Positions 1 to 64,000 of a stretch of 64,000 bases of DNA are shown here, piece after piece. The position numbers were made by a program, and so were the translations under genes. The DNA is from Methanobacteriota archaeon. GTDB taxonomy: Archaea > Halobacteriota > Methanomicrobia > Methanomicrobiales > Methanoculleaceae. The DNA is taken from positions 62,001 to 126,000 of the forward strand of contig JAENYE010000004.1 in assembly GCA_016841955.1 (NCBI GenBank). Reading direction: 5' to 3'. A model generated the notes under the pieces. It searched no databases, had not been told where the DNA came from, and was given only the letters and a program-made list of their open reading frames with translations. Numbering within the stretch: the first letter of the stretch is position 1; every line of letters starts with the position of its first letter.

Positions 1-629
1 TTTGCGATATGGTCGGGGAACCTGCCGTCGGGTTCCACGTCCCTGAAGGAAAACGTCCACTCCGGAACCCTCGCCGCGATGCGGGGGACCTCAGGTCCGG
101 CCATGCCGCTGCCGGCATCGACGACGACGTTGAGCGGCCGTCCCGGCCGGACGAACGAAAGAAGCATCTCGATATAGCCTTCCATCGCTGAGAGCCGGCG
201 ATAACTGCCGGTTATCGGCCGTGGCGGGACCGGTGGCGATTCCCCGACCAGACGTTCCAGTGCGGGCAGCCCTCGATCCCCGCCGAGCGGGATCGCGTTC
301 TCGCGGCAGAGTTTGAACCCGTTCATCCGACCGGGCAGATGCGATGCCGTTACCATGGCACCTCCGTCGAACCCGCCGTCGATGATGGAGTAATAGAGGA
401 GCGGCGTGCTCACCATCCCGATATCGGTCACCGACGCTCCGGCGGCAAGTGCCCCCTCGATGAAGGCTTCGGTCAGAGACGGCGAGGAGAGCCGCATGTC
501 CCGCCCGACGACGATCGCCTCTGCGTGCAGGAGCCTGACGAAACCGGCACCGATCAGGCGGGCTGTATCCTCATCAAGTTCGTCCGGGTATGCTCCCCGG
601 ATATCATATGCCCGAAAGATCGTTCCCAT
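1..629 (-). CDS. Phosphomannomutase/phosphoglucomutase-family protein, 3' end cut off by the window
   Basis: Alpha-D-phosphohexomutase family; it would interconvert hexose-1-phosphate and hexose-6-phosphate for sugar-nucleotide or glycogen synthesis. The N-terminus reads MGTIFRAYDIRG, the family opening. The phosphoserine loop TASHLPGRMNG sits near residue 95 and keeps the serine, with Leu where TASHNP has Asn. The metal-binding domain 2 and beyond lie outside the window. The start at 629 is 5 bases beyond the stop of the upstream phosphoglycerate mutase gene, so the two are probably one operon. An in-frame ATG at 638 overlaps that stop codon and is the alternative start. The substrate (mannose, glucose or glucosamine) cannot be told from this part. 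Confidence 0.85.
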   Translation of the reverse strand, partial: MGTIFRAYDIRGAYPDELDEDTARLIGAGFVRLLHAEAIVVGRDMRLSSPSLTEAFIEGALAAGASVTDIGMVSTPLLYYSIIDGGFDGGAMVTASHLPGRMNGFKLCRENAIPLGGDRGLPALERLVGESPPVPPRPITGSYRRLSAMEGYIEMLLSFVRPGRPLNVVVDAGSGMAGPEVPRIAARVPEWTFSFRDVEPDGRFPDHIA

Positions 630-634
630 ACCTA

Positions 635-1396
635 TCATCCCTGTGGGGGAGTCCCCGGTGCGGCCTGCTCCGCCACTGCCCGTGTAGCCTGTGCAATCTC
701 ACCCGGGTCTCCGAGGTAGTAATGGCGGACGGCATGCAGGCCGTCGTCCAGTTCGTAGATCAGCGGGTAGCCCGTGGGAATGTTGAGGTCTGCTATCGTT
801 TCGTCCGGGATGTTGTCGAGATATTTTACCAGCGCACGGAGGCTGTTCCCGTGCGCCGCGATAAGGGTGCTCTTCCCATCACGCAGGCTTGCCTGGATGT
901 TTTCGTGCCAGTACGGCAACGTCCGGTTGAGCGTATCGTGCAGCGATTCCGTCGCCGGGAGGTCGTCGGGTTTCAGGTCTGCGTAGCGGGGATCGAACCG
1001 CGGGTGCCGCGGATCGTCCCACGGGAGCGGCGGGGGGCGGACGTCAAAGCCGCGTCGCCAGAGGTGGACCTGCCCTGCACCATACTTTTCGGCGGTTTCG
1101 TGCTTGTCGAGACCCTGCAGGCCGCCGTAACTCTTCTCGTTCAGCCGCCATGACCGGTGCACGGGAACATACATGAGATCCATATCGTCCATCACTATCC
1201 AGAGCGTCCTGATCGCACGCTTGAGCACGGACGTATAGGCGACATCAAACGTATACCCGCCATCCCGCAGAAGATCCGCAGCACGGTGGGCTTCCTCGAT
1301 GCCGTTCTCCGAGAGATCCACATCGGTCCAGCCCGTGAACCTGCCCTCCAGATTCCAGAGGCTTTCGCCATGCCGCAGTAGGATCAGCAATACCAT
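635..1396 (-). CDS. gpmA: 2,3-bisphosphoglycerate-dependent phosphoglycerate mutase
   Basis: Interconverts 3- and 2-phosphoglycerate in glycolysis/gluconeogenesis, in the cytoplasm. The 253-residue product has the catalytic phosphohistidine motif LLRHGES at residues 7-13, the family signature [15 protein letters not shown], and the second catalytic histidine in [10 protein letters not shown] near residue 183; length matches the family (about 230-250). I chose the ATG at 1396 because GGAGGAG lies 7 bases upstream; a GTG 18 bases earlier has no such site. Most archaea use the cofactor-independent enzyme, so a bacterial-type dPGM here may be an acquired or extra copy. It is followed at once by the phosphohexomutase gene. 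Confidence 0.93.
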
Positions 1397-1742
1397 CGCA
1401 TTTCTCCTCCGCACGGAGAGGTGAGGGCATCATGCGATCCCGCCACGGAACAACTGCAGTTCCCGGGTCTTTCTTCTCCGGAGCATTATCTGCCCTGATG
1501 CCTGCTGCACCCCCGGCGGCTGTGATCGTCCTCAGCTCTTTAATAGCTACCGTGCAGGTGTCGCGTGTTCCGCTGCACCTGCATATTCGCTCGACGAGGA
1601 AGGGCAAAGGGAGCAGGGGCAATCGAACAGGCAGAGCCGGAGGGAGCGGTTCTCCCGAGGTGCGAGGGACCCCCGGGCCGCGAAAACAACCCTTGAGGTA
1701 AAAATCGCGATGCCAGTGGCATTTGCATGGGGTCTGTCGGTT
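1397..1742. other. Intergenic region, no gene seen
   Basis: This stretch lies upstream of gpmA and downstream of the trehalose synthase gene, both on the minus strand. No ORF here shows family-like sequence. On the minus strand CTATTAAAG around 1537-1545 could be a TATA element; the same nonamer recurs upstream of the trehalose synthase gene near 3083-3091. Confidence 0.4.
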
Positions 1743-2978
1743 TCACATATACTCTTCCACTGCGTCCGAAAGCCGGAACTCGGGTATAAATGCACTGATA
1801 AGGTCGAGATCCTGCTCGATGCTTCGGGTAAGCAGGAAATTGCGACGCACCGATTCCTGTGCCTCCTGTCCCAGCCGATAGCGGAGGTCAGGATCTTTGA
1901 CGACCTGCACAATCCGATCCGCCGCTTCTTCCACGGACGAGACCAGGAATCCATTCACGCCGTCACGGATCTGGTAGCGGATGCCCCCCACATTCCCTCC
2001 GATGACCGGCGCGCCCTTCCACATCGCTTCAGCCACGGTTAATCCGAACCCTTCGCGGATCGATTTCTGCAGAACAACCGCTGCCCGGCGCTGCAGAGCA
2101 TTGACCAGCGCGCTGTCCTGACGGCTGATAATGATGATGCGCTCTTCCCGGTTCTTCAGGAGCGATCGATACACAGCCGGGCCTTCCGGATCGTCCGTCG
2201 CCACATTGCCCAGCAGCACGAGCGTACACGCTACCTTCTTCCTGGCGATCTTGAATGCCTCGACGACGCCTATCGGGTCTTTCCAGCGGTCGAAGCGGGA
2301 GATCTGCACGACGAGCGGAAGATCGGTGGGGATATTATAGTGTTCCAGGCGCTCATCGATCTCATCCTCGGTCAACTCTCTGTTGGTGAGGGTGAAGGGA
2401 TCGATGCCGGGCATGAAAAAAACCTGCGGGATGTTGAGGTCCTGCCTGTAATCCCTGCTGCTCAGAATAACGGCATCGTACTGGCGGATAAACCGGAGGA
2501 GATAGTTCCAGACCTCCTTGTTCGGCCGGGTCAGGTCGATATGGCATCGCCAGACCCAGGGGTCGTCTTTCCGGTAATGAGTGATCAGGGGAAGGGGCTG
2601 CGGATCATGAACGAAGACGATATCATGGTCAAGGTGATTGCGCATTGCGTTCTCGTAAACGACCTGCTCATAGATCTGGAGCTTCCTATCGGTGAGGTTG
2701 ATATCCGCCCCCTGGAGAGCATTGTGGAACTTCTTGGTGACGCTGAAGAAGTCCGGGGGACCGTGAACCACCCGCCATCCGGTCTTGATGCCCAGGCTAT
2801 TCATCAGAAGTGTCGTCGATGAAAGAAACTGGGAGACGCCTCCCCCGTAATAGGTCGAATTGACGTTAACGATATGGAGGTCCTGAAGCCGCCGTGCTTT
2901 ATCCAGAATGCGTCTGACAGTCCTGGCCCCGATGTACTTTTCATAGTCTTTTATTCCCATGCCGGGTATTGCATCCAT
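1743..2978 (-). CDS. treT: Trehalose glycosyltransferring synthase (TreT-like, GT4)
   Basis: TreT transfers glucose from a nucleotide sugar to glucose to make trehalose, reversibly, in the cytoplasm. The 411-residue product has the family N-terminus (VNVNSTYYGGGVSQFLSS), then HDPQPLPL and WRCHIDLTRPN, which TreT proteins share, and a GT-B C-terminal half with KSIREGFGLTVAEAMWKG, the GT4 EX7E donor-binding region, near residues 310-330. The start is the ATG at 2978 because GGAGGTG lies 9 bases upstream. A TTG 18 bases earlier includes that site and is unlikely. Neighbouring glucan phosphorylase and GH15 genes fit storage-sugar or compatible-solute metabolism. Confidence 0.9.
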   Translation of the reverse strand: MDAIPGMGIKDYEKYIGARTVRRILDKARRLQDLHIVNVNSTYYGGGVSQFLSSTTLLMNSLGIKTGWRVVHGPPDFFSVTKKFHNALQGADINLTDRKLQIYEQVVYENAMRNHLDHDIVFVHDPQPLPLITHYRKDDPWVWRCHIDLTRPNKEVWNYLLRFIRQYDAVILSSRDYRQDLNIPQVFFMPGIDPFTLTNRELTEDEIDERLEHYNIPTDLPLVVQISRFDRWKDPIGVVEAFKIARKKVACTLVLLGNVATDDPEGPAVYRSLLKNREERIIIISRQDSALVNALQRRAAVVLQKSIREGFGLTVAEAMWKGAPVIGGNVGGIRYQIRDGVNGFLVSSVEEAADRIVQVVKDPDLRYRLGQEAQESVRRNFLLTRSIEQDLDLISAFIPEFRLSDAVEEYM

Positions 2979-3362
2979 ACGTGACTTCACCTCCAATCAC
3001 GGACAATGTGCTCAACCAAAACCCGCGCGCCTGCATGTATCTTCGGGTATCCGGGTGGCTACGCCATCGGCATATCTGCAACACACCTTTAATAGATTCC
3101 GACCGCTATTCTTCCGACGGATCACGTCTGAACTGTGCAGTATCCTCAGGCACGGCAGGATTGATGGAGACCGGATCCGAACTCGAATCCTGCCATTGCA
3201 GAGAGCCCGGGAATGATCTGCAGGTGCCAGAGGAAATATTTCATATCCTCCTCCCCCACAGGGGCAGAATAGAGGCGGCGGGTTTTTGAACGTGGGGTAT
3301 GGTCATACGGTGGGATAAGCGGTAAAAGAGGGGAGGCCATCGGGTATGGGTACACCTTCCGG
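2979..3362. other. Intergenic region with probable treT promoter
   Basis: No convincing gene. On the minus strand a TATA-like CTATTAAAG lies near 3083-3091, about 105 bases before the treT start. The rest shows no coding pattern or strong repeat. Confidence 0.4.
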
Positions 3363-3794
3363 TTACCGGGGCAGCGGCTGGCTCTGCTTCTCGATATTCC
3401 TGGCAATGTACGATATCTCTTCGCCCAGCAGGCGGATGATATCGTCCTGGGTTACAATCCCGGTCAACTTGCCGTTCCGATCCACGATCGGCATTCTGCG
3501 GATCCCCTCCTTCATCATCCGCTCCATGGCATCCGTGACCGGCATACCTTCCGTGAATGCGGTGGGGTCTTGGGTCATGATGTCCCGGGCTTTCATCTCC
3601 TCGGGGCGTTTATCTCTGGCAACGATCCGCACGATCATATCGCGGTCGGTGATGATCCCGGTCGGCCTGCCGTCTTCGCCGACAACGACGACACTCCCGA
3701 CATTCTTCCGGTCCATGATCTTTGCCACATCGACGACGGACGTGTCGGGCGATACGGATACGACGTCTTCACGGATATATTTCATAAGCTCCAT
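3363..3794 (-). CDS. Two-CBS-domain protein
   Basis: A 143-residue protein made only of a CBS pair (Bateman module), which usually binds adenosine nucleotides and senses energy state or regulates a partner. CBS1 runs from MKYIREDVVSVSPDTSVVD to about residue 62 with VGEDGRPTGIITDRD; CBS2 from RDIMTQDPTAFTEGM to about 130 with VDRNGKLTGIVTQDDI. The frame stays open upstream to 4172, but that extension has no domain character. I chose ATG 3794 (GGAGATGGTGG upstream); ATG 3785 with GGAG five bases ahead is equally possible. It lies between treT and the divergent phosphorylase gene, so a role as energy sensor for sugar storage is a plausible inference only. Confidence 0.88.
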   Translation of the reverse strand: MELMKYIREDVVSVSPDTSVVDVAKIMDRKNVGSVVVVGEDGRPTGIITDRDMIVRIVARDKRPEEMKARDIMTQDPTAFTEGMPVTDAMERMMKEGIRRMPIVDRNGKLTGIVTQDDIIRLLGEEISYIARNIEKQSQPLPR

Positions 3795-3831
3795 ATACCA
3801 CCATCTCCTGCCGTCGCGACCCTTTACACCA

Positions 3832-3844
3832 GGAGTATATGAAA
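3832..3844 (-). promoter_or_regulatory. Probable TATA box of the CBS-protein gene
   Basis: Minus-strand TTTCATATACTCC lies about 40 bases ahead of the ATG at 3794, placing a transcription start near 3812 and a leader of about 18 bases that holds the GGAG site. Confidence 0.4.
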
Positions 3845-4367
3845 GTAACCCGGCGGGGAAAATCGGCATATCCGGCTTTAATCGGGTATTGCATCCCGAA
3901 GGGAGATGCAGGATCCATCTTGCCACGCGTTCTGCCGCCGCTCTATCGAGAGTACGATCCGGCCAGGATAGGAGTGCACCGTCTGCCGGAGTCCGGAGCA
4001 CTTCGATGTCGGGCGGGCGAGAGGCCTTCTCCGGAATCAGACCCGGCTCCGTCATCGAATGGGGAGAGGCAATCGGCGTTGTTGCATCGACAGGGACATA
4101 CTGCACAGGCCATCCGGACGGCCAGGCCGCCGCTGCATCTCGGAGGGCCGACAGGTAGTGTCCACAGTCCAAAGAATGCCGGAGATCGATACCTGTATAT
4201 ACTCCGGTCTATGAGAAATCCAGTCGATCGGGTATGCAGTCCCATCCGCCCCTGGCCGGTGTGATACGGGACATCCCTCGACGAGGGAACCCTCCGTCCT
4301 CTATGCGTTATGGATTGTCCGGTGACGTATACCGGGGTGGTTACACCCGATGGGAGGCGAATACACC
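3845..4367. other. Divergent intergenic region ahead of the glucan phosphorylase gene
   Basis: No gene recognised in the roughly 520 bases between the two divergent genes. A plus-strand TATA-like CTGTATATACTCC is at about 4192-4204, which would leave a leader of roughly 140 bases before the phosphorylase start. I see no riboswitch-like conserved elements. Confidence 0.35.
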
Positions 4368-6134
4368 ATGATTGTAAAAGATCCCCTATCCGGAAGCCCG
4401 GTCGACACCGAAACAGCGCAGTACAAGGCGGATGCCTGGGGGAAGACCTACTACTTCGACAGCGAGACTCACATGCGCCGTTTTCTGGAAGGTTCACGAG
4501 TCGCGTACTTTTCGATGGAGATCGGATTACAGAGCGACATTCCGACGTACAGCGGAGGGCTGGGAGTTCTCGCCGGAGATGCGGTCAGATCCAGTGCCGA
4601 TCTCCGCATTCCGCTCGTCGCGGTCACGCTGGTCAGCAAAAAAGGATATCTAAGGCAGAAGATAACCGGGGACGGGGTGCAGCAGGAACTTCCGGACGAA
4701 TGGAACCCCGCTCAGTACATGCGGCTCCTGCCCCGGACAGTCACCGTACGCATCGACGGGCGGGATGTCCATGTCCGTGCCTGGTACCATGACCATGAGA
4801 GCCCGGTGGGGGGGCTGGTTCCCGTCATTCTTCTCGATACGGATATGGAGGAGAATGCGCCGGAAGATCGGGAGATTACGAGTTACCTCTATGGCCGTGA
4901 CAGTGCCTATCGGCTCAGGCAGGAGATTGTTTTGGGCATCGGCGGCGTTAAGATTCTGAAAGCCCTGAACTTCAGGGTAGAACGATATCACATGAACGAG
5001 GGGCACTCCAGCCTCCTCACCCTTGAGCTCATGAAGATGAACGACTATGACGCCGATGTGACAGGCGACATGTGCGTGTTTACGACCCATACGCCCGTTG
5101 CCGCTGCAATGGATACCTTCTCGTATGACGATGTCGGAAAGGCGCTCGACTTCCCCATCGATATCCTGAAGACGTATGGAGGCGAGGAACGGCTGAACCT
5201 GACTCTTCTTGCGCTGAACATGAGTAAATACCACAACGGCGTTGCCAAAGCCCACCAGGAGTACTCCCAGAACCTCTTTCACGGATACCACATTCGTGAG
5301 ATTACCAACGGCGTCCATCCATTCACCTGGACAGGACCGCACTTCCGCAGGCTATTCGACCGGTACATTCGCGGCTGGGCGAATGAACCCGAACTGCTCG
5401 TGCGGGTCGGGAAGATCCCGAATGAGGAGATCTGGGATGCCCACGTAAAGGCGAAATCGGCACTCATTGATGACGTTCGCGGATCGATGGGAGTGAATCT
5501 GGAGCCCGACATCCTGACGATCGGGTTTGCACGCAGAGCCACCGGGTACAAACGGGCAACCCTGATCTTCTCCGAACTCGACCGGCTGAAAGAGATCAAC
5601 CGAAAGTGGCCGATCCAGCTGCTCTTTTCCGGAAAGGCCCACCCGCATGACGAGGGCGGCAAGCAACTCATCAAGGATATCTATGCATACCGCGATCGAC
5701 TGAAAGGAGATCTCGAGGTGGTCTATCTGGAGAACTACTCCATGGAACTGGCAGGCAAACTCACATCCGGCGTGGACGTCTGGCTGAATACCCCGCTTCC
5801 CCCCATGGAGGCATCCGGGACGAGCGGGATGAAAGCAGCCTTTAACGGTGTCATGAACTTCAGCGTTCTGGACGGCTGGTGGGTTGAGGGGTGTGTCGAA
5901 GGCGTCACCGGTTGGGCGATTGGCCCGGGACCTGATGAGAAGGTCCCCGAAGAGCAGCGGAGAGCACAGGAGATCCGGGATCTCTACAACAAACTCGAAT
6001 ACGTCATTCTGCCCCTCTACTATGGAATGGAGGATGAGTGGACGCACCGTATGAAGAACGCCATCGGCATGATTGCATATTACTTCAATAGCCATGTGAT
6101 GATGCGCAGATACGCCTCAGAAGCGTATCTGTGA
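4368..6134 (+). CDS. glgP: Alpha-glucan (glycogen/maltodextrin) phosphorylase, short GT35 form
   Basis: Releases glucose-1-phosphate from alpha-1,4-glucans with phosphate and pyridoxal phosphate. The 588-residue product starts its core with VAYFSMEIGLQSDIPTYSGG, keeps NEGHSSLLTLE, GFARRATGYKRA, and the PLP-binding stretch EASGTSGMKAAFNG with the Schiff-base lysine near residue 488. It is shorter than the 800-residue plant/animal type and matches the compact archaeal/thermophile group. The start at 4368 is set by GGAGGCG 8 bases upstream; the in-frame ATG at 4350 contains that site. Together with TreT, the H+-ATPase, a sugar transporter and a GH15 hydrolase it forms a storage-carbohydrate cluster. 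Confidence 0.93.
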   Translation: MIVKDPLSGSPVDTETAQYKADAWGKTYYFDSETHMRRFLEGSRVAYFSMEIGLQSDIPTYSGGLGVLAGDAVRSSADLRIPLVAVTLVSKKGYLRQKITGDGVQQELPDEWNPAQYMRLLPRTVTVRIDGRDVHVRAWYHDHESPVGGLVPVILLDTDMEENAPEDREITSYLYGRDSAYRLRQEIVLGIGGVKILKALNFRVERYHMNEGHSSLLTLELMKMNDYDADVTGDMCVFTTHTPVAAAMDTFSYDDVGKALDFPIDILKTYGGEERLNLTLLALNMSKYHNGVAKAHQEYSQNLFHGYHIREITNGVHPFTWTGPHFRRLFDRYIRGWANEPELLVRVGKIPNEEIWDAHVKAKSALIDDVRGSMGVNLEPDILTIGFARRATGYKRATLIFSELDRLKEINRKWPIQLLFSGKAHPHDEGGKQLIKDIYAYRDRLKGDLEVVYLENYSMELAGKLTSGVDVWLNTPLPPMEASGTSGMKAAFNGVMNFSVLDGWWVEGCVEGVTGWAIGPGPDEKVPEEQRRAQEIRDLYNKLEYVILPLYYGMEDEWTHRMKNAIGMIAYYFNSHVMMRRYASEAYL

Positions 6135-6460
6135 GCTCCTGGGAGTTCCCGGTCTCTTCTATACACTTTTTCAGATGCCTGGACGCTCCCGGTGTGCAAT
6201 GGGTATGCTCATCTCGCCATGTCATCTCCTGTGCCACCGATCGGCTCAACCCGATTCCCGATCGATCCATTCGGTGGTGCTCTCCCCCCGGGTGCATCAA
6301 GGCGCCTTCGCACATGTGCCTGCACGGCGTTCTCTCAATGCTTCTATTGCTCACTCAAATTCGAGGCCACATGAGCCCGGCAGAGAGGGAGAATCGCAGG
6401 TTCTTCCGGCGGCACCAGCATATTTATGCCCCGGAGTTAAGAGGGGCGCGGGGGAGGTCC
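6135..6460. promoter_or_regulatory. Intergenic region with ATPase promoter
   Basis: The ATPase reading frame is open through this stretch, but the residues are not family-like. A TATA-type element CATATTTATGCC at about 6419-6430 lies some 30 bases ahead of the ATPase start, so transcription would begin near 6447, just ahead of the GGGGGAGG ribosome binding site. Confidence 0.5.
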
Positions 6461-8908
6461 ATGGGGAAGGATGAGATCAGCACGGATGATGCCAAAAAAG
6501 CGTCTGTGGATGATATATATCAGGCCCTGTCTACCAGCCGGAAAGGTCTTTCCGCATCGGAGGCGCAGGACCGGATCCGGCAGTACGGATACAACGAGCT
6601 TGCGGAAAAGAAAAGAAACCCGATCCTTGAGTTTTTACAGTATTTTAGAGGCCCTATCCCCTATATGATCGAGGCTGCGGTGGTCATCTCCGCAGTTACC
6701 CAGAAGTGGGAAGACTTCGCGTTCATCCTGGCGCTGCTCCTGATCAATGCGGGTGTCGGTTTCTGGCAGGGCCGCCAGGCGGGAAACGCCATTGCAATGC
6801 TTAAAAAACAGCTTGCAGTAAAAGCACGGGTATTGCGGGACGGGAAATGGCAGGAGGTCACTGCGCGGGAGCTCGTCCCCGGTGATATTGCCCGCGTGCG
6901 GATGGGCGACATTATCCCCGCCGATATCAAGCTCGTCGAAGGAGACTACCTGTCGGCAGACGAATCCGCACTGACCGGGGAGTCGCTGCCGGTCGACAAA
7001 CACGTAGCGGATGTTGCATTCTCCGGCTCCATAGCAAAACAGGGCGAAATGACCGGTGTCGTGGTGACGACGGGACTGAAGACCTTCTTCGGGAAGACTG
7101 CCGAACTTGCCGAAGAGGCGGCAACAGTCAGCCATTTCCAGAAAGCCGTCTTGAAGATCGGGGATTACCTGATCGTCCTCGCGATCGGCCTGGTCACGAT
7201 CACATTTCTTATCGCAATCATCCGGCAGGAAAGCATTCTGTCTACACTCCAGTTCGCACTCGTCCTGATCGTAGCAGCGATTCCTGCAGCAATGCCGGCC
7301 GTCCTGTCGATCACCATGGCTGTCGGGGCGGTGGCGCTCACCAAATACAATGCGATCGTCAGCAAACTGGTTGCCATCGAGGAGATGGCCGGGGTCGATA
7401 TCCTCTGTTCCGATAAAACAGGAACGATAACAGAGAACAAGCTCACCCTCTCCGAGATCGTGCCGTTCGGCGATGCCGGGAAGGAAGATGTGCTGCTGGA
7501 CGCCCTGCTCGCATCCAGAGGGGAGGACCGGGATCCCATCGATATCGCGATCATCGACTCAAAAGAGGGGCAGGCCCTCACAGAGAAACTCGGTACCTAC
7601 ACAGTTGCCAGGTTCGCGCCCTTCGATCCCGTGGTCAAACGCACAGAGGCCACGGTAAAAGACAGTGAAGGGAACCAGTTCAAGGCGGCAAAGGGCGCTC
7701 CCCAGGTGATCCAGAAACTTGCGGGCGGAAACGAGGAGATCGGCAGGAAGATCGACGATCTCTCGAATACTTTTGCGAAAAAGGGATACCGGATGCTCGG
7801 CGTCGCACGGAGCGGTGATGGGGATACCTGGACGTACGTCGGCGTTCTGGGCCTCTACGATCCGCCCCGTGAGGACTCGGCAGCGACCATCAAGACGGCG
7901 GAGGAGATGGGGCTGGACGTAAAGATGGTCACCGGGGATCACGTGGCGATAGCCAAAGAGATCGCAAAAGAGGTGAACCTGAAGACGAATATCACCACCG
8001 CCGATGCCTTCCTGAACGAGCATGATGCCGAAGCGGCGGAGATCGTGGAAAAGGCAGACGGTTTCGCCGAGGTCTTCCCCGAACATAAGTACCGTATTGT
8101 ATCCCTCCTCCAGTCCCGGCGGCACATCGTCGGCATGACCGGCGACGGTGTGAACGACGCACCCGCTCTGAAGAAGGCCGATGTCGGGATTGCCGTTGCA
8201 GGTGCCACGGATGCGGCGAAATCAGCGGCATCGATCGTGATCACAAAACCGGGACTTTCGGTGATCATCGAGGCGATCAAGGAGAGCCGGAGAATCTTCC
8301 AGCGCATGGTTCATTATGTGATCTACCGTATCGCCGAGACCATCCGCGTGCTCTTCTTCGTCACGTCCATCATCATCATCTTCAACGTCTTCCCGATCAC
8401 CGCACTGCTGATCGTGCTCCTGTCGCTCTTAAACGACCTCCCGATTATGACCATCGCCTACGATAACGTCCTCTACTCACAGTCTCCGGAACGGTGGAAG
8501 ATGCGGGAGATCATCACCCTTGCGACACTCATCGGATTTGTGGGGGTCATCGCCACGGTTATTCTCTTCTATCTGGCCTATATTACGCTGGGATTGAGCC
8601 TTGCGGTCGTCCAGTCGCTCATCTTCCTGAAGCTGGCGGTGGCGGGGCACCTCACGATCTTCGTCTCCCGGACCAGGGGGCCTTTCTGGTCGATCAGGCC
8701 TGGATCGGCTCTGCTCTGGTCGGCAATCGTCACCAAGGCCATTGCGACCGTAATCGTCGCCGTCGGTATCGGTGTCGCGCCGATCGGCTGGTACCTGGCC
8801 GGAATCGTCTGGCTGTACGCTATCGTCGAGGAACTCGTGATCATGGACTGGGTGAAAGTTCGCGTCTACAGACTCATCGATCACGGCGAGATCAAGTGGG
8901 CCAGGTAA
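6461..8908 (+). CDS. Plasma-membrane P-type proton-efflux ATPase (type IIIA)
   Basis: An 815-residue P-type ATPase that would pump protons out of the cell using ATP. Visible in order: N-terminal cation-ATPase domain (SASEAQDRIRQYGYNELAEK), actuator loop LTGES near residue 170, the membrane motif AAIPAAMPAVLSI, the phosphorylation motif CSDKTGTITENK with Asp near 318, MVTGDH, the hinge MTGDGVNDAPALKKADVGIA near 559, and a C-terminal block of hydrophobic segments. PAAMP rather than CPC or PEGL places it with proton pumps rather than heavy-metal or Ca pumps. The ATG at 6461 is preceded by GGGGGAGG. The in-frame extension to 6131 lacks domain character. An MFS sugar transporter follows downstream, possibly proton-coupled. 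Confidence 0.93.
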   Translation: MGKDEISTDDAKKASVDDIYQALSTSRKGLSASEAQDRIRQYGYNELAEKKRNPILEFLQYFRGPIPYMIEAAVVISAVTQKWEDFAFILALLLINAGVGFWQGRQAGNAIAMLKKQLAVKARVLRDGKWQEVTARELVPGDIARVRMGDIIPADIKLVEGDYLSADESALTGESLPVDKHVADVAFSGSIAKQGEMTGVVVTTGLKTFFGKTAELAEEAATVSHFQKAVLKIGDYLIVLAIGLVTITFLIAIIRQESILSTLQFALVLIVAAIPAAMPAVLSITMAVGAVALTKYNAIVSKLVAIEEMAGVDILCSDKTGTITENKLTLSEIVPFGDAGKEDVLLDALLASRGEDRDPIDIAIIDSKEGQALTEKLGTYTVARFAPFDPVVKRTEATVKDSEGNQFKAAKGAPQVIQKLAGGNEEIGRKIDDLSNTFAKKGYRMLGVARSGDGDTWTYVGVLGLYDPPREDSAATIKTAEEMGLDVKMVTGDHVAIAKEIAKEVNLKTNITTADAFLNEHDAEAAEIVEKADGFAEVFPEHKYRIVSLLQSRRHIVGMTGDGVNDAPALKKADVGIAVAGATDAAKSAASIVITKPGLSVIIEAIKESRRIFQRMVHYVIYRIAETIRVLFFVTSIIIIFNVFPITALLIVLLSLLNDLPIMTIAYDNVLYSQSPERWKMREIITLATLIGFVGVIATVILFYLAYITLGLSLAVVQSLIFLKLAVAGHLTIFVSRTRGPFWSIRPGSALLWSAIVTKAIATVIVAVGIGVAPIGWYLAGIVWLYAIVEELVIMDWVKVRVYRLIDHGEIKWAR

Positions 8909-9199
8909 ACGGGGTGCGGGTTTTCCAACCCACCTCAGAATCCCCACCGCCGCTGTTCCGGATGGACGATTGCCAGAGCATGATCGTACCACTATCTTTA
9001 TGAATCTGTAGACGAAGCCTGACGAAAAACTGCTGACCACACGATTATTATCCGGATGGATACGGTGATGCTGTATACGCATTCCATGCCCGTCACGGAG
9101 ATGATTGTCCCGGATCGGGAATGTGCAATCGGCAGTGCCTGCCGTATTATGAAAGAAACCCCGGAACCGATCCGTTCAAAATCAAACAGGGGATGGAGC

Positions 9200-10612
9200 A
9201 TGAAAGGACAGGGCGGAGAACCAAAGAGATCCGGTTTCACACCGTTCGTCTACATTGCCGTTGCAGTGGCGGCCATCGGAGGGATCCTCTTCGGGTACGA
9301 CACAGGGGTCATTTCAGGAGCGATCCTCTTCATCACCGGTGAGTTCGGCCTCTCTCCGACCCTGGAAGAGGTGGCGACCAGTTCGGTGCTCGTCGGCGCG
9401 ATTCTGGGCGCGATGGTCGGGGGTCTCCTTGCCGACCGGATCGGGCGGCGCCTCTCGATCATCGCCGCATCGGCCGCCTTCCTTGCGGGCACGGGTGTCG
9501 TCGTCATTGCCGGGGATCTGCCCGTCTTCCTCGTCGGCCGCGTGCTGATCGGTATCGCCATCGGTGTCGCATCATTCGTCGTTCCCCTCTATATATCGGA
9601 GATTGCGCCTTCAGCGCTCCGCGGCGGCATGGTGTCGCTCAACCAGCTCTTCATCACCCTCGGGATTCTCGTCTCCTACGGGGTCGATTATCTCTTCTCC
9701 TCAAGCGGCGACTGGCGCGCCATGTTTGCATTTGGTGCAGTGCCGGCCACGATTCTCCTCATCGGGATGTTCCTGCTCCCGGGCAGTCCCCGGTGGCTCG
9801 TTTCCCATCATCACTCCGACCGGGCAGCCGGCGTTCTCCAGAAGATCCGCGGAACCAGGGACGTATCGGGCGAACTCGACGACATCGAGCGAGCGGTCAA
9901 GGTGCAGAAAGCCGGTAGCTGGTCCGACCTGCTGGCATCGTCGATGAGAATGCCCCTGATCGTCGGTCTCGGCCTGGCCATCCTGCAGCAGTTTACCGGT
10001 ATCAATACCGTCATCTACTACGCCCCGACGATCTTCCAGTTTGCCGGCCTGCACTCTGCCGGGGCCTCGATCGCAGCGACTGCGGGCGTCGGTGTCGTGA
10101 ACGTTCTGGCAACCACCGCTGCCGTTATCCTCGTGGACCGGGCAGGCCGCCGCCCCCTTCTCCTTGCAGGGATCGGCGGCATGGTTGTGAGTCTCGCCGT
10201 GCTCGGGGCGGGGTTTGCTTTTGGTGGAACGGTTCAGGGCGGCAATCTCCTGGGACTGATAACCGCGGTCAGCCTGATGGCATACGTCGCCTCGTTTGCC
10301 ATAGGCCTTGGACCGGTGTTCTGGCTGCTGATCGCTGAGATTTACCCGCTCAATGTACGAGGACGTGCCATGAGTGTCGCAACCGTCGCCAACTGGGCTG
10401 CGAACTTTCTCATCACCCTGACATTCCTGACGCTGGCCGGGGCATTAGGACGGGCAGGCGTCTTCTGGCTCTACGCACTCGTGGGCATTGTCGCATGGTT
10501 CTTCGTCCTCAGGCTGGTGCCGGAGACAAAAGGACTCACACTCGAAGAGATCGAAGAACATTTCAGAGCCGGTCGACATCCTCGTGAGTTGAAGGGCGTA
10601 CCAAAACAGTAA
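9200..10612 (+). CDS. MFS sugar:proton symporter (XylE/GLUT-like)
   Basis: A 470-residue, 12-helix sugar-porter family protein, likely importing (or exporting) a hexose, pentose or disaccharide with a proton. Family signatures are GGILFGYDTGVISGA in helix 1, LADRIGRR after helix 2, the VPLYISEIAP block, PGSPRWL before the central loop, QQFTGINTVIYYAPTIF in helix 7, VDRAGRRPLLL, and PETKGLTLEEIEEHF at the C-terminus. The ATG at 9200 is preceded by GGGGATGGAG; the frame is open to 9056 but that N-terminus is atypical. The GH15 gene starts 10 bases after its stop, so transport and hydrolysis are probably co-expressed. Confidence 0.92.
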   Translation: MKGQGGEPKRSGFTPFVYIAVAVAAIGGILFGYDTGVISGAILFITGEFGLSPTLEEVATSSVLVGAILGAMVGGLLADRIGRRLSIIAASAAFLAGTGVVVIAGDLPVFLVGRVLIGIAIGVASFVVPLYISEIAPSALRGGMVSLNQLFITLGILVSYGVDYLFSSSGDWRAMFAFGAVPATILLIGMFLLPGSPRWLVSHHHSDRAAGVLQKIRGTRDVSGELDDIERAVKVQKAGSWSDLLASSMRMPLIVGLGLAILQQFTGINTVIYYAPTIFQFAGLHSAGASIAATAGVGVVNVLATTAAVILVDRAGRRPLLLAGIGGMVVSLAVLGAGFAFGGTVQGGNLLGLITAVSLMAYVASFAIGLGPVFWLLIAEIYPLNVRGRAMSVATVANWAANFLITLTFLTLAGALGRAGVFWLYALVGIVAWFFVLRLVPETKGLTLEEIEEHFRAGRHPRELKGVPKQ

Positions 10613-10622
10613 TAGGATTGCT

Positions 10623-12542
10623 ATGTCGGATACAATCCAGGGAAACCGGTCACAAATTCCCATGCAGTCCCCTCGCCGTGAAGGCGCGTCCCGGGATGAG
10701 TACCGGCCAATCGAAGACTACGGGGTGATCGGGAACGGTCACACCGCGGCGCTCATCAGCAGCTGCGGGTCCATAGACTGGCTATGCTTCCATCGGTTCG
10801 ATTCGCCGTCACTCTTTGCCCGTATTCTCGATCCGGATCGTGGCGGGTACTGGAGCATACAGCCGGAAGAATCGTTCGATAGTTCGCACCGGTATCGGGA
10901 GGCGACAAACATCCTTGAAACGACATTTCAGTGCACCAGTGGGACCCTGGTCCTGCGGGATTTCATGGACATTGCAAGTGTTGCCCGGCTCCGCCGGCTT
11001 CCGGCTCCCGGCAGGATTGTACGCATCGCGGAATGCACCGACGGGAAGGTTGGGATTGCCTGCGATTGTCTGCCCCGGCCGAACTACGCCCGCACACTCC
11101 CGGAATTGTCACCTCGCGGGAACCGGGTGACATTCGGGACATGCACGATCGCCGGACCGACGGTGTGGCAGGTGGACAATGTGAACAAGGCGCTAACCTG
11201 CCGGATCGTGCTTCACACAGGTGAAAAGGCGGCTTTCACGCTCGCAACAGAGAGCGATGCTGCCCTGCCGCAGCTCGATCCGGCAGACGCCCTGAAGGTG
11301 ACGACCGATTACTGGCGGAAATGGAGCGACAGGTGCACATACAGAGGGCCGTATCGCGACATCGTGATCCGCAGCGCTCTCACACTCCAGTTGATGACCT
11401 ACACACCATCCGGCGCTATCGTTGCCGCGCCGACGACATCCCTCCCCGAGACATTCGGTGGCGAGCGGAACTGGGATTACCGCTTCACCTGGATTCGCGA
11501 TGCGTCGTTCACCCTGTATGCACTGCTCCTTGCCGGCTACCTCGACGATGAACGGCCGTTCTTCGACTGGCTTGTGCGTACGGTCACATTGCAGGGGACA
11601 GGTATCTCGATCCTGTATCCCATCGTCCCGGAGAGCAGAACCACCGAAGAGATACTCGACAATTTCCGGGGGTATCGGGACTCCCGGCCGGTGAGAATCG
11701 GGAACGGGGCCGCGGTCCAGGAACAGCTCGACGTCTACGGGGAAGTCATGGGTGCCATTCATTTCGCCTGGCGGATCGGGAAGTACGATCCGACGCCGAT
11801 CTGGGGGACGGTACGGCAGATGCTCGATTGGGTGACCGATCGCTGGCATGATCGGGGTAGCGGGATCTGGGAGATCCGGGGCGGCGTGCGGCATTTCGTC
11901 TACAGTAAAGCCATGATATGGTTCGCTCTCAACTGCGGAATAGAAGTTGCGGAAGGTATGCGGTTCCCGGGCGATGTTGAAGACTGGCGCCGCGAACGTG
12001 ACCTGATCCGGGAGGAAGTATTAGAAAAGGGGTGGAGCGACGAACTGGGCGCATTCAAACAGTCGTACGAAGATGAGCAACTCGATGCGGCGAACCTGCG
12101 CCTCTCTACCATCAAGTTCATCGAGGGGGACGATCCCCGGATGCTCTCGACGATAGATGCCACACTGGAACACCTCGTTGTCGACGGCCTCTGCTATCGC
12201 TACGTCGACGCTCCGGAAGGCGTGGCCGGGGAGGAGGCGTCTTTTGTCGTCTGCACGACCTGGCTTGTCAACGCGCTGATACGTGCCGGGCGTGAGAATG
12301 AGGCGCACCGGATATTCAGGAACCTCCTTGCACGTGCCAGTTCGCTCGGCCTCTACGCTGAAGAACTCGAACCGCTGACCGGAATTCACAGAGGCAACTT
12401 TCCGCAGTCGCTCTCCCACATCGGGATAATAAACGCTGCCGTCTCACTCGCTCACGCAGGATACGTCGGCACGGTCAGTCCGCACCACGCTGCCGCCGCA
12501 GATGCGGCAGGACATGGCGGCGGAGGTAACCGCAGCCGCTGA
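10623..12542 (+). CDS. GH15 glucosidase (glucoamylase or trehalase type)
   Basis: A 639-residue glycoside hydrolase family 15 protein without a signal peptide. It has the N-terminal beta-domain opening (RPIEDYGVIGNGHTAALISSCGSIDWLCF), the catalytic (alpha/alpha)6 region with GGERNWDYRFTWIRDASFTLYAL, the general-acid loop GIWEIRGG, and the C-terminal GNFPQSLSHIGII block. Family members hydrolyse glucan ends, glucodextran or trehalose. With TreT nearby, a cytoplasmic trehalase or maltodextrin glucosidase are both reasonable; sequence reading alone does not separate them. The ATG at 10623 follows AGGATTGCT, a weak site, 10 bases after the transporter gene. The last 25 residues are Ala/His/Gly-rich and probably disordered. 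Confidence 0.9.
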   Translation: MSDTIQGNRSQIPMQSPRREGASRDEYRPIEDYGVIGNGHTAALISSCGSIDWLCFHRFDSPSLFARILDPDRGGYWSIQPEESFDSSHRYREATNILETTFQCTSGTLVLRDFMDIASVARLRRLPAPGRIVRIAECTDGKVGIACDCLPRPNYARTLPELSPRGNRVTFGTCTIAGPTVWQVDNVNKALTCRIVLHTGEKAAFTLATESDAALPQLDPADALKVTTDYWRKWSDRCTYRGPYRDIVIRSALTLQLMTYTPSGAIVAAPTTSLPETFGGERNWDYRFTWIRDASFTLYALLLAGYLDDERPFFDWLVRTVTLQGTGISILYPIVPESRTTEEILDNFRGYRDSRPVRIGNGAAVQEQLDVYGEVMGAIHFAWRIGKYDPTPIWGTVRQMLDWVTDRWHDRGSGIWEIRGGVRHFVYSKAMIWFALNCGIEVAEGMRFPGDVEDWRRERDLIREEVLEKGWSDELGAFKQSYEDEQLDAANLRLSTIKFIEGDDPRMLSTIDATLEHLVVDGLCYRYVDAPEGVAGEEASFVVCTTWLVNALIRAGRENEAHRIFRNLLARASSLGLYAEELEPLTGIHRGNFPQSLSHIGIINAAVSLAHAGYVGTVSPHHAAAADAAGHGGGGNRSR

Positions 12543-12838
12543 ACCGGCACGGGTGGCACTCTCCCTGCCGTCCCTTCCGGCGCATCCTCGAGAACAATAC
12601 CGGATACACTCATTCACCGGTGATCCGAACCGGAAGAAGACGTGAAAGAGACTGCAGTTCCTCCGTTGCTCCGGAAGGACATGACAGGGATTCCTCGTCC
12701 CGCCGATGCCGACGAAAGCACCCGCCAGGTACCGGAAATTCCCCTCCGGCGGTCCATATCTCTGTCCGGGCAGATCCGGGCACGGCGAGAACTGCTGTCA
12801 GTAAGCTTTTTGCAGACTCTGCCGAAAGGGGGAACACA

Positions 12839-14200
12839 ATGCAGAACGGAGCACATCGAACCAAAGGGTTGAGCATGTACGCCGCCATCGCATTTGCGGT
12901 AGGGAATATGGTGGGCGCCGGGGTTTTCGTGCTGAGCGGCCTCATCGTGGATATCGCCGGTCCTTCGGCGGTCGTCTCGTACCTCCTCTGCGGGCTCCTC
13001 GTTGTCTTCTCGGGTCTCTCCTACGCAGCGCTCGCCAGCATCTATCCCGAGGACGGGGGCGGATATCTCTACGCCCGGCGCATCCTTGGGTCCTATCCGG
13101 GTTTTCTCGCGGGATGGGCGATGTATATCAGCGTCACCATCGCCACTGCCTTTGTTCTCCTCGGATTCGGGATTTACGCAAACCTCCTGACCGGAATGAA
13201 CCTTGATCCGCGATATGGCGCTGTTGCCGGCCTCGTGCTGCTCACGGCCCTCAACCTCCGGGGGATCGCGGAAGCCGGAAGGCTCGAAATCACCCTGGTA
13301 ACCTTGAAAGTGGCGATCCTCGGTGCCCTGATACTGTTCGGGCTCGTTCACATCCAGGCCTCCGACTTCACGCCGCTCCTCCCGGGAGGCGTGGGCGGCA
13401 TGCTGCAGGGAGTGGCGATGATCTTTTTTGCCTACATCGGGTTTCAGGTCGTGGCCATGATGGGTGGAGAGGTGAAAGGCTCCTCGAAAAATGTGCCGCT
13501 TGCCACTCTTGCCTCCATCGGCATCGTGGCGCTGATATATACGGGAGTCATCATCGCGCTGCTCGCGGCACGGCTCCCCTCGTACGGGAGCGAGAGTGTC
13601 TTCGACGCAGCGGTCGTCCTCTTCGGGTCAGCCGGCGGGATTATCGTTGCACTGGGAGCACTTTTCTCGACGCTCTCGTCCGCGAATGCCAATATCATCG
13701 GGGCCTCGAGAATAATCCTGGAAATGGCGAGCGAAAGACAGATTCCGGGGAGATTTGCCCGGATTTGGAACGGCCAGCCGATCAATTCCATCCTGCTCGG
13801 GGCCGGCCTCGTGCTCCTCCTCATTCTCATCGGGAATCTCTCTTTCATTGTGGAACTCACCAATGTCACGATCCTCAGCACCATGACGCTCGTAAACCTG
13901 AGCGCCATTATTCTTGTAAGGCGGAGGGCTCTGCTCCCCCCGGATAAGAGTTATTTTTCCGTTCCGTTCGGCATCCTCTTTCCGCTGCTGGGCGCCACAT
14001 CCTGCGTGGCGATGCTCCTCACCCTCGCACCGCCGATCATCCTGCTCGGTATCGGTGTCCTGTTTACGGGTTCGATCCTCTTCATCCTCGAGGATACCCC
14101 GGAAGGAGAGAGGGTTGTCCAGGAGATACGCCTTCTGCTTCGCCGGCCTGCGGAAGACGTCTCCGAGGACCCGGGCAGATTGCGGGTTGAGGTTCCCTGA
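12839..14200 (+). CDS. APC-superfamily amino acid/polyamine transporter
   Basis: A 453-residue membrane protein with about 12 hydrophobic segments. Helix 1 has the unwound-helix motif VGNMVGAGVFVLSG, typical of APC substrate binding, followed by AGPSAVVSYLLCG and the PEDGGGYLYARR loop that archaeal APC proteins share. The substrate is not predictable. ATG 12839 is preceded by AAAGGGGGAACACA; the frame is open to 12620 but the extra residues are unlike a transporter. It stands 296 bases after the GH15 gene, so it may have its own promoter. It ends with a cytoplasmic Arg/Glu-rich tail. Confidence 0.88.
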   Translation: MQNGAHRTKGLSMYAAIAFAVGNMVGAGVFVLSGLIVDIAGPSAVVSYLLCGLLVVFSGLSYAALASIYPEDGGGYLYARRILGSYPGFLAGWAMYISVTIATAFVLLGFGIYANLLTGMNLDPRYGAVAGLVLLTALNLRGIAEAGRLEITLVTLKVAILGALILFGLVHIQASDFTPLLPGGVGGMLQGVAMIFFAYIGFQVVAMMGGEVKGSSKNVPLATLASIGIVALIYTGVIIALLAARLPSYGSESVFDAAVVLFGSAGGIIVALGALFSTLSSANANIIGASRIILEMASERQIPGRFARIWNGQPINSILLGAGLVLLLILIGNLSFIVELTNVTILSTMTLVNLSAIILVRRRALLPPDKSYFSVPFGILFPLLGATSCVAMLLTLAPPIILLGIGVLFTGSILFILEDTPEGERVVQEIRLLLRRPAEDVSEDPGRLRVEVP

Positions 14201-14298
14201 ACGCTCTCTGCCGGACAGCACCCAGCATCGGATTTGAGCATGACGAACCGTCTCTCGCAACAGCGATCTGCTGCCGATGGGAGGCCGGCCGGGCTCCG

Positions 14299-14940
14299 TC
14301 ACCGGGACGGCTCCGCAGGGGTGCGAGGATGGTCCGGTCCCGCTTCCGGCGGCGCCGGGAACCGGGCACCCATCTCGTCCTCCAGGGCATCGAGAAACGC
14401 CACGAGGAACGCGTGCCTCTGTTCGGCGATGCTCCGGGCGCTATCGGTGTACATAAGGTCTTTTAAGTTCAGCAGTTTTTCGTGAAAGTGGCCGGTTGCG
14501 TCCGCGATGCCGCGTCCCTGTTCTCCGGATTGCATGAACGTCCTCGCGATACCGACCGCGCCCATCGCGTCCAGGTTGTCCGCGTCCGAGAGTATCCGCG
14601 CCTCCTGTGTCCCAGGGGCTATCCCGGAGCTGTACCTGTGCGCACGGATGGCGTGGACGATCCTGGCGATGCGGTCTTCGGGGTAGCGGACGGAGCGGAG
14701 GTAAGACTCCGCCATCGCTGCTCCCGCCTCTTCGTGGGGGACGCCCGTCTCTTCCTCGCAAGATCGCGCGATGTCGTGGAAGAGAGCGGCCGGGATGAGG
14801 ACCGCCATATCCGCACCTTCGCGGGCGCCGAGCACCTGGCAGAGACGCACGACCCTCTCTGTATGGTCGAACCCATGTGCCCCCGACCCCTGAAGCGCTG
14901 TCCTGACATGCTCGAGCATCTTTTCCGTCTGTTCGTCCAT
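14299..14940 (-). CDS. HD-domain metal-dependent phosphohydrolase
   Basis: A 213-residue HD-superfamily protein. The metal ligands are visible: His in GFDHTERV, the HD doublet in ALFHDIARS, and Asp in LSDADNLDAMGAVGIAR, the arrangement of YedJ/YpgQ-type nucleotide hydrolases. The exact substrate is unknown. I start at ATG 14940 (MDEQTEKMLEHV) where the domain begins; the frame runs 22 codons further upstream without a better signal, and the Shine-Dalgarno site is weak. It lies 268 bases downstream of the fic gene on the same strand, across a region rich in short repeats that may regulate it. The C-terminal 20 residues are Pro/Arg-rich and overlap nothing. Confidence 0.85.
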   Translation of the reverse strand: MDEQTEKMLEHVRTALQGSGAHGFDHTERVVRLCQVLGAREGADMAVLIPAALFHDIARSCEEETGVPHEEAGAAMAESYLRSVRYPEDRIARIVHAIRAHRYSSGIAPGTQEARILSDADNLDAMGAVGIARTFMQSGEQGRGIADATGHFHEKLLNLKDLMYTDSARSIAEQRHAFLVAFLDALEDEMGARFPAPPEAGPDHPRTPAEPSR

Positions 14941-15062
14941 GATACACGTCTGTGTTCCAGGGGTTGAATACGATGCCCTTTCAGTCGGCCCTGTTCCCGT
15001 GCTCATGCCGCCGCCCGGATCCTATCGTTGTCCCTCCACCGGTGTCCCGCAAACTCTGTTGT

Positions 15063-15089
15063 GGGACATAAGATGCGTTTTTATGTCCC
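15063..15089. repeat. Perfect 9-bp inverted repeat (hairpin)
   Basis: GGGACATAA at 15063-15071 is repeated in inverse orientation as TTATGTCCC at 15081-15089 with a 9-base loop. It lies about 125 bases upstream of the HD gene, between it and the fic gene. It could be an operator or an RNA hairpin; there is no U-run right after it on the minus strand, so it is not a classical terminator. Confidence 0.6.
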
Positions 15090-15112
15090 TCAAATCCCGC
15101 TGCGGATCACGG

Positions 15113-15214
15113 GTGACTCACAACTGCAACCGGATACACACAAGGGACGTTGTGTATACCAAATCGGGGTTTTGATACACACAAGCAGGTTTGCCGGTAC
15201 CAGGATACTCACAA
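15113..15214. repeat. Four helically phased copies of a GATAC(A/T)CACAA element
   Basis: GATACACACAAG occurs exactly at 15133-15144 and 15174-15185. Variants are GATACTCACAA at 15204-15214 and CTCACAA at 15117-15123 (aligned start 15113). Aligned starts are 20, 41 and 30 bases apart, close to whole DNA turns. The first exact copy also forms a dyad ACACAA/TTGTGT with the bases that follow (15138-15155). Location between fic and the HD gene suggests a cooperative protein-binding array. Confidence 0.5.
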
Positions 15215-16318
15215 CCGGCCCCCTTCGGTGATGGCGAGCAGGCGCGGAAAGGCGTAGATGCTCGCTTTTCTCCCCTTTCCTCTCTGTAATACCTGAATGA
15301 CATCGCTCTCCTCCAGCTCCCTGAGGATCTTTGCGCCGCTCTCTTTCGGGATTGCCGACCGGTCGTAAAACTCGGACGAACTGAAGATCGGCGTCCCGAA
15401 GATCGCATCGATCGCGGCGACGGCATACTGCGACCGGGTTACCTCCGGCACCGTCCGTTTCATCTCGTCGTAGAGATCGAGGATCGCCTTTGCTTTTTTG
15501 CCGTTCTCCCCTGCCTGCTCCTCGATGGCATGGAGGAAGAACGCGATCCAGCCGTTCCAGTCCCGGTCCCGGGAGACCGCGAGCAGCCGCTCGTAGTAGA
15601 CCGGCCGGTGCCGCTCGAGGTAGGCGCTGATGTAGAACACCGGGCTTGCAATCAGCCCCTTCTCGTACATGATCAGCGGGACGAGCATCCTCCCGATACG
15701 CCCGTTGCCGTCGCAGAACGGGTGAATGAGTTCGAACTGCGCCTTCAAGACGGAGAGCTGAACGAGAACGTCCTTCTCCTCGCGCTGCAGGTACGTCTCC
15801 CAGTCCTCGAGCGCCCCGGGAACGCTCCCGGGTGCCGGCGGGACGAATGTCGCATGTTCGATCTGCGCATCCCGCCCGATGAAGTTCTGGATCTCCCGGA
15901 GGCACCCCGGCTCCCGGTCCATGCCCCGGCTGTCGGTCAGCAGTATCCGGTGCAGGTCGCAGACGAGGGCCGTATCCAGCCGCCGGGTCTTGAGGGCATC
16001 CACCGCAACGTTCAGTGCCTCCCGGTAGTTGATGATCTCCTGGATATCGGCGAGAGTGGCATCGTTGATCCGCTCCCTCGGGTTTGCCTCGAACCGCAGG
16101 ACATCCTCAAGCGATGCCTGTGTCCCCTCGATCCGGGACGACAGCACCGCCTCCTGCGTCAGGAGCGGGGAGAGGAGAAGCCCTGGGTTCGGGATCGCCT
16201 GGAGAATACCGTCGTACCGGGCGAGGGCACGGTTCGCCGACGCTATTTGCGGGATGTGGGCCTCCCAGTCGATACCGTCCGGGGGCAGCGGCTCCGGCAC
16301 GTAGGGCGCAACCGTCAT
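15209..16318 (-). CDS. Fic-domain protein with winged-helix C-terminus (probable AMP transferase)
   Basis: Fic proteins transfer AMP (or another nucleotide part) to hydroxyls of target proteins. The 369-residue product has the Fic_N domain with the inhibitory helix motif SSRIEGTQ near residue 60, the complete catalytic motif HPFCDGNGRIGR with the active histidine near residue 200, and a C-terminal winged-helix-like part (KILRELEESDVIQVLQ). Keeping both inhibitory Glu and catalytic His means it is probably an auto-inhibited, functional class II enzyme. The start at 16318 has GAGGAGG about 11 bases upstream. A TATA-like AACTATATGAAG lies near 16382-16393 on the minus strand. Single-gene Fic proteins with wHTH often self-regulate. 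Confidence 0.92.
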   Translation of the reverse strand: MTVAPYVPEPLPPDGIDWEAHIPQIASANRALARYDGILQAIPNPGLLLSPLLTQEAVLSSRIEGTQASLEDVLRFEANPRERINDATLADIQEIINYREALNVAVDALKTRRLDTALVCDLHRILLTDSRGMDREPGCLREIQNFIGRDAQIEHATFVPPAPGSVPGALEDWETYLQREEKDVLVQLSVLKAQFELIHPFCDGNGRIGRMLVPLIMYEKGLIASPVFYISAYLERHRPVYYERLLAVSRDRDWNGWIAFFLHAIEEQAGENGKKAKAILDLYDEMKRTVPEVTRSQYAVAAIDAIFGTPIFSSSEFYDRSAIPKESGAKILRELEESDVIQVLQRGKGRKASIYAFPRLLAITEGGRL

Positions 16319-16393
16319 GCTGTCTCTGCCTCCTCACGGGTCGCCGCGAATCCGTCGAGACTGGCGATGTGCCGGAGATCCTTCATATAGTTA

Positions 16394-17007
16394 TCCGGTG
16401 GTGCGAAAGGGTATTAACATTGATTGTTTGCGATTGCAACGGTTGCTCGGCTGCTACGGCGATCGGGCCGCACGAGGGGGGCGCAAAGAGCCCGATGCGG
16501 ACCCGCTCCCCGAGCACCGTCAGGGGAAGTGCGGTCGTTCCTGCAGGATTATTACAATTATTGAAATTATGTATAATTTGTAACATATTTATTGGTTTAA
16601 GTATTACTTGTACCTGAGGCCGACGTACCCTCAGAATATATTCCGGACGGCGGGTGTATCTATCGCCTCAACACATGTCCGATCCCGGTGTTCCGCTGCA
16701 CGTCCTATCTCTATCTTCTTTTTCTCCTCTGGAGGCAGTCACGGGGCGGCGCCCTACCGTTTGAGATCTGGTGCACGACCGCTTCTGGTTGTGCGGCCGG
16801 AAAAGGTGGAAATTATATCCGGGCAGACACTTGAATGATCGGGCAGCGCGGTTTTATGCCCCCTCTCGTATCACGGACAAACCGGGGCCACGGCAGGAGC
16901 CTTGCACCCATCAAGCTGGGAGTGTACGGCAGTGTCCGCAGGCACGGGTGGGAGATACGATACCTATGGACGGTGGGCACTCTCGGGTGCACCTGCGCCC
17001 TCTCTTG
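16394..17007. other. Gene-poor region, AT-rich in part
   Basis: About 600 bases without a gene I can defend. 16545-16620 is strongly AT-rich and may hold promoters. A minus-strand ORF of 67 codons (16383-16586) and plus-strand ORFs from 16608 and 16835 exist, but none shows a complete domain; a fragment reading LLVVRPEKVEI around 16780-16815 resembles the TOBE end of ABC ATPases and may be coincidence or a decayed remnant. Confidence 0.35.
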
Positions 17008-17697
17008 TCAAATCCTCTCTGGATTTCCCGCAAACCCCACCACCAGGCCCACGAAGCCCGAGGTGAACGGCACAACCGCGCGGCCGAACCCCGACTCCAC
17101 CAGCATCTCCCGGAACCAGGAGACCGAGGTGAACGTGGGTATATGCTTATCCCGTTGTGCAATCATCCCCCGGATAACGTCGTCGGAAGCTCCTCCCCGC
17201 TTCATGCCCCGGCACCAGATCTCCCTTTGCACCTGCTCCTCCCAGTCGTCTTCGGCCCGGAAGATGTCCCCGCAGATGAACCGGCCTCCCGGCGAAAGCG
17301 CCTGCAAAGCCCGGCGGGCGACCATAACCCGGTCATCCTGTGGAACGTGGTGGAGGCAGAGGGAGGTGACGATCACATCGTAGCGATCCGTCGGCCATGC
17401 ATCCCGCAGATCCTGTGCAAGAAACTCGACCCCGGCGAGATCGGGTTTTGCCGTTGCCGCCTCCAGCATCTCCGGGGAAAGGTCAATCCCGGTTATCTCC
17501 GCATCAGGGCATTCCTCCCGGATCATCGCGGTGAGGATCCCGGTCCCACAGCCCAGCTCAAGAACCCGCCGTGGATGAGGGGGCAGGTAGTCGATGATGG
17601 TGGCAAGAAGGAGAGGCTGGCTGGGGACGATGGCCCTGATGAGACGGTCGTACTCTTCTGCCTCCATGACTCCGTGGACCTCGTGCGTTTCGGTCAT
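17008..17697 (-). CDS. Class I SAM-dependent methyltransferase
   Basis: A 229-residue Rossmann methyltransferase. Motif I is VLELGCGTGILTAM near residue 46, followed by ITGIDLSPEML (acidic ribose-binding residue), LAQDLRD, and the post-I motif DVIVTSLCLHHVP. The target is not predictable; the family includes small-molecule and ubiE-like enzymes. The start at 17697 has GGTGAAGG right upstream. A short reading frame with its own good ribosome site overlaps this start by ATGA. The gene is divergent from the FmdE-ABC metal cassette and shares its promoter region, so the two may respond to the same signal. Confidence 0.87.
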   Translation of the reverse strand: MTETHEVHGVMEAEEYDRLIRAIVPSQPLLLATIIDYLPPHPRRVLELGCGTGILTAMIREECPDAEITGIDLSPEMLEAATAKPDLAGVEFLAQDLRDAWPTDRYDVIVTSLCLHHVPQDDRVMVARRALQALSPGGRFICGDIFRAEDDWEEQVQREIWCRGMKRGGASDDVIRGMIAQRDKHIPTFTSVSWFREMLVESGFGRAVVPFTSGFVGLVVGFAGNPERI

Positions 17698-17738
17698 CCT
17701 TCACCAGCCTTCCTGTATGATCTTTCCGGGTTGTCCAT
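17694..17738 (-). CDS. Possible 14-codon leader peptide coupled to the methyltransferase
   Basis: Minus strand: CAGGAG at 17747-17752, an 8-base gap, ATG at 17738, 14 sense codons (MDNPERSYRKAGEG) and a TGA that overlaps the methyltransferase ATG as ATGA. The layout is that of a translated upstream ORF coupled to the main gene. No homology basis; chance cannot be excluded. Confidence 0.3.
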   Translation of the reverse strand: MDNPERSYRKAGEG

Positions 17739-17762
17739 AGGTAAAACTCCTGAATGTGGTGG

Positions 17763-17782
17763 GAAATAATTACGCTTATTTC
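17763..17782. promoter_or_regulatory. 20-bp perfect dyad, candidate metalloregulator operator
   Basis: GAAATAA (17763-17769) and TTATTTC (17776-17782) are inverted around a 6-base spacer, in the divergent region between the methyltransferase and the FmdE-ABC cassette. Size and symmetry fit a dimeric repressor such as a DtxR- or Fur-like metal sensor; the identity of the regulator is inference. Confidence 0.5.
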
Positions 17783-17799
17783 ATACGTAGTCTGAATGA

Positions 17800-17817
17800 A
17801 CAATTATTAAATATTAT
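17800..17817 (+). promoter_or_regulatory. TATA region for the FmdE-ABC cassette
   Basis: CAATTATTAAATATTATC lies about 25 bases ahead of the ATG at 17836, and no Shine-Dalgarno site separates them. This is the spacing of a leaderless archaeal mRNA. Confidence 0.5.
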
Positions 17818-17835
17818 CCCTACGGACGATAATCC

Positions 17836-18279
17836 ATGGATGCAGAGACCCATTCCCACTGCAAATACTATAATGTCAAAAGTGACTTTTCCGTTGCCGA
17901 CCTTGCCGCCTTTCACGGCCACCTGGGCCCGTATATCGTCCTCGGGTACCGGATCGGGAAGTACGTGCGGAGTAACTTCTGCGACGATCCGTTCCGGATG
18001 AGGGCCGAGGTCCGCTGCGCCGGGGTCCCTCCCCAGTCCTGCCTGGCAGACGGAGTCCAGATCGGGAGCGGGTGTACGCTTGGGAAGCGGAACATCGAGA
18101 TCATCCCCTCGGAGACCATCAGTTGTGTCTTTGAGGCGGATGGAAGACGCATTACCGTCACTCCGCGCCCGTTCCCCCTCCCGAAGAAGGATGTGGACTA
18201 CGAGGCCGCAATCGAGGCCGTGGCCGAGGAGATGTACGACAGGCGCGACGAAGAACTCTTCGACCTCTCCTCGTTCTGA
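17836..18279 (+). CDS. FmdE-family (formylmethanofuran dehydrogenase subunit E-like) metal-binding protein
   Basis: A 147-residue member of the FmdE/FwdE family (HGHLGPYIVLGYRIGKY near residues 25-44; CLADGVQIGSGCTLGKRNI near 70-88). The His pair and the two Cys form the likely metal site. Despite the family name, stand-alone proteins are not shown to be subunits of the dehydrogenase. It ends 6 bases before an ABC ATPase gene, so it is most likely a metal-binding accessory of the transporter. It lacks the C-terminal zinc ribbon of longer relatives. The mRNA is probably leaderless. Confidence 0.85.
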   Translation: MDAETHSHCKYYNVKSDFSVADLAAFHGHLGPYIVLGYRIGKYVRSNFCDDPFRMRAEVRCAGVPPQSCLADGVQIGSGCTLGKRNIEIIPSETISCVFEADGRRITVTPRPFPLPKKDVDYEAAIEAVAEEMYDRRDEELFDLSSF

Positions 18280-18285
18280 AGGCCC

Positions 18286-19035
18286 ATGGCTCCATCGGAC
18301 CTCATCATCAGGCTTGAAAACGTGTATACCGCCTACGAGGGTGCTGACCGCCCCACCCTGACAGACATCTCCCTCTCTGTAGGAAAGGGCGAGTTCGTGG
18401 TGATAGGCGGCCCGAACGGGGCCGGGAAGACCACGCTGCTCGAGACCATCAACGGGACGCTCCCCATCACCCACGGAAAGGCTATCGTATGCGGGCAGGA
18501 CGTGCGGGGGGACGGGGTGCAGGTGCGGTGCCGGGTCGGCTACCTCCTCCAGAACTTTGCCTTTGACCCGCTCACGCCGTTCACGGTCGAGGAGGTCGTC
18601 CTGATGGGACGCTACGGCACGATCGGACTCTTCAGGAAACCGGGCAAGGAGGACTACGAAGCAGTGCAAAAAACCCTGCAACTGCTCGGCATCGAGGATC
18701 TCGCCACCCGCCCAATCGGGCAGCTCTCCGGCGGGCAGCAGCAGAAGGTGCTTATGGCCCAGAATCTGGCCCGCAATCCCGAAGTTCTCCTCCTGGACGA
18801 GCCCTTCTCCAATCTGGACATGTTTGCCCGTGAGGAGATCAACCGCCTCCTCGCCCGCCTGGTCAGGAGCGGGATAACGGTGCTGATCGTATCGCATGCC
18901 TTCGACGACCTGCCTGATGGGCCGGTGCGGGTTGTGGTGATGCAGGAGGGGACGATCGTGGTCAGCCGGGAGTGCTCCCCGGGAGAGGTGGAGCAGGTCG
19001 TCCGGAGTGCCGGAAAGGGGGCTTCGCATGCTTGA
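18286..19035 (+). CDS. ABC transporter ATPase, metal-uptake type
   Basis: A 249-residue ABC ATPase with Walker A GPNGAGKTTL near residues 43-52, a Q-loop in YLLQNFAFDP, signature LSGGQQQKV near 145, Walker B EVLLLDEPF, and the H-loop SHAFDD. Sequence style and the neighbouring ABC-3 permease place it with ZnuC/MntB-type importers. The permease start overlaps its last 8 bases, so translation is coupled. ATP hydrolysis would drive import by the permease with the binding protein at 19884. Confidence 0.9.
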   Translation: MAPSDLIIRLENVYTAYEGADRPTLTDISLSVGKGEFVVIGGPNGAGKTTLLETINGTLPITHGKAIVCGQDVRGDGVQVRCRVGYLLQNFAFDPLTPFTVEEVVLMGRYGTIGLFRKPGKEDYEAVQKTLQLLGIEDLATRPIGQLSGGQQQKVLMAQNLARNPEVLLLDEPFSNLDMFAREEINRLLARLVRSGITVLIVSHAFDDLPDGPVRVVVMQEGTIVVSRECSPGEVEQVVRSAGKGASHA

Positions 19036-19858
19036 GTTCATCATTCAGAACAACATCGTCTGCCATGCCGTGGAGGCCATGCTCTTCGCCTCCGTCGCCT
19101 GCGCCATCCTCAGCGTGATCATCACCCAGGTGCAGATCTCCTCCATCGGATTTACCATGGCCCATGCCGCCTTTGCCGGTGCGGCGCTGGGGATGTTCCT
19201 CTCCCTCAATCCAACCGTCTGTTCCATCGTGGCCGGCGTCAGCGTCGCCTTCCTCATCGGCCCTCTTTCGGATAAGGCCCGGCTCTCTCCCGATACGTCG
19301 CTTGGGCTGCTGTTTGGAATCTGCATGGCCGTGGCCATCTTCTTCATCGCCTACATGCAGACCCTCGGGCAGGGGTTCTCCGCCATGGGCCTCCTCTTCG
19401 GGGACGTTATCTCCCTCTACCGCGAGGAGGTATACCTCCTCGCAGCCATCTGCATCGTGGCGATCGCCTTTATCGTTGTCCTCTACAAGGAGATCACCGC
19501 GATCATCTTCGATAAGAGGATCGCGGAGTCGGTCGGGATCCGGGTGAAACCGGTTTATTACGCGATGCTCTTTGTCATTGCGCTCACCGTCGCCCTCTGC
19601 CTCCCCATCATCGGGGGCCTCCTCCTCTACGTCTGGCTGGTCACCCCGGCGGCAATCGCTCTCCAGTTCTGCAACCGGTTGTCCGCGATGTTCGTGGTCG
19701 CCCCGACTGTAGCCGCCGTGATCAGCATATCCGGCGCCCTTGTCGGTCTGGAATATTCCCTCCCTGTCGCCCCCCTGACTGCTGTTCTCTTCGCCGTCGT
19801 CTTCATCGCCGGGGTGCTCCTCTCACCCCGGCGGCGCATCACGTTTCGCAAAATTTAA
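19028..19858 (+). CDS. ABC-3 family metal transporter permease
   Basis: A 276-residue membrane protein with about 8-9 hydrophobic segments, of the ZnuB/MntC type: the N-terminal MLFASVACAILSVIITQVQISSIGF-like region (residues 16-40), the DTSLGLLFGICMA block, LYKEITAIIFDKRIAESVGI coupling region near 160-180, and ALCLPIIGGLLLYVWLVTPAA. ATG 19028 follows GGAAAGGGGG and overlaps the ATPase gene; a GTG at 19007 is less likely. It forms the channel of the importer. Confidence 0.88.
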   Translation: MLEFIIQNNIVCHAVEAMLFASVACAILSVIITQVQISSIGFTMAHAAFAGAALGMFLSLNPTVCSIVAGVSVAFLIGPLSDKARLSPDTSLGLLFGICMAVAIFFIAYMQTLGQGFSAMGLLFGDVISLYREEVYLLAAICIVAIAFIVVLYKEITAIIFDKRIAESVGIRVKPVYYAMLFVIALTVALCLPIIGGLLLYVWLVTPAAIALQFCNRLSAMFVVAPTVAAVISISGALVGLEYSLPVAPLTAVLFAVVFIAGVLLSPRRRITFRKI

Positions 19859-19872
19859 TAATTTAATCATAA
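19850..19872 (+). promoter_or_regulatory. AT-rich promoter-like element before the binding-protein gene
   Basis: AATTTAATAATTTAATCA at 19853-19870 lies right after the permease stop and about 25 bases ahead of the ATG at 19884, which has no ribosome binding site. The binding protein may therefore have its own leaderless transcript and be made in excess of the membrane parts. Confidence 0.4.
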
Positions 19873-19883
19873 CTATTCTCAAT

Positions 19884-20867
19884 ATGAATCGAATTCGTAT
19901 TCTATCTTTATTACTTGCCCTGCTTTTCGTAGCACCCGGGGTGAATGCCCTTACGGTGGTCTCCACGACGACCGTTCTCTGGGACCCCATCCAGTACATC
20001 GGCGGAGAAAAGGTCGACGCCATCTACATCGCCGACCCGACCATCTGCCCCCACATGCAGGCGGACATCATCCCGAACCGCATCCAGCTGGAGAAGGACT
20101 TCATCCGTGATGCCGACCTCTTCGTTGCCCACAACGGGTCGGTCGATCAGTCCTACGTGATGCCGTATGTCGCCGACTTCATGGCTGCCAACAGCTATGG
20201 CACTGTGGAGTGGGTGACCCTGGAGAATCCCTCCATGATCTGGAACACCCCGTCGGGGGCAAAAAACCTCTCCAGCGAGGTGGCAGGATGGCTGATCGCT
20301 GCAGACCCGGCAAACCGGACGTACTACGAAGCACGGTTGAACGATTACCTTGCAGAGATCGATGCTGCGGATCTCTCCGCGGAAGAACGCGAGGTAATTC
20401 CCGGGCAGGATGCCGTGGTGATGGTCTGGCAGCAGGACGCAGCGGTCGGCTGGCTCGGGCTGGACCTGGCATCCATCTATGCACCGGACTTTTATCAGGG
20501 TGGAAAATTCACCCCGCGGGTCGTCGTTGACGATATCCGCAACCATCCCGAAAAATACCGGAACGTGAAGTACGTCATCGAGAACATGCAGTCGGGGGAG
20601 CTGGCAAAGGGCCTCGAGGAGGCGCTTCACGACAACGGGGTGCCTGTAGAGCGGGTCATATTCACCAACTTCCCCAAGTCGCTCCCGGGCGTCGACTCGC
20701 TCCCTGATGTCATCCGCTACAACAAGGGTCTGGTCACCCCGGTCGAGATCGCATCGGCAGCGGAGGAGACCGCACCGGCTCATACCAGCGCTCCGCTCCC
20801 CGGAGCACTGGCCGTCGTGGCAATCCTTGGAGGCGGCTCCCTCTTACTGCTCACCCGCAGGCGGTAG
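19884..20867 (+). CDS. Metal-binding ABC substrate-binding protein with C-terminal membrane anchor
   Basis: A 327-residue ZnuA/TroA-type solute-binding protein. Residues 1-22 are a signal peptide (hydrophobic run ending PGVNA). Likely ligands are His in TICPHMQADI and LFVAHNGSV, and Asp near the C-terminal lobe. After an Ala/Thr/Pro linker the protein ends PLPGALAVVAILGGG plus a short hydrophobic stretch and RRR, which looks like the archaeal PGF-CTERM-type sorting tail or a plain membrane anchor; the PGF motif itself is PGA here. It would capture the metal outside the cell and deliver it to the permease. Confidence 0.87.
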   Translation: MNRIRILSLLLALLFVAPGVNALTVVSTTTVLWDPIQYIGGEKVDAIYIADPTICPHMQADIIPNRIQLEKDFIRDADLFVAHNGSVDQSYVMPYVADFMAANSYGTVEWVTLENPSMIWNTPSGAKNLSSEVAGWLIAADPANRTYYEARLNDYLAEIDAADLSAEEREVIPGQDAVVMVWQQDAAVGWLGLDLASIYAPDFYQGGKFTPRVVVDDIRNHPEKYRNVKYVIENMQSGELAKGLEEALHDNGVPVERVIFTNFPKSLPGVDSLPDVIRYNKGLVTPVEIASAAEETAPAHTSAPLPGALAVVAILGGGSLLLLTRRR

Positions 20868-20998
20868 GGATCACTTTTACCACTACCTTTTGTAGGGAGG
20901 GCATCCGCTCCCGGCAGCATCCAGGCTCTTGTGGATACGGGCATGCCGCTCGATCGAGCCGGGCCTTCGGCGCATCAGGGCCTTTGAACCTCACGACA

Positions 20999-21133
20999 TT
21001 ATCCGCGTGGCCTGAACGTCCGTGAAGGGCACCGCCCGGCGTCCCTGTCGGCGGGAACGGGGCCGTTGATGCTGCATTCCCCGTCGGTCGCGGTCTTCTT
21101 CGTATAGAGGGCGCAGTCGCTGCACGTCGGCAT
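20999..21133 (-). CDS. Small Cys-rich protein (possible zinc/iron binder)
   Basis: A 44-residue protein, MPTCSDCALYTKKTATDGEC then GPVPADRDAGRCPS. The spacing CxxC-x(12)-C-x(13)-C suggests a rubredoxin-like or zinc-knuckle fold; similar tiny proteins with an ADRD...CP ending are common in methanogens, function unknown to me. ATG 21133 is preceded by AAAGAGG at a good distance. The frame extends upstream to 21247 but that part is not conserved-looking. It stands alone between the metal cassette and another Cys-rich gene. Confidence 0.65.
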   Translation of the reverse strand: MPTCSDCALYTKKTATDGECSINGPVPADRDAGRCPSRTFRPRG

Positions 21134-21313
21134 AAAAACCTCTTTCCCGCTCAGGAGATATGTAGGTTTTGCCGACCGGGCTGCGAGGGCGAATCCGCCT
21201 TCTCCGACCGGGTCGAATGCCCGGGCACGACCTGCTTCTCTGTCCAACTCTATACGGATTCTCTTGAGAGTATCTCTGATCGGGATTGATGAGAATTCAA
21301 GTGTTTTAGGCCT

Positions 21314-21742
21314 TCAATTCCCCTCCTGGACCGCCCGAACCGCCTTTATCTCCGCTATATCCATCCCGCCGAGCAGCTCGACTATCGCCTGCACGTACGG
21401 CTCCTGCCTGGTGCAGCTCGGTGACGCGCGAGGATCGCTCCGCTGCCCCCGCCGCCCCATCTTCGCGTGGCCGGTGGCGATGTAGTGCAGGAAGTCCTCC
21501 TTCGAAAGCCCCCACCGGCAGTTGACCTGCAGCCGGACGAAATCGGTGTTCTTCGGGTTCGGGAAGAGCACTGCACGCGTCCCCGGGAGCGGGACCGGCT
21601 TTTCGCCGTTTGATTCAGAGAGATCGAGAACCCGCCGCCACAGCCTGTCGCAGGCTACCTGCGCATGCGGGCACGTCCTGCAGTAGCGGTTCGACGGCGG
21701 CGTGCCGTCGCCGCTGTAGTGACGGCAGAAGTTCGTGTCCAT
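21314..21742 (-). CDS. Cys-rich hypothetical protein
   Basis: A 142-residue protein I do not recognise. The N-terminal third has five Cys and two His (CRHYSGDGTPPSNRYCRTCP, then HAQVAC), suggesting a metal-binding module near residues 6-31. The middle has a hydrophobic beta-rich stretch (AVLFPNPKNTDFVRLQVNCRWG) and the end a helix. The reading frame has normal GC-rich codon usage for the region and starts at ATG 21742; no strong ribosome site. Flanked by 280 bases of non-coding sequence before the divergent addB-like gene. Confidence 0.6.
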   Translation of the reverse strand: MDTNFCRHYSGDGTPPSNRYCRTCPHAQVACDRLWRRVLDLSESNGEKPVPLPGTRAVLFPNPKNTDFVRLQVNCRWGLSKEDFLHYIATGHAKMGRRGQRSDPRASPSCTRQEPYVQAIVELLGGMDIAEIKAVRAVQEGN

Positions 21743-22023
21743 GGGCGTTCATTACATCTCTCTACGCTCGGGTTTAAACCGTGCGGCTATTCCGGGGCTG
21801 CGATCAGGGAGGTCACAGGCGGGAATCTCTACTTTGAAAAATCATACATCGGGGAAACGATTGGAGTTCAGGGTAAATTCGGCAGGGCTCCGGAGAGCGA
21901 AGCGATCTCATTCCCGGGTGAGACGAGCCTGGCGGGGACGGGCGTCTGCCGGCTCCTCCCCGACCCAAATAACAACACTCATCCCTCCTCCTCCCCCAAC
22001 CCCTCACCAGGAGAGATTACCTG

Positions 22024-25000
22024 ATGTCCCCCGCCGTTCTGTACCGCCAATTGCCCGGGGAAGGTCTCGACGCGTTCATCACTCAATTCCGAAAAGCCGC
22101 CGCCCGCGACCCGTTCGGCACTATCCTCATCGTCCCGACATCCCACCTCGCCCGGGAGGTCGCCCGCCGCCTTGGGGAGCAGGGTGTCCCGTTCGTCGCC
22201 GACGCGGTCACCACCCTTCCCGGCCTCGCCCGGAAGGTCTTTCTAGAGCACGCGACGTCGGAGACGCCGATCTCGGAGGTCGAGTCCCGGCTCATCCTCG
22301 CCCGCATCCTCGCCGCCGGAAGGTACCCGCTCCTCGACGGGACCGGGGCCGTCGACGAACTCGCGACCCTCTTCGAGGTCCTCGTCATGCGGAAGGTCGA
22401 CTACCCGGCCGCCCTCGGCGACCTCGCGAGCGCGAAGAGCGCCGAGATTGCCCGTCTCCTCAATGCCTACCTCCGGTTCCTCGACGAGCACGATCTTGTC
22501 GACGAGAGCACGCTCTTTTACCGTGCAGTCCGGCTGCTCGCTGAATCCGGGGGCGGCGGGTTCCGGACGGTCTTCGCCTACGGGCTCTTCGAGCCGATGC
22601 CGCTCGAGCGGGACCTGCTTCTTTCTCTGCGCAAGTTCGCGGAGGAGTTTCACTACTCGATACCCTACGCCGCAAACACGGCAGTCTTCGCCGACGACGG
22701 CGAGTGGCTGCTCCCGGACACGGTCGTCTCCGGAGAATCCCCCAACGTTCGTCCTTCGCAACTTGCCGGCCTCTTCTCCCGGCGGGAGCCCGGGGACGGC
22801 GGCGGGTTCATATGCATCGCAGAACGACGGGACCGGCTCGACGAGGTCCGGGCGATCGCGCAGGAGATCCGGGACCTGGTCGCCGCCGGGGTCCGGCCGG
22901 ACGAGATCGCGGTCGCGTTCCCCGGCCTCGCATCGGCGGTGCCCTGCGTGGAAGATGTCTTTCCCGACTTCGCGCTCCCGTACTCCGCGTCCGGCGGCCG
23001 GCCGCTGGCCGCATCGCCGCTTGTCCAGGCACTTCTTCTGGTCCTCGCCGTCCCGGCCCGCGGCTACCGACGCGAGGACGTCGTCGCCCTCACGACCTCC
23101 CCCTACCTGCCGAACGCCGGCGGATGCGAGATCGACATCCTCTCCCGGGAGGCCCGGATCACCGCCGGAGCGGCCGCCTGGGACGAGCGGCTCGCGGCGC
23201 TCGCCCGCGCCCTCGAGGGGGAACGGGCGAGACCCGATACGCCGGAGTCCGCGAGAGGCCGGCTCTCGGCAAAGGTTGTCGCAGTCGAGGCGGCACGGGA
23301 GGTTGTCCGGCGGCTCTTTGCCGACCTCGCGGCGCTCGAGGGGACGAAGACGCTTGCCGGACATCTCGCCGCCTACCGCTCGCTCCTTGACCGGTGGCAG
23401 GCTCCGGCGATGCCGGAGGAGGGCGATCCCGACCTGCTGGAGGGCGAGGCGCGCGATCTCGGCGGGTTCATAGAGACCCTTGCGGCGCTCGAACGCCTCG
23501 CCCGGCTGCTGCCGGAAGAGAAGGTGCCGCTTTCGGAATTCTCCTCCCTGCTCGGGCTCCTTGCCGCCGGGACCCGGATCGGCCGGCGGCGGAACGGTGG
23601 AGCCGTCCAGGTGGTCGGCGTCCGGGAGGCTGCGCATCTCGCCGTCCCCTACCTCTTCATCGGCGACCTCGTCGAGGGCGCGATGCCGCGGCTGACCACC
23701 CGGCTCCCGTTCGCCACCGACCTCGAGACCCGGCGGCTCGCGACCCGGTCGAAGGAGGATGTCCTCCGCGAGGAGCGCTACCACTTCACCGCAGCCCTCC
23801 TTGCCGCCCGCTCCCGGGTCTACCTGAGCTACCCCGCGGCCGACGGCGCAACGCCGCTGGTACGTTCCGGGTTCGTGGACGCCGTCCGGGAGGCCTTCTC
23901 CCCGGAGGCGTGGGGGAGCGGCGACTTCCCGGATTCAAGGCTCGCGGCAGCCCGCCGGGCCGGCGCCCTCCTCGGCCGGGGGGAGCTCGCGGCCGGGATG
24001 CCGCCGGGGCTCACGCTTCGCGAGGCCGTCCGCCGGCTCAACATCGAGAACTACCACCGGAAGGGCGGCTATGACTCTCCCTACGACGGCCTGCTCGCCG
24101 ATGATCCGGCGATTGTCGCGGCACTCGCCGAGCGGTTCGGCGAAGGGGCCGTCTTCTCCCCGACGGCGCTCGAGACCTACGCGGACTGCCCGTTCCGGTT
24201 CTACCTGGAACGGGTCCTGGGCCTGGCGCCGCTCCCTCTGGGCGACCCCGACCTGACGGCACAGGAGCGGGGGATTCTCGTCCACCGGATCGCCTACCGG
24301 TTCTACTCCGGCTGGAAGGGCGACGGCAACGGCCCGGTCACCGAAGCGCGCTACCCGGCCGCCCTCCGGCGGATCCTCGCGGCCGGCCGGGAGGAGGCGG
24401 ACCGGTTCGTCTTCGCAAGCCCGGCATGGGTTGCGGATAGGGAGCACCTTCTCGGGTCGCCAGCAGCTGGAAGGGGGCTTCTCGAGCGTTTCCTCCTGCA
24501 CGAGGCGGAGGTCGCGGCCTCCCGCTTTGTCCCGCACGCCTTCGAGGTCTCGTTCGGCCTCCCGGTGGTGCCGGGGGAGGTCGACGCGGCCTCGACGGCT
24601 GATGCGGTCGCGATCCCGCTCGGCGAGGAGACCGTCCGTATACGGGGCAGGGTCGACCGGGTCGACATCCTGCCCGACGGACGGTTCATGATCACCGACT
24701 ACAAGACGGGGGCCTCCCATCCCCGGCTTAGGGATATCGAAGCGGGCAGGGCGCTCCAGCTGCCGCTCTACCTCCGGGCGGTCGAGACCCTGACCGGGAT
24801 GGAGGGGGTCGCCGGCACCTACTACCTCCTCAGGCGCGGGGAGGTCCGGAACCGGCCGGTCTTCTGGGACGCGGGCATGAAGGACTGTTTCGCCTGCTTC
24901 CCGGGATCGCGGCAGGGCGGCGTCGCGGATGTCCGGGCGCTGGTCGAGACCACTCTCTCCTGGGTGCAGCGGTACCTCGCCGGGATACGCGGCGGGTGCT

Positions 25001-25122
25001 TCCCGCCCCGGTCGGACGCCGGTCCCTGCCCGGGCTACTGCGGGTTTCGGACAATCTGCCGGTTCGACGGCCTGCGGCTGCTTGCCGCGGAGAGGGGGGT
25101 GAGCGCCGATGGGACTGACTGA
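22024..25122 (+). CDS. addB: AddB-like exonuclease subunit with Fe-S PD-(D/E)XK nuclease
   Basis: A 1032-residue partner of the helicase that follows, for double-strand-break end resection. The N-terminus (ILIVPTSHLAREVARRLG) is an AddB-type helicase fold without a Walker A motif. The C-terminal nuclease has RVDRVDILPDG then ITDYKTG near residues 875-900. Four Cys that would hold a 4Fe-4S cluster are at about 722 (YADCPFRFYLERVLG), 1002, 1006 and 1012 (CPGYCGFRTIC); the second spacing is CxxxC where Bacillus AddB has CxxC. Its stop overlaps the next gene's start by 14 bases. Confidence 0.87.
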   Translation: MSPAVLYRQLPGEGLDAFITQFRKAAARDPFGTILIVPTSHLAREVARRLGEQGVPFVADAVTTLPGLARKVFLEHATSETPISEVESRLILARILAAGRYPLLDGTGAVDELATLFEVLVMRKVDYPAALGDLASAKSAEIARLLNAYLRFLDEHDLVDESTLFYRAVRLLAESGGGGFRTVFAYGLFEPMPLERDLLLSLRKFAEEFHYSIPYAANTAVFADDGEWLLPDTVVSGESPNVRPSQLAGLFSRREPGDGGGFICIAERRDRLDEVRAIAQEIRDLVAAGVRPDEIAVAFPGLASAVPCVEDVFPDFALPYSASGGRPLAASPLVQALLLVLAVPARGYRREDVVALTTSPYLPNAGGCEIDILSREARITAGAAAWDERLAALARALEGERARPDTPESARGRLSAKVVAVEAAREVVRRLFADLAALEGTKTLAGHLAAYRSLLDRWQAPAMPEEGDPDLLEGEARDLGGFIETLAALERLARLLPEEKVPLSEFSSLLGLLAAGTRIGRRRNGGAVQVVGVREAAHLAVPYLFIGDLVEGAMPRLTTRLPFATDLETRRLATRSKEDVLREERYHFTAALLAARSRVYLSYPAADGATPLVRSGFVDAVREAFSPEAWGSGDFPDSRLAAARRAGALLGRGELAAGMPPGLTLREAVRRLNIENYHRKGGYDSPYDGLLADDPAIVAALAERFGEGAVFSPTALETYADCPFRFYLERVLGLAPLPLGDPDLTAQERGILVHRIAYRFYSGWKGDGNGPVTEARYPAALRRILAAGREEADRFVFASPAWVADREHLLGSPAAGRGLLERFLLHEAEVAASRFVPHAFEVSFGLPVVPGEVDAASTADAVAIPLGEETVRIRGRVDRVDILPDGRFMITDYKTGASHPRLRDIEAGRALQLPLYLRAVETLTGMEGVAGTYYLLRRGEVRNRPVFWDAGMKDCFACFPGSRQGGVADVRALVETTLSWVQRYLAGIRGGCFPPRSDAGPCPGYCGFRTICRFDGLRLLAAERGVSADGTD

Positions 25123-28100
25123 GCGCCAGGCGCGGGCCGCGCTCGACCACTCGACGAGCAAGTGCGTCACCGCCGGGGCTGGGACGGGAAAGACGCACGT
25201 CCTGGTGCAGAAGTACCTCAGCCTGCTCGAAGCCGGCGTCGGTGTCGGGAACATCCTCGCGCTGACCTTCACCGAGAAGGCGGCCGGCGAGATGAAGGTC
25301 CGGGTCCGCCAGGCCGTCGCGGAGAAGGAGGGCGAGCGGTGGGACGCGGTCCGCGACGAGTTTTTGTGGGCGAAGATATCGACCTTCCACTCCTTCTGCG
25401 CCTCCGTCCTCCGGGAGTTCCCGCTCGAGGCCGGTGTGGGGCCCGCCTTTGCCGTCCTCGACGAACGGGAGGCGGCCCGGCTCCGGGAGGAGGCGGTCGA
25501 GGACCTCATCCACGGCGATCCGCCCGCAGAGTGCCGGGAGGCGGTGATCGGCGCCCTCCGTGCCGTCGGGGCCTATGAACTAAAGAACTATCTCGAGCGG
25601 CTGTATGCCCGGCGCGAGGCCTCGGAGGCGTTCTTTATCGCCCTCGCGGAGAGCGAGGAGAGGGTTCTCGGCGCCTGGCGGGCGGTCGTGGAACGGCACT
25701 GGGAAGAGGCGGTCGAGGCCTTCCTCGCCCGTGCCGGAAGTTCCATCGAAACGCTCCGGGACCTTGCCACCCGCTACCCCGGCGACCGGGATCCGGGCGA
25801 GACCTACCTCCGGGCCGTCGAGCCGCACCTCGCCGATGAGATCGCGGTCGCCGCGATCGCCGGGGTTCATAAAGACCCGCGGTTCTCCGCCCGGATGGGG
25901 CGGAAGGCGAACTGGGCGGGTGACGACCTTGACAACTTCCGGGCGGCCTACCGGAACCTCGACGGGTGCCTCAAGGACCACGCGGGGTTCCTCTCGCTCG
26001 CCGTCGACCCGGAGGACCCTTTCACCCGGGCGACGCTTGAGTTCCTCCGCGACCTCGGCACGGTCTTTGCGGCCTTTCTGGGAGCGATCGAGACGGAGAA
26101 ACGACGGCGCAACGCCCTCGACTTCGACGACCTGGTCGACCGCACTCACCGGCTCTTTTGCGATCGCGACGACATCGTGGCGGCGCACTTCCGGGACCGG
26201 TTCCGGTTCGTCCTGGTCGACGAGTTCCAGGACACCGACCCCGTCCAGATCGCCATCATCCGCGCCATTCTCGGCGACCTCGCCCGGGAGCCTGCGAACC
26301 TCTTCATCGTCGGCGACCCGAAACAGTCCATCTACCTCTTCCGGGAGGCCGACGTGACGCAGTTCCGGCATACCCGCGACATGATCGAGCGGGACCTCGG
26401 CGGCGAGACGATCGCGCTCGACGTCAACTTCCGGAGCACGCCCGAGGTCGTCGGGTTCACGAACGCCGTCTTCGGCGCCCTGATGGCGGAGTCCGGACGC
26501 CCCTGGGAGTTCCTGTACGAACCGCTGCGGGCGAACCGGAAAGAAGACGCCGGCTCGGTCGAACTCCTCCTCTGCCCGAAGGTCAGGGACCGGGCGTCCG
26601 GCCGCCGGGCCGAAGCGGACCTGGCGGCAAGAAAGATCCGGGCCATCGTCAAGCGGGGGGAGAAACCGGTCTCCCGTGACGGGGAGGTCCGGCCGGCGGG
26701 GTACGGCGATGTGGCCGTCCTGCTCGAGCGGCGGACGAACCTCGCCTACTACGAATGGGCGCTCGGGCGCTACGGCGTCCCCTACCACGTCCACGCCGGG
26801 CTCGGGTTCTACGAGCGGCAGGAGGTCTACGACCTCTACAACATCCTCCGGTTCCTCGCGAACTACCTGGACGACGCGGCGCTCTACGGCCTGCTGCGGT
26901 CGCCCTACTTCGGGTTCTCCGACGCCCGGCTCTTTTCTATCGCCCGGCCGGGAGTCTCCCTCTGGGAGCGGCTGCGGGCGGAGGACCCCGATGCGGCGTC
27001 GACCCTCCTGGGGTGGCTCTCGCTCTCCCGCAGGCTCCCGCCCGCACGCCTTATCCGCCGGATTGTCGATGAGTCGGGGATCGCGGTGATCTTCGGTGGG
27101 ATGGCCGGGGGCGAGCAGGCGGGCGCAAACGTCGAGAAGCTCATCGCCATCGCGAGGGAGGCCGACTGCTCCACGCTCCCGGACCTCGTCGCGGAGCTCG
27201 GCCGCTGCATCGACGACGGGCAGCGGGAGGGGGATGCGCACCTCGACCTTGCGTCTGCGGACGCGGTCTCGATCATGACGGTGCACGCCGCGAAGGGGCT
27301 CGAGTTCCCGGTCGTCGTCGTCCCCGACCTTGCGGAAACGCCGCGGTCCGGCGGGGGCACCATCATGGTGGAGGATGGGCTGCGGCTCGGGGTCTCGATA
27401 CCGAACCCGGCAAACGACCACGAGCGCGAGGAGACGCCCATCCTCCGGGTCCTCAGGGACGAGCACCGGCAGAAGGAGGAGGCCGAGCGCAAACGGCTCT
27501 TCTACGTCGCCGCAACCCGGGCGAGGGACCACCTGATCCTCTGCGGGGAGACGCCGGCCGAGGCCCCGGAGACACTTCGCGACGGGAAGACCCGGATGGC
27601 CTGGCTCGCGCACTGCCTAGGGCTCTCTCCGGAGGTCTGTGCCCGCGGCGAAGCCGGGCTCGCGCTCCCTGGCGGGGAGAGGCTCCGTATCCCGCTCACC
27701 CTCGACCCCGCGGCGATCCCCGTCGACGTGCGTGAGACCGCTCCCGTATCTCTCCCGTTGCCGGACGACGTTCCCGCGGCGGCCGTTCCGGCAGCCCTTC
27801 TCCCGGACGGGGAGGAGGAGCATGCCTACTCGGCGAGCGAACTTGAGCGGTACCTCCACGGCCCGGCAGAATCCCGACCGCCGGGCATCGCCGCCGGGGA
27901 GGACCCCCTGGCCCGCGGCCTCGTCGTCCACGAGGTCTTCCGGGGCCGGGAGCCCGCCGCTGTGCTGCGGCGGTACGGAGTGGACCCCGGCCGGGCAGGG
28001 GAGTACCGGGAACTCTACGAGCGGTTCCTTGCGTCGCCCCTGATGCAGGGAGTCACCCGCGACCACCGCGAGGTGCCTTTTTGGGCGCGGGTACACGGCG

Positions 28101-28408
28101 TGGCGTTCAGGGGGGTCATCGACCGGCTGGTGCAGCGGCCGGACGGCGCCTGGGTGCTCATCGACTACAAGACAGGGACCCCGGGCGACGTCGAGAAGCA
28201 CGCGGTCCAGATGACGGTCTACCGGCACGCCGCCGCCCAGATACTCGGGCAGCCGGTCGTCCCCTATCTCTACTTCGCCGACGGCGACCGCTGGGTGGAG
28301 GTTGCGGTGGATGAGGAGCGGGTCTTTGATGCGATAGAACGAGCGGTCAGGGGGATCGAAGAGGGGGTCTTCCGGACCGCGGCGCGCGAGGGGTGCCGGA
28401 GGGTATAA
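25109..28408 (+). CDS. addA: AddA-like UvrD/RecB-family helicase-nuclease
   Basis: A 1099-residue SF1A helicase with a C-terminal nuclease. Helicase motifs: I AGAGTGKTHVLVQKYL near residue 22, Ia LTFTEKAAGEM, II FVLVDEFQDTDPVQ near 368, III IVGDPKQSIYLFREAD, IV LDVNFRSTPEVV, V TVHAAKGLEFPVVVV near 732, VI FYVAATRARDHL. The nuclease core is GVIDRLVQRPD then LIDYKTG near 1010-1028, with the upstream His in LVVHEVF. With the AddB-like protein it should form a heterodimeric resection nuclease, a bacterial-type complex that is rare in archaea. Translationally coupled to the preceding gene. Confidence 0.92.
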   Translation: MGLTERQARAALDHSTSKCVTAGAGTGKTHVLVQKYLSLLEAGVGVGNILALTFTEKAAGEMKVRVRQAVAEKEGERWDAVRDEFLWAKISTFHSFCASVLREFPLEAGVGPAFAVLDEREAARLREEAVEDLIHGDPPAECREAVIGALRAVGAYELKNYLERLYARREASEAFFIALAESEERVLGAWRAVVERHWEEAVEAFLARAGSSIETLRDLATRYPGDRDPGETYLRAVEPHLADEIAVAAIAGVHKDPRFSARMGRKANWAGDDLDNFRAAYRNLDGCLKDHAGFLSLAVDPEDPFTRATLEFLRDLGTVFAAFLGAIETEKRRRNALDFDDLVDRTHRLFCDRDDIVAAHFRDRFRFVLVDEFQDTDPVQIAIIRAILGDLAREPANLFIVGDPKQSIYLFREADVTQFRHTRDMIERDLGGETIALDVNFRSTPEVVGFTNAVFGALMAESGRPWEFLYEPLRANRKEDAGSVELLLCPKVRDRASGRRAEADLAARKIRAIVKRGEKPVSRDGEVRPAGYGDVAVLLERRTNLAYYEWALGRYGVPYHVHAGLGFYERQEVYDLYNILRFLANYLDDAALYGLLRSPYFGFSDARLFSIARPGVSLWERLRAEDPDAASTLLGWLSLSRRLPPARLIRRIVDESGIAVIFGGMAGGEQAGANVEKLIAIAREADCSTLPDLVAELGRCIDDGQREGDAHLDLASADAVSIMTVHAAKGLEFPVVVVPDLAETPRSGGGTIMVEDGLRLGVSIPNPANDHEREETPILRVLRDEHRQKEEAERKRLFYVAATRARDHLILCGETPAEAPETLRDGKTRMAWLAHCLGLSPEVCARGEAGLALPGGERLRIPLTLDPAAIPVDVRETAPVSLPLPDDVPAAAVPAALLPDGEEEHAYSASELERYLHGPAESRPPGIAAGEDPLARGLVVHEVFRGREPAAVLRRYGVDPGRAGEYRELYERFLASPLMQGVTRDHREVPFWARVHGVAFRGVIDRLVQRPDGAWVLIDYKTGTPGDVEKHAVQMTVYRHAAAQILGQPVVPYLYFADGDRWVEVAVDEERVFDAIERAVRGIEEGVFRTAAREGCRRV

Positions 28409-28421
28409 GAGGGCGGATGTA

Positions 28422-28435
28422 TTATTCAAGAATAA
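28422..28435. promoter_or_regulatory. 14-bp palindrome just upstream of the MNT pseudogene
   Basis: TTATTC, two As, GAATAA form a perfect dyad that ends 2 bases before the ATG at 28438. Toxin-antitoxin modules of this kind are often autoregulated, so this may be the old operator. Confidence 0.4.
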
Positions 28436-28470
28436 CAATGCATCCCCTCGCCCAGATCCGGCAGAATCTG

Positions 28471-28515
28471 CGCACCTGCGGTGCTCGAGTTCCTGCCCTT
28501 TGGCCAGTCGCCCTG
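28471..28515 (+). repeat. Short dispersed repeat inserted in the MNT gene, copy 1 (45 bp)
   Basis: Starts CGCACCTGCGGTGCTCGAG. It is bounded by a 9-base direct repeat CTGCGCACC (28468-28476 and 28513-28521), as expected of a target duplication. About 80% identical to copy 2. CGCACC/GGTGC gives a short hairpin at its left end. Confidence 0.65.
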
Positions 28516-28646
28516 CGCACCCTCCGGGAACGCTACGGCGTGGCCCGTATCGGCATCTTCGGATCGTTGTGCGGAACGAAGCCACCCCGGCAAGCGACAT
28601 CGACATCCTGGTGGAGTTCCGGGAGGGAGAGGAGACGTTCGATGCC

Positions 28647-28688
28647 CGCACCTGGCGGTGCTCAAGCTCCTGCCGGTAGCCAGTCGCA
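28647..28688 (+). repeat. Short dispersed repeat inserted in the MNT gene, copy 2 (42 bp)
   Basis: Starts CGCACCTGGCGGTGCTCAAG and ends GCCAGTCGCA. Length is a multiple of three but it brings an in-frame TAG (28677-28679). Flanked by CGCAC at both ends. Shares CGCACCTG, CGGTGCTC, TCCTGCC and GCCAGTCGC with copy 1 in the same order. Confidence 0.65.
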
Positions 28689-28803
28689 CACTTTATGGAC
28701 CTCAAGTTCTACCTTGAAGACCTCCTGGGGCGAAGGACGGATCTCGTCATCGCCGACACCTTAAAGCCCCGCATCCGGGATGCCGTCCTTGGCGAGGTCG
28801 TCT

Positions 28804-29138
28804 ATGCCTAGAGACTTCCTGCTGTATCTTGAGGATATCCGCGACGCCATCGCCTCAATCCGCTCCTATGTTGGTAACCGAACGTTTGAGGAACTCGTGG
28901 GCGATCGCATGCGCCTCGACGCCGTCGTGCTCAAGTTTATCACCATCGGGGAAGCGACAAAACAGATTCCCACGAGCGTCACCCGGAGATCGAATGGCGA
29001 AAGATTGCCGTGCTCCGTGATATCAGCGTTCACTCCTATTATGCGGTGAAACCAACGATTCTCTGGGATATCATCCAGACCAAACTCGGGCCCCTGGAGG
29101 ACGCGATAGAGACGATGATCCGGGAAGAAGAGGAGTAA
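28804..29138 (+). pseudogene. Frameshifted HEPN (HepT-type) ribonuclease toxin gene
   Basis: The first 60 residues (MPRDFLLYLEDIRDAIASI to IGEATKQIP) read well, then the frame changes near 28980 and the rest continues as HPEIEWRKIAVLRDISVHSYYAVKPTILWDII to the TAA at 29138. LRDISVHSY carries the HEPN R-x4-6-H active-site pattern. Both halves match the DUF86/HepT family, and the intact copy at 36743 has the same layout. One indel has broken it; with the antitoxin gene also dead the locus is a decayed toxin-antitoxin module. Confidence 0.8.
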
Positions 29139-29252
29139 CGGCAGGGCGATCGGTCGTCACCCGCGGTGGTGTGCCGGAAGGGAACGAGCCACGTCGCGGG
29201 CACGGCGGCACCTCTGCGTATGGCTGCCCGTTCTCCCGGATTCACTCTGTAC

Positions 29253-29414
29253 TCAATCATAAAGGCCCATTGCCAGGTAGTCGTCGTCCGAGAGCTCGTC
29301 CCAGAGTTCGAGGACGACCGAGCCGTCGTCCAGGACATCGCCCGGGATGACCCAGTCGGAGTCGACTGCCCTGACTTCTTCAACCCCCTCCGGGGTTTTC
29401 ACGAGCACTCTCAT
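29253..29414 (-). CDS. Small acidic hypothetical protein
   Basis: A 53-residue protein, MRVLVKTPEGVEEVRAVDSD then WVIPGDVLDDGSVVLELWDE, probably a small beta-barrel, rich in Asp/Glu/Val. The ATG at 29414 has GGAGAC 7 bases upstream and overlaps as ATGA the stop of a possible upstream ORF. No family recognised. It has codon usage like its neighbours and is convergent with the HEPN pseudogene. Confidence 0.55.
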   Translation of the reverse strand: MRVLVKTPEGVEEVRAVDSDWVIPGDVLDDGSVVLELWDELSDDDYLAMGLYD

Positions 29415-29686
29415 GGTTTTGTCTCCGTTCTGCGGCCAACCTGATCGGCATTCTCCTGCACCGCGTACAGGCATGTTGCCGTAAGGTCGTACGCAACGGC
29501 CGGAGATCGGCCCTGGCCGGATAAAAACCTTCCCGATTCGCTCCCTGAGTTCTTTTCATAGAATCGGGGTCGCAAGACCGTTGAGTATCCCGTGGTTTGG
29601 CCATGACCGACCGCTGGAAGGAGACAGGTTCCGATAGCGCCGAACGCCAGGCCAAGGAGAATAAGCCCCGCGAAAGACCCCGGCAA
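29411..29686 (-). CDS. Possible small membrane or secreted protein
   Basis: A 91-codon frame from a TTG at 29686. Residues 5-27 are strongly hydrophobic (FAGLILLGLAFGAIGTCLLP), which could be a signal or a membrane helix; the rest is polar. Its TGA overlaps the next gene's ATG. The start codon is poor and no ribosome site is visible, and other frames are open too, so this may be chance. Confidence 0.3.
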   Translation of the reverse strand: MPGSFAGLILLGLAFGAIGTCLLPAVGHGQTTGYSTVLRPRFYEKNSGSESGRFLSGQGRSPAVAYDLTATCLYAVQENADQVGRRTETKP

Positions 29687-29756
29687 TGACTTTATCCCGG
29701 CAACCGGGCAGCGTTTCCGTCCGCCATAGGTATACCGGCGAGGTCCGCACCGCCCT

Positions 29757-30370
29757 TCAGACCTCGTATGCCATCTGTATCAGGTTTGCGCAGACCACCC
29801 GGAGCATGAGTTTTGCGGGCGAGGGAGGGATGTGCCCGGAGAACTGTTTCCAGGCTTCCTCGATCATCCCCACCGCCTCCTCCGTACACTTCTCCACCGC
29901 TCCGGACTTCCTGACCAGCGCTATCCCTTCGGCGAGAACCGCTTCGTCCTCCCGCAACGCAGGGGTGCAGAGGATCTCCTTGAGCCTCTCCGATTCCGTG
30001 CCGCCGAGCAGCCCGATCGCCCGGAAGATCGCATACGTCGGTTTCCCCGCCTTCAGGTCCTCGCCCTGCACCTTCCGCCACTCCGGCGAGCCGCTGAAGT
30101 TCAGCACGTCGTCGATGACCTGAAAGACGATGCCCATCGCCCTGCCGAACGAGAGGCAGGCCTCTTTCTTCTCGTCGGCAAGGTCCAGAAGATCGCCGAG
30201 AGGGCAGCGACCCCTTCGGTGGCCGAAGCGGTCTTGTAAGAGTACATCTGCAGGATCTGGGCATCGAGGCTGTTTTCCAGCCACCGATCAAGGTTCTCCC
30301 GCGAGATGTTCCCCGACCAGTAGATGTCCTGGGCCTGGCCGAGATGGGCTTTGAACGATGTCTCGGTCAT
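29757..30370 (-). pseudogene. Remnant of a geranylgeranyl/farnesyl diphosphate synthase gene
   Basis: C-terminal part of a trans-prenyl synthase, which would make C15-C20 lipid precursors. It begins at an internal helix (HLGQAQDIYWSGN), continues to YSYKTASATEGVAALSAIF, shifts frame near 30195, and goes on in the second frame with FQVIDDVLNFSGSPEWRKVQG, the second Asp-rich motif, to the stop at 29757. The N-terminal half with the first DDxxD motif is missing and replaced by a PEP-synthase fragment. Truncation plus frameshift make it a pseudogene; the functional copy must be elsewhere. Confidence 0.8.
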
Positions 30371-30557
30371 CAGCGTCAGGATTGTGTAGCGCTGCCGTCC
30401 ACTCCACAAAGAAGTCCGCCGCGAGAACGAAGCCCGGCGGGACGGGGAGGCCGGCCCGGACCATCCTGTGCAGCGATGCCGCCTTCCCCCCCGTGGCCCT
30501 GCCGGTATCGGCATCCCTATCGCCGAGGAATACGACGGAACCGCTGCAGCCATCCAT
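30371..30557 (-). pseudogene. N-terminal fragment of a PEP synthase/pyruvate phosphate dikinase gene
   Basis: Reads TGRATGGKAASLHRMVRAGL, then PVPPGFVLAADFFVEW, the family's N-terminal nucleotide-binding opening, from an ATG at 30557, and after about 60 residues runs into the prenyl synthase remnant in a different frame. The rest of the roughly 800-residue enzyme is absent. A deletion or recombination appears to have joined two unrelated genes. Confidence 0.7.
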
Positions 30558-30724
30558 GCTTGACAGGTAATTGTCCTCTCCGCAGTTATGTGCATTGCCA
30601 TGGGCGGGCGGAGAGTAAACTGCCGTGCTCTCCCGGTACCTGCCTGCCGCTCTCCCGGGTCGCGCATCGCCATTGCCCGGAAGGCAATAGGGGAGACGGA
30701 TCGTTCCCGGTTAAGGGTTTTCCA

Positions 30725-30745
30725 CAATTATAAATAAATAATAAA
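30725..30745 (+). promoter_or_regulatory. Probable TATA region of the sensor kinase gene
   Basis: The run AATTATAAATAAATAATAAAG lies about 40 bases before the ATG at 30780, in otherwise GC-rich sequence. Confidence 0.45.
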
Positions 30746-30779
30746 GACAGAATAATTTCGTACAAGTGGAGTCCTGCCG

Positions 30780-33700
30780 ATGACACCGTTTTCTGGCGCT
30801 TCTGCCGAATCCGCGCCGGCGCTGCAGATCCTCGACCTGCTCGACGAGGGCATGCTCCTGGTCGGTCCGGAGAACCGTATCGTCTGGGTCAACAGAGCAC
30901 TGCAGCACTGTCTCGACGTCGACCGGGACGCTCTTTTCGGCAGCGATGCCGGGGAGTTCTTAAGCCGGTTTCTTCTGCCCCGGATCGTCGAAGAGGAGTG
31001 CAGAGGGGCGATCGCAGCATCGCTGCGTGACCGCGCCGAACTCCCCGACCTTGCCTGCACCATCCGGACCAGAGAAGGAGGAGAGCGGCGGATCCGGTAC
31101 TCCAGCAGGGTCGGCGAGGATGGTCGCATGCAACTCGTCCGCCTGCGGGATCTTCGGCCGGACGGCGAGCAGGAGATGCTGGCAACTATCCTTTCCCATC
31201 TGCCGGAGACGGTGAATATCCTGGATCGGGACCTCCGGTACGTCCACGTGGATAGGGAGTTCGCCCGTAAACTCGGGCTGGAACCGCACGAGATGGTGGG
31301 GAAGACCTGGGAGGAGCTCGGGTTTTCGATGGAGGGGGCAGGCCCGTACTTCGAGAAGGTCAGGGAGGTCTTCGCCACCGGAAGGGCGGTGCGGGGAGAG
31401 GTCCGCCATGCCGTAATACGGGATGTCGAGTACAGCGAGTATATCTCAGTCCCGATTCCCGGGCCGTCGGGCAGGGTCGAGCGTGTCCTGACGGTCTCTC
31501 GCGACATCACCGACCGGAAACGGGCGGAGCGGGAACTGGCGCACAAGCACGAGCTGCTGCAGACGATCGTCGATACGATCCCGGTGATGATCACGATCTA
31601 TGATCCGAACCTGAAGACGTTCCGGTTCAACCGTGCGTTGCGCGAGATACTGGGCTGGACGGAGGAAGACGCACGCGGCGGCGATCTCATGGCGTTATGC
31701 TATCCCGACCCTGAGTACCGGGAGATGGTCGGCCGGTTCATGCAGTCGCTCGCGCCCGGGTGGCGGGACTTTGTGTTGAGGGCAAAGGACGGCTCGTCGG
31801 TCGAGAGTTCCTGGGCAAACATCCGTCTCTCCGACGACACTCAGGTGGGCATCGGCATCGATATCCGCGAACGGAAGGCAGGAGAGAGGGCGCTCCGGGA
31901 GAGCGAGGAACGGTTCCGCGGCATCTACGAGAGGGCCGGGATCGGCATTGCTCTCGTGGGGCTGGACGGATGCATCATCGACAGCAACCCGGCATTCCAG
32001 GAGATGCTCGGGTACCGTCCGGATACGCTCCACGGCAGACATTTTGCCGATATCACCTTCCCCGACGACCTATCGGAAGACATGGCGCTCGCGGCGTCCC
32101 TCGTTGCCGGAGAGATCGACGCCTACCGGCTGGAGAAGCGCTACGTGACGGAAGACGGGCAGATCCTCTGGGGAATGCTGACGGCGTCCCTCATCCGGGA
32201 CGCAGAGGGAAGTCCACAGTCCATCATAGGGATGGTCGAGAACATCACCGGCCGCAAGCGGATGGAGGACGCCCTCCGGGAGAGCGAGGAGCGGTACCGT
32301 TCCCTTGTCGAGCTCATGCCGGACGCCGTCGTCGTACACCAGAACGGCATCATTGCTTACGTGAATCCTGCCTGCGTCCGGATTGCAGGCGCCAGGAGTC
32401 CTGAAGACTTCGTGGGCAAACCGCTGGATCTCTTCGTCCACCCCGAGTACCGCGATCTCGTCGCCGAGCAGATCCGCCGGATGCAGCAGGAAGGCACGGC
32501 TACCCCGCTATTCGAACAGGAGCTCCAGACCCTTGACGGCCGGACCATCCGTGTTGAGATCAAGGCGACCCCCATACTCTACCAGGGCCGGCCTTCTGTT
32601 ATGGTTGCTTTCCGGGACATCACCGAGCGCAAACAGGCACAAGAGGCCCTGATTAATGCAAACGCGTACAACCGGGCCCTTATCGAGGCGAGCATCGATC
32701 CGTTCGCCACCATCGATGTCGAAGGCAGGATCACCGACGTGAACGCCGCTGTCGAAAAAGCGACCGGGTATACACGCGACGAACTGATCGGCACGGATTT
32801 TTCCGGGTATACCACCGAACCGGACCGGGCACGTGCGGGAGCCCGAAAGACCTTTTTGGACGGCGAGCTCCGCGATTACCCGATGGAGATCCGGCACCGT
32901 GACGGGAGGAGGATCCCGGCGCTCTTCAATGCCGCCGTGTACCGGGACGCGCAGGGACGGGTGGTCGGCGTCTTTGCGGCGGCGCGGGACATCACCGAGC
33001 GCAAACAGGCGGAGGCGGCTCTCCGGGAGCAGGCCGACGAGCTCACCCGGGTGAACCGGGAACTGGATGAGGCGCACCGGGAGGCGAACCTGTACCTGGA
33101 TATCCTCACCCACGATGTCCGGAACGCAAACAACGTCTCCACGATGTATGCCGATCTTCTGCTCGAGCTGCTGGGAGGCGAGCAGAAGGCCTACGCACAG
33201 AAACTGCACGACAGTATCCGGCGGAGCACCGAGATCCTGAAGAACGTCGCAACCATCCGCCGGATCCACCGGGAGTCGGCCGGCCTTTCGCCGGTGGACC
33301 TCGCCGCCGTCATACGGGAAGAGATCGGGACCTTTCCGGCGGCGTCAATCCGCTATGACGGCCGGCCGGCTTGGGTCTGCGCGGACGGCCTTCTCTCGAT
33401 GGTCTTTACGAACCTGATAGGGAACGCCGTCAAGTTCGGCGGCCCGGATGTCCGGATCACCATCCGGGTGGAGGAACTGAACGGCGAGGTGCTGGTCTCG
33501 GTCGAAGACACCGGCCCCGGTATCCCGGACGAGGTGAAGGGAGTGCTCTTCCACCGGTTCGAGCGGGGGCTCGGGCATGGCAGGGGCGAAGGCCTCGGGC
33601 TCTATATCGTCCGGACGCTCGTGGAACGCTACGGCGGCAGGGTCCGGGTCGAGGACCGGGTGCCCGGACATCCGGAGGAGGGAGCGGCGTTTCGGTTCAC

Positions 33701-35102
33701 CCTGGTCAGGGCCCCGCAGGACGGGGCGGTAGCGGAGCAGGTGAGCCCTTCAGCGGGAGAGGAGAACCCGGCAGGGAGCCATGATACGGAATGCGGTTAT
33801 CTCCGCTCGGCCGTCGAGCTCGTGAAGGATGCCGTTCTCGTCGCGGACGATGCCGGAACTCTCATAGATGCCAATCCTGCGGCCTGTACCCTGCTCGGGT
33901 ATACCCGGGAAGAGTTGCTGCAGCGGTCGGTCTTTGAGATCTGCGCAGACAGGGAGGCGGGGCACGAGTTCTGGCAGGAATTCCTGGAAAGAGGCATAAT
34001 GCAGCGCGAATGCGAGCTCGCCCGGAAGGACGGCACCACGGTCGGAGTGGAATGCAACGTTGCGGCACGGATAGCACCCGGTATCCACGTGACCGTCATC
34101 CGGCCCGTCACCGGAGAGACGCGGATGGAGGAGGCCCTGCAGTTCGAGCGCGATCAGCTCCTCTCGATCTTCGACGGCCTTGAGGCGATTGTCTACGTCA
34201 CGGACCCCGTGACGAACGAGATCCTGTATGCAAACCCCTTCCTTACAAAAGCGCTCGGCAGGGACGTTGTCAGCGGGCTATGCTACCGCGAGTTCCAGGG
34301 CCTTGAGGCGCCGTGCCCGTTCTGCACCAACGAGATCATCCTCAGGCAGAAGCCGGAACCATACCGGTGGGAGTTCTATAACCCGATTCTCGATATCCAT
34401 TTGGACATCGTCGACCGGATCATCCGGTGGCCCGACGGGCGGGACGTGCGGCTCGAGGTTGCGATCGATATCACCGAGCGGAAGCGGGCCGAGCTTGCCC
34501 TGCAGGAGAGTGAAGAGCAGTTCCGGGCGCTCCTGGACGCGACGCCCGATGCCACGGTACTCATCGACCGGGAAGGTACCATCCTCGCCCTGAACGAGGC
34601 GATGGCCGCACGGTCCGGGAGGAGTATAGAAGACCTTCGGGGAACATGCGTGTACGACCTCTTCCCGCCCGATCTGGCCGCAGCCCGGAAGAAGTGGGCC
34701 GATGAGGCCTTCTCCTCGGGCAAGCCCCTCCGGATGACCGACGAGTATAAGGGGAGGATCTTTGATAATATCCTCTTCCCGATCCAGGGCGCAAACGGGC
34801 AGGTCAGGCGGCTCGCGGTCATCTCCTCCGACGTCACCGACCAAAAGCAGGTCGAGAAGATCCGGCGGGAGGCATACGACCGGATCGAGCAGAATATAGA
34901 ACAGTTCGCGATCCTGGCCGATCATATCCGCCAGCCGCTCCAGGTGATCCTCGGCATGACCGAACTGCTCGACGAAGGGACGGCTACGGAGAGGATCCAG
35001 GAGCAGGTCGAGCGGATCAACGCGATCGTCAAGCAGCTCGACCGGGGCTGGATTGAGTCCCGGAAGATCCGGGAGTTCCTGCGGCGGCACGAGACGGCGT
35101 AG
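30780..35102 (+). CDS. Large multi-PAS sensor histidine kinase with an internal kinase core
   Basis: A 1440-residue, apparently cytoplasmic sensor (no membrane segment seen). About six PAS/PAC units occupy residues 1-755 (each ends DITxRKxxE). Then a helical dimerisation part with the phosphorylated His in LDILTHDVRN near 777, and HATPase motifs NLIGNAVKFG (about 879), DTGPGIP (910) and GLGLYIV (938). Three more PAS units follow (about 1005-1370), the second with a CPFC Cys pair. The C-terminus is a second helical region with an H-box-like LADHIRQPLQVILGMTEL near 1380 but no second ATPase. Methanogen kinases with HDxRN boxes are common; this order is unusual. No response regulator gene is adjacent. 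Confidence 0.9.
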   Translation: MTPFSGASAESAPALQILDLLDEGMLLVGPENRIVWVNRALQHCLDVDRDALFGSDAGEFLSRFLLPRIVEEECRGAIAASLRDRAELPDLACTIRTREGGERRIRYSSRVGEDGRMQLVRLRDLRPDGEQEMLATILSHLPETVNILDRDLRYVHVDREFARKLGLEPHEMVGKTWEELGFSMEGAGPYFEKVREVFATGRAVRGEVRHAVIRDVEYSEYISVPIPGPSGRVERVLTVSRDITDRKRAERELAHKHELLQTIVDTIPVMITIYDPNLKTFRFNRALREILGWTEEDARGGDLMALCYPDPEYREMVGRFMQSLAPGWRDFVLRAKDGSSVESSWANIRLSDDTQVGIGIDIRERKAGERALRESEERFRGIYERAGIGIALVGLDGCIIDSNPAFQEMLGYRPDTLHGRHFADITFPDDLSEDMALAASLVAGEIDAYRLEKRYVTEDGQILWGMLTASLIRDAEGSPQSIIGMVENITGRKRMEDALRESEERYRSLVELMPDAVVVHQNGIIAYVNPACVRIAGARSPEDFVGKPLDLFVHPEYRDLVAEQIRRMQQEGTATPLFEQELQTLDGRTIRVEIKATPILYQGRPSVMVAFRDITERKQAQEALINANAYNRALIEASIDPFATIDVEGRITDVNAAVEKATGYTRDELIGTDFSGYTTEPDRARAGARKTFLDGELRDYPMEIRHRDGRRIPALFNAAVYRDAQGRVVGVFAAARDITERKQAEAALREQADELTRVNRELDEAHREANLYLDILTHDVRNANNVSTMYADLLLELLGGEQKAYAQKLHDSIRRSTEILKNVATIRRIHRESAGLSPVDLAAVIREEIGTFPAASIRYDGRPAWVCADGLLSMVFTNLIGNAVKFGGPDVRITIRVEELNGEVLVSVEDTGPGIPDEVKGVLFHRFERGLGHGRGEGLGLYIVRTLVERYGGRVRVEDRVPGHPEEGAAFRFTLVRAPQDGAVAEQVSPSAGEENPAGSHDTECGYLRSAVELVKDAVLVADDAGTLIDANPAACTLLGYTREELLQRSVFEICADREAGHEFWQEFLERGIMQRECELARKDGTTVGVECNVAARIAPGIHVTVIRPVTGETRMEEALQFERDQLLSIFDGLEAIVYVTDPVTNEILYANPFLTKALGRDVVSGLCYREFQGLEAPCPFCTNEIILRQKPEPYRWEFYNPILDIHLDIVDRIIRWPDGRDVRLEVAIDITERKRAELALQESEEQFRALLDATPDATVLIDREGTILALNEAMAARSGRSIEDLRGTCVYDLFPPDLAAARKKWADEAFSSGKPLRMTDEYKGRIFDNILFPIQGANGQVRRLAVISSDVTDQKQVEKIRREAYDRIEQNIEQFAILADHIRQPLQVILGMTELLDEGTATERIQEQVERINAIVKQLDRGWIESRKIREFLRRHETA

Positions 35103-35191
35103 GGGCTCCGGCCGGGGGTGCTGCCCGGTAGGTGCGGATCGTTCCCGCGGAGTTTTCCATTGCCCGCCGCCGCCGGGAACGGCCGGGTGAT

Positions 35192-35857
35192 CTATCCTTC
35201 GTCCCCGGCAGGGCAGGCGAGTTCGCAGGCACGGCAGTGGTCGATCCGTTCCCTGCCGGAGGCCTTGTCGGCGTTCATCCGCGCCAGGCACCGCTCCCGG
35301 CTGAACCTCCCGGTGCCGAAGGCATCCATCGGGCAGGCACGGGTGCAGTACTGCTCGCAGCCTGCACAGGGTTTTTCTCTCTCCAGGAGATCCCGGTCGG
35401 GGCAGTCCAGGTCGGTCCATATCGCCCGGAACCGGATTCGCGGTCCGTAGCCCGGGACGAGGACGAGGTTGTTTCTCCCCATCCTCCCGATGCCCGCCAT
35501 GCAGGCCGCATCTTTGAGGTAGATCCCGCCGTCCTGGAGCTGGTAGGGGATGACCCGGGTCCGGACTCCGTACTGCTCCTGCAGCCAGCGGGCGAGCTCC
35601 CTGCCGATATGCCCGAGGACCCTATCCCCGGGCGTTCCCCGGCCCGGTTCCCAGAGGTCGAGTTCGGGGTGCTCAGGGTCGTGGGAGAGCCCGAGGACGA
35701 TGTAGGTCCCCCGGTCGGTCTGCGAGCCCCGGTACCCGTCCGCGACCGCCGAAGGGCAGTCGATGAGCATCTTTGCAGGGACGGCGCCCGCCACGTCCGC
35801 CCCGAGTTCGCGTGCCTTTCGGATGGCCGCCCTGATGATCTCCCGGTCGTCGGGCAT
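35192..35857 (-). CDS. QueG-like 4Fe-4S protein (epoxyqueuosine reductase family)
   Basis: A 221-residue protein with the middle and ferredoxin parts of the QueG family: GIGRMGRNNLVLVPGYGPR near residue 128, then CAGCEQYCTRACP and HCRACELACP, seven or eight Cys for two 4Fe-4S clusters. It lacks the C-terminal HEAT-like part of true QueG (about 380 residues). Short archaeal relatives are electron-transfer or cobamide-linked proteins of unknown role. I start at ATG 35857; the frame is open to a TTG at 35911. No clear ribosome site. The gene is divergent from hsp20. Confidence 0.8.
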   Translation of the reverse strand: MPDDREIIRAAIRKARELGADVAGAVPAKMLIDCPSAVADGYRGSQTDRGTYIVLGLSHDPEHPELDLWEPGRGTPGDRVLGHIGRELARWLQEQYGVRTRVIPYQLQDGGIYLKDAACMAGIGRMGRNNLVLVPGYGPRIRFRAIWTDLDCPDRDLLEREKPCAGCEQYCTRACPMDAFGTGRFSRERCLARMNADKASGRERIDHCRACELACPAGDEG

Positions 35858-35925
35858 TGGAGAAGGGTTAGGGGCGGGGGGTGAAGAACGATCCGGTTGT
35901 TCGTCTTCCAAAAGAGGGACCCCAA

Positions 35926-35936
35926 GAACTTATATG
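35926..35936. promoter_or_regulatory. TATA element between queG-like and hsp20 genes
   Basis: AACTTATATGA lies about 50 bases ahead of the hsp20 ATG. Its inverse reads CATATAAG, which could also serve the divergent Fe-S gene. Confidence 0.5.
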
Positions 35937-35980
35937 AGCGAGAGCGTGTAGGCTGCACGACACCTGGAGGAGTTGAGAGT

Positions 35981-36442
35981 ATGGAAGAGAAAGAATTGTC
36001 GTGCCCGTTTGGGAGGGAATTCGGCCCGGGGATGTGCGAGATGCACAGGCGATTTCACGAGCTGATTGCGGCGCCCGTGCAGTGGATGGTGCCTGTGATC
36101 CGGGGTGCAGGGATTCCGGTCGACGTCCGGGATCTCGAGGATGAGGTCGCGGTCGTCGCCGACCTCCCGGGAGTGGAGAGCGGCGATGTCGCGATACGGC
36201 TCACCGGCCCGGGGACGCTGCGGATCACCGTCCGGCGCAAAGAGCCGCCGGAGGAAGAACGGGAAGGCTACGCAATCAGGGAGAGGCTGTCCGGCGAGAT
36301 GGCCCGGGTTGTGAACCTTCCCGCAGACGTCACGGAAGAGGGTGCGACGGCTACCCTCACGAACGGCGTGCTGGCGGTGCGGCTGAAGAAGATTCCCGGG
36401 GAGCAGGGGATCGAGATCCCGATCAGTGAAGAGGGAGAGTAG
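35981..36442 (+). CDS. hsp20: Hsp20/alpha-crystallin small heat shock protein
   Basis: A 153-residue ATP-independent chaperone that binds unfolding proteins. The alpha-crystallin domain spans about residues 45-140: VDVRDLEDEVAVVADLPGVE, LRITVRRKEP, the region ERLSGEMARVVNLPADV, and NGVLAVRLKK, which holds a G-V-L motif. The C-terminal EIPI serves as the I-x-I oligomer-contact motif. The N-terminal arm has two Cys and a Met/Phe-rich stretch. GGAGGAG lies 8 bases ahead of the ATG at 35981, so this start is firm. Confidence 0.92.
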   Translation: MEEKELSCPFGREFGPGMCEMHRRFHELIAAPVQWMVPVIRGAGIPVDVRDLEDEVAVVADLPGVESGDVAIRLTGPGTLRITVRRKEPPEEEREGYAIRERLSGEMARVVNLPADVTEEGATATLTNGVLAVRLKKIPGEQGIEIPISEEGE

Positions 36443-36742
36443 GGCGGCGAACTCCGGGGGAAGAGAAGATTCGGGGGGTGACGGCCGGGCCGGGATCTTG
36501 AGGGTGGTGCTGGTCCCTCCCCGGCAACCCTCCGCGATGGTCGTGAATGCGGGGCTGGTCGGGTGGGTGCTGGAGAAGCTAATATAAGCGGGAGGGGATG
36601 ACTTCCTCTCTCCTCGACCTACCTCGAGTTCGTGAGAGGGTGTTCCAGGTTTTACCTCGACGGACGCCTTCAGTCCGGCCTCGCTGGCCGCAGGAGGGCC
36701 GGAGCCACGGCGGTCGGTTCCCAGACGATCGAGGTGGAGCGG
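36443..36742. other. Intergenic region, no defended gene
   Basis: Between hsp20 and the end of the HEPN gene. A TATA-like CTAATATAAGCG lies near 36578-36589 but no good gene follows. A frame reading LEFVRGCSRFYLDGRLQ around 36620-36670 faintly resembles the start of an integrase, too weak to call. Confidence 0.35.
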
Positions 36743-37102
36743 TTATTCCGCTTCCTCTGCCGGAGTATCGAGTTCCGCGAGAATGGCCTGCACTCCCTGC
36801 TCCAGGGCAGGGACCTCGTTCTGGAGGATGTTCCAGACGATTCTCCAGTCGACCTCAAAGTAAGCATGGATGAGTTTGTCCCGGGAACCGGCAATCAACC
36901 GCCAGGGGATCTCCGGGTGTTGTTCTTTCAGGGGCCCGGAGATGTTCTTCGTCGCCTCTCCGATGATCTCGATTGAGCGGACGACGGCACGCTGCCGTAT
37001 CGGATCTGCGAGCAGCCCGTCATATGTCAGCTCTTTGCCGATCTCGCGGAGAAATACGGTCTCATCGTGGATATGCCGGAGGTAGAGGTCGTCACGCTTC
37101 AC
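36743..37102 (-). CDS. hepT: HEPN ribonuclease toxin (HepT/DUF86 type), intact
   Basis: A 119-residue HEPN toxin. It has the family helix DDLYLRHIHDETVFLREI, VRSIEIIGEATKNIS near residue 45, and the active-site motif SRDKLIHAYF (R-x4-6-H) near 75-84 followed by the tyrosine that the cognate transferase adenylylates in this family. The start is a GTG at 37102, overlapping the antitoxin gene's end by 11 bases. HEPN toxins cleave RNA unless modified by their MNT partner; the pair is a known stability/defence module. The ORF in frame extends further upstream but inside the antitoxin gene. Confidence 0.85.
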   Translation of the reverse strand: MKRDDLYLRHIHDETVFLREIGKELTYDGLLADPIRQRAVVRSIEIIGEATKNISGPLKEQHPEIPWRLIAGSRDKLIHAYFEVDWRIVWNILQNEVPALEQGVQAILAELDTPAEEAE

Positions 37103-37412
37103 ACCAGACGACCTCCTGTTCGACATACGACCGGAGGTGTCGGCTGAGCCCCTGTTCGGTGACGAGGTCCACACGGCGGCAAAAGAGGTCCTCGAGGTAG
37201 AACGCGAGCTCCATGAAGTTCCGGAACGTCGTCTGCCCCGGTGCAAACTCGACCAGCACATCGACGTCGCTCTCCGGCCGGTCTTCGCCCCGGGCGGTCG
37301 ATCCGAAGATGCCGATCTTCTCCACGCCGAACCGCTCACGGAGCAGCGGGAGCACTCCTTCGAGCCGGGCAACGAACGCGCTCTTCTCCCCCTGGCGCAT
37401 CAGGTCTGGCAT
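37092..37412 (-). CDS. mntA: MntA-type minimal nucleotidyltransferase antitoxin
   Basis: A 106-residue nucleotidyltransferase. The core motif is GIFGSTARGEDRPESDVDVLVEF near residues 38-60 (GSx9-10DxD), followed by FMELAFYLEDLFCRRVDLV. Family members add AMP to a tyrosine of the HEPN toxin to inactivate it. The ATG at 37412 has GGGAGGAG about 13 bases upstream. Overlaps the toxin gene. This is a close structural match to the dead copy at 28438, with about 8 kb between them. Confidence 0.87.
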   Translation of the reverse strand: MPDLMRQGEKSAFVARLEGVLPLLRERFGVEKIGIFGSTARGEDRPESDVDVLVEFAPGQTTFRNFMELAFYLEDLFCRRVDLVTEQGLSRHLRSYVEQEVVWCEA

Positions 37413-37564
37413 ACGGGTTCTGCTCTCCTCCCGATCGTACCTGGGAGCGAGGAGATGATGAAGATTGCCCTGGGGGAGGCGGGGGGTGAGTAGAGCGTTC
37501 TCTCATCAACTTCATCGGCCGGGTCGTCCGGCGCACACCGGTCTGGGTCTGGTGTGGAGATCTT

Positions 37565-37942
37565 TCAATACACCCTCTTCTCCGGGATCACTCCTCGCAC
37601 CCCGCCCCGGGGGTCCGCCACGTCCCCGGCGTACCGGGGGATGACGTGGATGTGGAGGTGCATCACCGTCTGGCCGGCGGCTGCTCGTACGTTCACGCCG
37701 ATGTTGTAGCCGTCGGGACGGAACCGTTCGTCGAGGAGGGTTTTCGCCTCCCGGACGAGCGCGAGGAGTGCGGCCTGTTCTTCGTCCGTCGCGTCGAAGA
37801 GGTCGGGGACGTGGCGGTAGGGGATGACGAGGAGGTGGCCGGGGCTTGCCGGGTATTTATCGTAGCGGGCGTAGCAGAGATCGTTCTCCAGGATGACGTC
37901 TTCGGGAGATGGGTTACAGAAGGGACAGCCTACATCACCCAT
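37565..37942 (-). CDS. HIT-family nucleotide hydrolase/transferase
   Basis: A 125-residue histidine-triad protein that cleaves nucleoside-phosphate bonds (AMP-lysine, dinucleoside polyphosphates). The N-terminal CPFCNP pair probably binds zinc; the catalytic triad is MHLHIHVIPRY near residue 95. ATG 37942 has GGGGGT 8 bases ahead and lies inside the end of the HNH remnant (12-base overlap). It is probably a housekeeping gene at the edge of the accessory region. Confidence 0.92.
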   Translation of the reverse strand: MGDVGCPFCNPSPEDVILENDLCYARYDKYPASPGHLLVIPYRHVPDLFDATDEEQAALLALVREAKTLLDERFRPDGYNIGVNVRAAAGQTVMHLHIHVIPRYAGDVADPRGGVRGVIPEKRVY

Positions 37943-38262
37943 GCTTCGTACCCCCGGACGTGGATTAAGTAGGCACACTTTTCGGCGAGGTGGTCGAAGG
38001 CCCGATCCTGCCAGTCTCCCTGCGGGGTTTCCAGGCCGAGGAGCGAGACCGCGATCTCCCGCTCGAAGGGGTGGGGGGCAGGTTCTTGAGGTCGTTGTTC
38101 TTCCAGACCGAGAACGGGAGGATATGGTCGATATGCATCGCATTTGGGGAGTGAATGGGCTTCTCCGGCTCTCTCGAACCAATCGAGAAGGTGTTCGGCG
38201 AAGGCGAGGTTTCCGAGACTGGATGAGTTAGTGGAAAAAAGGGTTCCTTCAAGAACACTCAT
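37930..38262 (-). pseudogene. HNH endonuclease remnant with two compensating frameshifts
   Basis: Starts as a normal gene (ATG 38262, GAAGGG upstream) with LGNLAFAEHLLDWFERAGE, then the family sequence continues only in the next frame: MHIDHILPFSVWKNNDLKNL, the HNH-type DH...N...N core, and then returns to the first frame with REIAVSLLGLETPQGDWQDRA (then FDHLAEKCAYLI) to the stop at 37930. The shifts lie near 38165 and 38075. The N-terminal part of a full enzyme seems to be missing as well. Without correction the HNH core is not made. Confidence 0.7.
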
Positions 38263-38263
38263 G

Positions 38264-38689
38264 CTAACCCTTCAATTGGTTAAGTGCTTCTTGAGCAGCT
38301 CGTCTGACATTAGTATTTGAATCCTGTAACAACTTTGTTAATGGCTTATCTGCAGATTCATCGCCAATCTGCCCCAAGATCCTTGCTGATTGCTGCCGTA
38401 TCAGCGGGTTTCTATCCTCAAGAGCTTGGATCAGATCCTCTTTTGCAGGCCGACCGAGATGCACAAGCATATCTGCGGCAAACCTTCTCTTCAATCTTGC
38501 TTGAGAGCCGAGCTCTTTAATTAGACCCGGAATAACATCATGCCCATATTCGTTCACGAGATTTGTGAGATCAAATCTATAGTCCTGCTCAATCTTTCCC
38601 AGACTGACTTTCCGCCTTTCTCCCCATCCTCTTGAACTAAGCCGATCTGGATGTGGATGGTGGTTCTTTTTAGGAGAGGAGTGTACCAT
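38264..38689 (-). CDS. HEAT-repeat protein
   Basis: A 141-residue helical-repeat protein. Repeats are visible as VIPGLIKELGSQARLKRRFA, PAKEDLIQALEDRNPLIRQQ and KPLTKLLQDSNTNVRRAAQE, each with the buried Asp/Arg/Ala pattern. Such proteins are usually scaffolds or PBS-lyase-like adaptors; no catalytic part. The first 30 residues are basic and His/Pro-rich. Its stop is 1 base from the HNH remnant start, so they were likely one operon. The GC content is below the chromosomal average. GGAAGC 8 bases ahead of ATG 38689 is a modest ribosome site. Confidence 0.75.
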   Translation of the reverse strand: MVHSSPKKNHHPHPDRLSSRGWGERRKVSLGKIEQDYRFDLTNLVNEYGHDVIPGLIKELGSQARLKRRFAADMLVHLGRPAKEDLIQALEDRNPLIRQQSARILGQIGDESADKPLTKLLQDSNTNVRRAAQEALNQLKG

Positions 38690-38950
38690 TGCATGCGCTT
38701 CCTGCTTTTGCTTCTTCCAGGATCCCCATACAGGTCGTTGGGGCTTTCGGTCTCTTCCAGAGTGTCCCTCTAGGCATCGAGGGATAAAATAGGTTGCTAT
38801 TCGTGATCCTGGCGGCCAAGGTTACTCCGATACCTTTGGCGGATGCAATACTTGGTTATGCGAGTGACGGCGCTTGCAAATTTTGGGTGAGTGTGCCTGG
38901 ATTGCGCGGCCCCAAGGCAACGCATAGCTGTGCACCTTTGCTCCCTGTGG

Positions 38951-39862
38951 TTAGTTTGCTTCGTAACTCTGCAGGATCAGAGGTTTTGCTCTCTCCAGAT
39001 CTGTATCGGAGCGGATCAGTATTTCCAGGTCTCCAGTGCCGTAATGACCAATCTCTCTTACATCCCGGGTGAACCCTTGCTCTATCTCAACCGTATCGGG
39101 ATCGATCTTCACCCAAACGACAATCTCTTTTTTCTGAACGCCTATGGTCACACAGGCAAAGTTCTTGATCCGTTTGAACGCTACGTAGTACTTGAGCTCA
39201 TTTGTCTGGACGTCGTCCCCAAGTGCTTCGATGTAGGCTCTCAGCGCCTCAAAGCGGTCCTGAAGAACTACATCCGAACGTGCAAGATCTTCAGCGAACT
39301 TTCTATGAACTGATTTCGATCCTGTGCCGCCGTTGGATGTTGTAGCGACATTCTGAGCAGTGGTCGCATTTACAAGTTCAAATAGCAGGAGATTGTCTTC
39401 GAACTGTCGGTAGCGGATGAGTTCGACGTTGCGGTTGATCTGCTGGACGGCATGAACATCATACTTCGTAAAGTCGCCAGCGATGCACAGAAGCCGTGGA
39501 TTACTCCAGTCCAACTTCTCTTCGTAAGCTTTCCCCAGTTTTTTGAGAACCTTCAACTCGAATTCGCCTTTATGATCGAGGAGCCAGTCCAGGTAATAGA
39601 GGCCCTGATTGATGACGTTTTCATTAATGGCTCGTTTGTATTCGATGATGACCGGAAAGCCGTTCTCATCGATCCCTAGGGTATCGATGCGGCCGCCGTG
39701 CGTCTTTCCGGTGGAGTATTCGCTCTCGAGGAACGTGATCCCGAGCAGCGGTTCCAGATTCTTCTCGATGTAGACCTGAAGGGATTTCTCAAGTGCGACC
39801 GAAGACCCCTTGAGTTCACAGGCTTTCGGCCCGTCTTTGCGAAAGATACGGATGTCGCCCAT
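38951..39862 (-). CDS. PD-(D/E)XK nuclease-like protein (NucS/DUF5655 type)
   Basis: A 303-residue protein with a restriction-like fold in the N-terminal half: GGRIDTLGIDENGFPVIIEYKR carries Asp60, Glu74 and Lys76 as catalytic candidates, as in DUF91/NucS-like nucleases. The C-terminal part (LKYYVAFKRIKNFACVTI) matches the DUF5655 pattern that often follows it. A low-complexity linker (ATTSNGGTGSKS) separates the two. It follows the DUF365 gene by 4 bases on the same strand, and the pair is divergent from the helicase-Mod-Res-EVE operon, so a defence role is plausible but not proven. Confidence 0.75.
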   Translation of the reverse strand: MGDIRIFRKDGPKACELKGSSVALEKSLQVYIEKNLEPLLGITFLESEYSTGKTHGGRIDTLGIDENGFPVIIEYKRAINENVINQGLYYLDWLLDHKGEFELKVLKKLGKAYEEKLDWSNPRLLCIAGDFTKYDVHAVQQINRNVELIRYRQFEDNLLLFELVNATTAQNVATTSNGGTGSKSVHRKFAEDLARSDVVLQDRFEALRAYIEALGDDVQTNELKYYVAFKRIKNFACVTIGVQKKEIVVWVKIDPDTVEIEQGFTRDVREIGHYGTGDLEILIRSDTDLERAKPLILQSYEAN

Positions 39863-39866
39863 GGGT

Positions 39867-40295
39867 TCACGTCCTCAGATACTTTCCCCCGACCGGGACA
39901 AACCGCTCGGGTTTCTTCACCGTATTGTACTTCCGGATATCCTCAAGTTCGAGAGCCATCCACTGCTTCTTTTTCCCTCCGTCCTTTCTTACCCGCGGTC
40001 CTTTCCAGTGCTCCTGCCAGTCAAGATACTCCTTCACCTCTTCCCGCGTCAGGAATACTGTATCCCCGAAGGTCTCAAAGAATGCGAGCGGATCTTCGCC
40101 GATAATGATCCGCTTGATCGTCGCCTCCCCGACGTAGCCGGTATCCTCATGGGACTGGTAGAAGACGAGTTTCATGCCGCTCCGGAGTTCTTTGAAGACG
40201 GTGGCGGGCTTGATGAAGACGGTCTTGCCATCCTTGAAGAACCGTGGGGTGTACTTCTTCGGGACCGGGAAGGTGACGCCGGTGATCTCGCTCAT
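39867..40295 (-). CDS. DUF365 PUA-like domain protein
   Basis: A 142-residue archaeal DUF365 protein (PFFKDGKTVFIKP-like region at residues 17-30, ELRSGMKLVFYQSHEDTGYVGEA-like region near 36-58, then IIGEDPLAFFETFGD). The fold is expected to be PUA/EVE-like, that is, nucleic-acid or modified-base binding. The start at 40295 lies 147 bases from the divergent helicase gene. GAGGACGTGAACCC at its end serves as ribosome site for the nuclease gene. Two PUA/EVE-type proteins (this and the one at 49535) thus flank the restriction operon. Confidence 0.75.
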   Translation of the reverse strand: MSEITGVTFPVPKKYTPRFFKDGKTVFIKPATVFKELRSGMKLVFYQSHEDTGYVGEATIKRIIIGEDPLAFFETFGDTVFLTREEVKEYLDWQEHWKGPRVRKDGGKKKQWMALELEDIRKYNTVKKPERFVPVGGKYLRT

Positions 40296-40442
40296 GATTC
40301 AGTGTAGGAGATAGCACTATATAACGCATATTCTTTTGGAAACCAATAGCCATTGAATCACTCAGTAGAGGCATAAGAAGTCTTAGAAATGAGAATCAGC
40401 ACGAATAAATAATGTAATCGGCTATTCCTCATACGAAGTACC

Positions 40443-43178
40443 ATGTCCCTTCCCCCAGACACATTCACCGAAAAAATTCTTACCGAACCCAGACCTCTTT
40501 CTGATCGACAACGGCGTGCTGTCCTCTGCGATCGCTCCTACATCCGCATCATTGCAGGCGCAGGGGCTGGAAAGACTGAGACTCTGACCAGGCGGATTGT
40601 CTACCTCCTCCTCGTGCAACAGATAGAGCCGTCTGCCATTGTCGCCTTTACGTTCACGGAAAAAGCAGCGCAGAGTATGAAGAGCCGTGTGTACGAGCGT
40701 GTAAAGCACCTTGGCGGAGATGAGATCTGTGCACGCCTTGGGGAGATGTTCATTGGCACTATTCATGGCTACTGCTATCGTCTTCTGGAAGAGCACTTTG
40801 GGTACGGGGACTGGGGCGTGCTTGATGAGAAACAGGAGATGGCGTACCTTATGCGGGTGGGGTGGGCTCTGGGGCTCGGGCGATCCGGTTATTATGCCAC
40901 TAACTGTGAGGATTTTGTCAACTCTCTGAATGTCTACTACGGCGAGATGATCCCGGAAGCAGCACTGAGAAAAAAGAAAGACAGAGAGTTCCTTGAAAAA
41001 CTGCGTCGTTACGAGGCGTCACTGGATCAGCGTAAGCGGCTCACGTTCAACCGCATGGTGCAGCTTGCTGTGGAGAACTTGCAAAAGCGTCCAAAAGTGG
41101 CTGAATACGTAAAATACCTCATTGTTGACGAGTACCAGGACATTAACCGCGCACAGGAAGAACTCATCCGATTAATAGGACTGGGGGGGAGCATCTTCAT
41201 TGTCGGCGATCCGCGACAGACGATTTACCAGTGGCGTGGCTCCGACGAACGGTGCTTCGAAGAGTTTGCCACGCGGTATCCGGAAGCAGTTACCATTCAT
41301 ATCACTGAGAACCGCCGTTCGACCGTAGCGGTGATCGAAACGGCAAATGGGTTCTCGGACACGTTTGAGGACCAGCATTACGATCACATGGATCCGGTTC
41401 GCCATGAGCAGGGCGGGGCGTATCTGGCAGAGATGCAGAGCGATATAACTGAGGTAGACTGGATTGTGGGTCAGATCCAGGCGCTCGTTAATGAGGGGAA
41501 ATGCAATTACAGTGACATCGCGCTCCTCTTCCGGAGCGTAAGCACCTCGGCACCCCCCTTCATCGATGAGTTCAGGCGTCGTGATATACCCTTTGTCGTT
41601 GGTGGGAAAGTGGGTCTGTTCCGTCGTCCAGAGATCCTGGGCATCGGGCAGTTGTTTGCCTGGCTGTGGGAGGACGGGTTCTGGCAACAGGGCAAGTGGT
41701 CAAAGTTGCCTGCTATCCGAGGCGAGGATCTGCTCGAAGAGGCGGTGGGAAACTGGAACCAGGGTATTCCGGACCTGGCGCTGGAGGATTCCGATATACT
41801 GAACCTTCGCCGCTGGAAGGACTCGGTGCTGAACAGTACCTACGATAACTTCTCTCAGGTCTTTGGAGAACTGCTCGTTCTGCTCGGGTACCACGGGCTC
41901 GATCCTGATGATGTACGCCATGCAGTCATCATGGCGAACCTGGGCCGGTTCAATACACTCCTGACCGACTACGAAACGGCAATTATGCTTGGGGGACGGC
42001 GCAGGAACTGGGAGGCCGACCTGAAAGGGCTGTGCTGGTACCTGAACACCTATGCGTCTTCGAAGTACGAAGAGCAGACCGGTGACGACATCGGTGGCGT
42101 GGACGCTGTGCAACTGGTGACAGTCCACCAGAGCAAGGGCCTAGAATGGCCGCTGGTGTTTCTGCCCTGTATGGTCCGGCAACGGTTCCCATCGAGCATG
42201 GTGGGCAAGGGGAGAACCTGGCTCATATCCCCTGAACTCTTTAATGTGGCAAAGTACGAGGGGGATCTGGAGAGCGAACGCAAACTCATGTACGTGGCGC
42301 TGACCCGGGCGAAGGACGTGGCTGTGGTGAGTTACTTCACGTCCATGAACGGGAGACGAAAAGGGCAGAGCGATTTTGTGGGTGGCATCGAAGAGCTGCC
42401 TTACGTCGAACCTCTCTCACAGAGAGACAGATTGCCAGATCACGACTATATGGCCGGCGGCGCTGTGGACGAGCTGCGTACATTTACTGCCGGCGAGATT
42501 GTGGACTACGGGAAGTGTGGCTACTTCTACAGGCTTCGGCATCTCTGGGAATACCAGCCGGGTCTCACCGACTATCTGGGATACGGGCAGACCTTGCACT
42601 TCTGCCTCCGGGAAGCTGCAGACCTGATGAAGAACGAGGAGTTGTCTCCGATGATTGCGGTGGCAACGGCAGTGGACCGGAACTTCTACATGCCGTTCAT
42701 GACCGAGGGACGAATGGAGAAGATTAAGCACGCAGCAAGAAATCATCTAATGAGATTTGCGGAGAAGTACCGCGACGATATGCTCCGTATACGGGAAGTG
42801 GAGACGAGGATCGAATTCCCGGTGCAGAACGCCATTGTGGTCGGGAAGGTGGATGTCATCCTACATGATGGGGATGCTGTGGAGGTGCGCGACTACAAGA
42901 CCTCCGACACGGCGACAACACCCGAGGACTCGGCACTCCAGGTGCAGCTTTACACCCGGGGGCTCTGCGTGGTCGGCGAAACCGTCTCCCGGGGTTCGGT
43001 GGCATTCCTCGAGGAGGCTGCTGTGGACGCTGTGGATGTGACCGAGCCGGCGGTGGCAGAGACGGTGGCACGGGTGGAGGAGCATATTGGGCGGATTCTC
43101 TCGGGCGACTTCACGGCATGTCCGGGGGAAGTCTGTGAGCGGTGCGACTATCGGGGCATTTGCAAGTGGCGAGCGTGA
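40443..43178 (+). CDS. UvrD/PcrA-like helicase with C-terminal Fe-S PD-(D/E)XK nuclease
   Basis: A 911-residue SF1A helicase-nuclease. Helicase motifs: AGAGAGKTETLTRRIVYLL near residue 35, VAFTFTEKAAQSM, YLIVDEYQDINRAQ near 225, IVGDPRQTIYQWRGSD, HITENRRST, VHQSKGLEWPLVFLP near 560, MYVALTRAKD. The C-terminal Cas4/AddB-like nuclease has VGKVDVILHDG then RDYKTSD near 817, and cluster Cys at 692 (YGKCGYFYRL), 898, 901 and 907 (CERCDYRGIC). It opens a four-gene operon with Mod, Res and EVE. A TATA-like AATAAATAATG lies near 40404-40414. Lower GC than the addAB pair, so not a recent duplicate of it. Confidence 0.9.
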   Translation: MSLPPDTFTEKILTEPRPLSDRQRRAVLCDRSYIRIIAGAGAGKTETLTRRIVYLLLVQQIEPSAIVAFTFTEKAAQSMKSRVYERVKHLGGDEICARLGEMFIGTIHGYCYRLLEEHFGYGDWGVLDEKQEMAYLMRVGWALGLGRSGYYATNCEDFVNSLNVYYGEMIPEAALRKKKDREFLEKLRRYEASLDQRKRLTFNRMVQLAVENLQKRPKVAEYVKYLIVDEYQDINRAQEELIRLIGLGGSIFIVGDPRQTIYQWRGSDERCFEEFATRYPEAVTIHITENRRSTVAVIETANGFSDTFEDQHYDHMDPVRHEQGGAYLAEMQSDITEVDWIVGQIQALVNEGKCNYSDIALLFRSVSTSAPPFIDEFRRRDIPFVVGGKVGLFRRPEILGIGQLFAWLWEDGFWQQGKWSKLPAIRGEDLLEEAVGNWNQGIPDLALEDSDILNLRRWKDSVLNSTYDNFSQVFGELLVLLGYHGLDPDDVRHAVIMANLGRFNTLLTDYETAIMLGGRRRNWEADLKGLCWYLNTYASSKYEEQTGDDIGGVDAVQLVTVHQSKGLEWPLVFLPCMVRQRFPSSMVGKGRTWLISPELFNVAKYEGDLESERKLMYVALTRAKDVAVVSYFTSMNGRRKGQSDFVGGIEELPYVEPLSQRDRLPDHDYMAGGAVDELRTFTAGEIVDYGKCGYFYRLRHLWEYQPGLTDYLGYGQTLHFCLREAADLMKNEELSPMIAVATAVDRNFYMPFMTEGRMEKIKHAARNHLMRFAEKYRDDMLRIREVETRIEFPVQNAIVVGKVDVILHDGDAVEVRDYKTSDTATTPEDSALQVQLYTRGLCVVGETVSRGSVAFLEEAAVDAVDVTEPAVAETVARVEEHIGRILSGDFTACPGEVCERCDYRGICKWRA

Positions 43179-43195
43179 TTGATGTGGATCAGAAG

Positions 43196-46100
43196 ATGGC
43201 AAAACACCAGGAAGAACGGTTAAAGCGGCACAAACAGCAGTTGAAGCAGAAACTTGCTGAATTGTTCCAGATAGACTCGCCGGACCTTGATTTTGGTGTC
43301 TACCGGATCATGAACCAGAAGCGGGACGAGATCACGCGGTTCATGGACAAGGACCTGGTCGAGGCTGTCGATGAAAAGTTCGGGGAGTGCGATGAAGAGA
43401 CCCGCACTCAGATAACAGGCGAACTCAAGGAACTTGAGCAGACCATCCGCAACACATACGGAGACGATGCCCTTGATGCTGCCGGCCTGAAGGAAGAGTA
43501 CCGGAAGGCGGCGAGGGGCAGAGAACTTCATGAGAAGTGGCAGCAGCTCCACCGCGATGCGGAAGAAGCCTCGATGAGCGATCTGCAGAAGGCGGAGATA
43601 TTCGCCCACCTGGAGGAGTTCTTTTCCCGCTACTACAAGGACGGCGATTTCCTGTCGCTCCGGCGGTATGCGGCGAACGAGAAGTACGCAGTGCCCTACA
43701 ACGGCGAGGAGGTGCTGCTCCACTGGGCGAACAAGGACCAGTACTACATCAAGACCGACCGATTCCTAAAGAACCACGGGTTTGACGTTGGGACGTACCG
43801 GGTGCTCTTTGAGGTGGTGCAGGTCGAGAGGCAGTCGAACGGGAACGGCACGGGCCGGTATTTCGTGCTTGCGGGCGATGATGCAGTGACGTATGACGAT
43901 GAGAAGCACCTGCTCACCGCCCGTTTCGCTCAGGTGCCCCTCTCAGATGACGACCTCCTCAGGCGCTTCCCGCCCGGGAGCGGACGGCAGAAGCCGAACC
44001 AGGACGATATCGTGGGCGGTCTGGTGGCCGAGATCCTGCGGGGCAATGGCATACCGAAGGGGCTCGCCGACGCCCTGCAGACGAACGAACGGGATACGGA
44101 CAGGAACCCGCGGCTCTACAAGCACGTGATGAGTTTTACGCGGGAGAATACGAGCGACTTCTTCATCCACAAGGACCTCGGTGGGTTCCTCCGGCAGGAG
44201 CTGGACTTCTACATCAAGAACGAGGTCTTCCGGCTGGACGATCTCGGGACGGAGAACGAGGTGGCGGTGGAGCGCTACGTGAAGCGGGCAAAGGTGCTCA
44301 AGTCCATCGCCCACCGGATCATCGACTTCCTGGCGCAGCTGGAGGACTTCCAGAAGACGCTCTGGGAGAAGAAGAAGTTCGTCCTGCGGACCGGCTACTG
44401 CATGACCCTCGACCACGTGCCGGAGGAGTTCTACCCCGAGATCCTGGCAAATGAGGGGCAACTGGCGGAGTGGCGGAACCTCTATGGTATCGGGGAGGCG
44501 AAGGGTGGACAGAAGACGCTTGCAGGCGACCGGGTCGATGAGGTGTTCCTACAGAGCCACCCGTACCTCGTCATCGACACGGCGCTCTTCGATGATGATT
44601 TCACGGACCGACTGCTCGAAGAACTGCAACACCCAGACGGCACGCCGGTGGAAGACCTGGACGAGGCCGTCGGCGGGCTGATGGTCAAGAGCGAGAACTG
44701 GCAGGCGCTGAACCTGCTGCAGGAGCGGTACCGGGAGCAGGTGAAGTGCATCTACATCGATCCGCCGTATAATACAGGGAATGACGAGTTCATCTACCGG
44801 GATAATTACCAGCACAGCAGTTGGTTGAGTATGATGGCGGACCGATTGAATCGCGCAAAGCCTCTACTTTTATCAGAAGGAACAATATTTACGAGCCTCG
44901 ATGATAATGAATTCGCAAACTATCGGCGACTAAGCGATCATATGTTTGGAGACGAAAATTTTATCTCAACAGTCATTTGGCAAAAAGTATTCGCTCCAAA
45001 GAATTCAGCACGGCATTTTTCAGGGGATCACGAATATATTGTAGTATATGCACAAAATGCAGAACGATGGCTACCGAATTTACTTCCTCGGAGTGCAAAT
45101 GCTGATGCAAGATATACGAATCCTGATAATGATCCCAGAGGGCCTTGGGCATCAGATAATTTAACTGCTAGAAATTATTACAGCGAAGGACTATATGGGG
45201 TTATCAGCCCGAATGGAACTGTATACAAGCCCCCCCGTGGGAGATATTGGGTGGTAAAAAAAGAGAAGTTCTTAGAACTTGATGCTGACAATCACATATG
45301 GTGGGGCGAGAAAGGAGGAAACATGCCCCGCCTTAAGAGATTTTTAAGCGATGTCAAACAAGGGATAGTCCCTCAGACGATATGGTCTTACAACGATGTT
45401 GGCCATACGCAAGAAGCAAAGCGAGATCTCTTGGCAACATCAACTGTGAGCGATCCGTCTGAAGTATTTTCAACTCCGAAGCCAGTCAGATTAATATCTA
45501 ATATTTTTACAATTGCTACTGCACCGGGTGGATCTGAGATTGTGCTTGATTTTTTTGCAGGTTCGGGCACAACTGCACAAGCAACACTAAAATTAAACAG
45601 CGAGGATAAAGGCAATCGGAAGTACATCCTCGTCGAGATGAGCGATTACTTCGACACTATTACGCAACCCCGCATCCAGAAGGTCATGTTCTCCTCCAAC
45701 TGGAAAGACGGCAAACCCCAGGACACCGACGGTCAGAGCCACATCTTCAAGTACATGGAAATCGAGCAGTACGAGGACACGCTCAACAACATCGAGTTCC
45801 TGGACCGGGACGGCCACGTCCAGGCCACCATCTTCGGCATGAGCGATTACATGCTCCGCTACTTCCTCGACGTCGAAACCCGGGAGAGTGCCTGCCGGCT
45901 GAACGTGGACCGGCTGGCGACGCCGTTCGCCTACACCCTCCGGGCACGCCGTGATGTGGGGTTCGACCATGTCCCGATCGATGAGGACGGGTTCCGGGAC
46001 GTGACCGTGGACCTCGTCGAGACCTTCAACTACCTCCTCGGGCTGCACGTCCGGCGCCGGGTGGTCAGGCACCAGGGCGGTCTCACCTACCGGATCGTCC

Positions 46101-46321
46101 ACGGCGTCCTCCCCGACGGTAAGGTCGTCACCATCGTCTGGCGCAACTCCCCGAAGAACCCCATTGGCCATGAGCAGGCTCTCGAAGCGGACGCGGCGTT
46201 CATCACCGACGAGATCCTCGGGGCGTTCCCTGACACCGGCGTCCTCTACGTCAACGGCCACTGCTTCGCATCCCGGGCAACGCCCATCGAGCCCGAGTTC
46301 AAGAAACGCATGGGAGCGTGA
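43196..46321 (+). CDS. mod: Type III-like DNA adenine methyltransferase (Mod), mosaic composition
   Basis: A 1041-residue N6-adenine (beta-class order) methyltransferase. A long helical N-terminal region (1-450) precedes motif IV DPPYNTGNDEF near residue 522; the target-recognition region follows; motif I FAGSGTTAQATLKL is near 786. Modifies host DNA and sets specificity for Res. The start is uncertain: ATG 43196 is used, while GTG 43175 overlaps the helicase stop; no strong ribosome site marks either. Bases from about 44820 to 45620, spanning the recognition region, are clearly AT-rich against GC-rich flanks, which points to exchange of that module. Res follows after 4 bases. Confidence 0.88.
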   Translation: MAKHQEERLKRHKQQLKQKLAELFQIDSPDLDFGVYRIMNQKRDEITRFMDKDLVEAVDEKFGECDEETRTQITGELKELEQTIRNTYGDDALDAAGLKEEYRKAARGRELHEKWQQLHRDAEEASMSDLQKAEIFAHLEEFFSRYYKDGDFLSLRRYAANEKYAVPYNGEEVLLHWANKDQYYIKTDRFLKNHGFDVGTYRVLFEVVQVERQSNGNGTGRYFVLAGDDAVTYDDEKHLLTARFAQVPLSDDDLLRRFPPGSGRQKPNQDDIVGGLVAEILRGNGIPKGLADALQTNERDTDRNPRLYKHVMSFTRENTSDFFIHKDLGGFLRQELDFYIKNEVFRLDDLGTENEVAVERYVKRAKVLKSIAHRIIDFLAQLEDFQKTLWEKKKFVLRTGYCMTLDHVPEEFYPEILANEGQLAEWRNLYGIGEAKGGQKTLAGDRVDEVFLQSHPYLVIDTALFDDDFTDRLLEELQHPDGTPVEDLDEAVGGLMVKSENWQALNLLQERYREQVKCIYIDPPYNTGNDEFIYRDNYQHSSWLSMMADRLNRAKPLLLSEGTIFTSLDDNEFANYRRLSDHMFGDENFISTVIWQKVFAPKNSARHFSGDHEYIVVYAQNAERWLPNLLPRSANADARYTNPDNDPRGPWASDNLTARNYYSEGLYGVISPNGTVYKPPRGRYWVVKKEKFLELDADNHIWWGEKGGNMPRLKRFLSDVKQGIVPQTIWSYNDVGHTQEAKRDLLATSTVSDPSEVFSTPKPVRLISNIFTIATAPGGSEIVLDFFAGSGTTAQATLKLNSEDKGNRKYILVEMSDYFDTITQPRIQKVMFSSNWKDGKPQDTDGQSHIFKYMEIEQYEDTLNNIEFLDRDGHVQATIFGMSDYMLRYFLDVETRESACRLNVDRLATPFAYTLRARRDVGFDHVPIDEDGFRDVTVDLVETFNYLLGLHVRRRVVRHQGGLTYRIVHGVLPDGKVVTIVWRNSPKNPIGHEQALEADAAFITDEILGAFPDTGVLYVNGHCFASRATPIEPEFKKRMGA

Positions 46322-46325
46322 GGCC

Positions 46326-49300
46326 GTGGCAGCACAGCGGGGACGAAAAAAAGGACAAAAGTCCGGGAAATCATCGAAGGAGGAGGGACTCCGGCCGTGG
46401 CTGGTCAAGTGCGCCTTCGCGTACCGCCTTTTCGGGATGAAGTCCTTCCAGGACTTTCAGGGTACCCTCGCCGGTGTCGAGGAGGGTGAGGGCGAGGACG
46501 GGCACACCCACTACTACCACGTCCTCAAGAGCGACACCCGGTTCCGGAAAGACGCCGGCGTCACGCTCGATGAGTTGCGGAACTACGACGACAACATCGT
46601 CCGGCACATGCACCGCATCAATACCCACCGTGACGTCCCCATCAACCTCAAGTACTACCAGTGGCTTGCCGCCCTCTTCACCGAGGCCTACCTGGATCGC
46701 TACTTCCAGAGCCCCGGGAGACTCGCCTCCCTGGTCGAGGAATCGGTGAAGGAGTACATCAAGGAGACGTTTCCGTCCATCCTGGACCCCTATGAGTATT
46801 ACGAGCGGTACATGCCGGGCATGGACGACCTCCGTAAGTGTGCTTACTGGATGGCGACCGGTTCGGGCAAGACCTTCCTCATTCACCTTGTCTACCTCCA
46901 GTTCCAGCACTACAACAAAGGGCCCCATCGGCTGGACATCGACCACATTCTCCTCATCACCCCTAATCGTGACCTCACCGCCCAGCACCTCCGGGAGATG
47001 AAGAAAAGCAGCATCCCCTGCACCGAGTTCGACGCCACCGGACTCGGCGGCTACTTCCAGCGGCAGTCCGAGGAGGCCGTGAACGTCATCGAGATCACGC
47101 GGTTCACGGAGGACAAGCAGGACGGCGGTCTCAAACGGGTGGATATCGAGAGTTTCGGCAGGAAGAACCTCGTCTTCGTGGACGAGGCCCACAAGGGCAG
47201 CGGCGGGGAGAAGTGGAAGATGTTCCGGCGCGAGGTCGCCCGTGAGGGTTTCACCTTCGAGTACAGCGCCACCTTCGGGCAGGCGGCGGCTTCCGGAGGT
47301 GATAATGACAACCTCGCCGAATTTGCCAAGACCATCCTCGTCGACTACTCCTACCCGCACTTCTACAACGACGGTTACGGTAAGGAGTACCGCATCCTCA
47401 ACGTCAACAAATCCACGTATGAAACGGACCGGGTGCTCCTCGCAAACCTTCTCACCTACTACGAGCAGAAACTGATCTTCGAGGACCTCAAGGACGTCGC
47501 CACTGCCGAGTACAACATCGCCGACCCGCTCTGGATATTCGTGGGGAGCAAGGTCAATGTCTCCGGAACCAAATCCGACGTGCTCACGGTCGTCCGGTTC
47601 CTGCAGAAGGTTCTCACCGAGCGGGACTGGATGGTCCGGACCACGGATGAGTTCCTCCAGGGGAAATCCGGCCTCCTTCACGAAAAGACCAAACACGACC
47701 TCTTCAGTCCGGCCTACCCCGAGCAGCGCCTCCGTTACCTCAGGGAGCGTGGGCTGAGCGCGGAGGAGATCTACGGCGACATGCTCGGCCGCATCTTCCG
47801 GTGTGCCGAACCCGCCGGTCTTACTCTCGTGCTCCTGAAGAACACCGACGGGGAGATCGGTCTCAAAAGCGGCGACAACGACTTCTTTGGTGATATCTAC
47901 GTCGGAGACGCAACAAAGTTCATAAAGATCGTCGAAGAGCACGAACCGCAGATCGATATCGAGAAGATCGATCATCCCTCCCTCTTCCGCGCCATCGACG
48001 CCCCGGACTCCACCGTGAACGTGCTCATCGGTGCGAAGAAGTTCATCGAAGGCTGGGACTGCTACCGGGTCTCCTGCATGGGGCTCATCAACATCGGGAA
48101 GAGCGAGGGCACCGAGATCATCCAGCTCTTCGGGCGCGGGGTCCGGCTCAAGGGCAGGAACAACTCTCTCAAACGCAGCACCAACGATGCCGGTGATCAG
48201 CCCCCTGACCTCCCGCTTCTGGAGACACTCAACATCTTCGGGGTCGACGCCAAGTACATCGGCTACCTGCGCGAGTTCCTCACCATCGAGGGTGTTGATA
48301 ATTACAAGACTATTGAACGCCAGATCGCAATCAAAGTCTGCGAAGATCACCTCCGCGAAGGTCTGCTCATCCCCCACTGGGAGAAGACCGGATTCGAGAG
48401 GAAACGGCGGTTCGTCCTGACCAGAGATCACATCACTCCGGTAAGGGTTGATCTCCTCGCCAAAGTGGAGAGTGAGGACAGCACGTATTACAAGGGTTTG
48501 GAGGCCGACACCCGTCCCGACCCTGTCTCAGTCGACCCGCGCTACCTGGATCTCGTAGACTGGGACACGGTGTACTTTACCCTCCTTGAGCACAAGAGCA
48601 GCAAGGGCTGGAAGAATATGGTCTTCGACAAAACCCTGTTGCGGGAGATCATAGAAGACCCCGGGTGCTACACCCTGTACTGTGCCGACCACGTTGTCAA
48701 CCCCGAATTGTTTGAGGATGTGCAGAAACTGCAGGACGTGATTGTGCTTGTCCTGAAAAAATCGCTCCAGACAGCATACAGCCGGCAGAAGAATGCATGG
48801 ATGATGGAGACCATCCGGATCGAACGCCTTTCAGAGTCACACGGTAACTTCGAGTTCAAGAAGTACGTTGTAAAAGTGCGGGAAATCGAGACGGATGTAA
48901 TCGAGGCAATCGATGCACTCGTCCGGCAGGTCGATCGGATCTATGCGGATGGGAACACAAAATTCGTTACCAATATCTTCTTCCAGAACCACCTGTATCA
49001 GCCGCTGCTCGCAAAAACCAGTAAGGCATCAAGCAAAATCGCCGCGCTCTCCCCCGAAGGGCTCAATGACGGCGAAGAAAAACTAGTGCAGGGGATTAAG
49101 GGCTACATCGATGAGCATGCAGATCTCTTTGACGGGAAAAAGGTCTACTTGCTTCGCAACATCCCGAAGACCGGCATCGGATTTTACAAAAACTCATGGT
49201 TCTACCCGGATTTCATCATGTGGGTGGTCGACGATAGTAAGCAGCATATCGTCTTCCTTGAGCCGCACGGGATGGTATTCAGTTCCGGCCCTGAAGATGA

Positions 49301-49538
49301 AAAGGTGCAACTTGCAGAGGACATCAAGGCAATCGAGCGGAAGATCAATGCAACATACCGGGATAAAGGCATTGAATGTGGAATATCGCTCGACTCTTTC
49401 ATCATCTCCGTGAGCCAGCCGGGCATGGTGGCAGAGCCATATCTTTACGGGACAAAAGAGCAGCGGAAGAAGTACCATGTCCTTTCCCTTTACCAATCAG
49501 ATTTCATCAAGGAGTTGTTTGAATTCGTTCTCTCATGA
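46326..49538 (+). CDS. res: Type III-like restriction helicase-nuclease (Res)
   Basis: A 1070-residue SF2 ATPase. Walker A is WMATGSGKTFL near 176, motif II VFVDEAHKGSG near 284, motif III YSATFG, and the C-terminal helicase half has IGAKKFIEGWDCYRVSCMGL and QLFGRGVRLKG (motif VI) near 600. Near the end, WFYPDFIMWVVDD and IVFLEPHGM occupy the nuclease position; the expected second-acidic-x-Lys is EPH here, so the active site may be altered. Start is GTG 46326 with GTGAGG upstream. It would translocate and cut DNA lacking Mod methylation. Its TGA overlaps the EVE start. Confidence 0.87.
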   Translation: MAAQRGRKKGQKSGKSSKEEGLRPWLVKCAFAYRLFGMKSFQDFQGTLAGVEEGEGEDGHTHYYHVLKSDTRFRKDAGVTLDELRNYDDNIVRHMHRINTHRDVPINLKYYQWLAALFTEAYLDRYFQSPGRLASLVEESVKEYIKETFPSILDPYEYYERYMPGMDDLRKCAYWMATGSGKTFLIHLVYLQFQHYNKGPHRLDIDHILLITPNRDLTAQHLREMKKSSIPCTEFDATGLGGYFQRQSEEAVNVIEITRFTEDKQDGGLKRVDIESFGRKNLVFVDEAHKGSGGEKWKMFRREVAREGFTFEYSATFGQAAASGGDNDNLAEFAKTILVDYSYPHFYNDGYGKEYRILNVNKSTYETDRVLLANLLTYYEQKLIFEDLKDVATAEYNIADPLWIFVGSKVNVSGTKSDVLTVVRFLQKVLTERDWMVRTTDEFLQGKSGLLHEKTKHDLFSPAYPEQRLRYLRERGLSAEEIYGDMLGRIFRCAEPAGLTLVLLKNTDGEIGLKSGDNDFFGDIYVGDATKFIKIVEEHEPQIDIEKIDHPSLFRAIDAPDSTVNVLIGAKKFIEGWDCYRVSCMGLINIGKSEGTEIIQLFGRGVRLKGRNNSLKRSTNDAGDQPPDLPLLETLNIFGVDAKYIGYLREFLTIEGVDNYKTIERQIAIKVCEDHLREGLLIPHWEKTGFERKRRFVLTRDHITPVRVDLLAKVESEDSTYYKGLEADTRPDPVSVDPRYLDLVDWDTVYFTLLEHKSSKGWKNMVFDKTLLREIIEDPGCYTLYCADHVVNPELFEDVQKLQDVIVLVLKKSLQTAYSRQKNAWMMETIRIERLSESHGNFEFKKYVVKVREIETDVIEAIDALVRQVDRIYADGNTKFVTNIFFQNHLYQPLLAKTSKASSKIAALSPEGLNDGEEKLVQGIKGYIDEHADLFDGKKVYLLRNIPKTGIGFYKNSWFYPDFIMWVVDDSKQHIVFLEPHGMVFSSGPEDEKVQLAEDIKAIERKINATYRDKGIECGISLDSFIISVSQPGMVAEPYLYGTKEQRKKYHVLSLYQSDFIKELFEFVLS

Positions 49539-50029
49539 GAACTACCAAACCAAACATTTACGTCTTTTTCTCGCAATCACTCTGCATGACACGTTGGCTT
49601 GCAGTATCCAACCGGACAAACTGGGAGGTCACCCGGAAGAAGAACATCTGGGGTGTTCCTCAGCGCAATAAAAACATCATCGAACGGGTGAAACCTGGCG
49701 ATACGGTCCTCATCTACGTATCACAGCAGAAAGAGGGCGTCAATCTGCTTCCATCGGCCGTGACCGGAGCATTCGAGGTGGTATCTGAGCCTTTCGAGGA
49801 GCGAACGAAGGTGTTTGTTGCACCGGAGCAGATGGGTGACGAGGTCTTCCCGTACCGGATAAAACTGAAGCCAATAAAAGTTTTCGAGCCTCCAGTAGAG
49901 TTCAAGCCGCTCATCCCGAAGCTGAAATTTATTACCAATAAGACGATGTGGACAGGGCATATACGACTGGCCATGCGGGTGATTCCGGAGGAGGACTACC
50001 AGACAATCCTGAATGCTGCAAAATCCTGA
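49535..50029 (+). CDS. EVE-domain protein (modified-base reader)
   Basis: A 164-residue EVE (PUA/YTH-like) protein, overlapping Res by ATGA. Family features are TRWLAVSNRTNWEVTRKKNIWG at residues 19-40, VKPGDTVLIYVSQQK near 53, and FPYRIKLKPIKVFEPPVEF near 104. EVE domains bind modified cytosines or other altered bases; in bacteria they occur fused to McrB-type and other restriction proteins. In this operon it may give Mod/Res or the helicase-nuclease a sensor for modified DNA. GC is lower than in res. Confidence 0.85.
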   Translation: MRTTKPNIYVFFSQSLCMTRWLAVSNRTNWEVTRKKNIWGVPQRNKNIIERVKPGDTVLIYVSQQKEGVNLLPSAVTGAFEVVSEPFEERTKVFVAPEQMGDEVFPYRIKLKPIKVFEPPVEFKPLIPKLKFITNKTMWTGHIRLAMRVIPEEDYQTILNAAKS

Positions 50030-50141
50030 TTCGCAAGGCAACGGTGCAAACGGACATCCAGCCTAGACACATTCATCTGTCGGGGCCGTTACGAATCTTT
50101 TTTATGCCGACTCTGCATAATCACCATTAGCCTAGCACATT

Positions 50142-50164
50142 TGCTATATGCTATATAAAGAGGA
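50142..50164 (+). promoter_or_regulatory. TATA boxes and ribosome site of the Dam-HerA-NurA operon
   Basis: GCTATATG and CTATATAAAG follow each other at 50143-50160, then AGAGGAG ahead of the ATG at 50174. The upstream TATATG fits a leader long enough to include the ribosome site. This promoter separates the operon from the EVE gene 144 bases upstream. Confidence 0.5.
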
Positions 50165-50173
50165 GCCTTACTT

Positions 50174-51019
50174 ATGATGTCCCAGACTGCCAGTATAGAG
50201 AAAAATCTCTCATTATTGCGCTATCCTGGGGGGAAACAGAGGTATGTATGTTATTTCTCTCATCTCCTCCCTCTTGAATCTCAATCCGTCCGGACGTATG
50301 TCGAACCCTTTCTAGGGGGTGGTTCAGTCTTCTTCCACATAAATCCCGAAAAAGCGATCCTTTCTGATATCAACAGAGAACTCATCGATCTGTATCTGGG
50401 TATCAGGAAAAACCCGGCCATTGTCTGGGAACTCTACAGCAGGTATCCGGCAAATAAGGCAGGATATTATAAAATAAGGAGCCTGAACCGTGATGACCTT
50501 CATCTCCTGGAGCGAGCCGCACGAACCCTCTACCTGAACCGAACCTGTTTCAAAGGCATGTGGCGCCACAACAACAACGGCGAATTCAACGTGGGCTACG
50601 GAGGTCAGGAACGACGCTGGGTAATAGGGCCGGATGATCTCCACACGGTGGCACAGCGACTCCAGCACGCAGTTCTAATTTGCTGCGATTTTGAGGAAAC
50701 CATTGCCTCATGTCGTGAAGGGGATTTTCTCTACCTTGACCCCCCATACTGCCCGGGTGAACGCGAACAGCTGCATGCTCATTACATGTTCGGCGAGTTC
50801 AACTTCGAGGATCACAAGAGGCTTGCATCGTGTCTTCGTGAAGCTACAGAGCGTGGAGTACAGTGGGTCATGACAAACTCGTCTCACCCGGACGTTCTCG
50901 CACTATATGACGACTACTCTATGTACCGGCTCGATAGAGGAACCGGTTCGAGCCCCGGACGGATAACAACGGAGCCTGGGGAAATGGTGATCTACCACGT
51001 AAACGAGGTGCCCTCATGA
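50174..51019 (+). CDS. Dam-family (D12 class) DNA adenine methyltransferase
   Basis: A 281-residue alpha-class N6-adenine methyltransferase. Motif X is LLRYPGGKQRYV, motif I VEPFLGGGSVFFHI near residues 43-56, the specificity region includes LNRTCFKGMWRHNNNGEFNVGYG, and motif IV is LYLDPPYC near 187. Dam-type enzymes mark short sites such as GATC; the site here is unknown. The HerA start overlaps its stop (ATGA), so the two are co-translated. ATG 50177 is an alternative start. Inference: it marks host DNA for the HerA-NurA-HATPase module. Confidence 0.9.
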   Translation: MMSQTASIEKNLSLLRYPGGKQRYVCYFSHLLPLESQSVRTYVEPFLGGGSVFFHINPEKAILSDINRELIDLYLGIRKNPAIVWELYSRYPANKAGYYKIRSLNRDDLHLLERAARTLYLNRTCFKGMWRHNNNGEFNVGYGGQERRWVIGPDDLHTVAQRLQHAVLICCDFEETIASCREGDFLYLDPPYCPGEREQLHAHYMFGEFNFEDHKRLASCLREATERGVQWVMTNSSHPDVLALYDDYSMYRLDRGTGSSPGRITTEPGEMVIYHVNEVPS

Positions 51020-53028
51020 TGAATATGCAGGCATTCTGCAGCAGTGCGGCGATGCAGGAGCACCCGCTACGGAGACTCTCAGATTTTCTGGTGGAAGAAA
51101 AACGAAAGGTCACGAGCGGGGATTATGAGAATTCCCGATTTGTGGGATACGTACTCGAAATCGGCTACACAACGGCAACCATCATCACATCGGATGCCTT
51201 CAAAAAGGCTGTGGGAGGCATCCCCCGGAACTCACTTCTCATCATGGTCCCCACCGAATACGAAAAATATCCCCCTCATTTCTCCCTGCTACGGGTTCTT
51301 GAAACAGCGGATGAACCACTGAAGCAGGAAAAGCAACAGACCTACTTCGAGTTGCACAAAAAGTCCATGCCTGAACTGGATGTATTCACCCAAAGCGAGC
51401 TTCAGTGGGGTGCATTGAAGACGGCAGTCCTTGGGATGTATTACCCTCACCCTGACCGACCGAATGCGGTTGAACTTTCCGGAGACCTCAATAACATCGT
51501 GAGCGCTCACAAGTACCTTGTATATGCCCCCAGTGATGAACTCCTTGATCTTATCATAAACGCTACGGTTCCACAGGAAAACAGGTGCGATATTGGAACA
51601 TTGCGATTGACCGAATGTCGGTTGCCACTTCCGGGGCAAACCATGCACACAGTCCCCGTGGCAATATCCACAAACGACTTCAAAGGCACCAGAACTGCCA
51701 TGTTTGGGAAAACCCGCACAGGTAAAAGCAATATTGTAAAAATCATTGCCGAGAGCGTCATCCTAACAACCAGACTGGCACCCGCAGGGGAAGATACTCG
51801 GACACATACCGTGGGACAGGTCATTTTCGACATTAACGGTGAGTACGCCAACGATAACCCTCAGGACGATAGTGCATCTCTGGCAACTGCACATGCTGAC
51901 GACTGTCAGATTTATGCCATCACGCCCAAGGCCAATACACCGTCACATCCGCTTCGACTGGACTTCTATGCACATCCTGATATCTCCCATCACATCCTCA
52001 ACACCTTTATACGCGAACAGGAACGACATCCCTCTGACTACGTAAACAGCTTCCTTTCAGTAGAAATCCCCTCATTTGAACAGATCGGCGGGATGGAGGG
52101 GCGAGGAGATCAGATCCGTGCTCGAAGGAAGATCCTGATGTACTGGGCCATCCTCCATCGGGCTGGTTTCACCCCGAACATGGGAACAATTCGACAGTTA
52201 GGGGGCGTAGATCCAAGGTTTGCGGATCAGACTCGAACAGCTGTTTACCAATCGGTGGACCAAACACCACCTCGATCAATAAACACTCTTGATGAACTCG
52301 CACATGAACTGGAGCTCTTCGCACAACGAGATCGCGATGGAGGAAGGCTTCGTTCAACCTCCGGGGATCATAACCTCTTCGACTCCGATGATGAAGCGCT
52401 GCTTGGATTCTTGGTTCCACGATCCAGTTCTGCAAGCGGCCCAAGAAAACTTCAGCGCTATAGGGTCTATCACGATCCGAACGCTGCAAACTTTGTGACC
52501 GAGATAATCCAACTTGTTGATCAGGGACAGACTGTCATTCTCGATTTAAGCAACGCGCATCCTGAGGTTATGAGTTACTTCTCACGATGGCTCTCAGAGG
52601 AGATCTTTGCTCATCAGGTTGATTTGTTCTCGTCAAACATGCTCAATGATCACTATATCCAGCTGTACTTCGAGGAGGCCCATAACCTGTTCCCTGCCGA
52701 TGAACAGAAAATTGTCGATATCTACAGCAGGATCGCAAAAGAAGGAGCAAAATATCACCTCGGTATGGTTTATTCCACACAGTCGCCGTCAACCATCAGC
52801 CGGGATCTCCTTGCACAAACAGAGAATTTCTTTGTCACCCATATCTCCTCGCGGCCAGAGGTTACCAAACTCGCAAATTTGAACGTAGCATACGAGGATC
52901 TTATTGAAGATATACTTCAAACAAAAACGCAGGGGTATGTGCGGATGCTCACTCGGTCGCACCGTTTTGTGATTCCTGTCCAGGCAAACAAGTTTACTCC
53001 CCAACCCTCTTCTCGAAGGTGTGTGTAA
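51016..53028 (+). CDS. herA: HerA-like hexameric DNA translocase
   Basis: A 670-residue FtsK/HerA ATPase. The N-terminal HAS-barrel-like part (SRFVGYVLEIGYTTATIIT) precedes Walker A FGKTRTGKSNIVKI near residue 231, Walker B QLYFEEAHNLFP near 552, the sensor VYSTQSPSTIS, and a C-terminal HVTKLANL-type region before the tail. HerA pumps duplex DNA and activates NurA in archaeal end resection. The NurA gene follows with no gap. Here Mre11 and Rad50, normally adjacent in archaea, are absent, and a methyltransferase is upstream, which suggests a defence version. Codon usage is AT-richer than in the core genes. Confidence 0.9.
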   Translation: MMNMQAFCSSAAMQEHPLRRLSDFLVEEKRKVTSGDYENSRFVGYVLEIGYTTATIITSDAFKKAVGGIPRNSLLIMVPTEYEKYPPHFSLLRVLETADEPLKQEKQQTYFELHKKSMPELDVFTQSELQWGALKTAVLGMYYPHPDRPNAVELSGDLNNIVSAHKYLVYAPSDELLDLIINATVPQENRCDIGTLRLTECRLPLPGQTMHTVPVAISTNDFKGTRTAMFGKTRTGKSNIVKIIAESVILTTRLAPAGEDTRTHTVGQVIFDINGEYANDNPQDDSASLATAHADDCQIYAITPKANTPSHPLRLDFYAHPDISHHILNTFIREQERHPSDYVNSFLSVEIPSFEQIGGMEGRGDQIRARRKILMYWAILHRAGFTPNMGTIRQLGGVDPRFADQTRTAVYQSVDQTPPRSINTLDELAHELELFAQRDRDGGRLRSTSGDHNLFDSDDEALLGFLVPRSSSASGPRKLQRYRVYHDPNAANFVTEIIQLVDQGQTVILDLSNAHPEVMSYFSRWLSEEIFAHQVDLFSSNMLNDHYIQLYFEEAHNLFPADEQKIVDIYSRIAKEGAKYHLGMVYSTQSPSTISRDLLAQTENFFVTHISSRPEVTKLANLNVAYEDLIEDILQTKTQGYVRMLTRSHRFVIPVQANKFTPQPSSRRCV

Positions 53029-54351
53029 ATGCCATATCAGCAGGGTTCACGACTTCCAGGGGAACGTGCCAGCCGACTGGGCCACCTGGATATACTCGAT
53101 TACCCGCTGGTTAACGAGTTACTTGAGAGTTTCAAACGCCAGTATGTGCCTGATGAATGCCGAGCCGTGGAATGGCAAGAGATGCCGGATTCTGGAGAAC
53201 CACTCAAGTACATCTTTGCAGTGGACGGATCCCTACAGAGGATTGACCATGATACCGTTCCTTACTCCTCCATAGCATTCATCAAAACAGCCATGATAAA
53301 ACTTGATACTCATGCACTCGCAAGGGTGGATAAGGAAAATCCACATCCATTTGTTTTACGTGACATCCTGCGAGAGTCGGTAATATTCCATGCAACATTG
53401 CTCCCGCTACGAAACACATGGAGTGAAGGGAGTACTATCTATGATACGGTTCGTCAAACGATCTACAAATCTATCTGCGATGCCTCCCCTGGAATGAATG
53501 GTCAAATTCTCGAGACTCTCAAGTGGCTTGCATACAGGAAATGGGGGGAAACTAAGAGGGGTCTGCCCGAATTTGAATGTCCGCATGGGCATGAAGGAAA
53601 TAAACATCTGACCACTCTGCCTTACAATGCTGAAAGCGGTAGGTGTCCCACGTGCGGAAAGGAAGTGTATATTACTGACTTCCTTGGTTTCCATCTTGAA
53701 ATGGGCGAAGAAGCAGCTTCACCGACAATTGCCTCCACCTATATGATCCTGCATGAGACACTTCTTCTATTCACCGCGGTCAGATTGTTTTGGGAGAACC
53801 ATCGTGAATTGTTGTCAGAGTGCCTCTTCTTGAAGGATGGTCCTCTTTCTATTCGTGCCCAGTATTCAAAACTCGTTGAACCAATCAGATCATTCCTTGC
53901 CTATGCCCAGGAGAGCGGTCATCCCATACACATTATAGGACAGGAAAAATCAGGGACATTCTACGATCACCTGCAGTTTATAGGTAAAGATGCACCAACA
54001 ATGAGTTTTCTTACCCTGCAGGACCTCTACATCAAGAGACACATCCAGTGCCGCCCGGAAAATGGGGCCCCGTATGGGAAGGATACAAACTACGGTGCAA
54101 AAGTCTTTGTTAAACTGAACAATTATCACATGATGGTTCTGAACATTCCATTCGGATTGTACACTCAAAACCCTCAATCGGAAGATCTCATTGGATGGGA
54201 GAGGATCTTTGCCACACTCCCGACGATTCTGAGCAATCGATATGAGGGAGCGCTCCTACCCATAGAACTCGCCAACGGGATTGCGTCGCTGTCCACATAT
54301 CCATCTGCAAAGATTCTGAAGTTATTCTCTGAAGATGGATTGCACCTGTAA
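53029..54351 (+). CDS. nurA: NurA-like nuclease with zinc-ribbon insertion
   Basis: A 440-residue NurA-domain protein. The first catalytic Asp is in YIFAVDGSLQR (Asp66), the second acidic site in CLFLKDGPLSIRAQ near 271, and the C-terminal LPTILSNRYEGALLPIELANG matches the NurA end. An insertion at about 184-212 carries CPHGH and CPTCGK, a probable zinc ribbon not usual in the family. NurA degrades DNA ends when HerA feeds them. It directly abuts herA (stop and start adjacent), so the two proteins should form a complex. Confidence 0.87.
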   Translation: MPYQQGSRLPGERASRLGHLDILDYPLVNELLESFKRQYVPDECRAVEWQEMPDSGEPLKYIFAVDGSLQRIDHDTVPYSSIAFIKTAMIKLDTHALARVDKENPHPFVLRDILRESVIFHATLLPLRNTWSEGSTIYDTVRQTIYKSICDASPGMNGQILETLKWLAYRKWGETKRGLPEFECPHGHEGNKHLTTLPYNAESGRCPTCGKEVYITDFLGFHLEMGEEAASPTIASTYMILHETLLLFTAVRLFWENHRELLSECLFLKDGPLSIRAQYSKLVEPIRSFLAYAQESGHPIHIIGQEKSGTFYDHLQFIGKDAPTMSFLTLQDLYIKRHIQCRPENGAPYGKDTNYGAKVFVKLNNYHMMVLNIPFGLYTQNPQSEDLIGWERIFATLPTILSNRYEGALLPIELANGIASLSTYPSAKILKLFSEDGLHL

Positions 54352-54469
54352 TCCCGCTCCAAGGGATTCTATCAAAGTCTGAATCGCCAGTAATACCTCT
54401 CTTGGAGAAAGTGAAGGATCGGGATTGTTAGTAGCAACTGAAATTCGATTGCACTCGAGTAGGTTTACA

Positions 54470-54485
54470 AAAACCTTATATGGTG
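54470..54485 (+). promoter_or_regulatory. Probable promoter of the HATPase-DUF3883 gene
   Basis: AAAACCTTATATGGTG lies about 30-45 bases ahead of the GTG start at 54515 in a 163-base gap after nurA. The start has no strong ribosome site, so a short-leader mRNA is likely and the gene may be controlled apart from dam-herA-nurA. Confidence 0.45.
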
Positions 54486-54514
54486 GTCGATGCACTCTTG
54501 TTCAGTGATCGGAC

Positions 54515-57500
54515 GTGTACTCTTCTCCGGATGCTAAAAAAATTATTGAAGAAATTCACAACGAGAATACGGGGCACGGATTAGAAGGCCTTAATGACCC
54601 CAGAACTAAGAAGGCTTGGAATAAGAAAAACTTGGATCTAAATAGCGCACTGCAAAAACTATCTGATGATCTCTATAAAAAGAAGACTCATTTTGTCATG
54701 GAACTCATTCAAAATGCTGAAGACAACACCTACGATCCAACTGTTCAGCCTTTTATTAGATTTTCCATAAAGCCGGACACATTGATAGTCTACAATAATG
54801 AGATTGGTTTCGCCCCTGAAGATGTCGAAAGCATTTGCAGTGTTGGACAGACTACAAAGTCCAAAAAAAAGAATGTGGGATACATTGGTGAGAAGGGGAT
54901 TGGCTTCAAATCTGTTTTTAAAATTAGTGATTCTCCGAAAGTTATCTCAAACGGGCTCCAGTTTGAGTTCAGGCGTTCAGATGGCAGCAATCTTGGCTAC
55001 ATTGTGCCATACTGGTTATCTGCAATCCCGGAGTATGCAGATAGGCAAGTAACTAATATCATCCTCCCGCTCCGTGATGATGCTCGCGAACGATTAAACC
55101 TGTTTGATGAGATTGATCCGACACTCATTCTCTTCCTGCGCAAATTGCAACGTATAGAAATTATCGACAATGTCAGTGGCAACTCCAAGACGGTGACCAA
55201 ATCCGGGAGTGAGGGTCTTGTTACAATTGATTACCAGGATCAGAGTCAGTATTGGCGGGTAATCCGTGCCACATTCAGAGTTCCACAAGAGATAGTCGAA
55301 CAGGAGCCCAGGAGAGAGGATGTCAAGAACACCGAAATTATCCTTGCATTCCCGGTAAGTGAAACCGGACTTCCCATCAGCATCAGAAAGGCGCCAAAGC
55401 CTGATATTTTCGCATTCCTTCCCGTCAAAAAGTGTGATTTTAGTTTTATCATTCAAGCAGATTTTCTTCTCACCTCGGACCGGGAGGACATTTTACAGGA
55501 TTCACAGTGGAATCAATGGTTACGCTCTAACATACTAGATGTGTTGCTTAAAGCCATTGAGGAGTTTAAGCGTGATGAAAAACTGAAAACGACTTTCTTC
55601 AAATTTCTTTCACTCCCCGAAGAGATCAATGATGAGTTTTTCAGCCCACTTATGTACCAGATATTTCAATCACTAAGTAATGTCGAGTGTATTCTTACCG
55701 AATCGGGTTCATGGAAAAAGCCCTGTGATGTCTATTATGCAGAGGATGACCTTAAGGATCTTGTTTCCAACGATGAACTTCGATCTAACTTTGGAAAGGA
55801 GTATGTTACGGATACATTTTACCTGAAAAAAGAGTTGCGTGACCTGCTTGGTATCGCGAATTTCACGCCGATGCATCTCGTTGAGTGCCTTAAGTGCCCA
55901 GAATGGGTAAAAAAACATTCCAATGAATGGGTTATTAAGTTATATCGATATTGTGCAGAGCAATTGGAAAAGGCGAAATCGAGCGAATTAACTCTGGACG
56001 ACATTAGACAATTGCCTATCATTAAACTCGAAAACGGTGATTACTGCTCAGCAAACAGCGGCCAAATCTTTTTATATCTTGAAAGGGCCGGGAAAAAATA
56101 TGGATTCGAATCGGATCTCGAAGGCACACTCAGGGTGCTTGATGCTGACATTAGAAATGCTGTCAGGGCCGAGGAAGATGAAAAGGATCTCATTGAATTT
56201 CTTAAAAAGTTAAACGTAGTCAATCCCGATCCAAGCAATATCATCAATCAGCATATTTTGCCTCAATACCATAGAGAGACTTGGAGAAAGAAGCCTTCTG
56301 AAACTCTGGAGGGGCATATCCACTTTATCAAAGATCACTTTGAGAAACTACAGAAAGATGAAGGGCTTGTTGAAGTCATCAGAAAAACGATCTACCTTAG
56401 AATTAACAGTGAACAGGATCAAAGTGACTACAGGCATCCCGATCAAATCTATCTGTCTGACGACTATGGGAGTGAGTATCATCTCTCTTCTACCATGGCT
56501 GCTGTCGGGGAGACGTTCTTTCTGGAAAACTCCCTCCACCCCTGCTACGTCAGGAGCGATTTAAAAGACATTGATGTTGAAATTCGACGGATTCAGGCTG
56601 AGTCAAAGCCGAAGAAGGGAAGACGAGCAAAAAAGCGTTCGCAGACCCAGAAACAAGTTAAAGATCTTAAGAGAAGTGAAAACGAGATTGTAGCTTCTTG
56701 GAAAGCGTTTGTGACGGCTCTTGGTGTTCATGAGGGCGTCAGTGTCTCACTTGACCCAGAGACAGAATACTTTGAGGGCAGTGAGAAGGCAAATAACTGG
56801 GTAACAAGAAAAAAAATCTATCGGGGCGATCTTCATAACACGCCTTGGGAATTCTGTGGTTGGCGGGAAACTGAGATCTGGTACTTCCTTGAGGACGACT
56901 ATATTAGTAGAGATTTAGAACGCATTTTTGACTGCTTTAATCGGGCAACGCAGCAACAGAAGGGTCAGATCAGTTCCATGCTGTTCAATCTTCTCGTGAA
57001 CACCTGGGATGACTACAGGGACTACCTCAAGTGCAGGTACTACTATCGTGGTTGGAATCAACGAGGATGGAGTAGTGATGAAACACAAACAACCTTCCTC
57101 TTTAATTTAAGGACGTTTCCATGGGCTATTACCACAGATCGAGTTTTTGCTCCCCTAAAAGGCCTGTTCTTAGATAGCGGTGATATCAGAAGAATCCTTG
57201 GAAGTTCTGTACTGTTCATTGGCGTTGATGCAGATCCGAATCAACATGCTAAATTCATAAGGGATGTAGGGATACGGACGGATGTAAATGTTAACGAAGT
57301 AATTGAGGTGATTGGCAATAAAGTGGATTCTGGATCTGAGAACGTTGAAGAATTTAAATACCTCTATTCCCTTCTTCGAGGTTTGCTTCCTAAAGATTTG
57401 TATTCTGGAAGTATTACTGCTCGATATCGGAAGCCAGAACGCAATCCCGCTTTACATGCATTTCGGGAAGAACCTTTGATCTTTATCCCTGAAACTGATC

Positions 57501-59389
57501 AGAAGTACTTCACTGCTGATAATGTGTTCTGGGACTGTAAATTTGACATTCTCCAAGATCATCTACCATCATTGAAACCCTGGTACGCGGAGTGCCGCGG
57601 CCTGTTTCTCGACGACTTGGTTGTAAAAGAAAGTCCTGGCCCTGAAGATCTCGTAGCAATCCTTGAGCAGATTGCGGCAAAAGCAGAGATATCGGAGGCT
57701 GATGAAAGAAAAATTGTTACAATCTACAAAGAATTTAACGAGGTTTTAAAACAAAACACGGGGAATTCATATGCTCCATGGTGGAAGAGCTTCACTGATC
57801 AATTCTTATTGTGGGTTAACAAAAAGCAGTTCTGGCGTAATGACGGCAATGTTTTTGTTAATGATGATCCTGCCCTGTATAAGTTGTTTGTTGAACGGGA
57901 GGATATTGCGTTTCTAGAGGTAGGTATTACGGATCTCAGGGATCTTGAATATTTTGTTAAATATGCAAAGATTCCAAAACTGTCTGAATCGGTGGAATGC
58001 GTCCTTGCGGAAAATCCTAATCAAGTTCTAGAAGAGCTGGGGTTTGCTCAGCGCATACAGGATTTGGTTCCCTATATTCTACGTTATCTGTATTACAAAC
58101 ACCAAGACGATTACGATCGCCTAAAGGAGATCCATAAACTGGATGCTGTAAGAGATCTGCGTTGTGTACGGCTTGATACCCTCGCTGTGGAGTACATTCT
58201 CAGAGATCAGGCTGTGAATGCCTCAAGGGATGTTTTACTCGGCGGAAACACCCTATATATCAGCACTAGCAATCAATCGAAGATCGCTGTCGAATTCGCG
58301 AAGCTTTTTGGCGACATTGAAGATCTTGACATCTTTATGTGCTCTCTTTTTACATATCCAAATTCAGAGAGCATTGAAACTTTCCTTGAATCTGTAAAAA
58401 TTCCACGGTTGCCCGCTGATGAGGATGAATGGTTAACTTCACTGGCAATGACAGATAAGGTGCAGGAAATTCCAGAATTGATTGCGCCGACAGGAAACTT
58501 CAGAGAGGAAGAGTTAGGAATTTCATCCTCTGCCGCGAGTACGGCCAAAAAATGTTTACTACAAGAAGAATCACCGTCGAACTCGGACTCGATGGAACAG
58601 ACCACTGCTTTACCAAGCCCTATCTCGCGATCAACATCTGTCACAGGCAATGATGGTAGTGTTACGGATAGGACCACATATCAACCACAATCTGGACTAC
58701 CTAGAGCGTCACCACACCCAGAACTGCCCCCGAAATCTCAGAAAGCCAAGGAAACCCCCTTCGAACAAGAGAATGAAGATAGCGATACATTACTAGCCAA
58801 AAACCCTGAATCTGTCCAATTGATCTATGTCACCTTCTCTCCTCGCCAGAGAATGGATAAATTCAACGATCAGAATAGGAGTAAGTTACCTGAAAAACCG
58901 GCGTCAGAAGAACAAAATCCCGAATTAGAACACTCTAAAAAGGACAAGCGACTTAAGATCGGACATTGGGGTGAGAAGGTGGTATACTACAATCTCAAGC
59001 GCGAAATGCAGGAACGTTATCCAGGTGCATCTTTGAGCGAGACTGAGAATGGCTTTACTTTCTCTCTTAATGGCAGTATCACAACTGAAACTGTTTGGTA
59101 CAACAAAGTACGGGAAGGTAATGACAGAGGGCACGGTCACGATATCAAAGTCGTTGAAAATGGCGAGGCAACCTATATCGAAGTAAAATCCTCGATTCAA
59201 CCTCGAGAAGCGTTTATGATATCAAAAAATGAGTGGGACCTGGCCAAAGAGTCTGGTGACAGGTATTTCATCTACCATGTCTACTATAGCCCCTCAGAGG
59301 GCATCATAATCTGTGAGAAGATTCAGAACCCTGTCAAACTGTGGCAACTGGATGAGCTTGAGGCAAGAATCATTCAAATTCAGTTATAA
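54515..59389 (+). CDS. Giant sacsin-like GHKL ATPase with C-terminal DUF3883 (NO VEIN) nuclease-like domain
   Basis: A 1624-residue protein. Residues 55-150 form a GHKL/HSP90-type ATPase: FVMELIQNAEDNTY (N-box), APEDVESICSVGQTTKS (G1 region), GYIGEKGIGFKSVFKISD (G2). The long middle has no domain I can name, and a Ser/Pro-rich linker spans about 1345-1430. The C-terminus (1470-1624) is DUF3883: GHWGEKVVYYNLKREM, then HDIKVVENGEATYIEVKSS, the D...E-x-K of PD-(D/E)XK nucleases, near 1541-1556. Low GC through its whole length suggests transfer. It starts at GTG 54515 and is the last gene of the defence island. Proposed role: ATP-driven sensor/effector nuclease working with HerA-NurA. Confidence 0.85.
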   Translation: MYSSPDAKKIIEEIHNENTGHGLEGLNDPRTKKAWNKKNLDLNSALQKLSDDLYKKKTHFVMELIQNAEDNTYDPTVQPFIRFSIKPDTLIVYNNEIGFAPEDVESICSVGQTTKSKKKNVGYIGEKGIGFKSVFKISDSPKVISNGLQFEFRRSDGSNLGYIVPYWLSAIPEYADRQVTNIILPLRDDARERLNLFDEIDPTLILFLRKLQRIEIIDNVSGNSKTVTKSGSEGLVTIDYQDQSQYWRVIRATFRVPQEIVEQEPRREDVKNTEIILAFPVSETGLPISIRKAPKPDIFAFLPVKKCDFSFIIQADFLLTSDREDILQDSQWNQWLRSNILDVLLKAIEEFKRDEKLKTTFFKFLSLPEEINDEFFSPLMYQIFQSLSNVECILTESGSWKKPCDVYYAEDDLKDLVSNDELRSNFGKEYVTDTFYLKKELRDLLGIANFTPMHLVECLKCPEWVKKHSNEWVIKLYRYCAEQLEKAKSSELTLDDIRQLPIIKLENGDYCSANSGQIFLYLERAGKKYGFESDLEGTLRVLDADIRNAVRAEEDEKDLIEFLKKLNVVNPDPSNIINQHILPQYHRETWRKKPSETLEGHIHFIKDHFEKLQKDEGLVEVIRKTIYLRINSEQDQSDYRHPDQIYLSDDYGSEYHLSSTMAAVGETFFLENSLHPCYVRSDLKDIDVEIRRIQAESKPKKGRRAKKRSQTQKQVKDLKRSENEIVASWKAFVTALGVHEGVSVSLDPETEYFEGSEKANNWVTRKKIYRGDLHNTPWEFCGWRETEIWYFLEDDYISRDLERIFDCFNRATQQQKGQISSMLFNLLVNTWDDYRDYLKCRYYYRGWNQRGWSSDETQTTFLFNLRTFPWAITTDRVFAPLKGLFLDSGDIRRILGSSVLFIGVDADPNQHAKFIRDVGIRTDVNVNEVIEVIGNKVDSGSENVEEFKYLYSLLRGLLPKDLYSGSITARYRKPERNPALHAFREEPLIFIPETDQKYFTADNVFWDCKFDILQDHLPSLKPWYAECRGLFLDDLVVKESPGPEDLVAILEQIAAKAEISEADERKIVTIYKEFNEVLKQNTGNSYAPWWKSFTDQFLLWVNKKQFWRNDGNVFVNDDPALYKLFVEREDIAFLEVGITDLRDLEYFVKYAKIPKLSESVECVLAENPNQVLEELGFAQRIQDLVPYILRYLYYKHQDDYDRLKEIHKLDAVRDLRCVRLDTLAVEYILRDQAVNASRDVLLGGNTLYISTSNQSKIAVEFAKLFGDIEDLDIFMCSLFTYPNSESIETFLESVKIPRLPADEDEWLTSLAMTDKVQEIPELIAPTGNFREEELGISSSAASTAKKCLLQEESPSNSDSMEQTTALPSPISRSTSVTGNDGSVTDRTTYQPQSGLPRASPHPELPPKSQKAKETPFEQENEDSDTLLAKNPESVQLIYVTFSPRQRMDKFNDQNRSKLPEKPASEEQNPELEHSKKDKRLKIGHWGEKVVYYNLKREMQERYPGASLSETENGFTFSLNGSITTETVWYNKVREGNDRGHGHDIKVVENGEATYIEVKSSIQPREAFMISKNEWDLAKESGDRYFIYHVYYSPSEGIIICEKIQNPVKLWQLDELEARIIQIQL

Positions 59390-59487
59390 TTGATCAGGCA
59401 TCAGATCTGCATCATTAAACGTAAAAATTCCCTGCCCATTATATCCATTGTGAAACAGAAAGTGGCGTTCCCAGCGCCACTTTCCCC

Positions 59488-59733
59488 TCACCCCCCGCCG
59501 AGCACCTTCACGATCACCGCCACCACCCCCCCGACGACCCCGCCGGCCCCGGCGCTGATCGTCGAGATCCTTCGCTCTTCCCCGGCCTTCTCCGCCCGCC
59601 ATCCCTCCAGCGCCCGGAGCCGGGCCTCGAAGTCTTCGTCCTGCGCCTCCATTCGCGCGAGCGCCCGGCAGATCCATTTTACGTCCCGGTTCGTCTCGTA
59701 GACGAGCTCCCGGGTGGTCTTTTCGTCGGTCAT
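59488..59733 (-). CDS. Small coiled-coil plus membrane-helix protein (holin/XhlA-like)
   Basis: An 81-residue protein. Residues 1-55 are charged and helical (TRELVYETNRDVKWICRALA, LRALEGWRAEKAGEE), residues 58-81 are Gly/Val/Ile-rich (ISAGAGGVVGGVVAVIVKVL) and end at the membrane. This is the layout of XhlA-type hemolysin/holin proteins from phage. GGAGGGTTACCAGG ahead of ATG 59733 is a good site. Convergent with the DUF3883 gene. It might be a leftover of the element that brought the island, or an unrelated small membrane protein. Confidence 0.6.
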   Translation of the reverse strand: MTDEKTTRELVYETNRDVKWICRALARMEAQDEDFEARLRALEGWRAEKAGEERRISTISAGAGGVVGGVVAVIVKVLGGG

Positions 59734-59897
59734 CCTGGTAACCCTCCGGGGGATGATAGGGTGCGGGACGCAAAAAGGCATACCGTAAGGATTATATTTG
59801 AGAATCGGGGCCGTATCCGCCCTTCCCGATAAAGTCAGGCTGATAGCCCCGGAGGGTCCACCCTATAGTTGTCTGTCATATTCCCGGGAGCATGCAG

Positions 59898-60064
59898 GCA
59901 CGGAAGATGCGGAGCATCTTCCTAACAGGCACAACCCAGAGCGTTGAGCCGTGCCACGGAAGATGCTTCGCATCTTCCTATCAGGCACAACCAGAGGGTT
60001 GCGCCGTGCATGGAAGATACGTTGCAATCTTCCCATCAGGCACAACCCAAAGGGTTGTGCCGTG
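59898..60064. repeat. Three tandem copies of a 54-56 bp double-hairpin repeat
   Basis: Each copy has a hairpin of the GGAAGATGC/GCATCTTCC type followed by CACAACCC...GGGTTGTG. Copies have their GGAAGAT at 59902, 59958 and 60012. Some base changes are compensated on the other arm (copy 3 has GATAC/GCAATC imperfect), while the second hairpin is best in copy 3. The array ends directly before an AGGAGGAG site and an ATG at 60081. Confidence 0.75.
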
Positions 60065-60080
60065 AGGAGGAGAAAACCCC

Positions 60081-60263
60081 ATGGCAGACTTCGTTCAGAC
60101 AACCGTGAACAAAACGGCGGTCCGGGACCTCGAGACCCCGCTCCGGTTTCCGGCCTCTGCCGGATACGATTTCGGGAGGATTACAGCCCCAGGTCGGAGA
60201 GCCCGGGATGATCGTCGGGGCGTCGGCCCAGCGGCCAGTGATACTTTCGCTCTCCTTCGGTGA
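60081..60263 (+). CDS. Doubtful short ORF behind a strong ribosome binding site
   Basis: ATG 60081 is preceded by GAGGAGGAG at 8 bases. It encodes [20 protein letters not shown] and about 40 more residues, but from 60181 on it overlaps the DUF1348 gene on the other strand. It may be the beginning of a gene that was cut off here. No family recognised. Confidence 0.3.
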
Positions 60264-60654
60264 TCGGCAGGTCGTTGATGCTGGCGTGGCGAACGCGCAT
60301 CAGCCCCTGCTGGTCGAACTCCCAGTTCTCGTTCCCGTAGGAGCGGAACCAGTTCCCCGAGTCGTCGTGCCACTCGTACGCGAACCGCACGGCGATGCGC
60401 GCCTCGTGAAACGCCCAGACCTCCTTGATCAGGCGATAGTCAAGTTCTTTCGCCCACTTCCGCCGCAGGAACTCGACGATCGCCTCGCGACCGTTTATGA
60501 ACTCCGCTCTGTTGCGCCAGACGCTGTCGGGGCTGTACGCCAGCGACACTTTCACGGGATCGCGGGAGTTCCAGGCGTCCTCGGCCATACGAACCTTCTG
60601 CACCGCTGTTTCATACGTGAACGGCGGCAACGGGGGGCGACTCTGCTCGGTCAT
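60181..60654 (-). CDS. DUF1348 (SnoaL/NTF2-like) protein
   Basis: A 157-residue NTF2-fold protein of the DUF1348 family: [20 protein letters not shown] near residue 25, [40 protein letters not shown] and [20 protein letters not shown]. Function is unknown; members are common in bacteria and likely bind a small molecule in the cone-shaped pocket. ATG 60654 has GAGGAAGAC ahead. Stand-alone gene; a bacterial origin is plausible. The in-frame extension to 60906 runs into the tRNA gene and is not real. Confidence 0.9.
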
Positions 60655-60837
60655 ACGGGTCTTCCTCTTTGCAGTGCTGATAAAAGTATGGCCGGACGGA
60701 ATCGCCGCACCTGCGGGCACGACATACCCATGAAGACCGGGCGAACCGGACACCGTGTAGGCTGGCCGGGGAGACCCGGCATGAATACCGGACCCCCGGT
60801 ACCCTATCGGGAAGTTGCGCGATAATAAAATCCGGAT

Positions 60838-60848
60838 CAAAAACAAAA
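60838..60848 (-). terminator. T-rich terminator after tRNA-Arg
   Basis: On the minus strand TTTTGTTTTT follows immediately after the tRNA 3' end, the usual archaeal intrinsic stop signal. Confidence 0.6.
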
Positions 60849-60920
60849 CGCCCCGGCCGGGATTTGAACCCGGGTCAAAAGCTCCGCAGGCTTCTAGGAT
60901 ATCCACTACCCTACCGGGAC
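60849..60920 (-). tRNA. tRNA-Arg, anticodon GCG
   Basis: A complete 72-nt cloverleaf read on the minus strand: acceptor GTCCCGG pairs with CCGGGGC, anticodon arm GAAGC-CTGCGGA-GCTTT puts GCG at 34-36, T arm CCGGG-TTCAAAT-CCCGG, discriminator G and no encoded CCA. It decodes CGC and CGU. No intron. The 3' end faces the low-GC island, the usual orientation for an integration site, but I found no direct repeat of its 3' end in the window. Confidence 0.93.
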
Positions 60921-61074
60921 ACGAGAATAAGTGCCTTTCCCCTAATAACTAGGTTGTTCTGGTTAAAAAGGATTGCTCACCGGAGGATCGGAGCGCCACG
61001 GAGAGGGCTGCAGGGTCCGGGATTCGCCCGGAATAAAACCCGATCTCCGGTGTATTCCGGCGGTACGCGCGGGC

Positions 61075-61710
61075 TTACACGCCCCCCGCACGCATCAGTA
61101 CATGCACTTCTACCTCGTTCCCGGAGAGCTGGATCAGGTAGTCTCCCAGCGTTCCCACGAAGACCCGCTTATGGGTGTCCGTACCGAAGAGTTTCCCGAA
61201 ACCGTCCTCGGCCACGATCTCGCCGGACTCCCGGTCCCTGACGGTCACCGTAAACCACGAATCCTCGCTCGGGTAGGTCTGCGTGAAGTCTTTATACTCC
61301 CTGTCCAGGTAGTCGCTCTTGGCATGCTTGACCCGCGTGACCATCTCCGGCTCCACATCGAAGTCGATGATGAGCGGGGGCGCGGTCAGGTCGAAGGAGA
61401 AGGCTTCCGTCGCATGAGTGAGATTGAACTGTGTCGTTCTGTTATAGAGAGTCACGTAGGGGTCCTGCGTCGGCGCGGTCTGTGGCGGCGTGCTGAGCGT
61501 GGGGCTGGCCATACCGTTCGTTGCAGTTGGGTACGGGGTCGCCGGCGTCAGATACCCCGGGTCGGCATCCGTCCCGCCCGCCCCATCCTGCGGTTCCGAC
61601 GGCGAAAGGACACCAGACCAGCCGGATTCGCCGCCGGGCGGCAACTCCGCGCACCCGGCGGATGCGAGGATCAGGACCATCACTGCAGCTACAAAGAACG
61701 ATTTATACAC
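61075..61710 (-). CDS. Putative lipoprotein of unknown function
   Basis: A 211-residue exported protein. The N-terminus YKSFFVAAVMVLILASAGCAE is a signal peptide with lipobox ASAGC, so Cys near residue 19 is the likely lipid-anchored residue. A Pro/Thr/Gly-rich linker (to about 85) leads to a beta-rich domain (LYNRTTQFNLTHATEAFSFD onward). I start at GTG 61710, with GGTGA 5 bases ahead; the frame is open to 61884 without a better signal. Similar S-layer-side lipoproteins are frequent in methanogens. No function assignable. Confidence 0.65.
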   Translation of the reverse strand: MYKSFFVAAVMVLILASAGCAELPPGGESGWSGVLSPSEPQDGAGGTDADPGYLTPATPYPTATNGMASPTLSTPPQTAPTQDPYVTLYNRTTQFNLTHATEAFSFDLTAPPLIIDFDVEPEMVTRVKHAKSDYLDREYKDFTQTYPSEDSWFTVTVRDRESGEIVAEDGFGKLFGTDTHKRVFVGTLGDYLIQLSGNEVEVHVLMRAGGV

Positions 61711-61979
61711 CCTGGTCACCGTAGAGGAATTATGCAGTGGGATATTTATGCTTTTACTCTTGAATACTCGGAGAAAAATTTTATGCAATAGATATCGGCC
61801 AGCAGAAATATAATTGGAAGCCGACCTGTTTTCGCGATATAATTTCAGAAGATGCACGGGTGGATCGGAAAAATAGACCCTCATGAGACACTCCCGGAAG
61901 AGGTCGATCGTACATTCGTGGAACCCTCTGCAGTGCAGGAACCTTTTTATCAGACGTTTGTACCTCTATCGCCTGGTCA

Positions 61980-63506
61980 ATGACAGTACCCCAGAGACAG
62001 AAGAAGCGACCAATAGACGCCGACACGCCTATTCCGGATGGCAGCAGCGACCCTGACGAGAGCGCAAAAACCCGGCATGTTGCTCCGGAAAACGATCTGA
62101 CGCCCCTGAACCCGAACGGGTATCTCATGATCCTCATAGGTCTGATCGGTATCGGCGCCTTATTGCGGCTCTACAACCTTGGAAACAACTCGCTGTGGCT
62201 CGACGAGGCCTCGACCCTGGAGTTCGCCCGGCAGTCGCTCACCGGCATCTGGGAGAGCACCGCCGGCGGAGAGTTCAACCCGCCGCTCTTCTACTGGCTG
62301 GAGCATGGGATGCTCCTCTTCGGGGAGAGCGAGTTCGTGCTCCGGTTCCTCCCCGCACTCCTCGGCGTCCTGACGATTCCGGTCGTATACCTCGTCGGAA
62401 AGGAGTTCCGGGACAAAAACGTCGGGCTCATCGCCGCCGCCCTCCTCGCGTTCTCGCCCTTCCACATTTTCTACTCCCAGGAAGCCCGGGCATACGCCCC
62501 GATGCTCTTCTTCTTCTCCCTGGCACTCCTCTTCTACGTGAGAGCGAGCCGGTCGGACGAGGTCCGTTCCTGGGTCCTCTTCGGGTTCTTCTCCGCAGTC
62601 GTCTTCTGGATGCACTTCTACGCCATCGTGCCGGTCGCCGTCCTCATCCTCCACGCCCTCGTCACCCATGCCGGCGAGATCCGGAACGCGAGGAACCTGG
62701 CCCTCTCGGTCGTCGCGTTTGTCGCTGCAAGCCTCCCCCTGCTCATCGTAACGATCAACCTCTTCCTGGTGAGGACGGCGTCCGCTCCGACGTTCGGCAT
62801 GCAGGGGCTCGATGTCGTCTACCAGACCCTTCTCCAGGTATCGGGGTTCAGCGATCTCGTCCTGGTGCCCTTCATCATCCTCTTCCTCCTCGGCGTCGCG
62901 TACACCTGGCGCGAGGACCGGAACGGAGCGCTCCTCCTCCTCATCATGATGGTCCTTCCGTTGGCGGCAAGCCTCACCCTCTCATCGAGGATGCCGATGA
63001 TCCCGCGCTACCTCATCTACCTCCTCCCGGTCTACTTCATCGGGATCGCGTCGGCGTATCCCGGGCTCTACGCCCTCGCGAGAGACAGAAAAGCGGTCTA
63101 CATCTTCGTCGCGGCGGCGGTCCTCATCAGCACCCCCTTCCTCGCAACCTACTACACGACACCCCATAAGAACGACTGGCGGGGATTCTCCGCGGAGCTC
63201 GGCGGGATGACGGGGGAAGGGGACCTCATCGTCGTGCTGCCGCCCTACATGGCGCAGCCGCTCGACTACTACTACAGCAACGCGACCGACCGGACCCTTG
63301 AGATCGGGGCAACGACCGGGGACGACCTGGCGGCGATCCGCGACAGGTACCCCGACCGGCGTGCGTTTTACGTGGTAACCGGGGACATCTTCGCCGCGGA
63401 CCCCTCGGGAGAGGCGGCAGACTGGCTCGAAGAGAACACGCAGCTCGACGGGCAGCGTATGGGGATCTACCTCTTCGTATCGACCCAGGGAGAGCGTAAT
63501 GGCTGA
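61980..63506 (+). CDS. Membrane glycosyltransferase, GT39/ArnT-like
   Basis: A 508-residue GT-C enzyme using a lipid-linked sugar donor. After a polar 40-residue N-terminus come about 10-12 hydrophobic segments. Family signs are RLYNLGNNSLWLDEASTL with the catalytic Asp/Glu in the first outer loop, GEFNPPLFYWLEHGM, and FSPFHIFYSQEARAYAPMLF. A TATA-like CTTTTTATCAG at 61949-61959 lies right upstream, so the mRNA may be leaderless. The GT2 gene overlaps its end by 8 bases, so the two likely act together in protein or lipid glycosylation at the cell surface. Confidence 0.88.
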   Translation: MTVPQRQKKRPIDADTPIPDGSSDPDESAKTRHVAPENDLTPLNPNGYLMILIGLIGIGALLRLYNLGNNSLWLDEASTLEFARQSLTGIWESTAGGEFNPPLFYWLEHGMLLFGESEFVLRFLPALLGVLTIPVVYLVGKEFRDKNVGLIAAALLAFSPFHIFYSQEARAYAPMLFFFSLALLFYVRASRSDEVRSWVLFGFFSAVVFWMHFYAIVPVAVLILHALVTHAGEIRNARNLALSVVAFVAASLPLLIVTINLFLVRTASAPTFGMQGLDVVYQTLLQVSGFSDLVLVPFIILFLLGVAYTWREDRNGALLLLIMMVLPLAASLTLSSRMPMIPRYLIYLLPVYFIGIASAYPGLYALARDRKAVYIFVAAAVLISTPFLATYYTTPHKNDWRGFSAELGGMTGEGDLIVVLPPYMAQPLDYYYSNATDRTLEIGATTGDDLAAIRDRYPDRRAFYVVTGDIFAADPSGEAADWLEENTQLDGQRMGIYLFVSTQGERNG

Positions 63507-64000
63507 TACCTACGACCTGACGGTAATTATCCCGACCTTCAACGAGGAGGAGAATATCGCCGTAATCATCGAGGCGGTCAACAGCGTCCTCTCGACGAGC
63601 GGCATCCACGGCGAGGTCCTGGTGGTGGATGACTCCTCGAAAGACCGCACGATCGGGATCGTGCAGGAGATCGCCGGCAACAGCGACAACGTGCGGCTGA
63701 TCGTACGGCGTGAGGACCACGGCCTTTCCCAGTCGGTCGTCGAAGGATTCCGTGCGGCGCGTTCAGACGTCTTCCAGGTAATCGACGCCGACTTCTCGCA
63801 CCCGCCGGAACTCATCCCCCGCTTTTACGAGGCGATACGGGGCGGTGCGGATATCGCCATCGGGAGCAGGTACATGAAAGGCGGGGATATCGAGGAGTGG
63901 CCGCTCGCACGAAGGATCATATCGCTCGGGGCCACGGCGTTCGGGCGCATGCTCTTCCCGGAGATCACCGACCCCGTGAGCGGGTTCTTTGCCGTGAGGC
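63499..64000 (+). CDS. GT2 glycosyltransferase (dolichyl-phosphate mannose/glucose synthase-like), 3' end outside the window
   Basis: The visible 167 residues are a GT-A domain: VIIPTFNEEENIAVIIEAV at residues 9-27, VLVVDDSSKDRTIGIVQEI with nucleotide-binding Asp, VIDADFSHPPELIPRF with the DxD-like metal motif near 95, GSRYMKGG, and TDPVSGFFAVR at the end of the window. The family makes polyprenyl-phosphate sugars that GT39-type enzymes use, which fits the overlapping upstream gene. Start ATG 63499 follows GGGAGAGCGTA. A C-terminal membrane part may lie beyond the edge. Confidence 0.9.
   Translation, partial: MADTYDLTVIIPTFNEEENIAVIIEAVNSVLSTSGIHGEVLVVDDSSKDRTIGIVQEIAGNSDNVRLIVRREDHGLSQSVVEGFRAARSDVFQVIDADFSHPPELIPRFYEAIRGGADIAIGSRYMKGGDIEEWPLARRIISLGATAFGRMLFPEITDPVSGFFAVR

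Follow-up and report, generated by a model that had tools for sequence, protein, structure and literature searches.

A putative type III-like restriction operon with a co-inherited UvrD-Cas4-like helicase-nuclease and an accessory EVE gene in a Methanoculleaceae genome

The window (the whole 64,000-nucleotide stretch analysed here, from a genome of 2.43 Mb) carries four co-directional genes in the order UvrD-Cas4, Mod, Res and EVE (Table 1). This layout was proposed in an earlier note made from the sequence alone; it was borne out by Pfam, PADLOC and ORF checks, and the gene order recurs in other genomes more than expected by chance. The analysis supports UvrD-Cas4 as a stable, inherited partner of Mod and Res in one Res clade that is missing from most distant relatives, while EVE is an optional, lineage-specific accessory and not part of the core. 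With confidence slightly better than even, the locus is read as a type III-like restriction-modification system with an attached helicase-nuclease, accompanied by EVE and a DUF365-NucS pair as a modification-sensing companion. Gene content, catalytic motifs, clade-wide co-inheritance of UvrD-Cas4, exchange of the Mod recognition region and recurrence of the cassette are observed directly; the activities, complexes and targets discussed below are predictions from sequence. Two further groups of genes, absent from the earlier note, flank the operon: divergent DUF365 and NucS-like DUF5655 genes upstream of the helicase gene and, downstream, genes for a D12 methylase, a HerA-like ATPase, a NurA-like protein and a sacsin/NOV_C-type protein.

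Table 1. Genes of the operon and its flanks, with positions in the window.
Feature	Position	Strand	Evidence
NucS_C-like nuclease, C-terminal DUF5655	38951..39862	-	DUF5655 1e-12, NucS_C 5.2e-5; PADLOC candidate PDC-S18 6.9e-143
DUF365 protein	39867..40295	-	DUF365 3.8e-36; 4 nt before NucS-like gene
UvrD SF1 helicase + Cas4/AddB-like PD-(D/E)XK nuclease fusion	40443..43178	+	UvrD 3.5e-50, PDDEXK_1 2.5e-19, Cas_Cas4 2.8e-6
Mod-like N6/N4 methyltransferase	43175..46321 (start inferred)	+	N6_N4_Mtase 4.8e-36; PADLOC MTase_III 1.3e-173
Res-like SF2 helicase, C-terminal PD...EPHG nuclease motif	46326..49538	+	ResIII 4.5e-12; PADLOC REase_III 5.4e-138
EVE domain protein	49586..50029 (start preferred; ORF from 49535)	+	Pfam EVE 4.2e-27; 2p5d 6.5e-45
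D12-class adenine methylase	50174..51019	+	MethyltransfD12 6.6e-46
HerA-like ATPase	51016..53028	+	DUF87/HerA 1.2e-9
Protein in NurA position after HerA	53029..54351	+	label by position and size only
Large sacsin/NOV_C-type protein, 1,624 aa	54515..59389	+	60% identical L030 relative carries SACS, NOV_C

The spacings of 17, 4 and -4 nucleotides first proposed for the four genes stood only in part. The 4 nucleotides between Mod and Res hold, the GTG start at 46326 being conserved in three relatives. The gap of 17 between UvrD-Cas4 and Mod is doubtful, as the ATG at 43196 on which it depends is ACA in the relative L028. The longest Mod ORF covers 43142-46321 (+), and the Mod start is more likely either 43175, in a GTGA/ATGA overlap with the UvrD stop that the window shares with L028 and L030, or a second candidate at 43187, 12 nt past that start. 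The overlap of -4 between Res and EVE is probably wrong. In comparisons with two close operons, the first 17 codons of the ORF from 49535 have 0-1 synonymous and 2-3 non-synonymous changes, against 26-39 synonymous and 7-14 non-synonymous changes in the remainder, so the segment before Met18 appears free of purifying selection. This codon-change pattern, a frameshift in the same segment of L030 and the EVE structures 2p5d and 1wmm, whose alignments begin at Met18, favour a start at 49586 over 49535, and the gap after Res is probably 47 nt. The codon changes and the frameshift also rule out translational coupling of Res and EVE through the ATGA.

The putative methyltransferase has the features of a type III Mod. 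As in EcoP1I and EcoP15I, its motif order is that of the beta class, with DPPY before FxGSG; its catalytic motifs are intact and conserved, and its profile matches EcoP15I Mod at 3.7e-58. The type III character extends to a variable recognition region, at about residues 601-790 of the 43142 ORF, which is only 19% identical between close operons with N-terminal halves 90-94% identical. A Halobacterium plasmid Mod matches this region at 56% identity, against 36-39% in the rest of the protein. Such exchange among relatives is the sequence signature expected of a specificity determinant.

Res shares with EcoP1I and EcoP15I a place in a mod-res pair, SF2 helicase motifs and a C-terminal PD-(D/E)XK-type nuclease motif. 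The motifs ATGSGKT, DEAH/DEGH, SAT, QLFGRGVR and PD...(E/D)P(H/K)G were present in all 52 sequences compared, with the nuclease-motif lysine replaced by histidine in 34. Within this nuclease motif (residues 953-974, in an ORF given as 46350-49538) the acidic residue and the Lys-to-His change are coupled, the combination being EPHG in 32/52 and DPKG in 18/52. Beyond the helicase motifs, profile comparison detected no sequence relationship with EcoP1I Res (hhalign against P1 Res aligned 39 columns at a probability of 6.7), and searching PDB sequences with the Res profile returned no match. The AlphaFold model (mean pLDDT 82.6) has a predicted SF2 core, and both Foldseek and VIA-align placed it among SF2 helicases, including EcoP15I Res and HsdR at similar scores; EcoP15I Res aligned over 375 residues with a Z of 12.1, tied with many SF2 proteins, and the structure matches barely covered the nuclease domain.

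EVE, whose family match spans the whole domain, lies directly after Res in four near-identical operons (that of the window and three others). It also follows Res in L093 (also numbered L160), an Archaeoglobaceae locus that lacks UvrD-Cas4, placing a same-strand EVE directly after Res in two separate Res lineages. In a third lineage, L034, an EVE-NucS-DUF365 group is divergent and upstream of the operon. Most members of the UvrD-Cas4 clade have no EVE nearby, which rules EVE out as a core component. It was not found near Res in L032, L033, L156, L157, L023 or L166, nor in L031, where only 505 nt were available. The slot after Res is filled by modification-dependent nucleases in a few relatives, namely an Mrr-family nuclease in L157 and GmrSD in 2 of the 40 loci scanned, most other occupants being housekeeping genes. 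From its family (PMC7641849), a role for EVE in recognising modified bases in viral DNA is plausible.

The divergent DUF365-NucS pair is a probable part of a recurring EVE-DUF365-NucS cassette. In Methanomicrobia, 19 of 36 distinct EVE genes adjoin a DUF365 and/or NucS-like gene, and the NucS-like gene adjoins EVE and/or DUF365 in many relatives. DUF365 is divergent from UvrD-Cas4 in the window, L028, L030, L271 and L202. Elsewhere, cassettes or their parts are flanked by type I restriction-modification genes (L258, L260, L264, L269), BREX genes (L256, L257, L261), SNF2 helicases (L263, L267, L268, L270, two of them with PLD domains) or an Eco57I-type methylase (L266), and four (L255, L259, L262, L265) have other neighbours. 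This recurrence beside methylation-based systems is suggestive only, since the loci were picked for containing EVE or NucS and carry no background rate. The literature texts searched contained no mention of DUF365 or NucS partners of EVE, or of a type III-like EVE association, and the cassette is apparently undescribed. As a tentative proposal, which we hold to be possible and well short of probable, EVE, DUF365 and the NucS-like DUF5655 protein may form a portable modification-dependent restriction cassette, carried by many methylation-based defences and destroying base-modified phage DNA. The EVE of the operon is itself a lineage separate from the DUF365-linked EVEs of its genus in a tree with modest branch support, so that its derivation as a displaced partner of the divergent DUF365-NucS pair is unsupported.

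Downstream, the D12 methylase gene opens a separable Dam-HerA-(NurA-like) module, which adjoins the operon in L028, L029 and L034 and occurs without it in L254. The protein in the NurA position, which has no Pfam, PADLOC or PDB match, was found in 5 of the 232 genomes of the class. Although four of these five occurrences adjoin the operon, the solitary module in L254 leaves its membership of the system unsupported. In L030 the module is missing and a sacsin/NOV_C-type protein directly follows EVE.

EVE, DUF365-NucS and Dam-HerA could instead be independent neighbours in a defence island, with no functional tie to UvrD-Mod-Res, and to this we assign somewhat less than an even chance. It agrees with the six loci above in which EVE is missing, with the variation of EVE position and lineage between loci and with the occurrence of Dam-HerA-(NurA-like) alone; the same-strand EVE after Res in two separate lineages and the recurrence of the cassette beside several methylation-based systems argue against it.

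The helicase and nuclease motifs of UvrD-Cas4 are invariant in an alignment of homologues, as are four nuclease cysteines (C692, C898, C901 and C907) across seven homologues, lending sequence support to the Fe-S label given to the protein earlier; the cluster itself is predicted from this conservation. A Res-family scan with one genome per species confirmed 529 relatives; the 80 best were taken and supplemented with class, phylum, plasmid and viral-contig loci. A FastTree phylogeny built from 117 Res proteins contains a 12-member clade, with local support 99, in which UvrD-Cas4 lies beside Mod without exception. This clade contains four families of the order to which the window belongs and one family from elsewhere in the phylum, and also takes in an Athalassotoga (Thermotogota) plasmid and a viral contig. 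Three further UvrD-Cas4 loci lie outside it, apart on the tree. The UvrD-Cas4 label requires four changes on this tree, against a mean of 14.4 when shuffled, and none of 500 shuffles was as low. UvrD, Mod and Res distances correlate (Pearson 0.89-0.94). Together, the clustering on the tree, the clade-wide presence and the distance correlation identify the helicase as a stable partner within the clade.

Among the 71 assessable loci, in which over 3 kb of sequence precedes Mod, the slot upstream of Mod held UvrD-Cas4 in 12, an SNF2 helicase in 19 and neither in 40. The earlier note had reasoned that absence of the helicase and EVE genes from most mod-res relatives would make the link incidental. 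Taken literally, that absence is found for the helicase; it follows the tree and is not random, however, and the conclusion drawn from it fails for a partner inherited throughout one clade. The SNF2 helicase occupies the slot in a different Res branch, indicating that a motor gene upstream of Mod was acquired repeatedly. This shared position, together with the strict retention of UvrD-Cas4 in its clade, would also fit a core restriction subunit, whereby the Mod-Res complex depends on an additional motor or nuclease, supplied as either UvrD-Cas4 or SNF2. We regard a core role as unlikely, although credible: the 40 loci with neither helicase indicate that Mod-Res can exist without one, and UvrD-Cas4 is also found alone. 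The data fit UvrD-Cas4 both as an end processor and as a second motor.

Several other observations concern this protein and its surroundings. Solo UvrD-Cas4 proteins in L243 and L245 carry an additional N-terminal NERD nuclease domain. In one close relative, L029, a 981-aa protein sits between the UvrD-Cas4 and Mod genes, with a GGGGYGKT P-loop and an apparently repeat-rich C terminus, perhaps STAND/NACHT-like by eye. The window also encodes, at 22024-28408 (+), an AddB/AddA-like pair, one member being a PDDEXK_1 nuclease protein and the other a UvrD helicase-nuclease, which would give the genome general end-processing besides UvrD-Cas4. The UvrD and Res of L030 (G167), a metagenome bin assigned to another family, are 92-93% identical to those of the window, reflecting either recent transfer or misbinning.

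Under the preferred reading, that of a type III-like system with an attached helicase-nuclease and a modification-sensing companion, Mod would bind the site that its exchangeable recognition region dictates and methylate host copies of it, presumably at N6-adenine. Its partner would be Res, with an SF2 ATPase and a C-terminal nuclease, which would cut unmethylated DNA. UvrD-Cas4 may load on the resulting ends or nicks and, like AddAB and RecBCD, unwind the DNA and degrade or resect it. EVE and the divergent DUF365-NucS pair could then sense base-modified viral DNA that escapes Mod-Res and direct its destruction. Several observations count against this reading: UvrD-Cas4 is also found without Mod-Res of this family and may serve general repair, most of the clade lacks EVE, Res is remote in sequence from EcoP1I Res, and the EVE of the operon stands apart from the DUF365-linked EVEs of its genus. 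That EVE instead reads the methyl mark of Mod or of the D12 methylase and restrains or regulates the nucleases in self-recognition is improbable. In its favour, EVE belongs to the PUA superfamily, the related YTH domain of archaea binds DNA carrying m6A (PMC7641849), and the stretch encodes two methyltransferases. Against it, the EVE proteins characterised first read 5mC and 5hmC (PMC7641849), and EVE is kept while the Mod recognition region is exchanged. If the cassette works as proposed, it would be a general add-on closing a loophole through which modified phages evade restriction, and it opens the function of the uncharacterised DUF365 and DUF5655 proteins to direct testing.

Compared with type III restriction-modification systems, the Mod of the window is larger (about 1,050 aa, where EcoP15I Mod has 644), its Res is remote in sequence and an extra helicase-nuclease is present. 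The neighbourhood of UvrD-Cas4, Mod and Res was published by Hudaiberdiev et al. 2017 (PMC5704561), who found Mod-Res to be the commonest context of UvrD-Cas4 and considered it ancillary to defence. The same fusion protein, of a UvrD SF1 helicase with a pfam12705 Cas4-like nuclease, adjoins type III-like Mod and Res here. The pairing itself is therefore already known; EVE is additional in the lineage of the window, and EVE, PUA, HerA and SNF2 are not mentioned in the text of that study. The present results add that the linkage holds throughout one clade of Res and that SNF2 is an alternative occupant of the slot. The non-subscription literature searched contained no description of the combination of type III, EVE and UvrD. 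Standalone EVE proteins were reported with type I restriction-modification and COG1743-DUF499-SNF2 systems by Bell et al. 2020 (PMC7641849), and the present locus likewise attaches a standalone EVE to a methylation-based system, as seen mostly in archaea; the main text of that paper does not mention type III systems, DUF365, NucS or DUF5655. EVE-HNH proteins of the VcaM4I type are modification-dependent endonucleases (PMC7897488), similarly pairing an EVE reader with a nuclease, whereas in the window separate genes encode the putative reader and the nuclease, the latter being NucS/DUF5655-like and of predicted function.
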